A stretch of DNA of 50,449 nt from positions 1 to 50,449 of the forward strand of contig JAKFUG010000041.1 of NCBI GenBank assembly GCA_021732785.1, written 5' to 3'. Positions within the stretch are counted from its first letter, which is position 1. Each line of letters opens with the position of its first letter. Position numbers and translations under genes: made by a program. Source of the DNA: Planctomycetaceae bacterium (GTDB taxonomy: Bacteria; Planctomycetota; Planctomycetia; Planctomycetales; Planctomycetaceae). A model generated the notes under the pieces. It was not told the origin of the DNA. It did not search any database and saw only the letters and a program-made list of their open reading frames with translations. Below are positions 1 through 50,449 of this stretch, piece by piece.

Positions 1-339
1 GGGCCCGGCGGACCGGGGGGCGGGCCCGGATTTGGTGGCCCTCCGGCTCCGGGACAGATTCTGCCGCCGTTTCTGCAAGACGAACTGCGGCTCTCCGAGG
101 AACAGAAGAAGCAATTGAGCGACCTGCAGAAAGAAGTCGACACGAAGCTCGGACAGATTCTGAGTCGCGAACAACGGCAACAACTCAGTGAGATGGCCAA
201 TCGGGGCCCGCGCGGTTTTGGTGGCCCCGGAGGACCCGGTGGCAATCGCGGTCCCGGTGGACCAGGGGGTGATCGTGGCCCCGGCGGCAACCGACCGCCG
301 CCGGATGGCGGTGGTCGTCCACAACGTCCGCCGCAATAA
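1..339 (+). CDS. C-terminal part of Gly/Pro-rich protein (partial)
   Basis: The reading frame is open from the first base and stops with TAA at 337-339, so the gene starts upstream of the window. The visible 112 residues are a Gly/Pro-rich tract, then a charged amphipathic helix (LSEEQKKQLSDLQKEVDTKL, then an ILSREQRQQL stretch), then a long Gly-Pro-Gly/Asn/Arg tail. Helices with repeated L-x-x-EQ-x-x-QL spacing between Gly-rich stretches are common in secreted planctomycete proteins and recall the LTXXQ/Spy-type helix, but I cannot assign a function. An internal ATG at 115 is unlikely to be the true start because the helix begins before it. Confidence 0.75.
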   Translation, partial: GPGGPGGGPGFGGPPAPGQILPPFLQDELRLSEEQKKQLSDLQKEVDTKLGQILSREQRQQLSEMANRGPRGFGGPGGPGGNRGPGGPGGDRGPGGNRPPPDGGGRPQRPPQ

Positions 340-356
340 CACCCGGTTACGGATGC

Positions 357-475
357 GGTCCCTTCTCCCCCGTCTGCGGGGGAGAAGGTGGCCGATAGGC
401 CGGATGAGGGGGCCGCATGTTTCAACAAGCCCCCTCACCTTAACCCTCTCCCCCGCAGACGGGGGCGAGGGGACC
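357..475. repeat. 119-bp dispersed self-complementary element, copy 1
   Basis: The element begins GGTCCCTTCTCCCCC and ends GGGGGCGAGGGGACC, so its outer ends are inverted repeats of each other. It also contains internal inverted segments (GCGGGGGAGAAGG; CCCTCTCCCCCGC). A second copy of exactly the same length lies at 19802-19920 and differs mainly in the loop. It follows directly after the stop codon of the first gene and faces the 3' end of nadD. It carries no coding potential. It could be a MITE-like or REP-like element, or a large bidirectional transcript-end hairpin. Confidence 0.85.
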
Positions 476-524
476 GAAGGTGCGTGCGAAGATCAAGCTC
501 ACGCCCTGTACATGGGCGTGATGA

Positions 525-1121
525 TTACGAAACGGGCCGAAACAGTCCGTGCTGTTCGATATAGACTTCCACAGCGCGCGGGACCAGATACCGCACGCTC
601 TGCCCGGACGCGACGCGGTGTCGCACATCGCTCGCCGAGAACGTGATCGCTGGCATCACCACATCATCAATCCGGTCGTGAAAGCGCTGCCGGGCGGCGG
701 TCGTTTCCGGGGATTCGATGCCCCCCCGATTGACTGCAGCCAATCGGCATAGCGTGAGAATCCGCTCCGGTTCCCGCCATGTCGGAAAGTCGCGCAGTGC
801 GTCCGCCCCCATCAGCCACCAGAACTCGGTGGCGGGGTGTTGCTGATGCAGCACGGCCAGCGTTTCGACCGTGAAGGATGTCCCGGACCGCGCGATCTCG
901 ACGTCGAGCGCTCGAAACGCCGCATGCCCCGAGATCGCGAGTTCGAGCATTTCGAACCGCTGTCGTCCCGGCGTGCGGCCCCCCGGTGGTTTGTGCGGCG
1001 GTTCGCCTGCGGGAATAAACCACACGGCATCCAGCCGCAACTGTTCGCGGCACTGCTCGGCAAGAATGAGATGCCCGAGGTGAATCGGATCAAACGTCCC
1101 GCCGTAGAGCCCGATGCGCAT
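525..1121 (-). CDS. nadD: Nicotinate-nucleotide adenylyltransferase
   Basis: The 198-residue protein transfers AMP from ATP to nicotinate mononucleotide in cytoplasmic NAD biosynthesis. The N-terminus GLYGGTFDPIHLGHL is the nucleotidyltransferase (T/H)xGH signature. The family-typical C-terminal FSASDVRHRV (S-x-x-x-R) follows, then a YLVPRAVEVYIEQHGLF tail. The length fits NadD. I chose the ATG at 1121 because it directly precedes the conserved strand and has GGGAGGG about 10 bases upstream; the frame is open further upstream but that extension is not family-like. A small 7-bp hairpin (500-520) lies just 3' of the stop. The gene is divergent from the DUF1549/DUF1553 gene. Confidence 0.95.
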   Translation of the reverse strand: MRIGLYGGTFDPIHLGHLILAEQCREQLRLDAVWFIPAGEPPHKPPGGRTPGRQRFEMLELAISGHAAFRALDVEIARSGTSFTVETLAVLHQQHPATEFWWLMGADALRDFPTWREPERILTLCRLAAVNRGGIESPETTAARQRFHDRIDDVVMPAITFSASDVRHRVASGQSVRYLVPRAVEVYIEQHGLFRPVS

Positions 1122-1303
1122 GAATGAAGAACCCTCCCGGACCGTCTCGGCCGTCGCAAAACAGGGACGGCGATGGAATCGAACGGCCTCATCATCCCGT
1201 CGGCGAAAGAATTCCACAAACGAGAACCCATTTCATGCCGCCTTTCCTCCGGTTACCATGAAGAGACTAAGACGGCTCTTCGATGACGGGCGGGACAACC
1301 ACG

Positions 1304-4300
1304 ATGATGCGAATCTGGCAAACCGTTGGCGGCATTCTGGCGGTGGTGGCAGGAGTGGTCGCGACCGAGGCGGCAGACGCGCCGAAACTCGCGGAGATCA
1401 TCGCGGCCGATCAACCCGTTGCATGGTGGCGTTTCGATGGCACCAAAGACGCCGCGCTCGATTTAGCACCGGCGTCATCGTTCAAAGCGCTTTCCGGCCG
1501 GATTGTGGGTGCTGTGAAAACGGGTGTCGACGGCCCACGACCGCCGTACTTCCCGGCCGCTGAACCGTCCAGCACAGCGATGGAATTCCAGGGGGACGGT
1601 GCGTCCATCCGCATTCAGGACCCCGGCGATAACAGCCCGCTCGATTTCACCTACGGCGACGGCATCACACTGGAAGCGTGGGTGAATGTCGTCAAACTTG
1701 GCAACGGCCAGCAGATGTATGTCATCGGCAAAGGCCGCACGCGAAACGAAAAGGTTGCCGCGGAAAATCAAAACTATGCGTTGCGACTCTCCGGTGAAGC
1801 CGGTCAGGCGTGTATCAGTTTCCTTTTTCGCGATGTCGATAACCGCGTCGGAAAACAGGAAGACTTTCATCGCTGGACGGCGACCGAAGGCTTCGGCATC
1901 GACAGCGGCTGGCACCACATCGCGGTGACCTATGTGTTCGGCGAACCGGAATCACTGCGGGGTTACTCCGACGGCAAACTCGTGCCCGGCAAATGGGACT
2001 ACGGCGGCGCGACGAAAGAAGCCCCCGTCGTCGATAACGATGAGCTGTGGATCGGCTCGTCGATGGGGGGGAATCCGTCGAGCACGTTCCACGGGCAGAT
2101 CGATGACATCGCGCTCTATCGGACCGCGCTCTCCGCCGAACGGATCGCGCTGCGGTATGTCGCCGAGCAGCCCCCGTCGTATGAAACGCCGGAGGAGCTG
2201 ATCACCGCGGACAACGTGCTGCTCGAAATCTTCCAGGGCATTCCCGACAAGCAGAACTTCAAATTCCCGGTCCCGAAGCCCAGCGAGCAATTGGCCTGGC
2301 CCTACTTCGCCCTTACGGAATTGCCGCAGAAATACACGGCCCATGGCGTGCGTGGCGACTGGTCGAACCCGCTGATGCTGCGCCTGCAGAGTCGCATGAC
2401 GTTTCCCGCGGGAGAGATCGCGTTCCGTGTGCGGTCGCGTGGGGCATCGCGCTTGCTGATCGATGGCGAACCGATTGCGGAGATCAAGTACCCGACCCGT
2501 GGCGGCGATGGTCACAATGAAATCTATCCGCAACCGAACAACGAAGCCAACGCGCTGCGCGGACTGCCGCCGGGTGATCAGGACAGCGTCGGACGCTATC
2601 GCAGCACCGGGAAACCGTGTCGCGTGCAACTCGACGTCTATGTCGGCGGGAAAAAGCATCGCCTCGAAATGGGTGAAACCGCGGTGGCGTGGTCGCCTGC
2701 CGAGAACGATCCCGCGACGGCGGTGATTGCCGCCCCGCGCGGTGAAACGCCCCGGTTCACGAACGCCGGTTGGGAAACGTTCGCGCCATCGTTATCGATG
2801 TCCGAAGTCAATCAACGGCGTCGACATGATGCCAGCCGGGAATGGACGGCATATTGGGACCGCCGCCACGATCAGGCGCGATCGGAACTCGCCACGTTCC
2901 CGCCACTCGCGATACCGCTGGGTGAAGCGCAAGCGCATCCGATCGATGCGTTTCTCAACGCTAAACTGTCAACGACCGATGTGAAACCGCTGCCGATCAT
3001 CGATGATGCGTCCTTCTTGCGCCGGTTGTGTCTCGATGTGATTGGCACGATTCCCACGCCGGAAATTCGCACGGCATTCTTCGAGCAGTCGCCGGAACAA
3101 CGCCGCAGTTGGCTGACGGAGCGGCTTCTCGGTGACGCGGGCTGGGCCGATCACTGGGTGGGTTACTGGCAGGATGTGCTCGCGGAGAATCCGAATCTCA
3201 TCAATCCCACCTTGAACAACACCGGGCCGTTCCGCTGGTGGCTGCATGAAGCCTTTGAAGACAACCGTCCGTTCGACCGCTTCGCGACCGAGTTGATTCT
3301 CATGGAAGGGAGCACGCATTACGGCGGCCCCGCGGGCTTCGGCGTGGCATCGCAGAATGATTCCCCCATGGCGGCCAAAGCCCACGTGCTCGCGCAGGCG
3401 TTCCTGGGCATGGAGATGAAGTGCGCCCGCTGTCACGATGCCCCGTATCATCCTTTCACGCAGAAGGATCTGTTCAGCCTTGCGGCAATGCTGCAGCGCG
3501 ATTCGTTGAAAGTCCCGAAAACCAGCACGATTCCCGGCGATCCCGCGGCGTTGCAATCGTTGCTGGTGAAAGTGACGCTGAAGCCCGGCGAATCAATTCC
3601 ACCCGATTGGCCCTTTGCCGATGAACTGTCGGGCAAGTTCGCCGTCGATATGCTGCTCAATCCGAACGACCGGCGCGAACAACTGGCGGCGCTGATCACA
3701 TCGCCGCACAATCGCCGCTTTGGTCAGGTGATCGTTAACCGGATTTGGCAACGGTATTTCGGCCGCGGGCTGGTCGAACCCGCGGATGATTGGGAACACG
3801 GCGAACCGTCGCATCCCGCATTGCTCAACTGGCTCGAACGGGAATTGATCGCCTCGAGATATGATCTGAAGCATGTCGCGCGGCTCATTTTTCAGTCGCA
3901 GGCGTATCAGCGACAACCCGATGCCGACGCCATTGGGAATCGGACCCGCGCCGAATTATTCGCCGGCCCGACGCCTCGGCGGATGACCGCAGAACAGGTG
4001 GTCGATTCGTTGTTTGTCGTGTCCGCCAAACCGTGGCATGTCGAAGCGCTGAACATCGACGTCGACAGCACGCGAACTTATGAACAATCGCTGAACCTCG
4101 GCACTCCGCAGCACGCGTGGCAGTTCCTTTCGATGTCGAATGAACGCGATCGACCGAGTCTCTCGCTGCCGACAGCGCAGCCGGTTGTCGACGTGCTCGA
4201 AGCGTTCGGCTGGCGCGGCTCGCGGCCTGATCCCCTCACCGTTCGTCCCACGGAAACCACCGTCCTGCAACCCGCGATTCTGGCCAACGGTGTGTTAGCC

Positions 4301-4696
4301 ATCCGCATGTCGCAACTCTCGGATGACAGCCGGTTGACCGAGTATGCCATTGATGCCAAATCGCTCGATGAGTTCATCACGCAGGTCACGCAGACCGTGC
4401 TCACTCGCGACCCAACCCTTGCCGAACGCTCGGCATTTACCGCGACGTTATCCGAAGGGTTTGCCGATCGACACGTGGCCGGAAGCGAAAAGTCTCTTCC
4501 GCGACCGCCGCGTCACACGGGGGTTGCCTGGTCGAATCATCTCAAACCCGAAGCCTCCGAGCGGAAGACCGAACTAAAAACGCGAGTGGATCGCGGCGAC
4601 CCGCCCACCACGCGCCTGCAACCCGCCTGGCGTGAGCGGGCCGAGGATATGATCTGGACGCTGCTCAACGAGCCGGACTTTTTGTTCGTACCGTGA
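1304..4696 (+). CDS. Secreted LamG-DUF1549-DUF1553 protein
   Basis: This 1130-residue planctomycete-type protein has a signal peptide (MRIWQTVGGILAVVAGVV..) and a LamG/concanavalin-like domain from about 40 to 290 (VAWWRFDG, then IDDIALYRTALSAERIALRY). A beta-rich middle follows. DUF1549 spans roughly 540-770 and contains Cys707-x-x-Cys710-His711 (CARCHDAPYHPFTQKD). DUF1553 spans about 800-1120 (FGQVIVNRIWQRYFGRGLVEP). CxxCH resembles a c-type haem site, but it is a standard DUF1549 motif of unproven function. Proteins of this class are numerous in planctomycetes and may act on polysaccharides in the periplasm; that role is inference. ATG 1283 is also in frame; 1304 is preferred because GGGCGGGA lies 8 bases upstream and the signal peptide begins there. 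Confidence 0.9.
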   Translation: MMRIWQTVGGILAVVAGVVATEAADAPKLAEIIAADQPVAWWRFDGTKDAALDLAPASSFKALSGRIVGAVKTGVDGPRPPYFPAAEPSSTAMEFQGDGASIRIQDPGDNSPLDFTYGDGITLEAWVNVVKLGNGQQMYVIGKGRTRNEKVAAENQNYALRLSGEAGQACISFLFRDVDNRVGKQEDFHRWTATEGFGIDSGWHHIAVTYVFGEPESLRGYSDGKLVPGKWDYGGATKEAPVVDNDELWIGSSMGGNPSSTFHGQIDDIALYRTALSAERIALRYVAEQPPSYETPEELITADNVLLEIFQGIPDKQNFKFPVPKPSEQLAWPYFALTELPQKYTAHGVRGDWSNPLMLRLQSRMTFPAGEIAFRVRSRGASRLLIDGEPIAEIKYPTRGGDGHNEIYPQPNNEANALRGLPPGDQDSVGRYRSTGKPCRVQLDVYVGGKKHRLEMGETAVAWSPAENDPATAVIAAPRGETPRFTNAGWETFAPSLSMSEVNQRRRHDASREWTAYWDRRHDQARSELATFPPLAIPLGEAQAHPIDAFLNAKLSTTDVKPLPIIDDASFLRRLCLDVIGTIPTPEIRTAFFEQSPEQRRSWLTERLLGDAGWADHWVGYWQDVLAENPNLINPTLNNTGPFRWWLHEAFEDNRPFDRFATELILMEGSTHYGGPAGFGVASQNDSPMAAKAHVLAQAFLGMEMKCARCHDAPYHPFTQKDLFSLAAMLQRDSLKVPKTSTIPGDPAALQSLLVKVTLKPGESIPPDWPFADELSGKFAVDMLLNPNDRREQLAALITSPHNRRFGQVIVNRIWQRYFGRGLVEPADDWEHGEPSHPALLNWLERELIASRYDLKHVARLIFQSQAYQRQPDADAIGNRTRAELFAGPTPRRMTAEQVVDSLFVVSAKPWHVEALNIDVDSTRTYEQSLNLGTPQHAWQFLSMSNERDRPSLSLPTAQPVVDVLEAFGWRGSRPDPLTVRPTETTVLQPAILANGVLAIRMSQLSDDSRLTEYAIDAKSLDEFITQVTQTVLTRDPTLAERSAFTATLSEGFADRHVAGSEKSLPRPPRHTGVAWSNHLKPEASERKTELKTRVDRGDPPTTRLQPAWRERAEDMIWTLLNEPDFLFVP

Positions 4697-4700
4697 GGAT

Positions 4701-4850
4701 GCCAAGTGCTGAGGGTCAAGTGTCAAGTGCCGGAGAACACCGCCCAAGCTGCACGCACAATTCAAGAGCAGACTTTTGCCGAGCAGGCGATATCGTTGTC
4801 CGTAGTGCCTTTTCCGGCACTTGACACTCGACACTAAACACTTAGCCCTC
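4701..4850. repeat. Stuttering inverted repeat (AAGTGTCAAGTGCC type)
   Basis: The left arm (TCAAGTGTCAAGTGCCGGA, about 4716-4734) pairs with the right arm (TCCGGCACTTGACACTCGA, about 4813-4831), with about 80 bases between them. Further permuted copies of the same words (CCAAGTGCTGAGGG; CACTAAACACTTAGCCCTC) lie on the flanks. It starts right after the stop codon of the upstream gene and fills most of the spacer before glmS. No gene is visible in it. Confidence 0.75.
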
Positions 4851-4969
4851 CACAGCCCCTCTTGACCCCTGCGGCATTTCTCTGCTACATCAGCGCGGAG
4901 GTCGCGGATTCACGCGTCGGCAGGACCGTTGCGCAACGGGCGTGTCGACTTACAGGGGGAGTTTTTGCC

Positions 4970-6832
4970 ATGTGCGGCATCGTTGGTTATATCGGTCCCA
5001 AAGCGGCGGCAGACTATCTCCTCGAAGGTCTGTTTCGCCTCGAATACCGCGGCTACGATTCCGCCGGGATCGCGATTCAAACCGATGGCGATATCAGCAT
5101 TCGCAAGAAAACCGGCCGCGTCGGGCAATTGGCCGAACTCTGCAAACAGAAGCCCATCAAAGGCTCCTTCGGCATCGGCCACACCCGCTGGGCCACGCAC
5201 GGCGAACCGAGCGACACGAATTCCCATCCGCATGTCGGCGGCAATGGGGAAGTGGTGCTGGTTCATAACGGCGTCATCGAGAACTACGCTTCGCTGCGCG
5301 ACCATCTTCGCGAACTGGGTTACGTGTTCCGTTCGGCAACCGATACGGAAGTGATTGCCCATCTGCTCGCCCACGAGCTTTCCGAAGCGATCAAGCTGGG
5401 CGACGATCCCACGAGCGCCGAAACGTGCCTCAAAGCCGTCGAAAACACGCTGGTGCAACTCAAGGGCACCTACGGTCTGGCGATTCTGTTCCGCGATGTT
5501 CCCGGAATGCTGATCGCCGCGCGGTTGGGCAGCCCGCTGGTGGTGGGGATCGGCCGCGGGGAACATTTCCTCGCCAGTGATGCCAGCCCGCTGGTGGGTT
5601 TCACAGAAGAAGTCGTTTATCTCAACGATCACGAAATCGCGGTGTTGAGTGCCGAGGGGATGAAGCTCCGCCATCGGGATGGCGGGGTGCAGACGCCGTC
5701 GATTCGCGTGCTGGAACAATCGGCCATCGACACGGATCTCGGCGAATTTGAACATCACATGCTCAAGGAAATCTTTGAGCAGCCGCAGACGATTGAAAAT
5801 GCCATCCGCGGCCGATTGGACGAAGACGAAGCCACGGCGCGGTTCGGCGGATTGAATCTCGATCCGCAGCAATTGCGCCGCGTCGACCGGATTGTGTTGA
5901 CCGCCTGCGGAACCAGTTGGCACGCGGGACTCGTCGGTGAATATCTCATCGAAGAGTTTGCACGGATTCCCGTCGAAGTGGAATACGCCAGCGAACTCCG
6001 TTATCGCAATCCGCCGATGTCCGATCGCACGATGATTTTCGCGATCACGCAATCCGGCGAAACTGCCGACACACTAGCGGCACTGCGGGAATGCAAGCGG
6101 AAGGGCCATCCGTCGCTGGCCATCTGCAATGTCGTCGGTTCTTCGATTGCGCGGGAAGCCGGCAGCGGGATCTATCTGCACGCCGGTCCGGAAATCGGCG
6201 TCGCCTCGACAAAAGCCTTCACCGCTCAAGTGACGGTGCTGACGCTGCTGGCGTTGTTCCTCGGGCGCATGCGGCATCTGTCCTATCCCGCCGGCAAGCG
6301 GATCATCGGCCACTTGAAGGCGATGCCGGACATGATTCGCAAGGCGCTCGAATGTAACGATGCCGTCAAAGAAATCGCGCAGCGGTACTACCAGGCCGAA
6401 AACTTCCTGTATCTCGGGCGGTTGTACAATTTCCCGGTGGCACTCGAAGGAGCGCTGAAGCTGAAGGAAATCAGCTACATTCACGCGGAAGGTTACCCCG
6501 CCGCAGAAATGAAGCACGGGCCCATCGCCTTGGTCGACGAGGATACGCCGAGCGTGTTTGTTGTGCCGCGGTGCAACATCTACCCGAAGGTGATCTCGAA
6601 CATGGAAGAGATCAAAGCCCGTCGGGGTCCGGTGATTGCCGTTGCCTGCGAAGGGGACGACAAAGTGGCAGAACTTGCCGATGACGTGATTTACGTCCCG
6701 GTGGTGGATGAGTACCTGCAACCGCTCGTCACGGCGATCCCGCTGCAACTCCTCGCGTATCACATCGCGCTCTTGCGGGGCTGCAACGTCGACCGTCCGC
6801 GAAATCTCGCCAAGAGCGTGACGGTCGAATAA
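4970..6832 (+). CDS. glmS: Glutamine-fructose-6-phosphate aminotransferase
   Basis: The 620-residue enzyme makes glucosamine-6-phosphate from fructose-6-phosphate and glutamine, the first step to UDP-GlcNAc. It starts MCGIVGYIG, so Cys2 becomes the N-terminal nucleophile of the class II glutaminase domain. This is followed by the GHTRWATHGEPSDTNSHPH segment. Two SIS domains follow (TACGTSWHAGLVGEYLIEE and a second copy near FLYLGRLYNFPVALEGALKL). The C-terminus ends LAKSVTVE, as in the family. The frame is open upstream to 4862, but the catalytic Cys fixes the start at 4970, with GGGGGAG 8 bases upstream. The gene is complete. Confidence 0.98.
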   Translation: MCGIVGYIGPKAAADYLLEGLFRLEYRGYDSAGIAIQTDGDISIRKKTGRVGQLAELCKQKPIKGSFGIGHTRWATHGEPSDTNSHPHVGGNGEVVLVHNGVIENYASLRDHLRELGYVFRSATDTEVIAHLLAHELSEAIKLGDDPTSAETCLKAVENTLVQLKGTYGLAILFRDVPGMLIAARLGSPLVVGIGRGEHFLASDASPLVGFTEEVVYLNDHEIAVLSAEGMKLRHRDGGVQTPSIRVLEQSAIDTDLGEFEHHMLKEIFEQPQTIENAIRGRLDEDEATARFGGLNLDPQQLRRVDRIVLTACGTSWHAGLVGEYLIEEFARIPVEVEYASELRYRNPPMSDRTMIFAITQSGETADTLAALRECKRKGHPSLAICNVVGSSIAREAGSGIYLHAGPEIGVASTKAFTAQVTVLTLLALFLGRMRHLSYPAGKRIIGHLKAMPDMIRKALECNDAVKEIAQRYYQAENFLYLGRLYNFPVALEGALKLKEISYIHAEGYPAAEMKHGPIALVDEDTPSVFVVPRCNIYPKVISNMEEIKARRGPVIAVACEGDDKVAELADDVIYVPVVDEYLQPLVTAIPLQLLAYHIALLRGCNVDRPRNLAKSVTVE

Positions 6833-6845
6833 GGATCCGACACAG

Positions 6846-6952
6846 TCCGAAGCGCGAGCGACGGACATCCAAATCAACGAGGCTCGACATCTTTCGTGAT
6901 GTCGGGCCTTGTTGCGTTTTTTGATGATCGGTCGGCCGTCGGTCGCGCTCCG
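6846..6952. repeat. Imperfect inverted repeat, CCGGAGCGCSAGCGACGG family
   Basis: CCGAAGCGCGAGCGACGG near 6847 is an imperfect inverted match to CCGTCGGTCGCGCTCCGG near 6935. The same 18-base consensus, inverted around a spacer, also forms the outer arms of the element at 24271-24414. The glmS terminator lies between the two arms. Confidence 0.5.
6875..6922 (+). terminator. Rho-independent terminator after glmS
   Basis: A long hairpin (CAACGAGGCTCGACATC, TTTC loop, then a nearly complementary arm ending CCTTGTTG) is followed by GCG and TTTTTT. It lies about 40 bases after the glmS stop codon and before the convergent queD-like gene. Confidence 0.8.
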
Positions 6953-6964
6953 GCTGCGACGCGT

Positions 6965-7372
6965 TCATCCGTGCTCGTGATAAGTGGCGTACGCCTTCGT
7001 TGTTTCCCAAAGAGTGACTTCGGCGATTGGGAACTTCTGTTCTTTGGCAAAGAGGTAAATCAAGCGGGCGATATTTTCCGCCGTGGGATTATCGGGGATG
7101 GTGAATATCGGTTCATGCTGCTGACGAAAGAAGTCGACCGTCGGGTCTTTCTCGTTCAGAATCATCCGATGATCGAGCGTGGCATCAATCCAGGTGGCGA
7201 GCGATTTCTTGATGTCGGTGAAATCGACCAGCATCCCGCGGGAGTCGAGATCCAGCCCCTCGAGCACAATTACGGCTTTGCCGTTGTGGCCGTGCAGAAA
7301 TCGGCACTTGCCGTCGTAGTTGAGCAAGCGGTGCCCGTAACAGAACTCGATTTCCTGCGTCACACGAAACAT
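6965..7372 (-). CDS. queD: 6-carboxytetrahydropterin synthase / PTPS family
   Basis: The 135-residue cytoplasmic enzyme of the 6-pyruvoyl-tetrahydropterin synthase fold shows zinc-ligand histidines His14, His27 and His29 (FCYGHRLL; FLHGHNG). The catalytic Cys is Cys23 in the family spacing C-x-x-x-HGH, and LDHRMIL and LWETTKAYATY complete the active site. It most likely converts dihydroneopterin triphosphate to a queuosine precursor, but PTPS-type pterin synthesis cannot be excluded because no other que genes are in the window. ATG 7372 is preferred to an in-frame GTG at 7381. Confidence 0.88.
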   Translation of the reverse strand: MFRVTQEIEFCYGHRLLNYDGKCRFLHGHNGKAVIVLEGLDLDSRGMLVDFTDIKKSLATWIDATLDHRMILNEKDPTVDFFRQQHEPIFTIPDNPTAENIARLIYLFAKEQKFPIAEVTLWETTKAYATYHEHG

Positions 7373-7405
7373 GGTCTTCACCCGAAAGAGCTGCCCATCG
7401 GCGGT

Positions 7406-7654
7406 TTAGCACTTCCGCGATTCTAGGAGCGCGGGGGCTGTCGAACAACTGGGGCAAGAATACTGGCAGGCCTGGTCGGTTGCATCAAATACGACAACTG
7501 GGCATGATGTCCATACGGGAGGAATCGCTGGGATTCGCTTTCCGTCCAGTGCCGTGGTTCTTTGTTTCCGGCCTGTGAACTGCTGACCGTGGTAGATCGG
7601 CTGACGGAATGTCGGCGGTCTGCCTACAGCATTGATTGTGGGTTCTTCTTCCAT
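7406..7654 (-). CDS. Possible small hypothetical protein
   Basis: An 82-codon frame starts MEEEPTINAVGRPP, has a weak GGAAAG ahead of its ATG and ends with CQYSCPSC and a final Cys. It lies 33 bases upstream of the queD-like gene on the same strand, so it could share that transcript. The Cys cluster hints at metal binding, but I see no recognisable family and codon use is not strongly gene-like. This is a weak call. Confidence 0.25.
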   Translation of the reverse strand: MEEEPTINAVGRPPTFRQPIYHGQQFTGRKQRTTALDGKRIPAIPPVWTSCPVVVFDATDQACQYSCPSCSTAPALLESRKC

Positions 7655-7825
7655 CGCGCTTTCCGAAGCTTGGCGGGCAGAATCGGTCTTGGGTGAGATC
7701 GAGACGCTGGCGGGCTGCCGGTCGACGCATCAGTAATAGAACATACGGAGCGGCACGGCCCGGAGCGGGGAATCTACCTAGATTCCCGGTTGCAAGTTGT
7801 GACTGTTACGGAATTTACAACCGTT

Positions 7826-7990
7826 TCATTCGTCATTTTTTGCGCAGCCTTCCCACTTGAACGAATCATGGCAGTTCGGACAGGTATGGAAATTATGCGT
7901 TGAATAGGCTGTTTGTATCGCCTGTGGGGGATGCTCCGTTCCGATGGGAGTCGCTTGGCCACGTTCGCTTAACGAACGAACCGAAATCAC
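7826..7990 (-). CDS. 54-residue putative zinc-ribbon protein
   Basis: Reading the minus strand from GTG 7990 gives a 54-residue protein ending in HTCPNCHDSFKWEGCAKNDE and a TGA stop. CPNC plus a later Cys and several His (THNFHTC; NCHD) look like a small zinc ribbon or zinc knuckle. The middle part (TPIGTEHPPQAIQTAYSTHN) has a protein-like composition. GGGAT lies about 10 bases upstream of the GTG; the start codon is the least certain part. The gene diverges from the megasynthase with 114 bases between the starts, so the two may share a regulatory region. It could act as a small regulatory or metal-binding protein, but no function can be assigned. Other frames over the same bases are less protein-like. 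Confidence 0.45.
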   Translation of the reverse strand: MISVRSLSERGQATPIGTEHPPQAIQTAYSTHNFHTCPNCHDSFKWEGCAKNDE

Positions 7991-8104
7991 CCGACTAAAT
8001 ATCCCAAAATACCATTACTCGCACTGCGCAATGACTTGACGAGCCCCGTTTCGTCCTTTTGACGCCCCCGGGCATGAGGCCCGACGAACAGCAGAAGGCT
8101 TACG

Positions 8105-11100
8105 ATGACTTCCTTGATGCCCCACGAAATGCCCATCGCGGTTGTCGGTCTGGGATGCCGACTCCCCGGTGCCGACGATTTGTCCGCCTACTGGAAGCTG
8201 ATCTCCGAAGGCCGCAGTGGCATTGTCGAGTTCCCTCCCGATCGGCTCGACCAATCCCTGTATTACCACCCGGAAAAAGGGACCTTCGGGCGAACCTATT
8301 CCAAGATCGGCGGCGTCGTTCCAGAACGCCCGCTCAACCCGGCGATCTGTGCCCTGCCGCCCGCGCTCGAAAAGAACACCGACTCCGCGCACCTGATCAT
8401 GTGCGAAGTCGCCGCGATGGCCTGCCGCCACGCCGGGTACGATCCGTTCAATCTCGCGACCCGAAACACCGGCGTGTACATCGGCCACTCCGGTGGCAGC
8501 ACGCTGTCCGGCGAAATTGCATTCAACACGTACAGCGAACAGGTCGCCGAGTACCTTCGCGAACATAAGACGTTCGCCAAGCTGCCGGTCGAACAGCAGA
8601 CGCAAATTATTCGCGGGGTCGTGGGCCGCATCCGCGCGGAAAAGGCGCACCGCAATCCCGATGGCGGGCCGGAAATCGGCGCGCACATGGTCTCGGCGGT
8701 CATCGCGCAGGCGTTCGGATTGTCGGGTCCCGCCCTCGCCACCGATGCCGCCTGTGCGTCGTCATTGATTGCCATGGCGATGGGCGTGCATGCACTCCGC
8801 AACGGCCAGATCGATATGGCCATCGTCGGCGGGGCGTCGTGCAGCAAATGGTACGCGCTGGTGATCTTCTCTATCGCCCAATCCATCAGCGGCACCGGCT
8901 CGCGGCCGTTCGATGCCAACGCCGACGGGCTCATCAGCTCGGACGGTTATGCCGCCGTGGTGTTGAAGACGCTGCCGAAAGCACTCGCCGACGGGGACGA
9001 CATCAAGGCCGTGATTCGCGGCATCGGTGTCTCGTCGGATGGTCGCGGCAAGAGCTTGTGGGCACCGCGGAAAGAAGGCCAGGTCCTCGCCGTTCAACGA
9101 GCCTATCCGAAGAACGTCGACCCGGCGAAACTGCAATACCTCGAATGTCACGCCACGTCGACCCAGGTTGGCGATGCGACGGAACTCGCCGCGCTCACCA
9201 TGGCGCTGAAGGATCGTCTCCCTGCGGGGATGAAATTGCCGATCGGCAGCGTGAAGGCGAACATCGGTCACACGCTGGAGTCGGCGGGGATCGCGGGCTT
9301 CGTCAAAGCCGTGCTCTGCATGCAGAACAAGACGATTCCCGGTCAGATCAACCTGCAAACGCCCAATCCCGAAGTCGCGTGGAAGGATATTCCGTTCTTC
9401 GTGCCGCAGAAAGCCACGCCGTGGCCGGAACCGAAGCCGGGCGAAGCGCGCCGGACCGCGGTCAATGCGTTCGGGATCGGCGGACTGAATGTGCATGTCG
9501 TCATGGACGACCGTCCGACGGAATCGTTGAAGACGCAGGTCAACGTCGTGGGGAATCCGACGGGCGCAGTCATCCGCGAGAAGAACAATCCGAACGACCG
9601 CGCGATTGCGATCATCGGCATGGGAGCCGTTTTGCCCGGGGCGCTCACGATCGACGCCTTCTGGGACCTGCTCGTCTCCGGTCGCGATCCGAAAACCACC
9701 GTCCCCGCGACGCGCTGGAACCCGGCGATTTACCACGATCCCAACAGCAAGGGACCGTGGCGGACGCGGAATGCCACCGGCGGATTTGTGACCGACTTCG
9801 TGTACGACTGGAAGAAGCACAAGGTTCCGCCGAAGCAGATCGCGAACGCGAACCCGTTGCAGTTCATGCTGCTCGATGCCGCTGACCAGGCGCTGCGCGA
9901 CTCCGGCTACGACAAGAAAGCGTTCGATCACCAAAAAGCCGCGGTCATTGTCGGGTCGGTGTTCGGGGGTGATTTTGCCTGCGAAATGCAGATGGGGCTG
10001 CGGATTCCCGAATTCCAGCGGTATCTCCGCAACGAGATGCTGTCCCGCGGGATTCCCGCCGGCGACATCGATCAGGTCGTTGCCGATTACGAGCAGTTGC
10101 TCCTCAAGCACATGCCCGCCTTGATGGACGAAACCGGCAGCTTCACGGCAAGCACGCTGGCTTCGCGGATGACGAAGACCTTCGACATGATGGGCGGGGC
10201 GTTCTCCATCGACGCCGGCGATACCTCGTCGATGGCCGCGATCTCCGCCGGCATCGGCATGCTCCTCGATCAATCGGTCGACATGGTGCTCTGTGCCGCT
10301 GGTCAACGCAGCATGGACATCAATGTCTACGAAGGCTTCGTGATGAAAGACGGCCAGGCGGCCGGAACGTCGAAGCCCTCGTTCTCGCAGTCGATGGACG
10401 GTGTCGTCCCCGGTGAAGGCTCGGCGGTCGTGCTGCTGAAGCGGTTGTCCGATGCCCAGCGCGATGGCGACCGCATCCGGGGCGTGATCCGTGGAGTCGG
10501 GGTCGCGCTCGATGTCAACCAGTATCCGCGGGCGTATCGCGAATCGGCCGACCGCGCTTTGGAATTGGGCCGCGCCGTGCCGAACCACATCGGCATGGTG
10601 GAAGTCGCCTCGATCGGTCAACCGGTGATTGATCGGCAGGAAGCGACCGTTCTCGGTGAATTGCTCGCCGATGATGCCCGCAACGCCCCCGCCGTGTTGA
10701 CGTCCTCGATCAGCCAGATTGGCCACACGCTCGGATTGTCCGGCATGGTGTCGATGATCAAGTCCGTGCTCGAACTCGAACACGGTCAGATCCCGCGGAC
10801 TCCGGGAATGGACAATCCTCTCCCGCAAGTGACGTCGCACGCCGACACGCTGAAAGTGGCCCAGGAGCCGCAATCGTTGTTTGCGACGTTGCCCGCCGGG
10901 AAAACGCTCGCCGCGATCACCAACAGCGGTCCGAATGGTGCGGTGTACACGATGTTGCTCGAAGGGGGTCAGAACCTGCCCACCGCGCCGCAACGGGCAC
11001 CGAAAGTCCCGGCCGTCGTCGCTGGTCCGACCGAATGGAAGACGGTTCGCCTCGGTGCGGCGTCACGCGAAGCCCTTCGCGCCGAAGTCGCCAAATGGCA

Positions 11101-14100
11101 AGCCAATCCGGCTCCATTGTTCGAGACCGGTGGCATCGATCACTTCAACGGCCGCGATGCCGTGCGGTTGGCGATTGTCGCCGACAACACGCAGTCGCTG
11201 ACGAAGAAACTGCAACTCGCGTCCGAGCAGTTGGTCCAGAAGAACCCGAACGGATTGCTGGAACAGCAGGGGGTTTACTTCCGGGAATCCTCGGCGACGA
11301 AACCGAAAGTCGCGTTCCTGTTCCCCGGACAGGGATCGCAATACACGGGCATGTTACGCGACCTCGTGAACGAATCGAAGGCGGCTCGTGAGATCGTGAA
11401 TGAACTCGATGCGATTCTCGTCCAGCACAAGGCCCCGCGGTTTGCGGACCTTGCGTGGATGCCGAACGAGCAACTCGGCCAGGACGTGTTTCTCACGCAG
11501 TTGTCGATGCTGATCGCCGACACGCTTGTCGCCCGGCTGTTGATGAGCGAAGGCTTACGGCCGGATGTCATCAGCGCCCACAGCTATGGTGAGTTCCCCG
11601 CATTGGTCGCCGCCGGAGCGATGACCTTCGGCGATGCGATTGAGATCACGCGGGACCGGACGAATGCGGTGGAATCGCGGGAAAGCACCCGCGGCAGCCT
11701 GATGTCGACCACAGCCCCGCTGGATGTCGTCGAACGCCTGCTGACGCACATGCCCGGTGCAGCGTACCTCGCCAGCCACAACGCTCCGGATCAAACCGTC
11801 GTCGGTGGCACGTCGGATGCCATCCACGGCGTGAAGCGGTTGCTGGAATCCGAAGGCTTTGCGACACGGTTGCTGGCTGTCCCCCGACCGTATCACACGC
11901 CGTTGCTGAACGACGCGAAACCCGCGTTTGCCGCGGCTCTCAGCCGGTCGGCGATTCAAGCCCCGCATGTGAAATTCCTCAGCAGTGTCTCGCTGGATTA
12001 CGTAACGTGTGCGGAAGGGGTGCGGAAGAATCTCGTCGAACAACTCACCACGCCGGTGCGGTATGTGCAGTTGATTCAACGTCTCGCCGCGGAGGGGGTC
12101 AGCCTGTTCCTCGAAGTCGGTCCGCACCAGGTGTTGACACGGCTGAATCAACGCATTTTGAAGGATCGCCCGGTGTCGTTGATCTCGACCGATCTGCCGA
12201 AGCACACCGGCCGCGAAGCCTTGGAACGGTTGCACGGTCTGCTCGAGACCGCCGGGTTGTGGCCGATCGCACCGACGGCACCGTCGACGACTTCGGTCGC
12301 CCAACCGGGATTGGTGATGTTCTTCGATGCCACCGCCGGCCGTCGGCAACAACGGGGCGGCAGCGCTCCGGTCCGTCGGGTGATCGCCACGGTCCCGGCT
12401 GTTCGCGAAGAAGTCGAAGCGGTCGGTTCCTCGTTCGGCATGTCCCGAGCGGCGGCCACTCAAGCCACGACGGTCGCGGTGCTGGAGCAACCCAAAGTCG
12501 TTGTGCAAGAAGTCGTGACCACGATCGACCGGGCCGCGGTGCAACAGTTCATGATCAACTTCATCGTTGATCAGACGGGTTACCCCGCGGACATGGTCGA
12601 GATGGAAGCCGACCTCGAAGCGGACCTTGGGATCGACTCGATCAAGAAGGCACAATTGATCGGTGAACTGGCCGAAAACTTCGAGATGAAGCATCTCGCC
12701 GATTCGCTGCAAGACCTGTCGCTCGATGACTTCCGCACGCTGTCGAGTTTGTTGGACTTCGTGACGAAAGCGCCAGCGGGAAATGCGACGATCGTCGAGG
12801 CTGAGGTGTCTGCGAAGCGCGAAGCGGAATCGGTCGCCGTGGTCGAGCAAACGGAAGCGGTTGTGAACGAACTCGTTACCACGATTGACCGCGCCGCCGT
12901 TCAACAATTCATGATCAACTTCATCGTCGACCAGACGGGTTACCCCGCGGACATGGTCGAGATGGAAGCCGATCTCGAAGCCGACCTCGGCATCGATTCG
13001 ATCAAGAAGGCCCAGTTGATCGGTGAGCTGGCCGAAAACTTCGAGATGAAGCATCTCGCCGATTCGCTGCAAGATTTGTCGCTTGATGACTTCCGCACGC
13101 TGTCGAGTTTGTTGGACTTCGTGACGAAAGCGCCCGCGGGAAATGCGACGATCGTCGAGGCTGAGGTGTCTGCGAAGCGCGAAGCGGAAGCCGTCATCGT
13201 GGTGGAGCAAACGGAAGCGGTTATTGAAATCGTGACGACGATTGACCGCGGTGCGGTGCAGCAGTTCATGATCAACTTCATCGTCGATCAGACGGGTTAC
13301 CCCGCGGACATGGTTGAGATGGAAGCCGACCTCGAAGCGGACCTTGGCATTGATTCGATCAAGAAGGCACAGCTCATCGGGGAACTCGCCGAGAACTTCG
13401 AGATGAAGCATCTCGCCGATTCGCTGCAAGACCTGTCGCTCGATGACTTCCGCACGCTGTCGAGTTTGTTGGACTTCGTGACGAAAGCACCGGCGGGAAA
13501 TGCGACGATCATCGACGCTGAGGTGTCTGCGAATCGCGAAGCGGAATCGGTCGCCGTGGTCGAGCAAACGGAAGCGGTTATTGAAATCGTGACGACGATT
13601 GACCGCGCCGCCGTTCAACAGTTCATGATCAACTTCATCGTCGACCAGACGGGTTACCCCGCGGACATGGTCGAGATGGAAGCCGACCTCGAAGCCGACC
13701 TTGGCATTGATTCGATCAAGAAGGCGCAGCTCATCGGTGAACTGGCCGAGAACTTCGAGATGAAGCATCTCGCCGATTCGCTGCAAGATTTGTCGCTTGA
13801 TGACTTCCGTACGCTGTCGAGTTTGTTGGACTTCGTGACGAAAGCACCGGCGGGAAATGCGACGATCGTCGAGGCTGAGGTGTCTGCGAAGCGCGAAGCG
13901 GAATCGGTCATCGTGGTCGAGCAACCGCAGCCGGTGGTTGAACCCGTTCGGATTGAAGCGGTTCCGCAGACCATCGCGGCGGATCACACCACCGTCACGA
14001 AGCTGCCGGACGCGTTCAGCGTCGTCCCCATCGCGGGGACACCGTACGAAATGGGCCAGCAGCACGGTCGGCATCAGTCCGCGGAAATCAAAGCGATCAT

Positions 14101-17100
14101 GAGCCGGTATGCGGCGATGCTCGGACCCCGGTTGCAGAACATTCCAGAACTCGACGAAGCCCTCGCCAAGCCGACGATGTACTTCGGCGAACAGGAACTC
14201 GAAGAACTCCACGGCATCGCCGACGGAGCCATGCTGCCGGTCCCCGCGGTCATTGCCCACAATCTGGGGATGTACCCGGATTATGTTCCCGGTTGCACGC
14301 AGTTCGCGTACACCCGCCAACGGAATCCACAGCACGGGCTGGTGCATGCGGTGAATGAAGATTCGCCGTTGTCCCTGACGCTGCCCGATTGCCTCGCCCG
14401 CATCGTGCAGGTGCGTCGTCCGGTGGGTGGCATCCCGCATGTGACGTTCAGTGTCGCCGGTCAAACGGGCGGACTGAATGGCATCAACGCGGCCGGCATC
14501 GCGGTCAGCAGCACCTTGCTCCTCGATCGTCCGCGGCGGCCGTCGACAGCGGTGGGCAAAGTCCATCCAGTGGTGGTGAAGCGGTTGCTCGAACATTCCG
14601 AAACGATTGAAGACGCCCTCGCCATTCTCCGCAGTCTCGACCGAGCCGGGGCGTGGAGCCTGTGCATCAGCCATCATCCGACCGACCGGTTGTGCTACGT
14701 CGAATACGACGGCGGCACGCTCCAGGTGCAGGATGGTCCGAAGTCCGTGCTGACGACCAATCACTGTCTGTTGCAGGCCCCGATTGCGGACATCCCCGAG
14801 CACTCGCGGCATCGTCTCAACCGGTTGAATCAACTGGTCGGCGAAGGTGTCGGTCCGGTCACGGTGGAAATGGCTCAACAGGCCTTGCGGGATCGCTTCG
14901 ACCTCGGTCGGGGACGGCTCACGCCCCATGCGACGATGAACACGATCCGCCGGGTCGACAATCAGATCAGCATCGTGATGATGCCGGAACGGGGCGAGTT
15001 GTTCGTCACCCCTGGACCACGCTCGGGCAAGCTGGTGGATGAATACTTCCGGCTCGATCTGAAGGAACTGCTCAGCCACGATGAACCGGTAGATGAAACC
15101 GCGGCTCCAGTCCGATTGACATCGTCTCCCGCGCCAGCCACAGCGAAGCCGACCCGACCTGTGCAACTGCACTCGCTCGCCGGGTTGCCGGAAGAATCCC
15201 AACGGGTGGTGCAACGCCACGTGTTGCGGATGGAAGAAGCCCCGCTGCCCGAAGGCACGACGACGAAGCCGACCTGGAACGGCGCGGCGGCGATCCTCGG
15301 CAGCAACAAGTTCGCCGAAGCGTTGAAGACGCGATTGGAAGCCGAAGGTCTGAAAGTCCATGCGTTGCCGAACACCGGTGATGTGGATGCCTCGGTGGCT
15401 GCGATGAACGCCGCTTGGGCGCAAGGCCCGGTGATGCACCTGTTCGTCGCCACGGCTCGTGATGATGCCTCGGCGATTGCGAGTGTCGACGGTTGGGAAG
15501 AACGCCGCAAGGTCGGTGCGATGGTGCCGTTCTTTGTCTGCCAGCGGTGGACGGGATTGGTACAGGAAGCGAAAGCTTTGAAGTCGGCGACGCTGGTGGG
15601 CGTCACGGCTCTCGGGGGCGACTTCGGCTTCTGCGGTCGGGTCCACGGCAGCGAAGGGGGCGGCATCACGGGTCTCTTCAAAGGGATCCGTCGCGAGATG
15701 CCGGACCTGCTCGTGAAAGTGATTGATGCTCCGTTCGAGGAAGCTCCGGCGACGTTGATTGACGCCGTCTTCAAAGAACTCGCTGCCAAGCAAGGTCCGC
15801 TGGAAGTCGGTTGGGTGCGCGGTCAACGCTCCATCGTGAAAGCCGTCCCGCAACCGGCTTCGACGCAACGCCAGGGGAGCAAGACGCCGCACGGCAACTG
15901 GATCGTCACTGGTGGTGCCCGTGGTGTGACGGCGGTGGTGGCCCGCGAACTCGGTCGCCGCTTCGGCCTGACGATGCACCTCCTCGGTTCGTCCACGCAG
16001 CCGACGATTGATCCAAGCTGGCGGAACCTTACCGAAGAGGGGATGAAGACCCTCAAGCGGTCCGTGATGGATCAAGCCCGGGCTGCGGGTAAGAATCCGG
16101 CGAATACGTGGAAAGACACCGAACGGGCGATCGAAATCGACCGCACGCTCCAGGCCTTCCGCGCCGACGGCATCACCGTGCATTACCATGCCTGCGATGT
16201 CGCCGACCGGACGAAACTCGGAGCGACGCTCGATGCCATCCGCAATCTGTCAGGTCCGATCCACGGCATCATCCACGGTGCCGGTCTGGAAGCGGCGTGC
16301 AAGTTCGAGAAGAAAAAGCGTGAACTCGTCGAAGCCACCATCAAGGTGAAGATCGACGCCGGGTTGGCAATGCTCGAACTGACGCAGCTCGATCCGTTGG
16401 AATGGTTCGTCGGGTTCGGCTCGACCAGCGGCCGGTTCGGCGGCATGGGTCAGGCCGACTACTCGATGGCGCAGGACATGCTCTGCAAGATGTGCGACTG
16501 GATGCGGGTCCGCCGTCCGGAAGTCTCGGCCGTCGGCATGCACTGGCCGCCGTGGGCGGATGTCGGCATGGCTGCTCGTCCGGAAAGCAAGATCGCGTTG
16601 CAGTCAAGCAATCTCGCCTTCATGCCGCCGCTCGAAGGGGCTGCCCACGTCATCGACGAAATGCTGACCGATGCGCTCGAAGGGGAAGTGCTGTATCTCG
16701 ACAAGCCGGACATGATCGACACCGACGGCACGATGCCCGATGCGTCGACCAAGGCTGAGTACCTGCGTCGTAACCCGCTCGTCAAAGCGTTGCCGATCAT
16801 TGAAACGATTCACGGTTTGACGACGACTTCGGTTATCGGCAAGGCGGTCTTTGACCCTGCGGTCGAACCGTTCCTGCTGGAACACCGCTACCAAGGTGTA
16901 CCGATTCTCCCCGCGGTCGTGGGACTGGAATCGATGGCGGAAACGGCGACATTGCTGGCGGCTGACAACCGTTCGGTGGTGGGCGTCCGCAACATGACGG
17001 TCCATCAAGGCTTCCGCTTCCATCTTCCCAAGTCACAACGGGGACGAGTGATCGCGAAGCACGACAATGGAGCGATCGCCTGCCGTCTGGAAGCTGATTT

Positions 17101-18850
17101 CCTCGATCGTGTCGGCCGGTTGGTGGAAGCGAACCGGTTGCAGATGGATGCCACGCTCGAACTGTCGGCGACCTATCCGCAACTCGCTGCGGTGGACATG
17201 GGACCGCAACCAACCACATGGACGAAGCATCAATATGTCGTCGACTGGCGAACGATGAAGTTCCCGGAAGAAGCCCGTGTTTATCACGGCTACCCGTTCC
17301 AGGCTCTCACCGATTACGCCCTTGTCGATGGTGGGTTGTGGGCGCACATCGTTGTGCCGAAGCCGGAAGTCATCGCCGGAAAACGTCCCGCAGCCGGATG
17401 GTTGTTGCCGTCGTCTGCGATTGACGCCGGTCTGCTCGCGTCCGATTTGTATGTGTGGAACACCTACAAGATTTCCGACCTGCCATACTCGTTCGACCGC
17501 ATCCAGTTTGCCCGGGCGTTCGTGCCGGGGGAAACGTTGACGATGCGGATGTGGGTGAAAGAACGCCAGGGCCGCAAGATTCGGGCGGACTTCGTGTATG
17601 TCGATGCCAGCGGCAAAGTGGTAATGCAAGTCGATGGTTACGAGATGGTCGAAACGCGGGCGGTGACAACGCCGGCTGCGGAATCGGCTCCGGCTCCAGT
17701 GGCAGCCGCTCCGGTCGCAAAGCCGGTTGTGGCGACGGCACCCGTTATCGCTCCGGCGGCTGTCGGACCGGCTCCCGCACCAGCCCCGAGCCCGCTGAAA
17801 TCGACCGCGGCCCGGATCATCCCGCAAGCCTCCGCACCGGCTCCCGCGCCGTTGCCGGTTGGTTATGTCAACGGCTCGGGTCACAAGCCCGCTGCGATTT
17901 CGGCTCCGGTTTCCACGACGACACCCCTCGTGAAAGCCAGCGATGTCGCCGAGTTACCGCTGGTCGAATCGGCGAAGTGGTCATCCGCAACGGAACTGGT
18001 TGCCGAACTGACGTTCGATCCCACGAATGATCTGTTCCTGCAACAGCACACGTTCGGTGGCAAGCCGTTGTTGCCCGCGGTGATTGGATTGGAGTCGATG
18101 ATCCAGTCGGCGTGGCTTACGCAACCGACACGAGTGTTCGACTCGGTCCGCGACTTCCAGATCATCGCGCCGCTGAAGTTCCGGGATGCAACCCCCGCAA
18201 CCGTTAAAGTCGTGGCGCAGGTCGAAGGCGATGCGGTGAAGTGCCGGTTGATGAGCATCTCCAGCAAAGAAGTGGTCTACCAATCGGTGACGGTGATGTT
18301 CGCTGATCAAGCGGAACCGGTGCTGGCTCCGTCGCTGGAATCGCCGCCGTTCCCGTACTCGCCGATGAACTACGCCGAAGGGAAGCAGGCCCAACTGCTG
18401 CACGGCCCGCTGTTCCGCTGCCTCAAAGGTCTCTGCCTGCAACGCGATGGCGGCTGGGGCAAAGTGACGGCGGCCGCGGCGGACAATCTCGCCGGCAATC
18501 GGAAGGGTTCCCGCTGGTTCCTGCCGACGGCGACGCTCGACTCCTGTCTGGTGGCCACGGGGGTGGATTTGTTCATTCTGATGACGAAACGGACCGAGAT
18601 TCCGCACCGCATGGAAGAGATTCGAGTTGTCCGGTTGCCCAAGGCCGGGGAGGCGTGTGTCGTCCGGTTGAACTACCGCGGTCATAACGACCGACATACG
18701 ACGTACGATTTGATTCTCTACGGTGCCAATAAAGAGGTGCTGCTGACGGTCAAGAACTACCAGGGCATTCGGACATCGAAGGACGCGGATTCGTCGCTGT
18801 GGAGCGGAGAAGCCGCCGAGGGCCGGTTGATCGACGCCCAGCAGAACTAG
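8105..18850 (+). CDS. Pfa/Hgl-like type I polyketide/lipid megasynthase with internal C45 Ntn-hydrolase
   Basis: The 3581-residue multidomain enzyme is most like iterative secondary-lipid synthases. Domains in order: KS1 about 8-460, with the full triad Cys217 (DAACASSL), His349 (ECHATST) and His389 (ANIGHTLES). KS2 runs about 499-930 and has Asp706 where Cys is expected (DAGDTSS) and no first His, so it is a chain-length-factor-like partner. AT is about 1067-1375 (FPGQGSQ; Ser1160 in AHSYGEF; His1264). Four ACPs have phosphopantetheine serines Ser1512, 1632, 1751 and 1870 (LGIDSIKKAQL). A C45 penicillin-acyltransferase-like domain covers about 1968-2325 (YEMGQQHG; Gly2063-Cys2064-Thr2065; TTNHC). 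A pseudo-KR is at 2380-2590 and KR at 2597-2860 (TGGARGVTA; Tyr2786). DH1 has His2927/Asp3107, an Ala/Pro linker follows at about 3190-3250, and DH2 has His3315/Asp3479. No ER or TE is seen. AGAAGG precedes the ATG. Confidence 0.93.
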   Translation: MTSLMPHEMPIAVVGLGCRLPGADDLSAYWKLISEGRSGIVEFPPDRLDQSLYYHPEKGTFGRTYSKIGGVVPERPLNPAICALPPALEKNTDSAHLIMCEVAAMACRHAGYDPFNLATRNTGVYIGHSGGSTLSGEIAFNTYSEQVAEYLREHKTFAKLPVEQQTQIIRGVVGRIRAEKAHRNPDGGPEIGAHMVSAVIAQAFGLSGPALATDAACASSLIAMAMGVHALRNGQIDMAIVGGASCSKWYALVIFSIAQSISGTGSRPFDANADGLISSDGYAAVVLKTLPKALADGDDIKAVIRGIGVSSDGRGKSLWAPRKEGQVLAVQRAYPKNVDPAKLQYLECHATSTQVGDATELAALTMALKDRLPAGMKLPIGSVKANIGHTLESAGIAGFVKAVLCMQNKTIPGQINLQTPNPEVAWKDIPFFVPQKATPWPEPKPGEARRTAVNAFGIGGLNVHVVMDDRPTESLKTQVNVVGNPTGAVIREKNNPNDRAIAIIGMGAVLPGALTIDAFWDLLVSGRDPKTTVPATRWNPAIYHDPNSKGPWRTRNATGGFVTDFVYDWKKHKVPPKQIANANPLQFMLLDAADQALRDSGYDKKAFDHQKAAVIVGSVFGGDFACEMQMGLRIPEFQRYLRNEMLSRGIPAGDIDQVVADYEQLLLKHMPALMDETGSFTASTLASRMTKTFDMMGGAFSIDAGDTSSMAAISAGIGMLLDQSVDMVLCAAGQRSMDINVYEGFVMKDGQAAGTSKPSFSQSMDGVVPGEGSAVVLLKRLSDAQRDGDRIRGVIRGVGVALDVNQYPRAYRESADRALELGRAVPNHIGMVEVASIGQPVIDRQEATVLGELLADDARNAPAVLTSSISQIGHTLGLSGMVSMIKSVLELEHGQIPRTPGMDNPLPQVTSHADTLKVAQEPQSLFATLPAGKTLAAITNSGPNGAVYTMLLEGGQNLPTAPQRAPKVPAVVAGPTEWKTVRLGAASREALRAEVAKWQANPAPLFETGGIDHFNGRDAVRLAIVADNTQSLTKKLQLASEQLVQKNPNGLLEQQGVYFRESSATKPKVAFLFPGQGSQYTGMLRDLVNESKAAREIVNELDAILVQHKAPRFADLAWMPNEQLGQDVFLTQLSMLIADTLVARLLMSEGLRPDVISAHSYGEFPALVAAGAMTFGDAIEITRDRTNAVESRESTRGSLMSTTAPLDVVERLLTHMPGAAYLASHNAPDQTVVGGTSDAIHGVKRLLESEGFATRLLAVPRPYHTPLLNDAKPAFAAALSRSAIQAPHVKFLSSVSLDYVTCAEGVRKNLVEQLTTPVRYVQLIQRLAAEGVSLFLEVGPHQVLTRLNQRILKDRPVSLISTDLPKHTGREALERLHGLLETAGLWPIAPTAPSTTSVAQPGLVMFFDATAGRRQQRGGSAPVRRVIATVPAVREEVEAVGSSFGMSRAAATQATTVAVLEQPKVVVQEVVTTIDRAAVQQFMINFIVDQTGYPADMVEMEADLEADLGIDSIKKAQLIGELAENFEMKHLADSLQDLSLDDFRTLSSLLDFVTKAPAGNATIVEAEVSAKREAESVAVVEQTEAVVNELVTTIDRAAVQQFMINFIVDQTGYPADMVEMEADLEADLGIDSIKKAQLIGELAENFEMKHLADSLQDLSLDDFRTLSSLLDFVTKAPAGNATIVEAEVSAKREAEAVIVVEQTEAVIEIVTTIDRGAVQQFMINFIVDQTGYPADMVEMEADLEADLGIDSIKKAQLIGELAENFEMKHLADSLQDLSLDDFRTLSSLLDFVTKAPAGNATIIDAEVSANREAESVAVVEQTEAVIEIVTTIDRAAVQQFMINFIVDQTGYPADMVEMEADLEADLGIDSIKKAQLIGELAENFEMKHLADSLQDLSLDDFRTLSSLLDFVTKAPAGNATIVEAEVSAKREAESVIVVEQPQPVVEPVRIEAVPQTIAADHTTVTKLPDAFSVVPIAGTPYEMGQQHGRHQSAEIKAIMSRYAAMLGPRLQNIPELDEALAKPTMYFGEQELEELHGIADGAMLPVPAVIAHNLGMYPDYVPGCTQFAYTRQRNPQHGLVHAVNEDSPLSLTLPDCLARIVQVRRPVGGIPHVTFSVAGQTGGLNGINAAGIAVSSTLLLDRPRRPSTAVGKVHPVVVKRLLEHSETIEDALAILRSLDRAGAWSLCISHHPTDRLCYVEYDGGTLQVQDGPKSVLTTNHCLLQAPIADIPEHSRHRLNRLNQLVGEGVGPVTVEMAQQALRDRFDLGRGRLTPHATMNTIRRVDNQISIVMMPERGELFVTPGPRSGKLVDEYFRLDLKELLSHDEPVDETAAPVRLTSSPAPATAKPTRPVQLHSLAGLPEESQRVVQRHVLRMEEAPLPEGTTTKPTWNGAAAILGSNKFAEALKTRLEAEGLKVHALPNTGDVDASVAAMNAAWAQGPVMHLFVATARDDASAIASVDGWEERRKVGAMVPFFVCQRWTGLVQEAKALKSATLVGVTALGGDFGFCGRVHGSEGGGITGLFKGIRREMPDLLVKVIDAPFEEAPATLIDAVFKELAAKQGPLEVGWVRGQRSIVKAVPQPASTQRQGSKTPHGNWIVTGGARGVTAVVARELGRRFGLTMHLLGSSTQPTIDPSWRNLTEEGMKTLKRSVMDQARAAGKNPANTWKDTERAIEIDRTLQAFRADGITVHYHACDVADRTKLGATLDAIRNLSGPIHGIIHGAGLEAACKFEKKKRELVEATIKVKIDAGLAMLELTQLDPLEWFVGFGSTSGRFGGMGQADYSMAQDMLCKMCDWMRVRRPEVSAVGMHWPPWADVGMAARPESKIALQSSNLAFMPPLEGAAHVIDEMLTDALEGEVLYLDKPDMIDTDGTMPDASTKAEYLRRNPLVKALPIIETIHGLTTTSVIGKAVFDPAVEPFLLEHRYQGVPILPAVVGLESMAETATLLAADNRSVVGVRNMTVHQGFRFHLPKSQRGRVIAKHDNGAIACRLEADFLDRVGRLVEANRLQMDATLELSATYPQLAAVDMGPQPTTWTKHQYVVDWRTMKFPEEARVYHGYPFQALTDYALVDGGLWAHIVVPKPEVIAGKRPAAGWLLPSSAIDAGLLASDLYVWNTYKISDLPYSFDRIQFARAFVPGETLTMRMWVKERQGRKIRADFVYVDASGKVVMQVDGYEMVETRAVTTPAAESAPAPVAAAPVAKPVVATAPVIAPAAVGPAPAPAPSPLKSTAARIIPQASAPAPAPLPVGYVNGSGHKPAAISAPVSTTTPLVKASDVAELPLVESAKWSSATELVAELTFDPTNDLFLQQHTFGGKPLLPAVIGLESMIQSAWLTQPTRVFDSVRDFQIIAPLKFRDATPATVKVVAQVEGDAVKCRLMSISSKEVVYQSVTVMFADQAEPVLAPSLESPPFPYSPMNYAEGKQAQLLHGPLFRCLKGLCLQRDGGWGKVTAAAADNLAGNRKGSRWFLPTATLDSCLVATGVDLFILMTKRTEIPHRMEEIRVVRLPKAGEACVVRLNYRGHNDRHTTYDLILYGANKEVLLTVKNYQGIRTSKDADSSLWSGEAAEGRLIDAQQN
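12521..13930 (+). repeat. Tandem array of four ACP-coding units
   Basis: Four direct repeats with periods of 360, 357 and 357 bases lie inside the megasynthase; starts are near 12521, 12881, 13238 and 13595. Each encodes an ACP domain plus a linker (APAGNATIVEAEVSAKREAE). Long runs are identical between copies, including at synonymous positions, and the few differences are mixed between copies. This suggests recent duplication or gene conversion. The repeats stay in frame, so they are functional coding sequence and not a minisatellite. Confidence 0.93.
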
Positions 18851-18877
18851 CCGACATCAAGGTGTCATTGGATGCCA

Positions 18878-18953
18878 AGAGTCGGGGCGGGGGCCCCGAC
18901 CTTTGAAGTGGTACACCATCATTCATCATAGGTCGGGCCCCCGCCCCGACTCT
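18878..18953. repeat. Long GC-rich hairpin between megasynthase and SDR
   Basis: The left arm (AGAGTCGGGGCGGGGGCCCC then GACCT, 18878-18902) pairs with a right arm ending CCCCGACTCT (18930-18953), with one bulged base. The loop of about 27 bases contains CATCATTCATCATA. It begins about 27 bases after the megasynthase stop and ends 41 bases before the SDR start. It has no U-tract, so it is not a classical terminator. It may mark the transcript end, stabilise mRNA or be a dispersed repeat. Confidence 0.8.
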
Positions 18954-18993
18954 GATCGTGATGGCGTACCGGTTGCCGAGAAGGATTGCGGAC

Positions 18994-19758
18994 ATGATTG
19001 ACCTGACAGGAAAAGTGGCGCTCGTGACGGGCGGATCGCGCGGCTTGGGCCGGGCCATCGCGCTGAAACTCGCCGAAGCCGGTGCCGACATCGTGTTGAA
19101 TTTCGTCGCTTCTCGGACAGCGGCCGACCAGACGGCGGAACATATCGCCCGGTTGGGTCGCCGCGTGGCGGAAGTCCAGGCCGATGTCTCTGAACCCGAT
19201 GACATCGCCGCGATGCTCGACTGGATCAGCGAAACGTTCGGCCGGTTGGACATCCTCGTCAGCAACGCTGCCGTCGGGAATTTCGGGTCGCTCATCGAAA
19301 CGCGGCCCGAGGAATTCGACCTGACGATGAACACCAACGTCCGCGGACTGCTCATGCTGGTGCAGAACGCGCTGCCGTTGCTCGCCGGTTCAACAAGCAA
19401 CAGCAAGGTGATTGCGTTGTCGAGCACCGGCGCGAATCTCGCGTTGCCGCATTGCGGCCTGGTGGGTGCGAGCAAAGCGGCCCTCGAATCCGCCGTGCGG
19501 CATCTCGCGCTGGAACTGGGTGACCGCGGCATCAACTTTAACGCGGTCCAAGCCGGCTGGGTCGACACCGACACGACGCGCACCGCGCCCGAGTTTGAAA
19601 GCCTGCTCTCTGCCCAGTCGTTCCGCCAGATGACCGGCGACCGCGTGCTAACCGCGGACGACATCGCCAACGCGGTGCTGTTCCTCGCGAGTCCGCTCAG
19701 CGATTTGATCCAGGGACAAACGCTCGTTGTCGATGGCGGCGCCGCAGTGCGGGTGTAA
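18994..19758 (+). CDS. SDR-family oxidoreductase, FabL-like, atypical active site
   Basis: The 254-residue Rossmann-fold protein has the NAD(P)-binding motif TGGSRGLG (residues 12-19), SNAAVG after the fourth strand and a C-terminal DGGAA. The framework resembles FabG/FabL ACP reductases (GASKAALESAVRHLALEL). In FabL and FabI the catalytic Tyr sits seven residues before the Lys. Here Cys154 (after His153) occupies that place relative to Lys161, and the classical Y-x-x-x-K position holds Val157. The usual proton donor is therefore absent, and the protein may use another residue or be non-catalytic. The start at 18994 has GAGAAGGA 8 bases upstream; a GTG at 18958 is in frame but lies in the hairpin. 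Its position suggests a tailoring or enoyl/keto reduction role for the megasynthase. Confidence 0.9.
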   Translation: MIDLTGKVALVTGGSRGLGRAIALKLAEAGADIVLNFVASRTAADQTAEHIARLGRRVAEVQADVSEPDDIAAMLDWISETFGRLDILVSNAAVGNFGSLIETRPEEFDLTMNTNVRGLLMLVQNALPLLAGSTSNSKVIALSSTGANLALPHCGLVGASKAALESAVRHLALELGDRGINFNAVQAGWVDTDTTRTAPEFESLLSAQSFRQMTGDRVLTADDIANAVLFLASPLSDLIQGQTLVVDGGAAVRV

Positions 19759-19801
19759 GCGACGGGGATAACCTTCGATCAATCGAAACCCGCACAGACA
19801 T

Positions 19802-19920
19802 GGTCCCTTCTCCCCCGTCTGCGGGGGAGAAGGTGTCCGAAGGACGGATGAGGGGGCCGTGCGTTTCAGTACGCCCCCCTCACCCTAACCCTCTCCCCCG
19901 CGGACGGGGGCGAGGGGACC
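19802..19920. repeat. 119-bp dispersed self-complementary element, copy 2
   Basis: This has the same length and the same ends (GGTCCCTTCTCCCCC to GGGGGCGAGGGGACC) as the copy at 357-475, in the same orientation. It lies in the 224-base spacer between the SDR and GH3 genes, so it interrupts the biosynthetic locus without breaking a gene. Differences are concentrated in the middle (TGTCCGAAGGACGG against TGGCCGATAGGCCGG) and keep local pairing, which is what selection on RNA or DNA hairpin structure would give. Confidence 0.85.
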
Positions 19921-19982
19921 AGAGTTTGCATCGCGTCAGTTCACACTGAAGCGCTGTAAGCATTCATGATTCCGGAACGGTC

Positions 19983-21629
19983 ATGGGTCTCATCTCCGCA
20001 ATCGCGCAGGCGTGGCTGGTGCAGCGCACCGCGCGCGATTTGGCGCGATATGGCCGCGCCATCAAACGGCCACGGGAAACACAGCAGCAGTTTCTGCTTG
20101 ATCTGATCCACCGCGAGCAGACCACCGGTTACGGCCGCGATCACCATTTCAACGAGATCCGAAGCGTCGCCGATTTTCGCCAGCGCGTGCCGATCTCGAC
20201 GTATACCGATCTCGAACCGTACATCGAGCGTGTCAAACAGGGCGATACCGGAGCGTTGTTTCACCAGCAGCGCGTGGTGATGTTCGCCCTCACCAGCGGG
20301 ACGACGCAATCCCGGAAATTCATCCCCGTCACCGAACGTGTGCTCGATCAATACCGGCGGGTCTGGTCCGCGTGGGGATTGCTGGCGTATGCCGCACATC
20401 GCAAGCTGTTTCGGCATTCCCGATTGACCATTGTCAGCGACTGGAACGAGTTCCCCACCTCGGCGGGCATTCCGTGCGGCAGCATCAGCGGCATGACGGC
20501 GCATCTGCAGAACTGGGTGGTTCGCCGGGGCTATGTGATGCCCGCCGTGTCGGGGAAACTGAAAGATGTCCGCGCGAAGTACTATCTCGCGTGGCGGCTG
20601 GGCCTGCTGCGCACCATCGGCACATGGTTATCGCCCAATCCGAGCACCTTGCTCAACCTCGCGCGGTTCGGCGAAAAATACGCGGTGTCGCTCTTGCGCG
20701 ACATCTATAACGGCACGCTGTCAGAGGAATTCGAGTGGACCGACGAAGTCCGTGCGTACATGCAACCGTTGCTCAAACCAAATCTCGAACGGGGTCGGCA
20801 ACTCGATCACCTTTATGAATCAACGGGGCGATTTCTACCCAAAGATATCTGGCCCGAACTCGGCCTCATTGGTTGCTGGACCGGTGGCAGCATGGGGACG
20901 TATCTCCGCAGCTTCCCCGAATACTTCGGCAAAGCGGCGGTGCGCGATCTGGGTTTGATTGCCAGCGAAGGCCGCATGACGTTTCCCGTCGCGGATGGCA
21001 CGCCATCCGGGGTGCTGGAAATCGTCAGCAATTACTTCGAATTCGTACCGGTGAACGAGATCGATTCCCCGCAACCGACGGTGCTCGAAGCCCATGAATT
21101 GCAGGAAGGGGGCGAGTATTTCATCCTGCTGACGAATGCCAGCGGGCTGTATCGCTACAACATTCACGACGTCGTTCGCTGCACCGGCTTTCAGGAAAAA
21201 ACTCCGCTGCTGGAGTTCCTCAACAAAGGGAGCGGCATCTGCAGCGTGACGGGAGAAAAGCTCACCGACCATCAGGTTTCGTTTGCCATGACGAAGACCC
21301 TCGCCCAGCACCGGTTGGCATTGCAATCATTCGCGCTGGCCCCGGTGTGGGACACGCCGGAGATGCCGCGTTATGCGTTGTTCGTCGAGGAAGCCGAACT
21401 GCGGGGCAAGGTCGATGCCGATCAATTCGTGAAGACCCTCGATGAGCACTTGCATGCGCTGAACATCGAATACGCCTCGAAGCGCGAGACGCAACGGCTG
21501 GGTGCTGTCCGGATCGCGTGGGTTCCTGAAGGCTTCTGGGACCGCTGGGACCAGCAGCGCCGCGAAAAAAGCGGCGGGACTGCGGAACAGTACAAGCGTC
21601 CGGTTTTGATGCAGCAACCGCCGGTTTAG
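19983..21629 (+). CDS. GH3-family acyl-acid amido synthetase
   Basis: The 548-residue protein belongs to the GH3 (auxin-responsive promoter) family of the adenylate-forming superfamily. Plant GH3 enzymes adenylate a carboxylic acid and join it to an amino acid. Visible motifs: TSGTTQSRKFIP from Thr104 (phosphate-binding loop), ASEGRM from Ala327, a YFEFVP segment and YRYNIHDVVR from Tyr390, with Asp396 as the probable ribose-binding acid. The length fits GH3. The start has GGAACGG just upstream. It is the third gene of the biosynthetic locus, so it may conjugate the megasynthase product, or a building block, to an amino acid or amine; that is inference. The substrate cannot be read from sequence. 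Confidence 0.92.
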   Translation: MGLISAIAQAWLVQRTARDLARYGRAIKRPRETQQQFLLDLIHREQTTGYGRDHHFNEIRSVADFRQRVPISTYTDLEPYIERVKQGDTGALFHQQRVVMFALTSGTTQSRKFIPVTERVLDQYRRVWSAWGLLAYAAHRKLFRHSRLTIVSDWNEFPTSAGIPCGSISGMTAHLQNWVVRRGYVMPAVSGKLKDVRAKYYLAWRLGLLRTIGTWLSPNPSTLLNLARFGEKYAVSLLRDIYNGTLSEEFEWTDEVRAYMQPLLKPNLERGRQLDHLYESTGRFLPKDIWPELGLIGCWTGGSMGTYLRSFPEYFGKAAVRDLGLIASEGRMTFPVADGTPSGVLEIVSNYFEFVPVNEIDSPQPTVLEAHELQEGGEYFILLTNASGLYRYNIHDVVRCTGFQEKTPLLEFLNKGSGICSVTGEKLTDHQVSFAMTKTLAQHRLALQSFALAPVWDTPEMPRYALFVEEAELRGKVDADQFVKTLDEHLHALNIEYASKRETQRLGAVRIAWVPEGFWDRWDQQRREKSGGTAEQYKRPVLMQQPPV

Positions 21630-21842
21630 TTCCGTCGCAAGCAGGTTCGTGCGTCACCCGACCGTCTCCACCTCGACGTGTTGCGATCGCTAAATCCATC
21701 AGTGTACGCACAACCGGATCGTCATTCCGCCGTGCCTTTCTGACCATTCGGACGAAGTTTCAGTTGCCCGACCATTCCGTCGACCATCGTTTGGAATCAG
21801 TGGCGCAGAGGGAATCGAAACGTCGGATAAGGTTCAATCACG

Positions 21843-23024
21843 ATGGCAACGTCGCTTGGGATGTCTACTAACGAACAGGCGACAATCAACAGGTCTGTGA
21901 GAAACGGTACCGTTCCGAAATACGAAATCCGCAAGCCGCGCGGAAGTTGGTGGCGACAGGCGTCGTCCCGATTTGTGAATTGGTTCGCGCACCGCTGGTA
22001 CCACCGCATCGTCCGTTGGACGGCTCCCCTCACCGCGTTCTGGCTCTCGCAGACGCCGATGATTTTCGCAACGGTCGCCACGCTGGTGCGGTTCCGTATC
22101 TTCGATCGACTCCGCACGGGGCCATTATCGTCCGCGGAACTCGCACTGCTGGTCGACGCCGATGAACAGGCCTTGTTACGCATTCTGCGTCCGGCGGCGG
22201 CACTCGCTATTCTGGATCGCCTCCCCGATGGCCGATACGCCCTGTCTGCAGTCGGCGAACAGTTCTGCAGCGACTCAGCACAACCGGTCGCGGCATGGAC
22301 AGAACTGATGGATCGAATGGTCCTCGAAACCCTGCCACAACTTCCGGAAGCGATCCGCGCCGGCGATTCGCTCGTCCATCACGTCCATGGCAAGACGTGC
22401 TGGGAACGGATGGCGGAAGTTCCCGGGACGAACGAACTGCACGATATCGCCTGTGGTCGCTGGACCGAATTGGTCGTCGACAGCGTGGCCCAAGCGTACG
22501 ATTTCTCGCAGGCAGCACTGCTGATTGATGTCGGTGGTGGCCGCGGATCGCAACTTTCGGCCATCCTCAAGGCCAACCCTCAACTCCACGGGACCGTGTA
22601 CGACCGGGATGAGACCAAAGCCGCCGCAGGAGCCATGTTCCTGAAGCAAGGCGTCAGCGGCCGGGCGTGCCACGTCACGGGGAACTTTTTTGAAGCGGTT
22701 CCTAAGGGAGCGGACCTTTATACAATCAAGCATGTCCTGCACGACTGGGACGATGTCAGCGTGGTGCGCATCCTGTCGAACATTCGGGCCGCCATGTCGC
22801 ATTCGGCCCGATTGCTCATCATTGAAGGTTCGGTCGACCACAACCTCGGTCCGATGGAATCGATTCGCGCCGTGTGGGATTTAAGCCAGTTTGCAACGAC
22901 CTGGGGGAAATCCCGCACGCTCGATGAGTTTGCGAAAATTGCCCAGCAAGCCGGGTTACGGCTGAAAACGGTCTTTCCAACGCAGACAATTGACACTCTA
23001 ATTCTGGAGTGCGTCCCGGTGTGA
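21843..23024 (+). CDS. SAM-dependent O-methyltransferase
   Basis: The 393-residue protein is of the COMT-like small-molecule O-methyltransferase family. The N-terminal part (about 80-180) is the winged-helix dimerisation domain (ATVATLVRFRIFDRL; LLRILRPAAALAIL). The SAM fold follows, with DVGGGRGSQ from Asp229 and the catalytic base His300 in KHVLHDWDD. The first about 70 residues are a basic extension with an amphipathic stretch (WFAHRWYHRIVRWTAPLTAF) that might touch membrane. An alternative start is the ATG at 21861. It lies between GH3 and the Rieske oxygenase and probably methylates a hydroxyl on the pathway product, perhaps one made by the Rieske enzyme; that coupling is inference. Confidence 0.92.
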   Translation: MATSLGMSTNEQATINRSVRNGTVPKYEIRKPRGSWWRQASSRFVNWFAHRWYHRIVRWTAPLTAFWLSQTPMIFATVATLVRFRIFDRLRTGPLSSAELALLVDADEQALLRILRPAAALAILDRLPDGRYALSAVGEQFCSDSAQPVAAWTELMDRMVLETLPQLPEAIRAGDSLVHHVHGKTCWERMAEVPGTNELHDIACGRWTELVVDSVAQAYDFSQAALLIDVGGGRGSQLSAILKANPQLHGTVYDRDETKAAAGAMFLKQGVSGRACHVTGNFFEAVPKGADLYTIKHVLHDWDDVSVVRILSNIRAAMSHSARLLIIEGSVDHNLGPMESIRAVWDLSQFATTWGKSRTLDEFAKIAQQAGLRLKTVFPTQTIDTLILECVPV

Positions 23025-23084
23025 TCGCGGTCGTCTGCGTTCCCGGGTTCGGCGCAGTGTCGGTATCCAGGGATCGGACGCCAC

Positions 23085-24263
23085 GTGTTCCGCAATTCAA
23101 ACCATGTTCCGCAGATTCTGCGACCGGATCACTACTTCTCCCCGGAGCAGTCCGAAGTCGAACGCGATCGGCTCTTTCTCCCCGCCTGGCACTGCGTGGG
23201 CGTCAAAGCGCTCCTCCCCAACCAGGGCGATTTTCTCACGCTGGAACTGCTCGAACGGCCACTGATCCTCTGGAATACGGCTCAGGGAATCCGGACGTAT
23301 CTCAACGTCTGCACACATCGATTCAGCACTCTCACCGACAAACCATGCGGTCACTTCGCCAAAAACTTGAAGTGCCAATACCATGGCTGGGAATACGACG
23401 GGGAAGGGAACACCTGCAAGATTCCCGATGCGCAATCCTTTCGCCCGTTGAAAAAGGGCGAACTCGGCCTGCGGGAATACCGCACAGAAACCGTCGGGCA
23501 ATTGATCTTCGTCACGCTGAATGAAAACGCTCCCGATCTGCGGACGTTTCTCGGCCCGGAACTCGTCGCGTTAGCCGAACAGCGGTTTTCGCCCGAACAC
23601 CGGCTCACACTCGTTCGCGACACGCATATCGACTGCAACTGGAAGATCGTGATCGAGAATATTCTCGAGTCGTACCACATCGCCATGGTCCACCCGAAAT
23701 CGTTCGCCGATTACCCCGTCCCCGAGCATTGCTTTCACGAGTTCCATGCGGACTACGACCACTTCATCCACGACTTCACCGACGAGCCGCGGTACGCCAA
23801 GCCGGAACGGATCATTGCGAAACTGATTGGACGCGCCCCGGATTACCGCTGGCACCACATCCTGCGCTATCCCAACATCGTCATGGGCGGAGCAGGTCCC
23901 TGGCATTACATCCAGATGGTCTGGCCGACGAGTCCGACGACCTGCCGCTCTCGCTGGATTACGATGCACTATTCCGGATCGAAAGCCAGTTGGTGGGGGT
24001 TCCTGCTGCACCGGGCCTTGCTTCGCTTCGGTCGCCGTACGGCGCTGCAGGTTCAGAACGAAGATGCCCGGATCTATCCGAAAGTGCATCGCGGAACGGC
24101 TGTCGTTGACCGCCCACACAGCGGTGGTCTGATTTCCATGCGGGAAGAGCGGATTATCGTCTTCCAGGAATACCTGCTCCGCGAGACCGGCTCGAAACCT
24201 TCAACGGCAGAACCTGCCGAAAAGCCGACGTTTTCGCCCACGATTCGATTCGCGCAGCCGTGA
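23085..24263 (+). CDS. Rieske non-haem iron oxygenase, alpha-type subunit
   Basis: The 392-residue protein has a Rieske [2Fe-2S] site Cys76/His78 (NVCTHRFS) and Cys97/His100 (KCQYHGWEY). The mononuclear iron site is His198 and His203 in ESYHIAMVH with Asp327 as the carboxylate. The preceding ENILES supplies the acidic residue that bridges subunits in this family. It would hydroxylate or demethylate a substrate with O2 and electrons from a separate reductase, which is not in the window. It begins with GTG at 23085; no in-frame ATG lies before the conserved region, and AGGGA is about 11 bases upstream. Last gene of the biosynthetic locus, 60 bases after the methyltransferase. Confidence 0.93.
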   Translation: MFRNSNHVPQILRPDHYFSPEQSEVERDRLFLPAWHCVGVKALLPNQGDFLTLELLERPLILWNTAQGIRTYLNVCTHRFSTLTDKPCGHFAKNLKCQYHGWEYDGEGNTCKIPDAQSFRPLKKGELGLREYRTETVGQLIFVTLNENAPDLRTFLGPELVALAEQRFSPEHRLTLVRDTHIDCNWKIVIENILESYHIAMVHPKSFADYPVPEHCFHEFHADYDHFIHDFTDEPRYAKPERIIAKLIGRAPDYRWHHILRYPNIVMGGAGPWHYIQMVWPTSPTTCRSRWITMHYSGSKASWWGFLLHRALLRFGRRTALQVQNEDARIYPKVHRGTAVVDRPHSGGLISMREERIIVFQEYLLRETGSKPSTAEPAEKPTFSPTIRFAQP

Positions 24264-24270
24264 GGACGCG

Positions 24271-24414
24271 CGTCACCGTCCGGAGCGCCAGCGACGGCAG
24301 CCTCGGAATGATGAATGATAAGGGATGAGTGATGAATGGGGTTGAAACATCATCACTCGTCGATCATCACTCCTCACTTCGTGCCGGCCGTCGCTGGCGC
24401 TCCGGGCGGTGACG
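24271..24414. repeat. Nested inverted repeat after the Rieske gene
   Basis: The outer arms are CCGTCCGGAGCGCCAGCGAC (24277-24296) and the inverted CGTCGCTGGCGCTCCGG (24388-24405), the same consensus as at 6846-6952. The inner part is a stuttering palindrome of words such as ATGATGAATGATAAGGGATG and, inverted, CATCATCACTC and GATCATCACTCC. It starts 8 bases after the Rieske stop codon and could be the transcript end of the biosynthetic locus. No U-tract is present. Confidence 0.75.
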
Positions 24415-24782
24415 AATGCTCGTAACGTACCTTCGCAAAACGAGTTGCCGCGAATCACGCCTCGTCAAACCGCTTCCGGCCTGCATTTTCGGCTCAACCG
24501 TTATCCCGCAAATTTTCGGAGTAACCGGAAAAGTTTGTGCGACCGGTCTTCCCCGACCGATGAATAGACGTAGCGAGGTGTTAGCGCGCCTCGGGGACGG
24601 TCCGGATTGTTCCACCGTCCACCGGTTGTGGCGAGGACTCGGCAGCGAGACAGGCGGTCTCGGCCGAACTTCGCAGGCAACGTGACGACTCGGATGCCAT
24701 TCTCAAAGTCGCCAGGTTCCTGTGAGGCACGCCCCAACGGTAACGGACACGGTCAGCGCAGTTAGGGAAGGGAGACCAGTTC
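24415..24782. other. Intergenic region upstream of the BON gene
   Basis: I see no convincing gene in these 368 bases. Short frames exist but lack ribosome-binding sites and protein-like composition. The stretch presumably carries the promoter of the BON gene. AT-richer segments around 24490-24540 (CAAATTTTCGGAGTAACC; GGAAAAGTTTGTG) are candidates, but I cannot name a -35/-10 pair. GGGAAGGGAG at 24765-24774 is the ribosome-binding site. Confidence 0.6.
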
Positions 24783-25994
24783 ATGCGTAAGTACGGGAAA
24801 TGGGCGTTGGTGCTCGGCTTAATGGCCGCCACGCCTGGCCTGAGCTTCGCCGCCCCGTGGTCCCGAGCCGAAAACGGGGACAAGGCGAGCAGTCAGGCAC
24901 CAGCCGGCAAGACTCAAAACCAGAAGGTCGCGGACGATATCGCCGTGGCTCTCCGGAATGCGCGTCTGCAAGGCTACGACATTGAAATCGAATACAAGAA
25001 CGGCACGGCCACATTGAAGGGCCGCGTCACCGATCCCAAGCAGAAGGACAAGGCCACACAGGTCTTGCAAAAGCTGCCCGGGGTCGAAAAGGTCGACAAT
25101 CAACTCGTGTTGACGACGAAGCCTTCGGTTTCCGAACGGATGACCGTTCAGCAACCCGGCGGCGGCGGCGTTCAACAGGCCTCACACAGTTCGGCCGGAC
25201 CGCGTGCCGACCGTGTGAAGCAGGTCAGTTACGAGCCGGTTCCACCCGGACCGGCCACGGCTCCGGCCAGCGGCAACCAGGCCATGGCCGAACAGATTGC
25301 GGCTGCGTTGACGGCAGCGAATCTCGATGGCTACGACATCGAGATTCGTTTCCAGAACGGCGTGGCCATTCTCGGCGGCAGCGTGGGCACCAGTGCTCAA
25401 CGGATGTCTGCCGAGCAGGTGGTCCAGCAGGTTCCCGGCGTTCAAGGCGTGCAGAATCAACTCCGCACGACGCAGGAAGCCCCGCGTGGTCCGATGCCCG
25501 GCCCGCAAGGACCCTACGGCGGACCACAAGGTCCGTATGGTGGACCTCAAGCTCAGTACGGTGGACCGCAGGGTCCGCAAGGACCAATGATGGGCCCCAA
25601 TGGCCCGGTTCATCCGGCCGCGTTCCAGGGCGGGATGCCTCCCGGCGGTCCCGGCATGATGGGGGCGGGGGCGATGGGCCAAGGTGGTCCGGTGCAGCCG
25701 ACGGGCGGTTATGCTCACGGCGGCTACGGTTCGAACCCGGCGATCTACAACGGTCCGAGCGTGCCCGACTACGCCTGGCCGTCGTATGCCCAGTATCCGA
25801 ACTCCGCCGCGGTGACCTATCCGCAGCAGTACAGTGCGAGCGCGTTCCCGTACATCGGGCCGTTCTATCCGTACCCGCAAGTGCCGCTGGGCTGGCGCGA
25901 TGCCACCCTCCGGTGGGACGATGGTCAATGGAACCTGCAATTCAAGCAGCGAACCGACAAGTGGTGGTGGTTCCTCAGCCCGAAGAACTGGTAA
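24783..25994 (+). CDS. Secreted double-BON-domain protein with GPQG-rich tail
   Basis: The 403-residue protein has a signal peptide (MRKYGKWALVLGLMAATPGLSFA) and two BON domains at about 47-103 and 158-220. Each has the DIEIEYKNGTATLKGRV / DIEIRFQNGVAILGGSV strand pair and the helix ending LPGVEKVDNQL / VPGVQGVQNQL. BON domains usually bind phospholipid or act in the envelope. A collagen-like tract rich in GPQGPYGG covers about 235-310. A tyrosine- and tryptophan-rich C-terminus (PYPQVPLGWRDATLRWDDGQ and a KWWWFLSPKNW end) is typical of planctomycete secreted proteins. A strong GGGAGACC site precedes the ATG. It is a single-gene unit followed by a perfect hairpin. Envelope role inferred. Confidence 0.9.
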   Translation: MRKYGKWALVLGLMAATPGLSFAAPWSRAENGDKASSQAPAGKTQNQKVADDIAVALRNARLQGYDIEIEYKNGTATLKGRVTDPKQKDKATQVLQKLPGVEKVDNQLVLTTKPSVSERMTVQQPGGGGVQQASHSSAGPRADRVKQVSYEPVPPGPATAPASGNQAMAEQIAAALTAANLDGYDIEIRFQNGVAILGGSVGTSAQRMSAEQVVQQVPGVQGVQNQLRTTQEAPRGPMPGPQGPYGGPQGPYGGPQAQYGGPQGPQGPMMGPNGPVHPAAFQGGMPPGGPGMMGAGAMGQGGPVQPTGGYAHGGYGSNPAIYNGPSVPDYAWPSYAQYPNSAAVTYPQQYSASAFPYIGPFYPYPQVPLGWRDATLRWDDGQWNLQFKQRTDKWWWFLSPKNW

Positions 25995-26019
25995 GCCACC
26001 TCTGAGACCGCCACACGAA

Positions 26020-26108
26020 GGGTGAGGGTGGATGGTCGAAGGTTGAGGGTCAGAAACTGGACTTTGTCTGACTCTCAACCTTCGACCCGAGACCCTCAAC
26101 TCTTCGAC
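26020..26108. repeat. Stuttering inverted repeat (GGTCGAAGGTTGAGGGTC type)
   Basis: GGTCGAAGGTTGAGGGTCAG (26034-26053) is matched, inverted, by CTGACTCTCAACCTTCGACC (26068-26087). Permuted copies of the same words (GGGTGAGGGTGGAT on the left; GAGACCCTCAACTCTTCGAC on the right) extend each arm. It starts about 25 bases after the stop codon of the BON gene. Confidence 0.75.
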
Positions 26109-26178
26109 GCGACGGGCTCGCCGTCCCTGCTGACCATGCACGCCGCGGTCACCTGGACCGTCGGCAACTGAATGGCAA

Positions 26179-26216
26179 AGCGTCTCCCGTTATCCCCCGC
26201 GATAACGGGAGACGCT
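26179..26216. terminator. Perfect 16-bp hairpin after the BON gene
   Basis: AGCGTCTCCCGTTATC, loop CCCCGC, then GATAACGGGAGACGCT is a perfect inverted repeat. Only a weak T-rich stretch follows, so it may act as a terminator, mRNA 3' stabiliser or repeat. It lies 185 bases after the BON stop codon. Confidence 0.6.
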
Positions 26217-26231
26217 GTCATTTCGGAGAGG

Positions 26232-26323
26232 AAGTACAAAGTGAGAAGTGCAAAGTGAACGGAAGTTGCCGCTCGCTCCTGCACACTTTGCACTTTTCAC
26301 TTTGCATTGGTCACTTTGCACTG
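26232..26323. repeat. Stuttering inverted repeat (AAAGTGCAAAGTG type), copy 1
   Basis: The left arm contains AAGTACAAAGTGAGAAGTGC then AAAGTG. The right arm contains CACTTTGCACTTTTCACTTT then GCATTGG and TCACTTTGCACTG. The same family occurs at 31063-31149, with arms built from the same words in a different order. Confidence 0.75.
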
Positions 26324-26572
26324 ATTTCGATGATCACACAAACCAATGTCAACGACGCACGACGGCCGTTACCACCCCTACATTCGATAAATCCCGAAAA
26401 ATCCCACAAGTCCGCATGACCAATCATTCGATAAGTATGTTGTAGGCTCTTGGAACGCGCCTGCGGCAATTGCCATTCGGGACCGAACATTCTGCCCGAC
26501 GCATTGCCCCCTGTTTCCCGCCCGCGACCACCCGTTGAATGCGAGCCCCGCGGTAACCCCCGGAGAGGAACG
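26324..26572. other. Upstream region of the lipoprotein-like gene, with a spaced direct repeat
   Basis: No gene is seen. The 10-base word CATTCGATAA occurs at 26381-26390 and again at 26425-26434, 44 bases apart (about four helical turns) and about 140-190 bases upstream of the next start codon. Two same-face copies could be operator half-sites, but there is no other support. GGAGAGGAACG precedes the ATG at 26573. Confidence 0.35.
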
Positions 26573-27160
<588 letters not shown>

Positions 27161-27188
27161 TCTGCAAAGATGATCTTTCAAACAGACG

Positions 27189-27223
27189 AGAAGCCCAGGG
27201 ATTCCGATCCCTGGGTCTTTTCA
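27189..27223 (+). terminator. Terminator hairpin GCCCAGGGAT-TCCG-ATCCCTGGGT
   Basis: AAGCCCAGGGAT, TCCG, ATCCCTGGGT followed by CTTTTC forms a 10-bp stem with a T-rich tail, 28 bases after the stop of the preceding gene. Nearly the same sequence recurs on the minus strand at 31168-31197. Confidence 0.85.
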
Positions 27224-27234
27224 TTTCCCGAGAT

Positions 27235-27846
27235 ATGAATGTGCTTCAAACCATCGTCTGCGACATGGGCAACGTCCTCGTCCACTTCAGCCACGAGCGG
27301 ATGTGTGCTCAGATCGGAGCCCTGTGCGGTCATACCGCCGGCGAGATTCGAACGGTGCTGATGGACTCGGGATTGAATGCCGACTTCGAGCGCGGATTTC
27401 TCAATCCCGAAGACATGCACGCCCGGCTCTCGCGCAGCGTGGGACACGAACTGGACATCCACTGCTTGGCGAATGCCTATGCGGACATCTTCACGTTGAA
27501 CGAACCGATGCTGCCGCTGCTCGATGCACTGCGCAATCGGGGTCACCGGCTGGTGCTGCTGTCGAACACCTCCGTCTGGCATTTCGATTTCATCTGGGAA
27601 CGTTTTCCCATCTTGCAGCGGTTCGACGAATTCGTCGTCTCGTATCGTGTCGGTGCCATCAAACCGGAAGCCGCGATCTTCAACGCCGTCGTCTCCGTTC
27701 TGAATTGCCCGCCCGAGCAGGCGTTCTACACGGACGACATCGCCGACTACGTTCGCACGGGTCGCGAGCACGGCCTGCAAGCGGAAATCTTTACCGACGC
27801 CAGTGCGATGCGCGGCCATCTCGCCGCTCGCGGAATCGTCGTTTGA
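27235..27846 (+). CDS. HAD-superfamily phosphatase (YihX-like)
   Basis: The 203-residue cytoplasmic HAD subfamily IA hydrolase has motif I CDMGNVLVHF with nucleophile Asp10. The G-N in place of D-x-T/V is typical of the YihX/epoxide-hydrolase-N-like group. Motif II is LLSNTS, motif III KPEAAIFNAV and motif IV FYTDDIADY. A helical cap lies between motifs I and II. YihX hydrolyses alpha-glucose-1-phosphate, but the substrate here is unknown. The start ATG lies only 12 bases after the upstream terminator, with no strong ribosome-binding site. Confidence 0.88.
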   Translation: MNVLQTIVCDMGNVLVHFSHERMCAQIGALCGHTAGEIRTVLMDSGLNADFERGFLNPEDMHARLSRSVGHELDIHCLANAYADIFTLNEPMLPLLDALRNRGHRLVLLSNTSVWHFDFIWERFPILQRFDEFVVSYRVGAIKPEAAIFNAVVSVLNCPPEQAFYTDDIADYVRTGREHGLQAEIFTDASAMRGHLAARGIVV

Positions 27847-27965
27847 TGACGCTCACCTGCCCGTAGCGCCAAAGAGGGTAGCCCGCCCGTCATTTTGACG
27901 ATCGCGGCTCAGACATAGGAACTCCGTTCTTCGCGCCCTTGTTGGTGGCACTGGATGGTGAGACA

Positions 27966-28949
27966 TTAAAACTCGCCAACGACTTCGCCGCCGGCACGGG
28001 TGCCGAGTTTCTGCCAGACGAAGATGTCCAAATTCTCGCTGATACTCCGCACCGCGCCGTCGGCAAGCAGAACGTGAACCAGGCCTTCGTGCTGACTTCG
28101 TGACGTGATCACCGCGAAGGTCGAGATCGTATCGCTTGCACCTTCGCCGACCGACACCCAATCGATATCACGGATCGTGCCCGCATCGTTGTAGGGGCAC
28201 TTGGTGTTCGGGCCGAACGTGGTCGTCACCGAGTGCTGCGGCGATCGGCCTTCCACCCATTCCGTGTGTCCTGTCGTCTTCAAATCACCGATCAACGCCG
28301 CGACGTCGGCAGGGGCGGCGGGCCGCGCGGGCGCTGCCGGGGCCGACGCCGTGGGAGGCCGCAGGAAGTATTGGAACGCCGCCACTTCGGCGAGCATCAT
28401 CGAATTGCTGGTGCCATCAGTGAAATCTCGCGTGCCGAGCTTGCTGTTCGGTCCGAACGCGCCCGTACCCACCTGCCCGGTAACGGGGCTCCACACCAGC
28501 CACTCCCCGACATTTGCGGCGTAGTTGATCGGCCAGTGATTTCCGTTCATGCGATCATTGATTTCGCTCGGACAGAGAAATACGGGCACGCGCACTGACG
28601 AGACCGTCGGCTGCACGCCATATCCTCTGCTAAAATCGATGAGGTTATTGAGATTCGCCTGATCAAGATAAGGCAACAGTCGAGCCTGCGGCGACCAATG
28701 TCCCGCCTGTGCCGCCATTCCGGTTCGATATGTCCCGCCGGGCGGAAAGACCGTGAACGCATCATGGTAGTTGTGCAACCCGAGCCCGAGCTGCTTGAGA
28801 TTGTTTCTGCACTGCGTCCGCCGTGCGGCTTCGCGGGCCTGTTGCACCGCGGGGAGTAACAGGGCGATCAGAATCGCGATGATCGCGATGACGACCAGAA
28901 GTTCAATCAGCGTGAAACCGGGGCGGGAAACCGAGCGGCGAGCCAGCAT
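27966..28949 (-). CDS. DUF1559 pseudopilin-like protein
   Basis: The 327-residue protein has a type IV prepilin/type II secretion leader ([20 protein letters not shown]), followed by the DUF1559 core. The core starts at [20 protein letters not shown] and includes LHNYHDAF and [10 protein letters not shown]. It ends with [18 protein letters not shown]. Such proteins exist in many copies per planctomycete genome and probably form or decorate pseudopilus-like fibres or secreted structures. Prepilin peptidase would cut before the Phe. ATG 28949 is chosen because GGAGATGG precedes it and the leader follows; the frame is open further upstream. Transcribed divergently from hemP. Confidence 0.92.
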
Positions 28950-29041
28950 GAGACCATCTCCGAAGCAGAAAGCAGGCGGGCGGGACGAACAATTCGTCGC
29001 CGCGCGGGGCGGGAGGCTGGCTGGCGTCGGGCTGGCTGGCC

Positions 29042-29073
29042 TGAGACTCAATTGACATTGAGTCTCAATGTCA
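29042..29073. promoter_or_regulatory. Overlapping Fur-like palindromes upstream of hemP
   Basis: TGACATTGAG-T-CTCAATGTCA (29053-29073) is a perfect 21-base palindrome. It overlaps a second inverted repeat, TGAGACTCAAT (29042-29052) with ATTGAGTCTCA (29057-29067). Alternating T-G-A and T-C-A half-sites in overlapping register are what Fur boxes look like. hemP starts 89 bases downstream and the DUF1559 gene starts 93 bases away on the other side. Identity of the regulator is inference. Confidence 0.6.
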
Positions 29074-29161
29074 TTATTGTAGCTCCGCAGCCAAAGAACA
29101 CAAGCCGGCTGTAACTTTTCTCAGATCCCGCAATGCCACGCCTGCAACAGACTGCTACAAA

Positions 29162-29353
29162 ATGACTTCCGGCGATCACATTCCCGCCGTCCCCCCGGCT
29201 TCGCCGCCACCCGGACCAACGCCGGCACCGTCCCCGCGGGTGATCCGCTCCCAAGACATCCTGCTCGGCGGCCACGAAGTCTTCATCGATCATGACGGCG
29301 AGCAATATCGCCTCCGCCTCACGCGCAACGGGAAATTGATCCTTCAGAAATAA
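29162..29353 (+). CDS. hemP: HemP-family hemin uptake protein
   Basis: The 63-residue protein has a Pro-rich N-terminus, then the HemP signature: [19 protein letters not shown] and [16 protein letters not shown]. HemP proteins are about 60 residues, are iron-regulated and usually sit near haem or siderophore receptor genes. Their exact role is a regulatory or accessory function in haem uptake. No receptor gene is present here. There is no clear ribosome-binding site, but this ATG is the only one available. The Fur-like palindrome upstream supports iron control. Confidence 0.85.
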
Positions 29354-29557
29354 TTCACGGGGCGTTTCGATGAGGATTCGGAGACCGGAATCCACCGGAG
29401 TGGACGGGACGCGCGGGGCCGTCTAGAGTGTTTTTGTCCGTCAATTGTGACGGATGCGCGGAGTGGGCTGACTTTGTTGCTTCCCCTCCCTGCGAGACCG
29501 CGCTGTCTCCGCTCCCAGTGGTCGAGGACGACTTTCCCCTTGTTTTAAGCGGTTTTC

Positions 29558-31054
29558 ATGAAAGTCCAGCAGTTTCTTGAGCATCACGGCCTGAACCAGA
29601 ACCCGTTCAGCCAGGAAGATGCCCAGACCGATCCGCTCTTCAAGCAACATTGCTCCAAAGACATTTTTCACCCGGCGTGGGACAAGGTCTTCGGGACCGC
29701 CGACGAACCCGCGACCGCGGTCGTTTTCGGCGAAAAGGGGAGCGGCAAAACCGCGCTGCGGCTGCAAATCGTCGACAAAATCGCCGAGCACAACCGCCAG
29801 CATCCCGATCGCCGCGTGTTTATCGTCGAGTACGACGATCTCAATCCGTTTCTCGACTGCTTTCACGAACGGATGGCGACCTTTGGTAGTTCCCCCGAGC
29901 GAACGCTGTCGCGGTTTCGCTTATGGGACCACATGGACGCGATCCTGTCCCTCGCGGTCACCGGCCTCGTGACCGACGTCCTCGATGAACGGACCGAAGG
30001 GCACATGGGGGCGTTCGAAGTCCAGGGCGATAAGCTCCCGCAGCTCACCCATGCGCAGAAGCGCGACATGCTGCTCCTCGCGGCCTATTACGATCACAGC
30101 TTGAACGAATCGGCGGGCGAACGCTGGAAGAAACTGCGCCGCAAGCTGCGGTTCAGCAATTGGAAAGCGCAGTGGGATTTGGCACTGGGGATTGGCGCGA
30201 CAGTGGGGTTGGGAGCGTTGCTGGCACAACAGGATTCGCTCAACCAACTGGGCCGCTTTTGGCCGTGGCTGATCATCTTCATTGCCTGGGGGCCGTGGCT
30301 GCTGCGACAAGTCCAGTTGCTCTGGCACTCCTGGAATACGGCCCGGCAAGTGCGCGTGATCGAACACCACACTTCGGCTTTGCGGAGCATGTTGTCGCGG
30401 TTCGAACGGAAAGACCTGATCGGTCAGCCCGCCCCGAGCCGCGACCGCAGCGATGACCGCTACGAACTGCTGACGAAGTTGCAGAGTGTGCTGAAATCCC
30501 TCGGTTTCACGTCGGTGACCATTCTCGTGGATCGCGTGGATGAACCGAATCTCATCAATGGTTCGCCACAACGGATGCGCGACATTCTGTGGCCGATGTT
30601 CGACAACAAGTTCCTGAAGCATGCGGGGCTGGGCTTCAAGTTACTGCTGCCGATTGAGGTCAGCTTCTACCTGCTCAAAGAAGACAAAGAGTTCTACGAG
30701 CGGTCGCGGCTCGACAAGCAGAACCTCATCCGCTCGCTGGAGTGGTCCGGCGAATCGCTTTACGACCTGGCCAACGACCGCATTCAGGCGTCCGGATCCG
30801 ACGCCAGCAAGATCGGCAAGCTGCAAACGTGGTTCGATCCGTCGATTGCGGAAGGCGAACTGGTCAGCACTCTCGCCCGGCTGCGTGTCCCCCGGCATCT
30901 CTTCAAATTCATGCACCGGCTGCTGACCGATCACTGCAACCGCTACACCGACGCCAACCCGCAGTGGACCATCGCCCGCGAAACGCTCCACGCCACTCTC
31001 GCCGTGTATCTGCGCGACCTCGATGTCTACGACCGCGGCATGGGAACGGGTTGA
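29558..31054 (+). CDS. P-loop ATPase with internal membrane hairpin
   Basis: The 498-residue protein has Walker A GEKGSGKT (residues 58-65) and a Walker B-like TILVDRVDEP at about 321-330. Between them, at about 207-250, lie two hydrophobic segments (LALGIGATVGLGALLAQQ; WPWLIIFIAWGPWLL) that should form a membrane hairpin. The N-terminus (LEHHGLNQNPFSQEDA) resembles AAA/ExeA-like ATPase starts. This layout, an NTPase core split by a transmembrane hairpin, recalls KAP-type P-loop NTPases, but no clear family match can be claimed. It appears to be transcribed alone. Confidence 0.8.
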   Translation: MKVQQFLEHHGLNQNPFSQEDAQTDPLFKQHCSKDIFHPAWDKVFGTADEPATAVVFGEKGSGKTALRLQIVDKIAEHNRQHPDRRVFIVEYDDLNPFLDCFHERMATFGSSPERTLSRFRLWDHMDAILSLAVTGLVTDVLDERTEGHMGAFEVQGDKLPQLTHAQKRDMLLLAAYYDHSLNESAGERWKKLRRKLRFSNWKAQWDLALGIGATVGLGALLAQQDSLNQLGRFWPWLIIFIAWGPWLLRQVQLLWHSWNTARQVRVIEHHTSALRSMLSRFERKDLIGQPAPSRDRSDDRYELLTKLQSVLKSLGFTSVTILVDRVDEPNLINGSPQRMRDILWPMFDNKFLKHAGLGFKLLLPIEVSFYLLKEDKEFYERSRLDKQNLIRSLEWSGESLYDLANDRIQASGSDASKIGKLQTWFDPSIAEGELVSTLARLRVPRHLFKFMHRLLTDHCNRYTDANPQWTIARETLHATLAVYLRDLDVYDRGMGTG

Positions 31055-31062
31055 AGATAAGT

Positions 31063-31149
31063 AGTGCAAAGTGGAGAGTGAAAAATGCAAAGTGTAAAGT
31101 GGAAGAATTCATTCACCACTTTGCATTTTTCACTGGTCACTTTGCACTG
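31063..31149. repeat. Stuttering inverted repeat (AAAGTGCAAAGTG type), copy 2
   Basis: The left arm (AGTGCAAAGTG..GAGTG then AAAAATGCAAAGTG, 31063 onward) pairs with the right arm (CACTTTGCATTTTTCACTGG then TCACTTTGCACT, to about 31149), giving close to 32 paired bases with two mismatches. It begins 9 bases after the ATPase stop codon. Same word family as 26232-26323. Confidence 0.8.
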
Positions 31150-31167
31150 CTTTTCGTGACACAAAAG

Positions 31168-31197
31168 AGACCCGGGGATCAGAATCCCTGGGCTTCT
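31168..31197 (-). terminator. Terminator of the cyanophycinase-like gene
   Basis: On the minus strand it reads AGAAGCCCAGGGATTCTGAT, then CCCCGGGTCT and CTTTT. It starts 5 bases after the stop codon of the minus-strand gene. It is almost the same sequence as the terminator at 27189-27223. Confidence 0.8.
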
Positions 31198-31201
31198 GGG
31201 G

Positions 31202-32458
31202 TTATTCGCCGATTTGGTACAACGGGCCGGCGATGCGGATGGGGCGGATGTCGAGACGGATGTTGAGGACGGTGTAATCGTCGCCGCCGAAGGCTTCGGT
31301 GTACCACCCGAGACTGTTCTCGTCGCGGGTGAAGCGAAACTCGAAACCATCGACCGATTCACTCCGGGCACGATCACCGTCGAACGCTAAGCCAATCGCT
31401 TCGCTATGCACGCAATCAATCAGCCGGCCCATCAGATCGGCGACCGTCGTGTTCGAGAGGATGTCGTTGTAAAACATCTTCCGCTTGTAGAACGGCCGAA
31501 AATTATCGGAAGACGGATCGAGTTTTTCGTCTTCGAGCTTCTCGGCTGCCGGAGTGACTTCGAACGTCTTCAAGTTGAACCGGTCACCGCGGTCGAGGTA
31601 CGTGAGCCGCACGTTTTTCAGATTGAATTTGTCGAGCGTTTCGTCCTGTTCGGTATGCGAGAGATCGAAGACGAGCGCCCCTTTGTAGCCGATCACTTTC
31701 ACCTCGGCCCCGCCGCGGACCACGACTGCGGAGTTTTCATCCACGCCGAGGCCGTATTTGAATTTCTGATCGTGCATGGCGACGATCGCGCGGGCAAAGC
31801 GGCCACGGACGAGCAGGTGCTGATCGACAAACCATTCGGAGTCGATGAACCCCAAGCCGCGGTCCAGTTCCTTTCCCATGCGGACACCAGTCAGCATCGT
31901 TTCCAACACCGATTCCGTATCGCGGAACATGATGCGGCTCATCACCGCGGCCCCGGCACTGGTCCCGGCAATCACACCGCCGCGGCGATAGACGTGCCAC
32001 ATGGCGTCGAGCATCGGCGTCGGCCGACCATCGGGCGATTGCAGCGCTTTGACGATCCGTTCCTGTTCGCCGCCGATCATGAACACGCCGGTGGCTTCCC
32101 GCACGCGGTTGACCCATTCGGGATCGGCCGCGATTTCGCTCGGCGGCTGCGTCACTTTCCGCCAGGCGAGGGGCACAACGAACGCATCGGCACCGGCTTT
32201 ATTGAGCGCACTGACCACCCAGCCCCCTTTGCGGATGGGATCGCCATTGGCGGTGGGAAGGACGGCAATTTTGGCCCCCGGACCGCCAGCGAGGCTGACA
32301 ATCTCTTCCCAGTACTCTTTCATGTCGAAGCGTTCGGAGCCACCAATGATGACCAGCGAACCCACCGGATCATTTTCATCCGGCCGTTCCGCAGCCGCAC
32401 CAAGGCTGGACAACATCACCAGCCCCATCGTGCAGGCCAGGGAGATGATGTAACGCAT
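31202..32458 (-). CDS. Secreted cyanophycinase-like peptidase (family S51)
   Basis: The 418-residue protein has a signal peptide (MRYIISLACTMGLVMLSSLGAAA). An S51 domain follows: GSLVIIGGSE near 33, FMIGGEQERI near 126, and nucleophile Ser167 in AGTSAGAAVMS. The WFVDQHLLVRGRF and YGLGVDENSAVVV motifs then follow. Cyanophycinase cuts cyanophycin (Asp-Arg polymer). The GGEQ in place of the common GGDQ, and a C-terminal extension of about 120 residues, suggest a variant exopeptidase. No cyanophycin synthetase is in the window, and secretion suggests an external substrate. GAGAGG precedes the ATG. Confidence 0.88.
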   Translation of the reverse strand: MRYIISLACTMGLVMLSSLGAAAERPDENDPVGSLVIIGGSERFDMKEYWEEIVSLAGGPGAKIAVLPTANGDPIRKGGWVVSALNKAGADAFVVPLAWRKVTQPPSEIAADPEWVNRVREATGVFMIGGEQERIVKALQSPDGRPTPMLDAMWHVYRRGGVIAGTSAGAAVMSRIMFRDTESVLETMLTGVRMGKELDRGLGFIDSEWFVDQHLLVRGRFARAIVAMHDQKFKYGLGVDENSAVVVRGGAEVKVIGYKGALVFDLSHTEQDETLDKFNLKNVRLTYLDRGDRFNLKTFEVTPAAEKLEDEKLDPSSDNFRPFYKRKMFYNDILSNTTVADLMGRLIDCVHSEAIGLAFDGDRARSESVDGFEFRFTRDENSLGWYTEAFGGDDYTVLNIRLDIRPIRIAGPLYQIGE

Positions 32459-32989
32459 GCGAACCTCTCAATCCTTGAGGGGCAACAACCTCAGCCCACT
32501 CCATGGCGGAGCGGAATTATAGACCGGGTCCGTCGGAATCGTGCAAGTCCATCCGGGAAGTTCTGGCGAAAAATTGAGCTTCCCCGAAAGGGCACGATGG
32601 CCGTCGGGCATCGTATTCAAGGATCAATGGTCACAGGTTCGTCAGAGTGGATACTCCATTTTTCGTGCCGCGAGTCGGCGAGTCCAGAGTCGATTTCCCC
32701 AAGTGACTGGAGAAATCGGTGAAAATCGGCACTTCAGGCAATTCGACAATTCCACACTCGTGAACAGAAGCGACCACAGCACCGCCATTTACCGTCGGCT
32801 GTCAATTTGTGCGGCCGAAATGCAGAATCAAAGATTGTCAAAATTGCCATTCCTGACATGTTGCGCCGTGGTGCTGAAATGTTATGCACATCGCTGCCAT
32901 GAATTGTGACATTCTTCGACAGGGGACTTTCTTCGCGCGTGATCCTTACAATGCCGATGGTTCGACACCACTCCATTCGGAGAGTCACC
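32459..32989. other. Divergent intergenic region, no gene seen
   Basis: This 531-base spacer separates the cyanophycinase-like gene and the membrane-protein gene, which point away from each other. It is less G+C-rich than its surroundings in parts (around 32740-32960) and should contain two promoters. A TACAAT hexamer near 32947 could be a -10 box, without a good -35. No repeat or small gene could be supported. The in-frame extension from 32906 has no ribosome-binding site. Confidence 0.5.
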
Positions 32990-33730
32990 ATGTGCCGACG
33001 AATCGGACAGTGCCTCCTCTTTCTCAGTTTCGCCGGTTCCCCACTGTGGGCGGGGATGCCGGCAGCGCTGCCCACGCCATTTACGGCGGACAAGTTCCCG
33101 CACTCGGATCACCTCAGCCCGTGGGTGAATGACCGGTTACAGGCGCTGTCGTTCTTTGTGTTCGCGACTCTGATGGTCGCCTGCCTCGTCCGCGGGTTAT
33201 GGAACACGTTTCGACGCGATTGGCCGGCGCTGCCCGTATTGAGTTACCGCGGCGCGTTAGTGGCCACATTGTTGTGGGGACTGGTCTCAATCATCGTGTT
33301 GACAATGATCTCCGGTGCGCGCGAGCTGATGACGCCCGGTGCCTGGCGGAAACAAGGGTGGACATATCGGCTCGATCAACCCTCAGCGTCGGAACCACAG
33401 GCCCGACAGCAGCGTCGTGAACGACTGGAAGCATTGCGGCTCGCCCTGTTGCAACATGCGGCCACTCATGAGGGGGCCTTCCCCGCAAACGCGAAGGAGA
33501 TCGGCGAAAGCTGGGCGGTGCCGGCGCATCCGGGGTTCGACTTCCTGTATCGACCGGGGCAAATGGCATCCAACACTACGGCCGCAATTCTCGTCTTTGA
33601 ACCGGAAGTCGGCGACCCGGAGCGGTTCGTGCTACTGGTCAACGGCATGATTGGCATGATGCGCACGCCTGAAGTGGACGCGGCGCTCGCGTCCACCAAT
33701 TCCGCGAAACAGGGGAGCAGCCATGAATGA
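32990..33730 (+). CDS. Hypothetical membrane protein, partner of DUF1559 gene
   Basis: The 246-residue protein has an N-terminal signal or anchor (CRRIGQCLLFLSFAGSPLWA) and two transmembrane segments at about 52-73 (FFVFATLMVACLVRGLW) and 88-110 (GALVATLLWGLVSIIVLTMI). A soluble C-terminal half follows, with an RRERLEALRLALLQHAATHE helix, then EGAFPANAKEIGES and ILVFEPEVGDPERFVLLVNG. This second half looks like the pilin-associated 'grow-down' region of planctomycete proteins, but no family can be named. Start 32990 has GGAGAG 6 bases upstream. Its 3' end overlaps the next gene by 8 bases, so the two are probably translationally coupled. Confidence 0.8.
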   Translation: MCRRIGQCLLFLSFAGSPLWAGMPAALPTPFTADKFPHSDHLSPWVNDRLQALSFFVFATLMVACLVRGLWNTFRRDWPALPVLSYRGALVATLLWGLVSIIVLTMISGARELMTPGAWRKQGWTYRLDQPSASEPQARQQRRERLEALRLALLQHAATHEGAFPANAKEIGESWAVPAHPGFDFLYRPGQMASNTTAAILVFEPEVGDPERFVLLVNGMIGMMRTPEVDAALASTNSAKQGSSHE

Positions 33731-34856
33731 CCCCTCGGCATTTTTGGACGAGCCATTTCCGCGCATCCCACGTTGGATGATATGGGTGGGCGGCTTGTTC
33801 GTCGTCTATCTCATCATTTTGCAATTGGCTTATGCCATCGCCGCTGATCGCGGTGTGGCCGTCATCAATTCGCTGGTTTTCGGCTGGCTGTCATTTTTCT
33901 TGCATCGACTCGGCATGATGCAACCGGACTGGCCGAGCTTATTGATAGGGGTTTTAGCGTTCATCACTCTGATGATGATCGTCCATACAATCGGTCACCG
34001 GGTGGCGATGGGATTCGGCGACGCAGGACGCTGGACCGGTCGATCCACATTAGCGGTGAGCGCGAGCGTGCTGGTGTTGTTTGCCGGTGGGGTTGCGATG
34101 GTCGGGGCGGCACATCAGGCCCTCTGGCTCAGCAGCGATGCGCGGACGACAAAATCAAATGCAAATTCTTCACCGTGGCCGGAACCGCCGGGATCATTCG
34201 ATTTTGTGCAACAAGCTCGATTAGCCGCATTGCAGTCCATGTCGCGAAACAATCTGAAATATATCATGTTGGACATGCACAACGCAGAAAGCACTTTCGG
34301 CTCTTTCCCTCCGGGAGCAATTGTCGATGAGCACGGACGAAGTCTCCACGGATGGGTCTTCTCTTATGCTGCATACGGAGCATATTGGATCAAAACGGAT
34401 TGGAAAACGGAACCGTGGGACGGGCCGACGAATCAGGAGTATGCCAAAGGGGCACTACCGGAATTCGTCAACCCGCAACTCGGTTGGCACGGGCAGTTCG
34501 ATGAACATGGCTATGCCTACATGCACTACGCCGCCAACATACATGGGTTCCCGAACAATCGCGGGCTGAAGATTACGGACATCACGGACGGCACGTCCAA
34601 CACGCTGGCCATCGGGGAAGTCGCCGAGAACTTTCAGCCGTGGGCGTCACCGTGGAATCGCCGCGACCCGGCGGATGGCATCAACGACGTCCCGTGGGGC
34701 TTCGGCGGTCCGCCTTCACAGAACGGTGCCATGTTCGCCTTTTTCGACGGTCAAGTCCGCCTCATCAGCCGCGACATTGACCGATCTGTACTGCGCTCAC
34801 TCGGACTTCCCAACGACGGCGGACCGACCGGGAACTGGGAAAGCAAATTGCGGTAG
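33723..34856 (+). CDS. DUF1559-domain protein with four N-terminal TM segments
   Basis: The 377-residue protein has four hydrophobic segments at about 19-40, 44-62, 70-90 and 108-130, followed by a DUF1559 core. The core starts SMSRNNLKYIMLDMHNAEST, carries TDGTSNTLAIGEV and ends with MFAFFDGQVRLISRDID. DUF1559 normally follows a single prepilin helix; here that helix is replaced by a polytopic membrane domain, so the protein cannot be processed as a pseudopilin. It overlaps the upstream membrane protein by 8 bases, which suggests the two work together in the membrane. Function unknown. Confidence 0.85.
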   Translation: MNDPSAFLDEPFPRIPRWMIWVGGLFVVYLIILQLAYAIAADRGVAVINSLVFGWLSFFLHRLGMMQPDWPSLLIGVLAFITLMMIVHTIGHRVAMGFGDAGRWTGRSTLAVSASVLVLFAGGVAMVGAAHQALWLSSDARTTKSNANSSPWPEPPGSFDFVQQARLAALQSMSRNNLKYIMLDMHNAESTFGSFPPGAIVDEHGRSLHGWVFSYAAYGAYWIKTDWKTEPWDGPTNQEYAKGALPEFVNPQLGWHGQFDEHGYAYMHYAANIHGFPNNRGLKITDITDGTSNTLAIGEVAENFQPWASPWNRRDPADGINDVPWGFGGPPSQNGAMFAFFDGQVRLISRDIDRSVLRSLGLPNDGGPTGNWESKLR

Positions 34857-34861
34857 CCGCA

Positions 34862-35476
34862 TCACACTGGTGGGGTGAGCAACTCGTTCAACGAAAGCCG
34901 GGCGACCTCATTCCCGGCGATCATGACGGGCACGGAATCGTTCACGCGAAGGATTTCCGTCCGTTGATACTGACCAGCGGGAGATGGTTCCGTCATCCGC
35001 TCCAACTGCCAATCTGCGAGGTTGACCAGCCAGTATTCAATGACGCCGGCACGGGCGTAAATGGCCGCCTTACGTCGATCCTGAAACACGGTTGAATCCG
35101 CAACCTCAATCACGAGGGCACAGTCGTTCGCCGTGGGATGGCGCGATTCGTAGTCCAGCGAACGTCCACGGACAACGGCGACATCCGGTTCAGGTCGGCT
35201 ATCATCCGTGGCCAATACATTCTGAATCCGGCAGTACCACCCTTTCGGCAGCAGTTCGTCCAGCATCTCATCCAGCCAATCGACGCGACTGTCGTGCAGC
35301 GGGTTCTTTGTCATCTTCGGCACCAACCACCCTTCGAGGAGTTCGAGGTTATCGTCTTCGTCGAAGACCCCGCTGTTCACCAGTTCTTCGTACTCCGCAA
35401 CGGTGAAGCGCTTCACCGGCCACGGGGGAATGCCGGGAGCAAGTCGCGGGACTGTCGGTTCGATGATCGCAGACAT
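34862..35476 (-). CDS. Uma2 family (DUF820) putative endonuclease
   Basis: The 204-residue protein is of the PD-(D/E)xK-fold Uma2 family, very abundant in planctomycetes and cyanobacteria. Visible core: LLEGWLVPKM, EPDVAVVRG (acidic residue), ALVIEVADST (E-x-x) and then DRRKAAIYARAGVIEYWLVN. The catalytic set looks complete. The function in cells is not established; nuclease activity is predicted from fold. It is convergent with the DUF1559 gene, 5 bases apart. A second, more divergent family member is at 44798-45382. Confidence 0.88.
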   Translation of the reverse strand: MSAIIEPTVPRLAPGIPPWPVKRFTVAEYEELVNSGVFDEDDNLELLEGWLVPKMTKNPLHDSRVDWLDEMLDELLPKGWYCRIQNVLATDDSRPEPDVAVVRGRSLDYESRHPTANDCALVIEVADSTVFQDRRKAAIYARAGVIEYWLVNLADWQLERMTEPSPAGQYQRTEILRVNDSVPVMIAGNEVARLSLNELLTPPV

Positions 35477-35548
35477 GGGCTTCGTCTCGTCGCGGAAGGA
35501 TGACGCCCGTACTTTAACACGAAGCGCGGAGACCGCCTACGAAAATGC

Positions 35549-35586
35549 AAAAGCCCGGCTGTTCTCCGAACGCCGGGCTTTTTTCC
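35549..35586 (-). terminator. Hairpin terminator after the propeller-like gene
   Basis: AAAAGCCCGGC, a 12-base loop, then GCCGGGCTTTTTT. It has T-runs in both directions and is placed 3' of the minus-strand gene that ends at 35606 and 5' of the Uma2 gene. The stem core AAGCCCGGC/GCCGGGCTT is shared with the hairpin at 37338-37373. Confidence 0.85.
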
Positions 35587-35605
35587 TTGTGGCTGTCAAC
35601 GAAAG

Positions 35606-36700
35606 TTACGGCAGCGGAACGCTCTTCAGGTTCAGCGACCCTTCGACCTGTTGCAGCACCACGGCGTGCGTGTCGTTCAGGCGATCGAGTTGCGTGGTTC
35701 CTTGCAGGGCCGCGATCGTCTCATACGCCTGCCCGGCAGTCCCGCCTCCGGTGACCGGTTCGGTGAGGCCGTCTTTGCGATCGAGATTCGCCGTGCTGAC
35801 CTTCATCACGCCGCGGGCGCTGTTGGCGAGCAACAGGAAGTCTTTGCCGTCCTGCTTGTAGGCGATCATATCGAGCGGCTGATTGCGGTTTCCGAGTTCC
35901 GCGACCGTGGTCCCCTTGATCTTGTCCGTCCCGGCGAGTTCCGCGACGGTGAATTTCACCAGCGGCGTGCAGGTAAATCCGGCGAGGACCGACGGTTCCC
36001 CATTGATGTTGAACGGCACGAACGTGCGGATGACCGCGTTGTCTTCCGACCGGCCATGTGCGGCATGATAAATCTGCAGATTGGCGGTGGCGTTCTTGTC
36101 ACCAAACGGGAAGGCCAATGCGCGCACGCCGGAGTTCGCCGTCCCGCTGGTGGAACCGGACGCGATCACCTGCCCGTCGACCCACGCGAGATCGGTGATC
36201 GAAGTGTCCCGATTGTTGCGGGCGCGGGGACCTTCCCCCGCGACCTTGTCTTCCGGTGCGTTCGGCAATTCGATGCGGGAGAAGCCGATGTCTTTCAGCG
36301 AAACGGCTTTGATTTCCCCGTTCGGCGTTAGCTTGACGATCTGCGGCCCTTTGGCCATCACCGACAGATAGATGTTGCCGCTTTCGGGATTCACGGCGAG
36401 GTCGTTGATCTGCACCTTTTCGGTGCCGAGGGCCTTCGCCACTTTGCCAGGGAGATCGGCAACATCGTATTGTGCGGCGGACGGTGCCCCGCCCTTGTCG
36501 CCGGTGCTGATCGCGACAATCGCCGCAGCCTTCGTATCACCGATGAGGAGAATGCCGTCCGGGCCGAATGCCAGCGGCCCGGCCGATTTCAGTTCGGGAG
36601 TTCCAACGGGCAGTTTGTAGAGATCGGCTGCGGAAACAGCAGCCGAAGCCGCGACGGCGACAGTCGCCGCAAGACCAAGACGCCGAAACAATGTTCGCAT
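35606..36700 (-). CDS. Secreted beta-propeller-like hypothetical protein
   Basis: The 364-residue protein has a signal peptide (FRRLGLAATVAVAASAAVSA). The rest has repeated blades: LAFGPDGILLIGDTK, DLAVNPESGNIYLSVM, TDLAWVDGQVIASG, DFLLLANSARGVMKVS. This pattern is typical of a six- or seven-bladed NHL/SMP-30-like propeller. No catalytic residues could be recognised. Probably periplasmic. ATG 36700 is preferred over 36709 because GAGGATGG lies 5 bases upstream of 36700, while nothing usable precedes 36709. Single-gene unit with its own terminator. Confidence 0.8.
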   Translation of the reverse strand: MRTLFRRLGLAATVAVAASAAVSAADLYKLPVGTPELKSAGPLAFGPDGILLIGDTKAAAIVAISTGDKGGAPSAAQYDVADLPGKVAKALGTEKVQINDLAVNPESGNIYLSVMAKGPQIVKLTPNGEIKAVSLKDIGFSRIELPNAPEDKVAGEGPRARNNRDTSITDLAWVDGQVIASGSTSGTANSGVRALAFPFGDKNATANLQIYHAAHGRSEDNAVIRTFVPFNINGEPSVLAGFTCTPLVKFTVAELAGTDKIKGTTVAELGNRNQPLDMIAYKQDGKDFLLLANSARGVMKVSTANLDRKDGLTEPVTGGGTAGQAYETIAALQGTTQLDRLNDTHAVVLQQVEGSLNLKSVPLP

Positions 36701-36871
36701 GGGAGCCATCCTCGCAGGAAAAGGGAAACCGCGACCATTCGCGGTTCGTCGATCCTACAAAACGGCGCTCGAAAGTGCGAAAGAAAAACCGGGCCGCGGA
36801 GGTGTTTCCAGCGCGGAGGGGCCATGATGGAGTTGAGAAACCATCCGGCGACGCGGAGCGTCGCGGCCGTG

Positions 36872-36896
36872 CGTTCCCACGCGGAGCATGGGAACG
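36872..36896. repeat. Palindrome CGTTCCCACGCGGAGCATGGGAACG
   Basis: CGTTCCCA and TGGGAACG flank a GC-rich centre. A related small hairpin (GCGACGCGGAGCGTCGC) precedes it at 36848-36864. Palindromes of this form occur at many places in some bacterial genomes, and it is placed here as a probable dispersed hairpin between two minus-strand genes. Only one copy is in the window. Confidence 0.5.
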
Positions 36897-36923
36897 AGTT
36901 GAACGAGTTGAGAAGCAGTCCAT

Positions 36924-37301
36924 TCAAGCGAACGAATCCGGTTCCAGCATCGCGCCGCAGTAAAGGCAATGTGTTCGCAGTCGATGATTGGGACGGTCAC
37001 ACTGCGGACATGTTGACGGCGCGATGTGAATGCGGCCGTCTTTCGTGCCGTCGCGCAAGTCGATTTCATCAATCGTGGCCTGCAATGTTTCTCGGGTGGT
37101 GATGCCGGACTTGGTGATCAATTCGCACAGTGCAATGACGACGAGATTAAGCCGTTCGACCTGGCATTCCAGATCATGAAGTTGATGCTGTTGGCGATCG
37201 GTTTTGGACTCCGTTCGCTTTGCGGTCGACTCGGCAAGATCCGCGGTGGTTCTCACCGCCTGCAGTTGCGATTGCTGAATCAGATCCCAAAGAAAATCCA
37301 T
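36924..37301 (-). CDS. Small coiled-coil zinc-ribbon protein
   Basis: The 125-residue protein has a hydrophobic/aromatic start (MDFLWDLIQQSQLQAV) and then a coiled-coil of heptads (LAESTAKRTESKTD; QLHDLECQVERLNLVVIALC) to about residue 62. The C-terminal zinc ribbon is CPQC..HCLYCG. It looks like a cytosolic adaptor or small regulator; I cannot assign a function. AAGGA lies about 10 bases upstream of the ATG. It is transcribed in the same direction as the downstream propeller gene but separated by over 200 bases. Confidence 0.75.
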   Translation of the reverse strand: MDFLWDLIQQSQLQAVRTTADLAESTAKRTESKTDRQQHQLHDLECQVERLNLVVIALCELITKSGITTRETLQATIDEIDLRDGTKDGRIHIAPSTCPQCDRPNHRLRTHCLYCGAMLEPDSFA

Positions 37302-37337
37302 ACTTCTTGTTCCTTACACACTTTCCGTTATGAAAGC

Positions 37338-37373
37338 GTGAAGCCCGGCATTTACGGAAACGCCGGGCTTCAC
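37338..37373 (-). terminator. Hairpin after cysK
   Basis: GTGAAGCCCGGC, loop ATTTACGGAAAC, GCCGGGCTTCAC forms a 12-bp stem 30 bases after the cysK stop. There is no clear U-run. The stem core is the same as at 35549-35586. Confidence 0.7.
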
Positions 37374-37403
37374 GGTATGGATCAAACGGAATGAGTTAAA
37401 TTT

Positions 37404-38336
37404 CTATCCTTGCAGATCCGCGAACAATGCTGTGGACAGGTACCGTTCGCCGCTGTCGGGCAGGACCGTGACGATCACCTTACCAGCATTTTCCGGACGG
37501 GCGGCGATTTTCAAAGCGGCGGCCATCGCAGCCCCGCAACTGATGCCGCAGGAAATCCCCTCTTTCCGCGCGAGCTGCTTGGCGGTCTCCAGCGATTCGT
37601 CGTCGGTCACCTGAATGATTTCGTCAATGAGGCTGCGGTCGAGAATATCCGGAATGAAACCCGCGCCGATGCCCTGAATCTTATGACGACCGGGGGCACC
37701 GCCCGACAACACCGGACTGGCGGTCGGTTCCACGGCGATGATTTTCACCGGATGATTTTTTTCTTTCTTCAGATACCGACCGACGCCGGTGATCGTCCCG
37801 CCGGTGCCGACACCGGCCACGAAAATGTCGACCTTGCCCTCGGTGTCGTGCCAGATCTCCGGACCGGTGGTTTTGAAGTGAATCGCCGGATTCGCGGGGT
37901 TCTTGAATTGCTGCGGCATGAACCAGCCGGGCTGAGCCGCGAGTTCTTCCGCCTTGGCAATCGCCCCCTTCATCCCTTCGGCACCGGGGGTGAGAATCAG
38001 TTCCGCGCCAAAACCTTTCAGCATCATCCGGCGTTCGACCGACATGGTTTCGGGCATCGTCAGCGTGAGCGGATAACCGCGGGCGGCGCACACGTAACCC
38101 AAGGCGATCCCCGTATTGCCGCTGGTCGGTTCGACCACGTGCATGCCGGCTTTCAGTTTGCCCGATTGCTCGGCGTCCCAGATCATGCTCGCGCCGATGC
38201 GGCATTTCACGCTGTACGCCGGGTTGCGGCCTTCAATCTTGGCGAGGACCGTGGCCTTCAAGCCTTGCGTGAGGCGATTGATCTTCACCAGCGGGGTGCG
38301 GCCGATGGTTTCTGAGTTGTCGGCAAAAATGGGCAT
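37404..38336 (-). CDS. cysK: Cysteine synthase A
   Basis: The 310-residue PLP enzyme makes cysteine from O-acetylserine and sulfide in the cytoplasm. PLP-lysine lies in [15 protein letters not shown], the CysK-type motif (CysM has SVKDR). [12 protein letters not shown] binds the substrate, [14 protein letters not shown] the phosphate, and [17 protein letters not shown] is the C-terminal motif. Length and motifs fit CysK. ATG 38336 is chosen because it starts the family N-terminus ([20 protein letters not shown]) and has GGAGCC upstream. The frame is open further upstream but not family-like. Confidence 0.96.
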
Positions 38337-38568
38337 GCGAGGGCTCCTTCCAAATTCGGGGGATCGGGACTCCGTGCCCGTATTATGGACCGAAAGCGGG
38401 TCGCAGGTGAAGACCGACCCCGCGGAGAAATTGCCAAACCGCAGATTCCGCCTTCTCTTGCACAGGATGCGCAAATGTGTCGTTGCGCCACGGCTGTGCG
38501 TTGATGCAGTGCGTCTTGCAAGACCGCACGGCCGACACGGGCCGTGGCACACCAGACTTTCGCGGGTG

Positions 38569-38796
38569 TTAGATTTCGCCTTGCCGCATGTTATCGCGGG
38601 CTTGCAGGCTCCACAGCGCCCCCATGATCATTACGCCGCGAACAATGATGGCGGAAAGGGGGTCCATGGAATGGCTGGTGACCTGGACGACATCGCGCGA
38701 GGTCAGCTTGCCCGGCTGCCGCGGGAGCCATGATCGCGGTGCGAACAGGGCGTACAGAATCACGGCGGCGACAAAGAGCAAGTACGCGCGACGCAT
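38569..38796 (-). CDS. Small single-pass membrane protein
   Basis: The 75-residue protein has an N-terminal transmembrane helix ([15 protein letters not shown]) and a second hydrophobic stretch ([18 protein letters not shown]). [20 protein letters not shown] lies between. No family recognised. ATG 38796 is used because GGGGAGCG lies 8 bases upstream and the helix follows at once. Upstream of cysK on the same strand, 232 bases away. Confidence 0.65.
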
Positions 38797-39038
38797 GGGG
38801 AACGCTCCCCGGAAAACCGGGTCAGAGTTGCGGACAGAACTCGTGCATTTCGTTCTGTCGACGGCCACCCACCGGCAGCTTGAGCCGAAACGCAACGCGC
38901 CCCATCAACGCTTTGCGGTTTAGCGGAGTGTGATGATCGCGGAGAGTAATGGGCTCACAATGCGTGGCTCTGCGCGGGGCGCGAAACCGCACAGCGAGGT
39001 AGCGCAACGGTGGGAAGCGAAAGAAGCCGTATCGAAAA

Positions 39039-39392
39039 CTATTCGTCGAGTTTTCCGAGGAAGCGGCCGCCGCTGAGAAACATGCCGTTATCGGTCGGTG
39101 CGCACCATTCCAGTTCCACGCGGTACGTGTACTGGCGCGTTTCGCTCGCCATTTTCACCGTGACTTCGCCGGGGGAAATCGCGCCGCGATGCACCAGACC
39201 GATGCCGAGACGGCTGATTTCGCGCGTCATCGCTTCCACCGTGTTGCCACGACGGGTGGTCACTTCGGCGGGAACCGTCAGATCGATCCGTTCATGCTCG
39301 CGGGCATTGCTGTCCGTCTGCTTTTCGATGCTTTCGAGAATCGAACGGAGATCCTGCACAGTCGGCCGAGACCAGGGGTCGGGAGTGTTCAT
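39039..39392 (-). CDS. PilZ domain protein
   Basis: The 117-residue protein matches the c-di-GMP-binding PilZ domain. RxxxR is seen in AREHERIDL (Arg, Glu, His, Glu, Arg) followed by TVPAEVTT. The second motif (D/N-x-S-x-x-G) is EISRLGIGL with Glu in place of Asp/Asn. A coiled-coil-like N-terminus (VQDLRSILESIEKQTDSNA) precedes it. It may sense c-di-GMP to control motility, adhesion or secretion; the changed second motif makes binding uncertain. ATG 39392 has GAGG 5 bases upstream. Confidence 0.8.
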   Translation of the reverse strand: MNTPDPWSRPTVQDLRSILESIEKQTDSNAREHERIDLTVPAEVTTRRGNTVEAMTREISRLGIGLVHRGAISPGEVTVKMASETRQYTYRVELEWCAPTDNGMFLSGGRFLGKLDE

Positions 39393-39592
39393 CGAAGCCT
39401 CATTGCCAGCAAAGACGAGACCGAGTCCATTGCCCGATCGACGGAAAGTCGACCGGACAAACAACTCTAGGTCACAATTGGCAACGTCGTGGGCTCGATT
39501 TTCAGCTTGTCAAACAACAAGTCACTTCCGGCACAGAGAAATCTGCTGGAACACTTTATCAGGAAGTGTGTTGCGATTTGGCAACTCGATGC

Positions 39593-40861
39593 TCAATGTC
39601 CGGCGACGATTCGACGGACCAGTAATCCTGACACGAAACACAGCATCAGCACACATAGAACTCCAAGTGGCCAAAGATCCGACCACTCGAATCCAGTCCC
39701 CGGCTTTTCCGGGTCGGACGATGCGGGGCGGGGTGCGACCGTGGCCCGAAATGCGGGAAGGGGTGCCACCTCAGCCACTTGCGAGGTCGACGGTCGTCGT
39801 TCCGCCGGCACCAGCAAGGGGCCCGCATCGCCGCGCAGCCGCAGCCGATCGGCGGATGTGGGAGCGGCCATCCCGCCGTCGATGATCGATCCGCGAGCCG
39901 AACCGCCGCGCGATTCTCCCTCGAAAATTGGCACCATCGCCACCAACTCGGCAGGAGTTTCGCTTGTCGGTTCCGCATCGGCTCGCGCTGCCAATCGCAA
40001 CGGCCGATTCGCGGCAACCGACCCCAGATTCAGCAACCGCGAGTTCGACGATTCGCCGTCGGTCAGCGGCAGCAGGGGACCAACCACCGGCGGGAGCGAT
40101 TGCGACTCAGAAAAGGGCTCGTCGTCCAATGTTCCCAATCGGGGATTCGCCGACGGAGGCTGATCCAGGGCATCAATCGCCGTGGTGATTCTTTGCAGAA
40201 GATCTTCGGGATGTTCTTCGTTCGGGAGAAACTCGAGTGCCAGCGAGGCGCTCAATTCGACGGCCCGTTCGGCCTGCACCCTGGCTTCCTGCAAGTCGCC
40301 CGCTTCGAGTAATTCCGCCGCCTTCTGCTGCAAGCCGTCGATGCGCACGCGCAGCGGATGCGTCCGCGACAAGGGATCGATTGCGGGAGTTTCACGGCGG
40401 GCATCGGTCGACAACGCCTTCTTCAGGCGATTGACGGTGTTCTCCGCGGCGGCGGAGACCAACCGGCGATCCCAGATTTTGGGGCCGCTGGGGGCTTTTT
40501 CCGGTTCGACGGGGATTTCCAGCACCGGTTCCGTGGTTTGCCTCCGGGACGAAGCGCCAGAAAAAGGCCCCTCGTCAATCTCCGCCACGAGTGTTTCCTG
40601 GGATTCCCGCTCGGAAACGATCGGCTTCGGATCGTCCGAGTGGAATTGGCCCGCTTGACCCGGCGCGTTCGCGGTCACCGAAGAAACCGGTTTCTCGTCC
40701 GTCGCTGTGGCCGCCGATTTTCGGCTCGGAACGTTGTCGAGAAGTTGCCCCATGGACGCGCGCGGACCACGCGCACACCCCTGTGTGATCAGCCCGGTGC
40801 AAAGCACGGCTAACCAGAGTTGCCAGCGACGGGAGCAAGCCTGTCGAATCGCGATCACCAC
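39593..40861 (-). CDS. Hypothetical envelope protein with N-terminal signal and C-terminal TM
   Basis: The 422-residue protein read from GTG 40861 has an N-terminal hydrophobic segment (WQLWLAVLCTGLITQGC), which may be a lipoprotein signal with Cys29. A low-complexity Ser/Pro/Glu-rich body follows. A helical part (RIDGLQQKAAELLEAGDLQE, EARVQAERAVELSASLA), TPR-like in style, lies at about 200-250. A C-terminal transmembrane helix (LWPLGVLCVLMLCFVSGLLV) ends in RRIVAGH. No family recognised. The frame is open to 41080, but the upstream part is not protein-like, and AGGGAT lies just before the GTG. Possibly a trimming or assembly factor; not assigned. Confidence 0.65.
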   Translation of the reverse strand: MVIAIRQACSRRWQLWLAVLCTGLITQGCARGPRASMGQLLDNVPSRKSAATATDEKPVSSVTANAPGQAGQFHSDDPKPIVSERESQETLVAEIDEGPFSGASSRRQTTEPVLEIPVEPEKAPSGPKIWDRRLVSAAAENTVNRLKKALSTDARRETPAIDPLSRTHPLRVRIDGLQQKAAELLEAGDLQEARVQAERAVELSASLALEFLPNEEHPEDLLQRITTAIDALDQPPSANPRLGTLDDEPFSESQSLPPVVGPLLPLTDGESSNSRLLNLGSVAANRPLRLAARADAEPTSETPAELVAMVPIFEGESRGGSARGSIIDGGMAAPTSADRLRLRGDAGPLLVPAERRPSTSQVAEVAPLPAFRATVAPRPASSDPEKPGTGFEWSDLWPLGVLCVLMLCFVSGLLVRRIVAGH

Positions 40862-41185
40862 ACCGATCCCTATCGGGACAGCGAACCCGACGGAGAAATA
40901 GGGTTGGCATCGGTTGGACCGGCCGTGCTCCGTGAAGCAACTTGGCCGGTTTTTCAGCCTGTGAGTCGTGCTCCGGACGAAGACGGACCATCCCATCGCA
41001 TTCCGAGGAAAGAGTTTATGCGGTCCTTTTCGCGGCATAATCCGTTCGAATTCCAGGGACCAACAAACGTGGACCGGCAAAGTCTGCCTAAACCCCTCAA
41101 GCTTGCTGTCCCGTGAGGTCGATGGCTTACCGCGTTATCTTCAGTTTCTGTTCTTCCCACGGTCGGGGTTGCTGGGAGAGTTTGC
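40862..41185. other. Divergent intergenic region, no gene seen
   Basis: A 324-base spacer separates the minus-strand envelope gene and a plus-strand small gene. It probably carries both promoters. No repeat, hairpin or small gene could be supported apart from the ribosome-binding site GGGAGAG near 41174. Confidence 0.5.
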
Positions 41186-41461
41186 ATGTCGGTGGGTTCC
41201 TCTTCGTTCCGCTCTGTTGAAGTCCCGTATCTGCCCCCCCTGGAAACAGCCGTCGTCACGCTGCGGCATCGATTTGAACAACACGCCGATCAGGAACATC
41301 GCCTGCACTCCTCTTACCTGGGGATGCAGCAGTCCTGGCAGACGCATTTCCAGCAGATGAGTCGCCAGATGTCGACGTTGGAAGGTTTGCTGGCAACGTG
41401 GATGCAGCCGGCATCGAACGCACCACAACTCTCGCTTGTGAGTGGTCCGGATCACGATTGA
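41186..41461 (+). CDS. Small hypothetical helical protein
   Basis: The 91-residue protein is predicted mainly helical with many Gln, His and Met: ETAVVTLRHRFEQHADQEHR, then MQQSWQTHFQQMSRQMSTLE. It has no signal peptide or membrane segment. It resembles a small coiled-coil adaptor; not assigned. GGAGAG lies 7 bases upstream of the ATG. It is followed by a perfect inverted repeat that separates it from the shell-protein gene. Confidence 0.6.
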   Translation: MSVGSSSFRSVEVPYLPPLETAVVTLRHRFEQHADQEHRLHSSYLGMQQSWQTHFQQMSRQMSTLEGLLATWMQPASNAPQLSLVSGPDHD

Positions 41462-41474
41462 CGGTCGATAGATA

Positions 41475-41569
41475 AAGTAGCCCTGTCGCTCCGCGACAGG
41501 TAAGCCGTTGTGGCAGCAGAGCCTGAATGTGAATTACGGCCATCCTGTCGCGGAGCGACAGGGCTACTT
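41475..41569. repeat. Perfect 26-bp inverted repeat (CTGTCGCTCCGCGACAG)
   Basis: AAGTAGCCCTGTCGCTCCGC then GACAGG (41475-41500) is exactly inverted at 41544-41569. Each arm is itself nearly palindromic (CTGTCGCtcCGCGACAG), so either two small hairpins or one long one can form. It lies 13 bases after the stop of the small helical gene and 98 bases before the shell-protein start. Confidence 0.85.
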
Positions 41570-41666
41570 TGATCGCAAACTTGCCTTGGGTTACCCAACC
41601 TGCCAGAATCAGACCTTCTCGCGGGCACTTCCCCGAGGTGACTGACTCCCCGGAAACGGCGTTCGC

Positions 41667-42275
41667 ATGGCATTGGCTTACAGTATTGCGCTGCTGGAAG
41701 TGAACAATCTGGCCCCCTCGTTGATGGTGGCCGATGCCTGTTCCAAGACAGCGAACGTCCGCATTCTGGGCATCGAAAGTGCCGATGGCGTCGGGCAGTG
41801 CATCAAGTTGGCGGGTCCGGTCGCCGATGTGCAAGCCGCGGCCGAGCGCGGGATGGAAATTGCCAAACGGATGGGGAGCGGGGCCATTTACTCCGTGCTC
41901 GCCGCCCCGCTCGACATTACCGTGCAACTCATTAACAGCAAACCGGTGATGAGCCCGCTGTTGGGCGCTTACGACAACCGAATTCCGAAAGAAAACGCGA
42001 TGGCGACAACCGAAGCTCTCGGCCTGCTGGAAACCCAAGGGCTGGTAGCCGCCCTGCATGCCACCGACGACATGCTCAAGGCGTCGAACGTCACGCTCGC
42101 CGGCAAAGAAAAGATCGGTGCGGCCTACGTCACCATCATGGTTCGCGGAGATGTTGCGGCCGTGCAGACCGCGATCGAAGTCGGCAAGGCCACCGTCGAA
42201 CGCCTCGGCGGCAAGCTGATCCTCGCCGACGTCATCCCCCGCCCGCACGCGGACCTGGCGAAGTTGCTGCCGTAA
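41667..42275 (+). CDS. Tandem-BMC-domain microcompartment shell protein (BMC-T)
   Basis: The 202-residue protein has two fused BMC (Pfam BMC) domains. Domain 1, about 2-95, has YSIALLEVNNLAPSLMVADA and GMEIAKRMGSGAIYS. Domain 2, about 112-195, has ALGLLETQGLVAALHATDDM and KIGAAYVTIMVRGDVAAVQT. Tandem BMC proteins form pseudohexameric trimers in the shell, often with a gated pore. The gene is alone: no BMC-H, BMC-P or enzyme genes are nearby, so it is a satellite shell gene or serves another role. In planctomycetes, microcompartments degrade fucose and rhamnose. The gene is flanked by inverted repeats on both sides. Confidence 0.92.
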   Translation: MALAYSIALLEVNNLAPSLMVADACSKTANVRILGIESADGVGQCIKLAGPVADVQAAAERGMEIAKRMGSGAIYSVLAAPLDITVQLINSKPVMSPLLGAYDNRIPKENAMATTEALGLLETQGLVAALHATDDMLKASNVTLAGKEKIGAAYVTIMVRGDVAAVQTAIEVGKATVERLGGKLILADVIPRPHADLAKLLP

Positions 42276-42296
42276 AAGCGGACGTCAATCAACTGG

Positions 42297-42380
42297 TGTG
42301 CCACTGGCTCTGCCAGTGTCTTGCTATTGGTGCGTCGGACCTGGATTTAAGAAAGACACTGGCAGAGCCAGTGGCACACA
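42297..42380. repeat. Inverted repeat TGTGCCACTGGCTCTGCCAGTG, copy 1
   Basis: TGTGCCACTGGCTCTGCCAG then TGTCTT (42297-42322) is exactly inverted at 42353-42378, with a 30-base loop. The inner part (CACTGGCTCTGCCAGTG) is itself a palindrome. A second copy, with changes in one arm, is at 50186-50259. It starts 21 bases after the shell-protein stop codon. Confidence 0.88.
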
Positions 42381-42446
42381 GCGAGACTGCTGTTGTGTGG
42401 TATAACGGACTTCGACACGACTGCTGCGTGTCGTGAGGTTACCGTC

Positions 42447-43529
42447 ATGCCTGCACCTTCCGATCCCGCCGCCAACCGCCGTGCGTTTCTGAGTGGGAAA
42501 GCGCTAGTCCAGCAAGTGGAACATGCTGGCGCGATTGTGGCCGACACACTTGCTAACGGCGTCCCACCGTCACGCGGTCCGACGGTGCTGCTCCGCACCC
42601 AGGCGATGGCGACCGACTTCGACGTGTTGCTTAATCCCGGCGGGCCGTCCGATCAGGTGGCGATTGCTTCCGATGCCCTCGATCTGGTCGCGATCCTCGA
42701 ACAAAAACTCTCGGTCTACCGCGACAGCAGCGACATCTCGCAGTTGAACCATTCGGCGGCGGATGGTCCGGTTCGCGTCGATGCCGAACTGTTTCGACTG
42801 CTGCGCCGTGGCCAGGACATTGGCGCGAAGACCGATGGGGCGTTCGATCCTGCCACCGGTTCCCTCATCCGTCTATGGCGCGATTGCCGGCGTGACGGAC
42901 GGTTGCCGCGCGAGGATGAGCTTCATGCGGTGCTGCACACTTCGGGGTTGCGATACGTCCGCTTTGATAACGAAAACGAGACCATCGCCTTCGATCAACC
43001 CGGCGTCGCTTTCAATCTCGGGGCCATCGGCAAGGGGTACGCGGTCGATCAAGCCGGACACTGGCTCACTGACCGGGGCGTCACAGACTGGCTGGTTCAC
43101 GGCGGCAAAAGCAGTGTGCTGGCTCACGGCACGCACGCCGGTCACGACGGCTGGCCGATTGGCTTGCGGAATCCGCTCTTGCCCGACCGGCCGTATCTCA
43201 CATTGCTGCTGAAAGATGCGGCGATTTCCACCAGTGGAACCGCCGTCCAATGGTTCCGTGTGGGAGAAAAACGGTACGGCCACATTCTCGATCCGCGGAC
43301 GGGGTGGCCGGTCGACACGATGTTGTCGGTGAGTGTGGTCGCGCCGGATGCCGCTCTGGCGGATGCCTTATCGACCGCTTTTTTCGTGCTCGGGGTCGAA
43401 AAGGCCCTCGCGGCTTGTGATAATTTCATGAACACGGGTGCGATCCTCTTTCCCTACCCGACCGACGGAAGAACCCTCGTACCCGTGTTCCACAACATCG
43501 ACCGTAACCGCGTCTTTCATTCCCACTGA
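42447..43529 (+). CDS. apbE: FAD:protein FMN transferase
   Basis: The 360-residue protein belongs to the ApbE family, which attaches FMN to Thr/Ser of flavoproteins such as RNF/NQR subunits. Motifs: LLRTQAMATDFDV (start of the fold), SDISQLNHS, TDGAFDPATGSLIRLW, FNLGAIGKGYAVDQ, AAISTSGT and HILDPRTGWPV. The N-terminus (NRRAFLSGKALVQQ) resembles a twin-arginine-like leader but has no good hydrophobic core. No obvious target protein is nearby. ATG 42447 has GAGG about 9 bases upstream; the frame extends to 42393. Confidence 0.92.
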   Translation: MPAPSDPAANRRAFLSGKALVQQVEHAGAIVADTLANGVPPSRGPTVLLRTQAMATDFDVLLNPGGPSDQVAIASDALDLVAILEQKLSVYRDSSDISQLNHSAADGPVRVDAELFRLLRRGQDIGAKTDGAFDPATGSLIRLWRDCRRDGRLPREDELHAVLHTSGLRYVRFDNENETIAFDQPGVAFNLGAIGKGYAVDQAGHWLTDRGVTDWLVHGGKSSVLAHGTHAGHDGWPIGLRNPLLPDRPYLTLLLKDAAISTSGTAVQWFRVGEKRYGHILDPRTGWPVDTMLSVSVVAPDAALADALSTAFFVLGVEKALAACDNFMNTGAILFPYPTDGRTLVPVFHNIDRNRVFHSH

Positions 43530-43572
43530 CAACTGACAACACACCACTGACAACCACCCCGAGGTTTCCCCC

Positions 43573-44784
43573 GTGCCTGGCGACGAACGTAAAATCTCAC
43601 CCATCGCCTGTGTTCTACTCGTCACTCTGCGGATGGCGATCGGCTGGCATTTGCTGTACGAGGGCTGGTGGAAGATCGACACGCAGTCGACCGCCCAGCC
43701 GTGGACCGCGGAAGGGTATCTCAAGAACTCCACCGGGCCGTTGCGCGGGACGTTCCGCAACCTCACCGGCGACCCTAATGATCTGAACTGGCTCGACTAT
43801 GACAAAGTCTCGGCGAAGTTCGATGACTACGTCGCGCGGTTCCAGGCCCATTACCCCGGTGTGAACGACAAACCGGAAAAGGGGACTTCCGTCGCTGAAC
43901 GGTTAGCGCTGCTGCTCGATGGTCCGGCCGACTATCGCGCCGAACTGTCGGCGCTGCCGGAGGGTGTCGATCTCAGCAAATGGAAATCGGCGATCACCTA
44001 CGACCCGAAGGCGAAGCGGCTTGTCGTCAATGCCATGAATCACCTGCTCCCGGATGAGCGGGACGCGATTCTGGCGCTGGCCCCAGGTGAGGATGCGCCC
44101 TCCAGCGAGTTCCGCAAAGCCGTGGAAGATGTTTACAAGCGGCAGGCGAATCTGCCGATTCGTCAGCGCCTCGCCGCCATGCTGAAAGGCGACCCCGAGC
44201 GTGTCGGCGTCAACCAGAAAAAGGATGACGCGATCATCGAACAACGGATGGGTGAGATCGAACAGTACAAAGCGGCGATTGTCCGCTATGAAGCCAACCT
44301 CAAAAAGACGCGCGAAGCATTTCAATGGGATCATCTGCAAAAGCAGTGGATCGAATTGCAGGCGTTACGTCGCAAGCTGATCGGCCCGGTTCAGGCGCTG
44401 GAAACCGAATTGAAACTTGAAGCGGAAAAGCTGCTCAGCCAGACGCAACTCGCAGCCGGCCCGGTGCCCCCGCCGATGACGAAAATGCGGTCCATCAACC
44501 TGCAAACCATGTACGGTCTGGCGATCGTCGGCATTCTGCTCATCGCCGGTTTATTCACCCGACTGGCCGCTCTCGGCGGGGCCGGTCTCCTCATGATGTT
44601 TTACCTCGCCATTCCCCCGTGGCCGGGGACGCCGCCGGAAGTGGGGATCGAGCACAACTACATCGTCAACAAAGTGCTGATTGAAGCCATCGCCTGTCTC
44701 GCGTTCGTCTTTCTGCCCAGCGGCCGCTGGTTCGGCATCGACGCCATTGGCGCCGCGTTGTTCGGCCGGAAAACGGACAAGTAA
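43573..44784 (+). CDS. DoxX-family membrane protein with a very large insertion
   Basis: The 403-residue protein has first TM IACVLLVTLRMAIGWHLLYE, the start of a DoxX domain. This is followed by an about 270-residue soluble insertion, then the remaining three TM segments at about 313-333, 337-353 and 371-387 (YGLAIVGILLIAGLFTRLAA; GAGLLMMFYLAIP; LIEAIACLAFVFLP). DoxX proteins are usually about 140 residues. The insertion holds a long coiled coil at about 215-300 (EIEQYKAAIVRYEANLKKTR; VQALETELKLEAEKLL). The start is GTG 43573 with GAGG upstream. The role is unknown; DoxX proteins are linked to thiol and sulfur redox. Confidence 0.85.
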   Translation: MPGDERKISPIACVLLVTLRMAIGWHLLYEGWWKIDTQSTAQPWTAEGYLKNSTGPLRGTFRNLTGDPNDLNWLDYDKVSAKFDDYVARFQAHYPGVNDKPEKGTSVAERLALLLDGPADYRAELSALPEGVDLSKWKSAITYDPKAKRLVVNAMNHLLPDERDAILALAPGEDAPSSEFRKAVEDVYKRQANLPIRQRLAAMLKGDPERVGVNQKKDDAIIEQRMGEIEQYKAAIVRYEANLKKTREAFQWDHLQKQWIELQALRRKLIGPVQALETELKLEAEKLLSQTQLAAGPVPPPMTKMRSINLQTMYGLAIVGILLIAGLFTRLAALGGAGLLMMFYLAIPPWPGTPPEVGIEHNYIVNKVLIEAIACLAFVFLPSGRWFGIDAIGAALFGRKTDK

Positions 44785-44797
44785 GAAGGAGCATCCG

Positions 44798-45382
44798 ATG
44801 ACCGTCGCCGCCGACATCGATGTCGAAGCCCTGTTCGAGGAACTCAGCCGTATTGAAGGCAAGGGGGAGATTGTCGACGGTCGAGTGGTTGAATTGGAAG
44901 GGACGGCACCTTGGCCGGGCCGTGCTGGCGACATGGTGTTATTCGCCCTGTGGACTTATGCGAAGCAAATCAAGAAAGGTGCCGCGACGGGGGGAAACGT
45001 CTTCCGTGTGAATCTGCTGAATCGGTTCTCTTTCAGTCCTGATGCGGCATACCACATTGGTAGTTGCCAACCCATGAAGTACTATGAAGGCACGCCGGTT
45101 TTTGCTGTCGAAGTTCGCAATCAGAACGATTACGGTCGCCGGGCCGAACGCGAAATGGCCCAGAAGCGGGCCGACTATTTCGCCGCGGGGACGCTGGTGG
45201 TGTGGGATGTCGATCTGCTCTCGAACGATGTTGTGCGGGTCTACCGTGCAACATCACCGGAAGCTCCCACCATCTACCGCCCCGGCGACACCGCCGAAGC
45301 CGAACCCGCCGTCCCCGGTTGGGCAATGGCGGTGAACGATCTGTTGCCGGAAGATTGGACGGCACCGAGTGAAGAGATCTGA
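44798..45382 (+). CDS. Uma2-like putative nuclease, divergent
   Basis: The 194-residue protein shows the Uma2 layout: KGEIVDGRVVELEG, NRFSFSPDAAYHIG (acid in SPDAA), TPVFAVEVRNQNDYG (E-V-R), MAQKRADYFAAGTLVVWDVD. The key acids and a Lys/Arg are present. AAGGAG is 7 bases before the ATG, and only 13 bases separate it from the DoxX gene, so the two are probably co-transcribed. It is not closely similar to the other Uma2 protein at 34862-35476. Confidence 0.82.
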   Translation: MTVAADIDVEALFEELSRIEGKGEIVDGRVVELEGTAPWPGRAGDMVLFALWTYAKQIKKGAATGGNVFRVNLLNRFSFSPDAAYHIGSCQPMKYYEGTPVFAVEVRNQNDYGRRAEREMAQKRADYFAAGTLVVWDVDLLSNDVVRVYRATSPEAPTIYRPGDTAEAEPAVPGWAMAVNDLLPEDWTAPSEEI

Positions 45383-45390
45383 CAGTAATT

Positions 45391-45690
45391 ATGGAGCAGG
45401 CAGTCGCTGATGATTCGGTTCCGCCAGACCGTACCTACGCGCTTCTTGAAGTCGTTTGTCATGCGGTTTTGTGGGCACGCAATTTGGGCAGCAAAATAAC
45501 GCCGCGACAGCACTTTGATCTGATGGACGCCGTGCATAACATTCCGATCTATCTTCAGCATGGCGGAGACTCTTTTTGGGATGTAATTCAGTTGAGCATC
45601 ATCAGCTATGATGAGCAGTATCAGTTCCCAAAGCTTCAAAGTGCCTTTGATCGCGGAATGCAGCAGTATGCGGAACAATGTCGTCTTTAA
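45391..45690 (+). CDS. Small hypothetical protein
   Basis: The 99-residue soluble protein is predicted helical: YALLEVVCHAVLWARNLG, FDLMDAVHNIPIYLQHGGDS, DVIQLSIISYDEQYQF. It has no recognised family. It starts 8 bases after the stop of the Uma2-like gene and may be part of that transcript, but it has no clear ribosome-binding site. Codon use is more A+T-rich than in the neighbours, so it may be a recent arrival. Confidence 0.6.
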   Translation: MEQAVADDSVPPDRTYALLEVVCHAVLWARNLGSKITPRQHFDLMDAVHNIPIYLQHGGDSFWDVIQLSIISYDEQYQFPKLQSAFDRGMQQYAEQCRL

Positions 45691-45727
45691 CAGTTCGTTG
45701 ACCCTCATCGCTTGATGCGAGTCGGAT

Positions 45728-46021
45728 ATGGAGATCATTGAAGTCGATCCTCGGGACTTGCTCCTGCCTGCATGTCGCAACGAAGGAGCGGAACCGATTC
45801 GACTTCATAAGCAATTGGCCGAATTCGGCAGATCGATTGAAAGTATGCCCCCGATTATTGTTCGGAGAACCCCCGACGGTGCATTTCTCATAAGAAATGG
45901 AGTGACTCGTGCGACGCGAGCAGCGATGCTGCATCCCGGCGTGTTGATTCAAGCCATTGTCGAAGGAAGCTGGCCGCGACACAGCCGCTGGTATCGCCGA
46001 CTTGAGGAGACCTTGCCATGA
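45728..46021 (+). CDS. Small ParB-like-fold protein
   Basis: The 97-residue protein resembles the N-terminal ParB/Srx fold in miniature: MEIIEVDPRDLLLPACRNEG, HKQLAEFGRSIESMPPIIVR, PDGAFLIRNGVTRATRAAML, LIQAIVEGSW. It lacks the helix-turn-helix part of ParB. It overlaps the next gene by 4 bases (ATGA), so the two are translationally coupled. The molecular role is not known. Confidence 0.6.
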   Translation: MEIIEVDPRDLLLPACRNEGAEPIRLHKQLAEFGRSIESMPPIIVRRTPDGAFLIRNGVTRATRAAMLHPGVLIQAIVEGSWPRHSRWYRRLEETLP

Positions 46022-46245
46022 TCGATGCTGCAAAATCCCGATTGATCGCCGCTCTGGAACGCGTCGTTGAACGTCACCCGGACATGCGGTTCGGCCAGCT
46101 TGTGGATTTCTTGGCCGAGTATGCTCGGCCGGAAGACCCTCAAGCCACTTCAAACATTGATGACGACGAGTTTACCGATGCGTGTGAACAATTTCTGAAA
46201 TCTACCGAGCCGACCACGACAACGATTCTTCAAACAACTCCGTAG
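46018..46245 (+). CDS. Small helical protein coupled to the ParB-like gene
   Basis: The 75-residue acidic protein starts inside the stop codon of the ParB-like gene (ATGA). Predicted helices are AAKSRLIAALERVVERHPD and QLVDFLAEYARPEDPQ, followed by an acidic linker and a Thr-rich end. It has no recognised family. The overlap suggests that the two proteins work as a pair, for example a partner complex or a toxin-antitoxin-like module; that is inference only. Confidence 0.6.
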   Translation: MIDAAKSRLIAALERVVERHPDMRFGQLVDFLAEYARPEDPQATSNIDDDEFTDACEQFLKSTEPTTTTILQTTP

Positions 46246-46275
46246 CCACTGACAACTGACCAAGGACCAATCACC

Positions 46276-47862
46276 ATGCAACTCACTCCCGAACAGCAGC
46301 GGCTGGGGAAAGACAATTTTCATGAGGCCGTCAGCTTCACGCGGCGGTCGTTTCTTGTCGGGGCGGCGGCCGCGGTCCCCACGCTCGGGGCGGCGTACTT
46401 CCAATACGGCAGCCTCAACGGCAACCCCGTGAAAGTCGGGTTCATTGGCACCGGCGACGAAGGCTCGGTGCTCCTCACGCAGCATCCGCCCGCCTACATG
46501 GACATCGTCGCTTGTGCCGATCTGCGCGAAGTGAACCGCAAACGGGCGCTCCTCGGCGATGGCAATGAAGTCCGCTGGGGTCTCAACCGCAAGCTCGGTC
46601 GTGAAGCGGCTTCGAAGATCAAACTGTATCGCGATCATAAGGAACTGTTGAAAGCGCATCCGGAAATCGAAGCGGTCGTCATTGCCGTGCCATTGTGCCA
46701 GCACGCCCAGGTGGCGATTGATTGCCTGAAAGCCGGCAAGCATGTTCTCACCGAAAAGCTGATGGCCCACACGGTCTCGCAGTGCAAGGAGATGATTCAG
46801 GTCGCCCGCAAGGAGAACAAACTCCTCGCGGTCGGGCATCAGCGGCACTACAACGTCCTGTATGACAACGCCAACGACCTCATCAAGAAGGGCTTGCTCG
46901 GCGACATCAAGTTCATCCGCGCCCAATGGCACCGCAACAACAGCTTCCCCGGCAGCGATAGCTGGCGACCGGGCGGCTACTCGGCGGAATCGTTCCGCAA
47001 AAAATTCTCCGCGGACATCGATGGCCTCACGGCCTATGCGAAGGAATCGGGATTCGACGATCTCGACAAATTCCTCGCAGAAAAGCTGGGCTATCCGTCG
47101 ATGGACAAGCTCGTCAACTGGCGGCTCTATCGCGACACCGGCGGCGGTTTGATGGCCGAACTCGGCAGCCACCAGCTCGATGCCGCCAGCATCTTCCTCG
47201 GCAAGGTGAAGCCCATCGCCTGCTACGGTTACGGCGGGAAGAACTTCTACGGCGTGAAAGGGATCGGCTCGCCGGACCAACAGGCCGATGACCGCGAGGT
47301 CGAAGATCATGTCTACATGACGTTCGAGTTTCCCGGGCCGCATTATGGTGAGGACAAGAACGACGTCACCATCGTCACCTATTCTTCCATCAGCACGAAC
47401 CGCATGGAGCCGTACGGCGAAACCGTCTTCGGCAGCCGCGGTACGCTGATCATGAAGGAAGAACTGGAAGCGATGCTCTACAAGGAAGCGAGCAAGAACA
47501 CCGGCGGCGGCGGGGCCGACCAGCGGCTGTACATCCTCGACGGCAACGACGGCCTGCCGGCGCTGAGTGCGAGTGCCAGCACCGGTCCGACCAAAGCCGC
47601 CGCGACGGCGGACGTCGGCGCGGTGAGCCGCGGGTACACCGAAGAGATGGAGCACTTCTGCTACTGCATCCGCAACAATATCCGCGAGACCCCGGACAAG
47701 GGCGGTCTGCGGTGTCCGGGCGAGCAAGGAATGAAGGATGCTATCATGGCGCTGACGTCCAACCTGGCGATGAAGCACCACAAGCGGATCGTCTACAAAG
47801 ATGAATGGTTCGATCCGGACAACGCCGCGGTTCCGGAAACCGACCCGGAAATTATTAGCTGA
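46276..47862 (+). CDS. Gfo/Idh/MocA oxidoreductase with TAT-like signal
   Basis: The 528-residue protein has a TAT-type motif ([20 protein letters not shown]) near residue 22. The NAD(P)-binding fold starts [13 protein letters not shown] at about 52. The Gfo/Idh/MocA fingerprints [24 protein letters not shown] (catalytic Lys; EKP of the family is EKL here) and AVGHQRHYN follow, then the C-terminal sheet domain ([20 protein letters not shown]). TAT-exported members are common in planctomycetes and probably act on sugars in the periplasm. Substrate unknown. A terminator follows the gene. Confidence 0.92.
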
Positions 47863-47899
47863 TCGGGCCAAACTCGCATTGCGCCGAAATGTGACGTAA

Positions 47900-47931
47900 G
47901 GAAGCCCAGGGAATGCGTTCTCTGGGCTTCC
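47900..47931. terminator. Hairpin GGAAGCCCAGGG-..-TCTGGGCTTCC
   Basis: GGAAGCCCAGGGAATGCGTT then CTCTGGGCTTCC forms a long stem with one mismatch. It lies 37 bases after the oxidoreductase stop. The stem word AAGCCCAGGG is shared with the terminators at 27189 and 31168. Confidence 0.7.
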
Positions 47932-48039
47932 GCGCTTCTGACCGCGACGGCGGAAGGATGGCGGGATAGAATCGGGAAGTCTTTCTCCGTGCGGCCCCGT
48001 GGGGGTAACCGTGGCGGTTCGTATTTTCAAGGTGCGATT

Positions 48040-50181
48040 ATGATTCAGGGCGATTGGCGGCGGGGACTGGGCGTGTTCGCGGTGCTCCTCATTCTGGCAG
48101 CGGGCTGTCGGTCGAAATCGAGCACGACCGTTGGAGATGGGAAGGATGCGAAAGCCGCTGCCGATGCGGAACAGGCACCGCAAGGTCCGACCACCTTCCC
48201 CGGCAAATGGGCGCTCGTCGTTACCCAGCAGATGCCCGATCCAAGCGGGCAGCCGACCTTTCGTGATCTGCACCTGATGCTCTTCGAGATCAAAGAGAGC
48301 GCCGAGGGAACGACCGGCGAAGTGCTCGCCTCCCTCGAAGGGGCACCGAAATTTGCGATCAAGAGCGTAAAGATCGATGGCGATCAATGCACGATGGGAC
48401 TGACCGCCAACGAGAACACCGTCGAATATCAAGGGACGCTGAAGGGCGGCTTTGTTCGGGGAACGATGCTCGTCGAAGGAGGGGGCGGTGTGGCCCCGGC
48501 GATGCTGCAATCGACTACGCAGACCGCTTACGATCCGAAGGCTTGGGATCCTGCGCCCATCACGGCCGGGGCCGAACCCTTGGTCAAAGCATTCGGGGAC
48601 AAGAACCAACCCTATGCGACGCTCGGAATGGCCGCGGAACTGCGCGGCAATCCGCTCTCATTGGAAGCCTTCGGCAGCGTGTTCGGCCGACTGGGAAGCT
48701 TGCCGACCGCGGATGATAAATCGTTGAAGATGATCGCGGCCGAATTCCTGGACTCCGCCTCGCTGTGGGGGCCGCGCATGACGGATCAAGTTCGCGCCAC
48801 CGTGATTCTCAACACGGCGGCATCGCGAAAATATCCCCGCGTCGCGCAGGAATGGCTCAACGATCTCGGTAAAAACGACGCCACCAAAAAGTATCCGATG
48901 AGCGAAGCGGGGCTGAAAACCTACAGCGAAGCCTTTGATTCTGCCCGCGATCAGGTCGCCGTCGATATTGCGCTGGAAGATCTCAAGTCCGACGACGCCG
49001 AAGTGGCCAAAAAAGCGTACGAGACGCTGGAATCCAAACTCGTCTTGCAGCGCTACAATCCGGAAATGTTGCATGCCCTGGCGCTGTACGCGAAGGGTCA
49101 TGAACTGCCCGAGAAGGCGACGGAATACTGGGCCGACATCGTCGCGTTGCCGTTGCTCGAAGGTCTGTGGATTCGTTCGCAGCAAGGGAAGCCCCCGGGT
49201 GACGGATCGCCGCGCGAGCAATTGCTGAAAATCTGGGAAGACAAGCACGGCAACGTCGATGGCTTCGACAAGTTTCTGGTCGACACCTACAACCGCCGGA
49301 TGAATGAACTCGCGGAAGCCGCACGGAAAGCCGCGCCGGAAAAGGTTGCTACCGAGGCCGGCCGTCCGGTGCTGCTCGAACTGTTTACGGGGGGGACATG
49401 CCCGCCGTGTATCGCGGGCGATGTGGCGCTCGACCTCGTCAGTCACGATTACGCCGCGCAAAAAGTGATCGCGCTGCGCTATCACCAGCACATTCCCGGT
49501 CCCGATCCCCTCGCCAATCAGGATTCCGAAGACCGCTTCGGTTACTACGAAGGGGCAGGGACACCACTGATGCTGATGGACGGCCGCGTTCCGGCACCGG
49601 GCATAGGCGGAATGCTGCAACACGTCAATCAAGCCTATGGCACACTTCGCAAAAGCGTGGACGATCGCCTCAAGACCGCGAGCGATGTGCAGTTGAAAGT
49701 CTCCGCCGCTCTGGAAAATGGCGAAATCGCCGTCGAGGCCAGCGCCACGGGTTGGCCGGAAGACAAAGCGAAGCGCCTGCGATTGCGGATGGCGCTCGTT
49801 GAAAACGAAGTCGAGTATCTTGCCCCCAACGGCATTCGGACGCACGAACACCTGGTCCGGGCGATGCTCGGCGGGGCGAAGGGGACCGCGGTGAAATCGG
49901 GACAGCTCTCCACCTCCGCCAAGCTCTCCCTCGCCGATCTGAAGCAGTCGCTCTCCGAGTATCTCGTCCAGTTCGAGAAGAACCGCGGCGTGGAATTCCC
50001 CATCAAGCCGCTCGCGCTCACCGGTTTGTCGGTCGTGGCCTGGGTGCAGAACGATGAGGATCGCGAAATCTTATCGACCGTGATCGTCCCCGTAACGGGA
50101 TCCGAAGTCGCCGGCAAACCCGCAAACGTGACTCCAGACGCCCCCGCGTCGGCAACCGCCCCGGTGAATGCCGACAAGTAA
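48040..50181 (+). CDS. Large lipoprotein with C-terminal thioredoxin-like CPPC domain
   Basis: The 713-residue protein has a clean lipobox signal (VFAVLLILAAGCRS). A beta-rich domain of about 30-170 follows (FPGKWALVVTQQMPD; VEYQGTLKGGFVRGTMLVEG), then a helical middle of about 190-430. At about 440 a thioredoxin-fold segment (RPVLLELFTGGTCPPCIAGD) holds a CPPC site with Cys454 and Cys457. The C-terminal part (beyond about 550) is beta-rich. The fold suggests a membrane-anchored thiol-disulfide protein. ATG 48040 is chosen because AAGGTG precedes it and the signal peptide follows; the frame is open to 47989. Confidence 0.88.
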   Translation: MIQGDWRRGLGVFAVLLILAAGCRSKSSTTVGDGKDAKAAADAEQAPQGPTTFPGKWALVVTQQMPDPSGQPTFRDLHLMLFEIKESAEGTTGEVLASLEGAPKFAIKSVKIDGDQCTMGLTANENTVEYQGTLKGGFVRGTMLVEGGGGVAPAMLQSTTQTAYDPKAWDPAPITAGAEPLVKAFGDKNQPYATLGMAAELRGNPLSLEAFGSVFGRLGSLPTADDKSLKMIAAEFLDSASLWGPRMTDQVRATVILNTAASRKYPRVAQEWLNDLGKNDATKKYPMSEAGLKTYSEAFDSARDQVAVDIALEDLKSDDAEVAKKAYETLESKLVLQRYNPEMLHALALYAKGHELPEKATEYWADIVALPLLEGLWIRSQQGKPPGDGSPREQLLKIWEDKHGNVDGFDKFLVDTYNRRMNELAEAARKAAPEKVATEAGRPVLLELFTGGTCPPCIAGDVALDLVSHDYAAQKVIALRYHQHIPGPDPLANQDSEDRFGYYEGAGTPLMLMDGRVPAPGIGGMLQHVNQAYGTLRKSVDDRLKTASDVQLKVSAALENGEIAVEASATGWPEDKAKRLRLRMALVENEVEYLAPNGIRTHEHLVRAMLGGAKGTAVKSGQLSTSAKLSLADLKQSLSEYLVQFEKNRGVEFPIKPLALTGLSVVAWVQNDEDREILSTVIVPVTGSEVAGKPANVTPDAPASATAPVNADK

Positions 50182-50185
50182 TTCG

Positions 50186-50259
50186 CTGTGTGCCACTGGT
50201 GCCGCCAGTGTTTTTGATTGCATATGAAAGACAGCACTGGCAGAGCCAGTGGCACACAG
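50186..50259. repeat. Inverted repeat TGTGCCACTGG..CCAGTGGCACA, copy 2
   Basis: CTGTGTGCCACTGGTGCCGC (50186-50205) is inverted at 50240-50259 as CAGAGCCAGTGGCACACAG with mismatches. This is the same family as 42297-42380, but here one arm has drifted. It starts 5 bases after the stop codon of the lipoprotein gene and 25 bases before the insertion-sequence end. Confidence 0.8.
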
Positions 50260-50283
50260 GAAGGTCAATAGAGCGGGCTCTAG

Positions 50284-50449
50284 GAGCCTGTCCGCGTAAT
50301 TGAAGCCAGCGGGTTTGGTGTGATTTTTCGGGGGAGCGATCGGGGCGTGGGTGATCGGCCGGGCTGCCGCCGGGCCGGTTACGCTGTCGCGTGGCGGAAG
50401 AGTTTCAGCAGGTTGTGCGTTAAGCACACCAGTTGCCATTCGGCCTGCA
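50284..50449 (-). mobile_element. End of an IS1182-like insertion sequence (truncated by window)
   Basis: The end GAGCCTGTCCGCGTAATTG starts at 50284, just after CTAG. Such GAGCCTGTCCG termini are typical of IS1182-type elements. The transposase C-terminus lies inside, reading toward this end. The other end lies outside the window, so family and completeness cannot be proven. Confidence 0.7.
50379..50449 (-). CDS. Transposase C-terminal fragment
   Basis: On the minus strand the frame ends QAEWQLVCLTHNLLKLFRHA then TA and TAA. This is the tail of DDE transposases of the IS1182/IS5-like groups, which finish with a W-x-L-V-C-L-x-x-N-L-x-x-L-F helix. The gene continues beyond the right edge of the window. 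About 95 bases of non-coding DNA separate the stop from the element end. Confidence 0.75.
   Translation of the reverse strand, partial: QAEWQLVCLTHNLLKLFRHATA

Follow-up and report, generated by a model that had tools for sequence, protein, structure and literature searches.

A C45 Ntn-hydrolase domain inside a PfaA-like synthase of a planctomycete and its possible role in chain release

The synthase locus

The window analysed here, a stretch of 50,449 nucleotides from a Planctomycetaceae bacterium (GenBank assembly GCA_021732785.1, contig JAKFUG010000041.1), carries a gene for a large type I synthase with the domain order KS-CLF-AT-ACP4-C45-KR-DH-DH in a single open frame (Table 1). An earlier note, made from the sequence alone, had placed KS, CLF, AT and four ACPs before C45 and KR and both DHs behind it, and domain profiles recovered exactly this order. 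The best model match of the synthase was TIGR02813 (PfaA) with 900.7 bits, which is below the curated cutoff of 1010.1, and the protein is therefore regarded as a relative of PfaA and not as PfaA itself. The order of KS, AT, tandem ACPs and KR, together with the similarity to the PfaA model, assigns it to the PfaA type. KS, CLF, AT, tandem ACPs, KR and DH are shared with the PfaA-type PUFA/secondary lipid synthases (Shulse and Allen types) covered in the available text of PMC3098273, from which the synthase of the window differs by the C45 domain inserted between ACPs and KR. No C45-type domain in PfaA-type synthases is described in that available text, and the word "hydrolase" is absent from its main text.

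An assembly or frame artefact was ruled out, as the fusion recurs in many assemblies including the single-contig genomes G020, G108, G110 and G690. Homologues of the downstream short-chain dehydrogenase were present in 32 fetched loci, and the cluster of the Rieske oxygenase spans 20 loci including that of the window. An Rfam scan of the window found no family at threshold.

Table 1. Features of the synthase gene and its neighbours in the window
Feature	Position	Strand	Remarks
glmS	4862-6832		upstream of synthase
PfaA-like type I iterative lipid/polyketide synthase with C45 insert	8105..18850	+	3581 aa
Ketosynthase (KS) domain	8132..9544	+	ACASS, HATST, GHTLE motifs
Second KS-fold domain, chain-length-factor (CLF) type	9587..10969	+	active-site Cys motif not seen
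Acyltransferase (AT) domain	11282..12214	+	domain match
Four tandem acyl carrier protein (ACP) domains	12512..13864	+	DLGIDSIKK in each
C45 domain, predicted alpha chain	14006..14293	+	Gly2063 is last residue
C45 domain, predicted beta chain	14294..15079	+	nucleophile Cys2064 first (codon at 14294); Asp2086, Asn2219; fold
Ketoreductase (KR) domain and its N-terminal part	15302..16654	+	domain match
Dehydratase (DH) domain 1	16787..17704	+	HRYQGVPILP
Dehydratase (DH) domain 2	17957..18784	+	HTFGGKPLLP
Short-chain dehydrogenase, FabL-like; possible trans enoyl reductase	18958..19758	+	FabL model 259.5 bits, cutoff 328
GH3-type acyl-amide ligase, subfamily linked to Cys-bearing C45	19983..21629	+	Pfam GH3 1.7e-70
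O-methyltransferase, possible tailoring enzyme	21843..23024	+	domain match
Rieske oxygenase, possible tailoring enzyme	23085..24263	+	domain match

Identity of the C45 domain

Residues 1968-2325 of the synthase form a C45 Ntn-hydrolase domain. The NCBIfam model NF040521 (C45_proenzyme) scored 137.1 bits on the whole protein and 142.3 bits on the isolated region, with a cutoff of 85, and the Pfam family AAT matched the domain with an E value of 4.3e-10 (40.1 bits, cutoff 23.2). The C45 motifs lie at residues 1981 (YEMGQQHG), 2083 (VNEDS) and 2218 (TNHC). When a structural model of the domain, which is weak with a mean pLDDT of 61.2, was compared by Foldseek, the best matches were precursor and mature forms of isopenicillin-N acyltransferase, followed by acid ceramidase and NAAA; 2x1c came first with an E value of 7.3e-16, and the seven best chains reached TM-scores of 0.64-0.69. 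Family profile, alignment and the match to the Ntn alpha-beta-beta-alpha fold thus uphold the C45 assignment of the earlier note and the position that it gave the domain between ACPs and KR, and a chance match of motifs was ruled out by the family cutoffs and the fold.

Gly2063-Cys2064, the cleavage site named in the same note, stood in register with Gly102-Cys103 of the penicillin enzyme in a multiple alignment, which also paired Asp2086 and Asn2219 with Asp121 and Asn246; a pairwise HMMER alignment instead put Cys103 a few columns off Cys2064. Fold, Gly-Cys site and the equivalents of Asp121 and Asn246 are therefore common to the domain and isopenicillin-N acyltransferase (penDE, MEROPS C45; PDB 2x1c, 2x1d, 2x1e), whereas the latter is a free-standing fungal enzyme that acts on acyl-CoA and the former is embedded in a synthase, with Asp at the position of Ser227. 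This serine is required in isopenicillin-N acyltransferase, according to the available excerpt of the literature. Among 24 aligned sequences it was found in three, all of them free C45 proteins (L011, L013 and L020), and its equivalent was absent from eight other free C45 proteins and from all 13 synthase-type domains. Thus, Ser227 is not defining for C45, as most of the aligned C45 sequences lack it, and the domain of the window, judged by the Asp in its sequence, is not assigned to the penicillin acyltransferases.

Distribution of the fusion and fate of the cysteine

While the earlier note knew of no described synthase with this insert, the fusion turned out to be a recurrent architecture in the class to which the window belongs, in which the catalytic Cys has often been lost. 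A C45 domain in an open frame of more than 1000 aa was found in at least 30 of 397 sampled genomes of this class, spread over six families; in the searches of class and phylum no more than five candidates were scored for each genome, which makes their counts lower bounds, and part of the ketosynthase matches was fetched for the comparison of loci. A search of viral contigs gave no confirmed relative, and a genome-contig scan gave free C45 proteins only, with 26-29% identity. Among the matches listed for open-licence PMC papers, judged by title or the start of the abstract and with subscription papers outside this scope, none dealt with such a fusion.

The synthase-type C45 domains form a single clade. 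When the window was compared with its nearest relative, C45 (73-74% identity) ranked below the last ACP (84%) and above KR (66%) and the DHs (54-60%), and the dN/dS of C45 was 0.10-0.16; synthase-type C45 domains are under purifying selection. Of 51 synthase loci that allowed classing, the Cys was kept in 14 and replaced by Gly in 10, the domain was degenerate or truncated in 14, and 13 had an alpha-chain remnant or nothing. With the Cys absent from 37 of 51 loci, C45 is therefore dispensable as a catalyst in most of the relatives examined. A rule that the Cys goes with ACPs directly in cis fitted the first full-length cases and was dropped, since locus L127 has the Cys and no ACP detected before C45.

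Such losses raise the idea of a scaffold or docking part, in which the C45 fold would mainly position ACPs and KR and catalysis would be secondary or absent even where the Cys is present. Nine of the ten Gly-type loci keep a full-length C45 despite the loss of the Cys, an alpha-chain remnant is retained in a further clade, and in the one Gly-type pair measured (L037/L080) the dN/dS of C45 was 0.066, similar to AT and CLF, so that this pair, too, is under purifying selection. However, the 14 Cys-bearing loci, which come from several genera and three families, keep the other catalytic residues as well, four free-standing C45 copies outside any synthase retain the Cys, and the Cys goes together with a GH3 ligase, so that this reading is rather improbable. 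The recurrence of the fusion and the loss of the active site in some relatives suggest, on comparison of sequences, that C45 may let go of the finished lipid chain.

Linked genes and the route of release

Thioester reductase release domains (TIGR01746) act reductively, and a similar linked gene was found beside 28 of 29 Cys-less loci that were assessable, with 2 kb or more of sequence on both sides, as opposed to 3 of 8 Cys-bearing ones (p 0.0007, descriptive, with kinship ignored). The third of these is L127, with a thioester reductase 5.8 kb upstream of the synthase, which raises 2/7 to 3/8. Somewhere in the genome, a thioester reductase was present in 13 of 15 searched genomes with a Cys-bearing fused C45; by the profile and threshold used, none lies within the 50 kb of the window, whose genome has one on another contig. 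The idea that C45 and thioester reductase strictly replace one another was rejected, as reductases are linked to three of eight Cys-bearing loci and occur elsewhere in most of the Cys-bearing genomes searched, and for the same reason only a tendency is claimed. In the many relatives that have lost the nucleophile, chain release probably falls to a linked thioester reductase.

Cys-bearing domains are accompanied by a subfamily of GH3 ligases. Of 170 genomes searched, 17 have a Cys-bearing synthase-type C45; ten of these carry the subfamily and seven lack it, compared with 1 carrier among the 153 others (Fisher 5e-11, descriptive, with kinship ignored). The available text of PMC12493201 describes OlsH of Singulisphaera acidiphila, a planctomycete N-acyl-ornithine ligase of the GH3 family that conjugates a free fatty acid, with ornithine and ATP as its further substrates. 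The GH3 protein of the window reached 139.9 bits with the OlsH model NF052613, under the cutoff of 620, and is therefore not filed as OlsH. In two genomes with a free-standing Cys-bearing C45, the GH3 gene sits in an arginine-synthesis-like operon with no synthase adjoining.

The nearest solved structures belong to an acyltransferase, and a scan of ten neighbouring proteins gave no thioesterase annotation. Both points would suit a direct aminolysis or alcoholysis, in which an amine or alcohol attacks the C45 acyl-enzyme, so that the amide or ester would come from the synthase itself, as with isopenicillin acyltransferase, while GH3 does something else. We consider this unlikely, since it is a GH3 ligase, in need of a free acid, that accompanies the Cys-bearing C45, and the annotations of these ten neighbours include no dedicated amine-donor gene other than the upstream glmS.

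Another precedent is AzsT of azaserine synthesis, a C45 enzyme which, according to the available text of PMC10445470, removes a succinyl group while the chain stays on the carrier protein; it acts on a carrier-protein-bound substrate and is a separate protein, unlike the fused domain of the window. By analogy, C45 could trim an N-acyl group from a chain still on the ACP. Yet none of the ten scanned neighbours is annotated as an enzyme that would add such a group, and the patterns of reductase and GH3 concern chain release, which makes trimming very improbable.

Proposed mechanism

The reading favoured here, at a probability of about one half, is that C45 is a chain-release domain that activates itself and discharges the chain most likely by hydrolysis, after which GH3 conjugates the acid. 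Cleavage would follow folding, at the Gly2063-Cys2064 bond. The halves of very roughly 220 and 165 kDa suggested in the earlier note agree with computed masses of 221.6 and 164.6 kDa, and they need not separate, because processed isopenicillin-N acyltransferase is an alpha/beta heterodimer, as stated in the available excerpt of the literature; both parts would stay joined as the alpha and beta chains of a single domain. Once freed, Cys2064 could take over the completed acyl chain from the ACPs next to it to form an acyl-enzyme, attack by water would give a free long-chain acid, and the neighbouring GH3 ligase would activate this acid with ATP for coupling to an amine or amino acid. Hydrolysis followed by conjugation is favoured over direct formation of an amide or ester, the offloading considered in the earlier note, because the cluster has a GH3 ligase. 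In relatives without the nucleophile, the C45 fold might be kept, in whole or in part, as a scaffold, with the reductase releasing the chain.

Counted in support of release were domain identity, residue register, the single clade, purifying selection, the GH3 link, the reductases beside Cys-less loci and the precedents of AzsT and OlsH; counted against it were the Cys-less majority (37/51), reductases occurring with the Cys, the GH3 gaps (7/17), the GH3 genes away from a synthase in two genomes, Asp in place of Ser227 and the weak model.

More tentatively, the locus might represent a new class of built-in release, in which C45 cuts its own synthase, stays attached and frees the acid to a dedicated GH3 ligase making an N-acyl amino acid, sister lineages having switched C45 off more than once as reductive release took over. 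The product is perhaps an N-acyl-ornithine, as two genomes have their GH3 gene behind genes that resemble those of arginine synthesis.

Implications

The known release domains of type I synthases are of the thioesterase, reductase, Dieckmann, condensation or KS-like kind. An Ntn-hydrolase inside the synthase would, if true, be a mechanistically different release step and would mean that one domain of a megasynthase nicks the whole chain. For both ideas, the natural series from Cys through Gly, truncated domain and alpha remnant to none offers close relatives as natural controls. In addition, a little-characterised group of lipid synthases would be linked to a possible class of products, the N-acyl amino acids.

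A C45 domain within a PfaA-like synthase

The largest gene in the window encodes a protein of 3581 residues, in which Pfam and NCBIfam models identified two ketoacyl-synthase units, an acyltransferase (AT), four ACPs, a KR, and two dehydratase (DH) domains. The top long model was PfaA (TIGR02813), and as its score of 900.7 bits lies below the cutoff of 1010.1, the protein is regarded as a PfaA relative. An earlier note had proposed a C45 Ntn-hydrolase domain in the middle of this synthase, and this was confirmed. Residues 1968–2325, with the ACPs on one side, the KR on the other, and Pro/Ala-rich linkers on both, scored 137.1 bits within the whole protein and 142.3 bits as region alone against the C45 autoproteolytic acyltransferase/hydrolase family (curated cutoff 85). 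An AlphaFold2 model of the domain from four sequences reached a mean pLDDT of 61.2 and a pTM of 0.73. With this low-pLDDT model, the top seven Foldseek matches were all chains of isopenicillin-N acyltransferase (best E 7.3e-16, TM-scores 0.64–0.69), followed by acid ceramidase, NAAA, and penicillin V acylase/bile salt hydrolase. An antisense reading frame across the synthase gene (Table) appears to stem from codon usage and not to be a gene.

The residue register was taken from a multiple alignment of 25 rows (isopenicillin-N acyltransferase, 11 free C45 proteins, and 13 synthase-type domains) and not from pairwise HMMER matching against PDB sequences (2x1c, E 2e-11), where Cys103 is shifted by a few columns. 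Gly2063, Cys2064, Asp2086, and Asn2219 of the window protein share columns with Gly102, Cys103, Asp121, and Asn246 of the penicillin enzyme, which bears out the Gly-Cys site proposed earlier; all 11 free C45 proteins carry Cys at the nucleophile column. In the penicillin enzyme, the nucleophile is the new N-terminal Cys. The two proteins differ at Ser227, which is reported as essential in the penicillin enzyme and is Asp in the window. Ser occupies this column in three of the 24 other rows, all of them free proteins (L011, L013, and L020); the 13 synthase-type domains all lack it.

Table. Coordinates of features in the window and in related loci (L-numbers)
Sequence	Position	Strand	Feature
Window	8105–18850	+	PfaA-like synthase
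Window	11555–16189	−	Antisense reading frame, 1544 aa
Window	29558–31054	+	Weak similarity to DS41_1 anti-phage model
L036	8330–9820		Free-standing C45 protein
L076	2042–3610		Free-standing C45 protein
L077	3043–4578		Free-standing C45 protein
L089	8923–10488		Free-standing C45 protein
L033	8708–10902		Single-domain ketosynthase gene, then C45 gene
L091	1809–2933		Sulfotransferase-family gene
L092	5485–6609		Sulfotransferase-family gene
L127	1996–12672		Cys-bearing synthase

Occurrence of the fusion

A genome-by-genome survey covered the phylum of the window, using a profile (A1) of eight synthase-type C45 domains against 170 genomes from the family of the window, 397 drawn from its class, and 392 drawn from its phylum. 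In the class and phylum samples, at most five candidates per genome were scored, so that counts are lower bounds. C45 was found in open frames above 1000 aa in at least 30 of 397 class genomes (E ≤1e-20), spread over families f1, f5, f8, f106, f109, and f118, and in at least 13 of 392 phylum genomes (E ≤1e-18), all from the window's class; outside this class, the longest C45-bearing frame among the candidates scored had 898 aa. Within the family, a synthase-type C45 (≥298 bits or a frame above 1000 aa) is present in 24 or more of the 170 genomes. Thus, the search for further proteins with ketosynthase and C45 domains revealed a recurrent fusion.

The earlier note knew of no described synthase with such an insert. 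Among the open-licence PMC papers listed in literature searches, none describes C45 in a polyketide or lipid synthase in its title or abstract opening, which does not prove absence from print. The accessible part of PMC3098273 assigns planctomycete synthases to types I and J, mentions no C45-like domain in them, and lacks the word "hydrolase". For the zeamine lipid synthase, PMC13291983 mentions a thioester reductase; "planctomycet" and "penicillin" are both absent from its accessible part.

States of the domain and descent

Synthase loci fetched from part of the ketosynthase matches were classed by their C45 domain (n = 51). The Cys is kept in 14 loci from families f1, f5, and f8 (window, L035, L038, L078, L081, L083, L084, L086, L087, L088, L091, L092, L096, and L127). 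L127 has the order KS-CLF-KS-CLF-AT-C45-KR-DH, with no ACP detected in the chain. Gly replaces Cys in 10 loci (L037, L039, L040, L041, L079, L080, L082, L085, L090, and truncated L094), of which the nine of full length retain the Asn-Glu-Asp and Asn-His motifs. The domain is degenerate or truncated in another 14 (L042, L043, L044, L097–L100, and L128–L134). Ser can act as nucleophile in other Ntn hydrolases, and six of these loci have Ser at the Cys column (L044, L099, L100, L129, L130, and L133); as no Gly precedes it and the beta chain is mostly unrecognisable, this Ser is not taken as a working nucleophile. In the remaining 13 (L101–L113), no C45 was found at the search threshold. A joint profile of the ACP-KR stretch of nine of them (L103, L105–L109, and L111–L113) nevertheless matches the C45 alpha chain (hhalign probability 97.3, E 5.1e-11, single comparison); in individual HMM comparisons, L103 and L106 scored at E 0.002 and the others weaker. 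In L101, L102, and L104, the stretch comprises only about 85 residues. Left out were L093 (Cys past the contig end), L115 (contig stops at ACP), L117 and L118 (front part only), and second synthases of other type or fragments in L085/L119, L090/L120, L114, and L116.

Synthase-type domains form one clade of the C45 tree, separate from free C45 proteins, and the Gly type is one subclade (support 0.93); tip L029, labelled free, is the same domain as L037. The KR tree separates the Gly group with full support and also the degenerate and remnant groups, several inner nodes being weak. We infer that the domain was fused once and that its Cys was lost three or more times.

Between the window and L035, identity is 74% in the C45 alpha chain (dN/dS 0.105) and 73% in the beta chain (0.163), as compared to 84% in the last ACP (57 codons), 66% in KR, 60% in DH1, and 54% in DH2; KS, CLF, and AT are absent from L035. 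With one pair per class, and dS high except in the Cys pair L084/L087, C45 dN/dS was 0.035 in that pair, 0.066 in the Gly pair L037/L080 (CLF 0.066, AT 0.062), and 0.091 in the degenerate pair L044/L099, looser than its KS (0.020) and AT (0.037).

Free-standing and dissociated forms

Cys-bearing synthase-type C45 also occurs in four proteins of about 500–540 aa (Table), which nest in the main Cys clade of the C45 tree. An ACP-like domain precedes C45 in all four, three by search and L089 by alignment, and no longer has the phosphopantetheine Ser (DG or DP replaces DS). In three of the four genomes (G020, G114, and G087), a Gly-type synthase is also present (L037, L080, L082, and L090). A dissociated pairing of ketosynthase and C45 may exist as well: in a Chloroflexi MAG (L033), the two genes are separated by a few bases, with Asp-Cys at the site, and in a Pirellulaceae MAG (L034) by about 1 kb.

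Neighbouring genes and proposed release

An NAD_binding_4 protein resembling thioester reductases (TIGR01746 125–133 bits in three members, cutoff 213) lies in the flanks of 28/29 Cys-less versus 2/7 Cys-bearing loci, counting those with flanks of 2 kb or more on each side. L127 is five bases short of this rule; in a genome-wide search, its synthase proved to have a reductase 5.8 kb upstream, giving 3/8 (p 0.0007, kinship ignored). Matches exist somewhere in 13 of 15 genomes with Cys-bearing fused C45, G113 being counted and G012 and G174 being the two without. In most of the 13, including the window's genome, the match is distant from the synthase. Because of L127 and these copies, the association is read as a tendency only. 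Homologues in G131 (C138) and G157 (C42) contain in-frame TAG codons and are possibly pseudogenes. Near several reductase-linked synthases (L096, L103, L107, L127, L128, and others), a PapA/wax-synthase-like acyltransferase gene suggests ester lipids from the reduced chain.

An SDR, a GH3 ligase, an O-methyltransferase, and a Rieske oxygenase lie 3' of the window synthase. Neighbours also include PSCyt2/PSD1 and DUF1559 proteins, which are associated with planctomycetes and from which the organism is taken to be one. The window further encodes a protein with weak similarity to DS41_1 (95.5 bits, cutoff 370) and a NACHT/AAA-like part. GH3 members occur in 133/170 family genomes (E ≤1e-100). A distinct subfamily (≥760 bits, next score 657, allowing for partial matches in G113 and G115) is present in 11 genomes. 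Ten of these belong to the 17 that carry Cys-bearing synthase-type C45, fused in 13 (including G113, whose Cys is not visible) and free-standing in 4; the eleventh, G023, is the one case among the other 153 (Fisher 5e-11, kinship ignored). The subfamily lies near the synthase in 7/14 Cys-bearing loci versus 0/37 others. GH3 is missing from Cys-bearing L091 and L092, each of which has a gene of the sulfotransferase family; another member of that cluster was found close to L112, a locus without C45. In G020 and G115, the GH3 gene follows argF-like carbamoyltransferase and argD-like class III aminotransferase genes and a third, which we take as argB by order and length. This position behind argF- and argD-like genes hints at ornithine as the amine. 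Planctomycete OlsH joins free fatty acid and ornithine with ATP to N-acyl ornithine, according to the accessible part of PMC12493201; the GH3 protein of the window is a relative that scores far under the OlsH cutoff.

The accessible literature describes self-cleavage of the penicillin enzyme at Gly102-Cys103 to an active alpha/beta heterodimer, and AzsT as a C45 enzyme with a carrier-protein-bound substrate. The C45 domain of the synthase would take the mature chain off the four ACPs just ahead and then release it. As a GH3 ligase, which requires a free acid, accompanies the Cys-bearing form, the chain is more likely to be hydrolysed off than to be converted directly to an amide. In Cys-less relatives, reduction by the linked thioester reductase would be the likely route of release.
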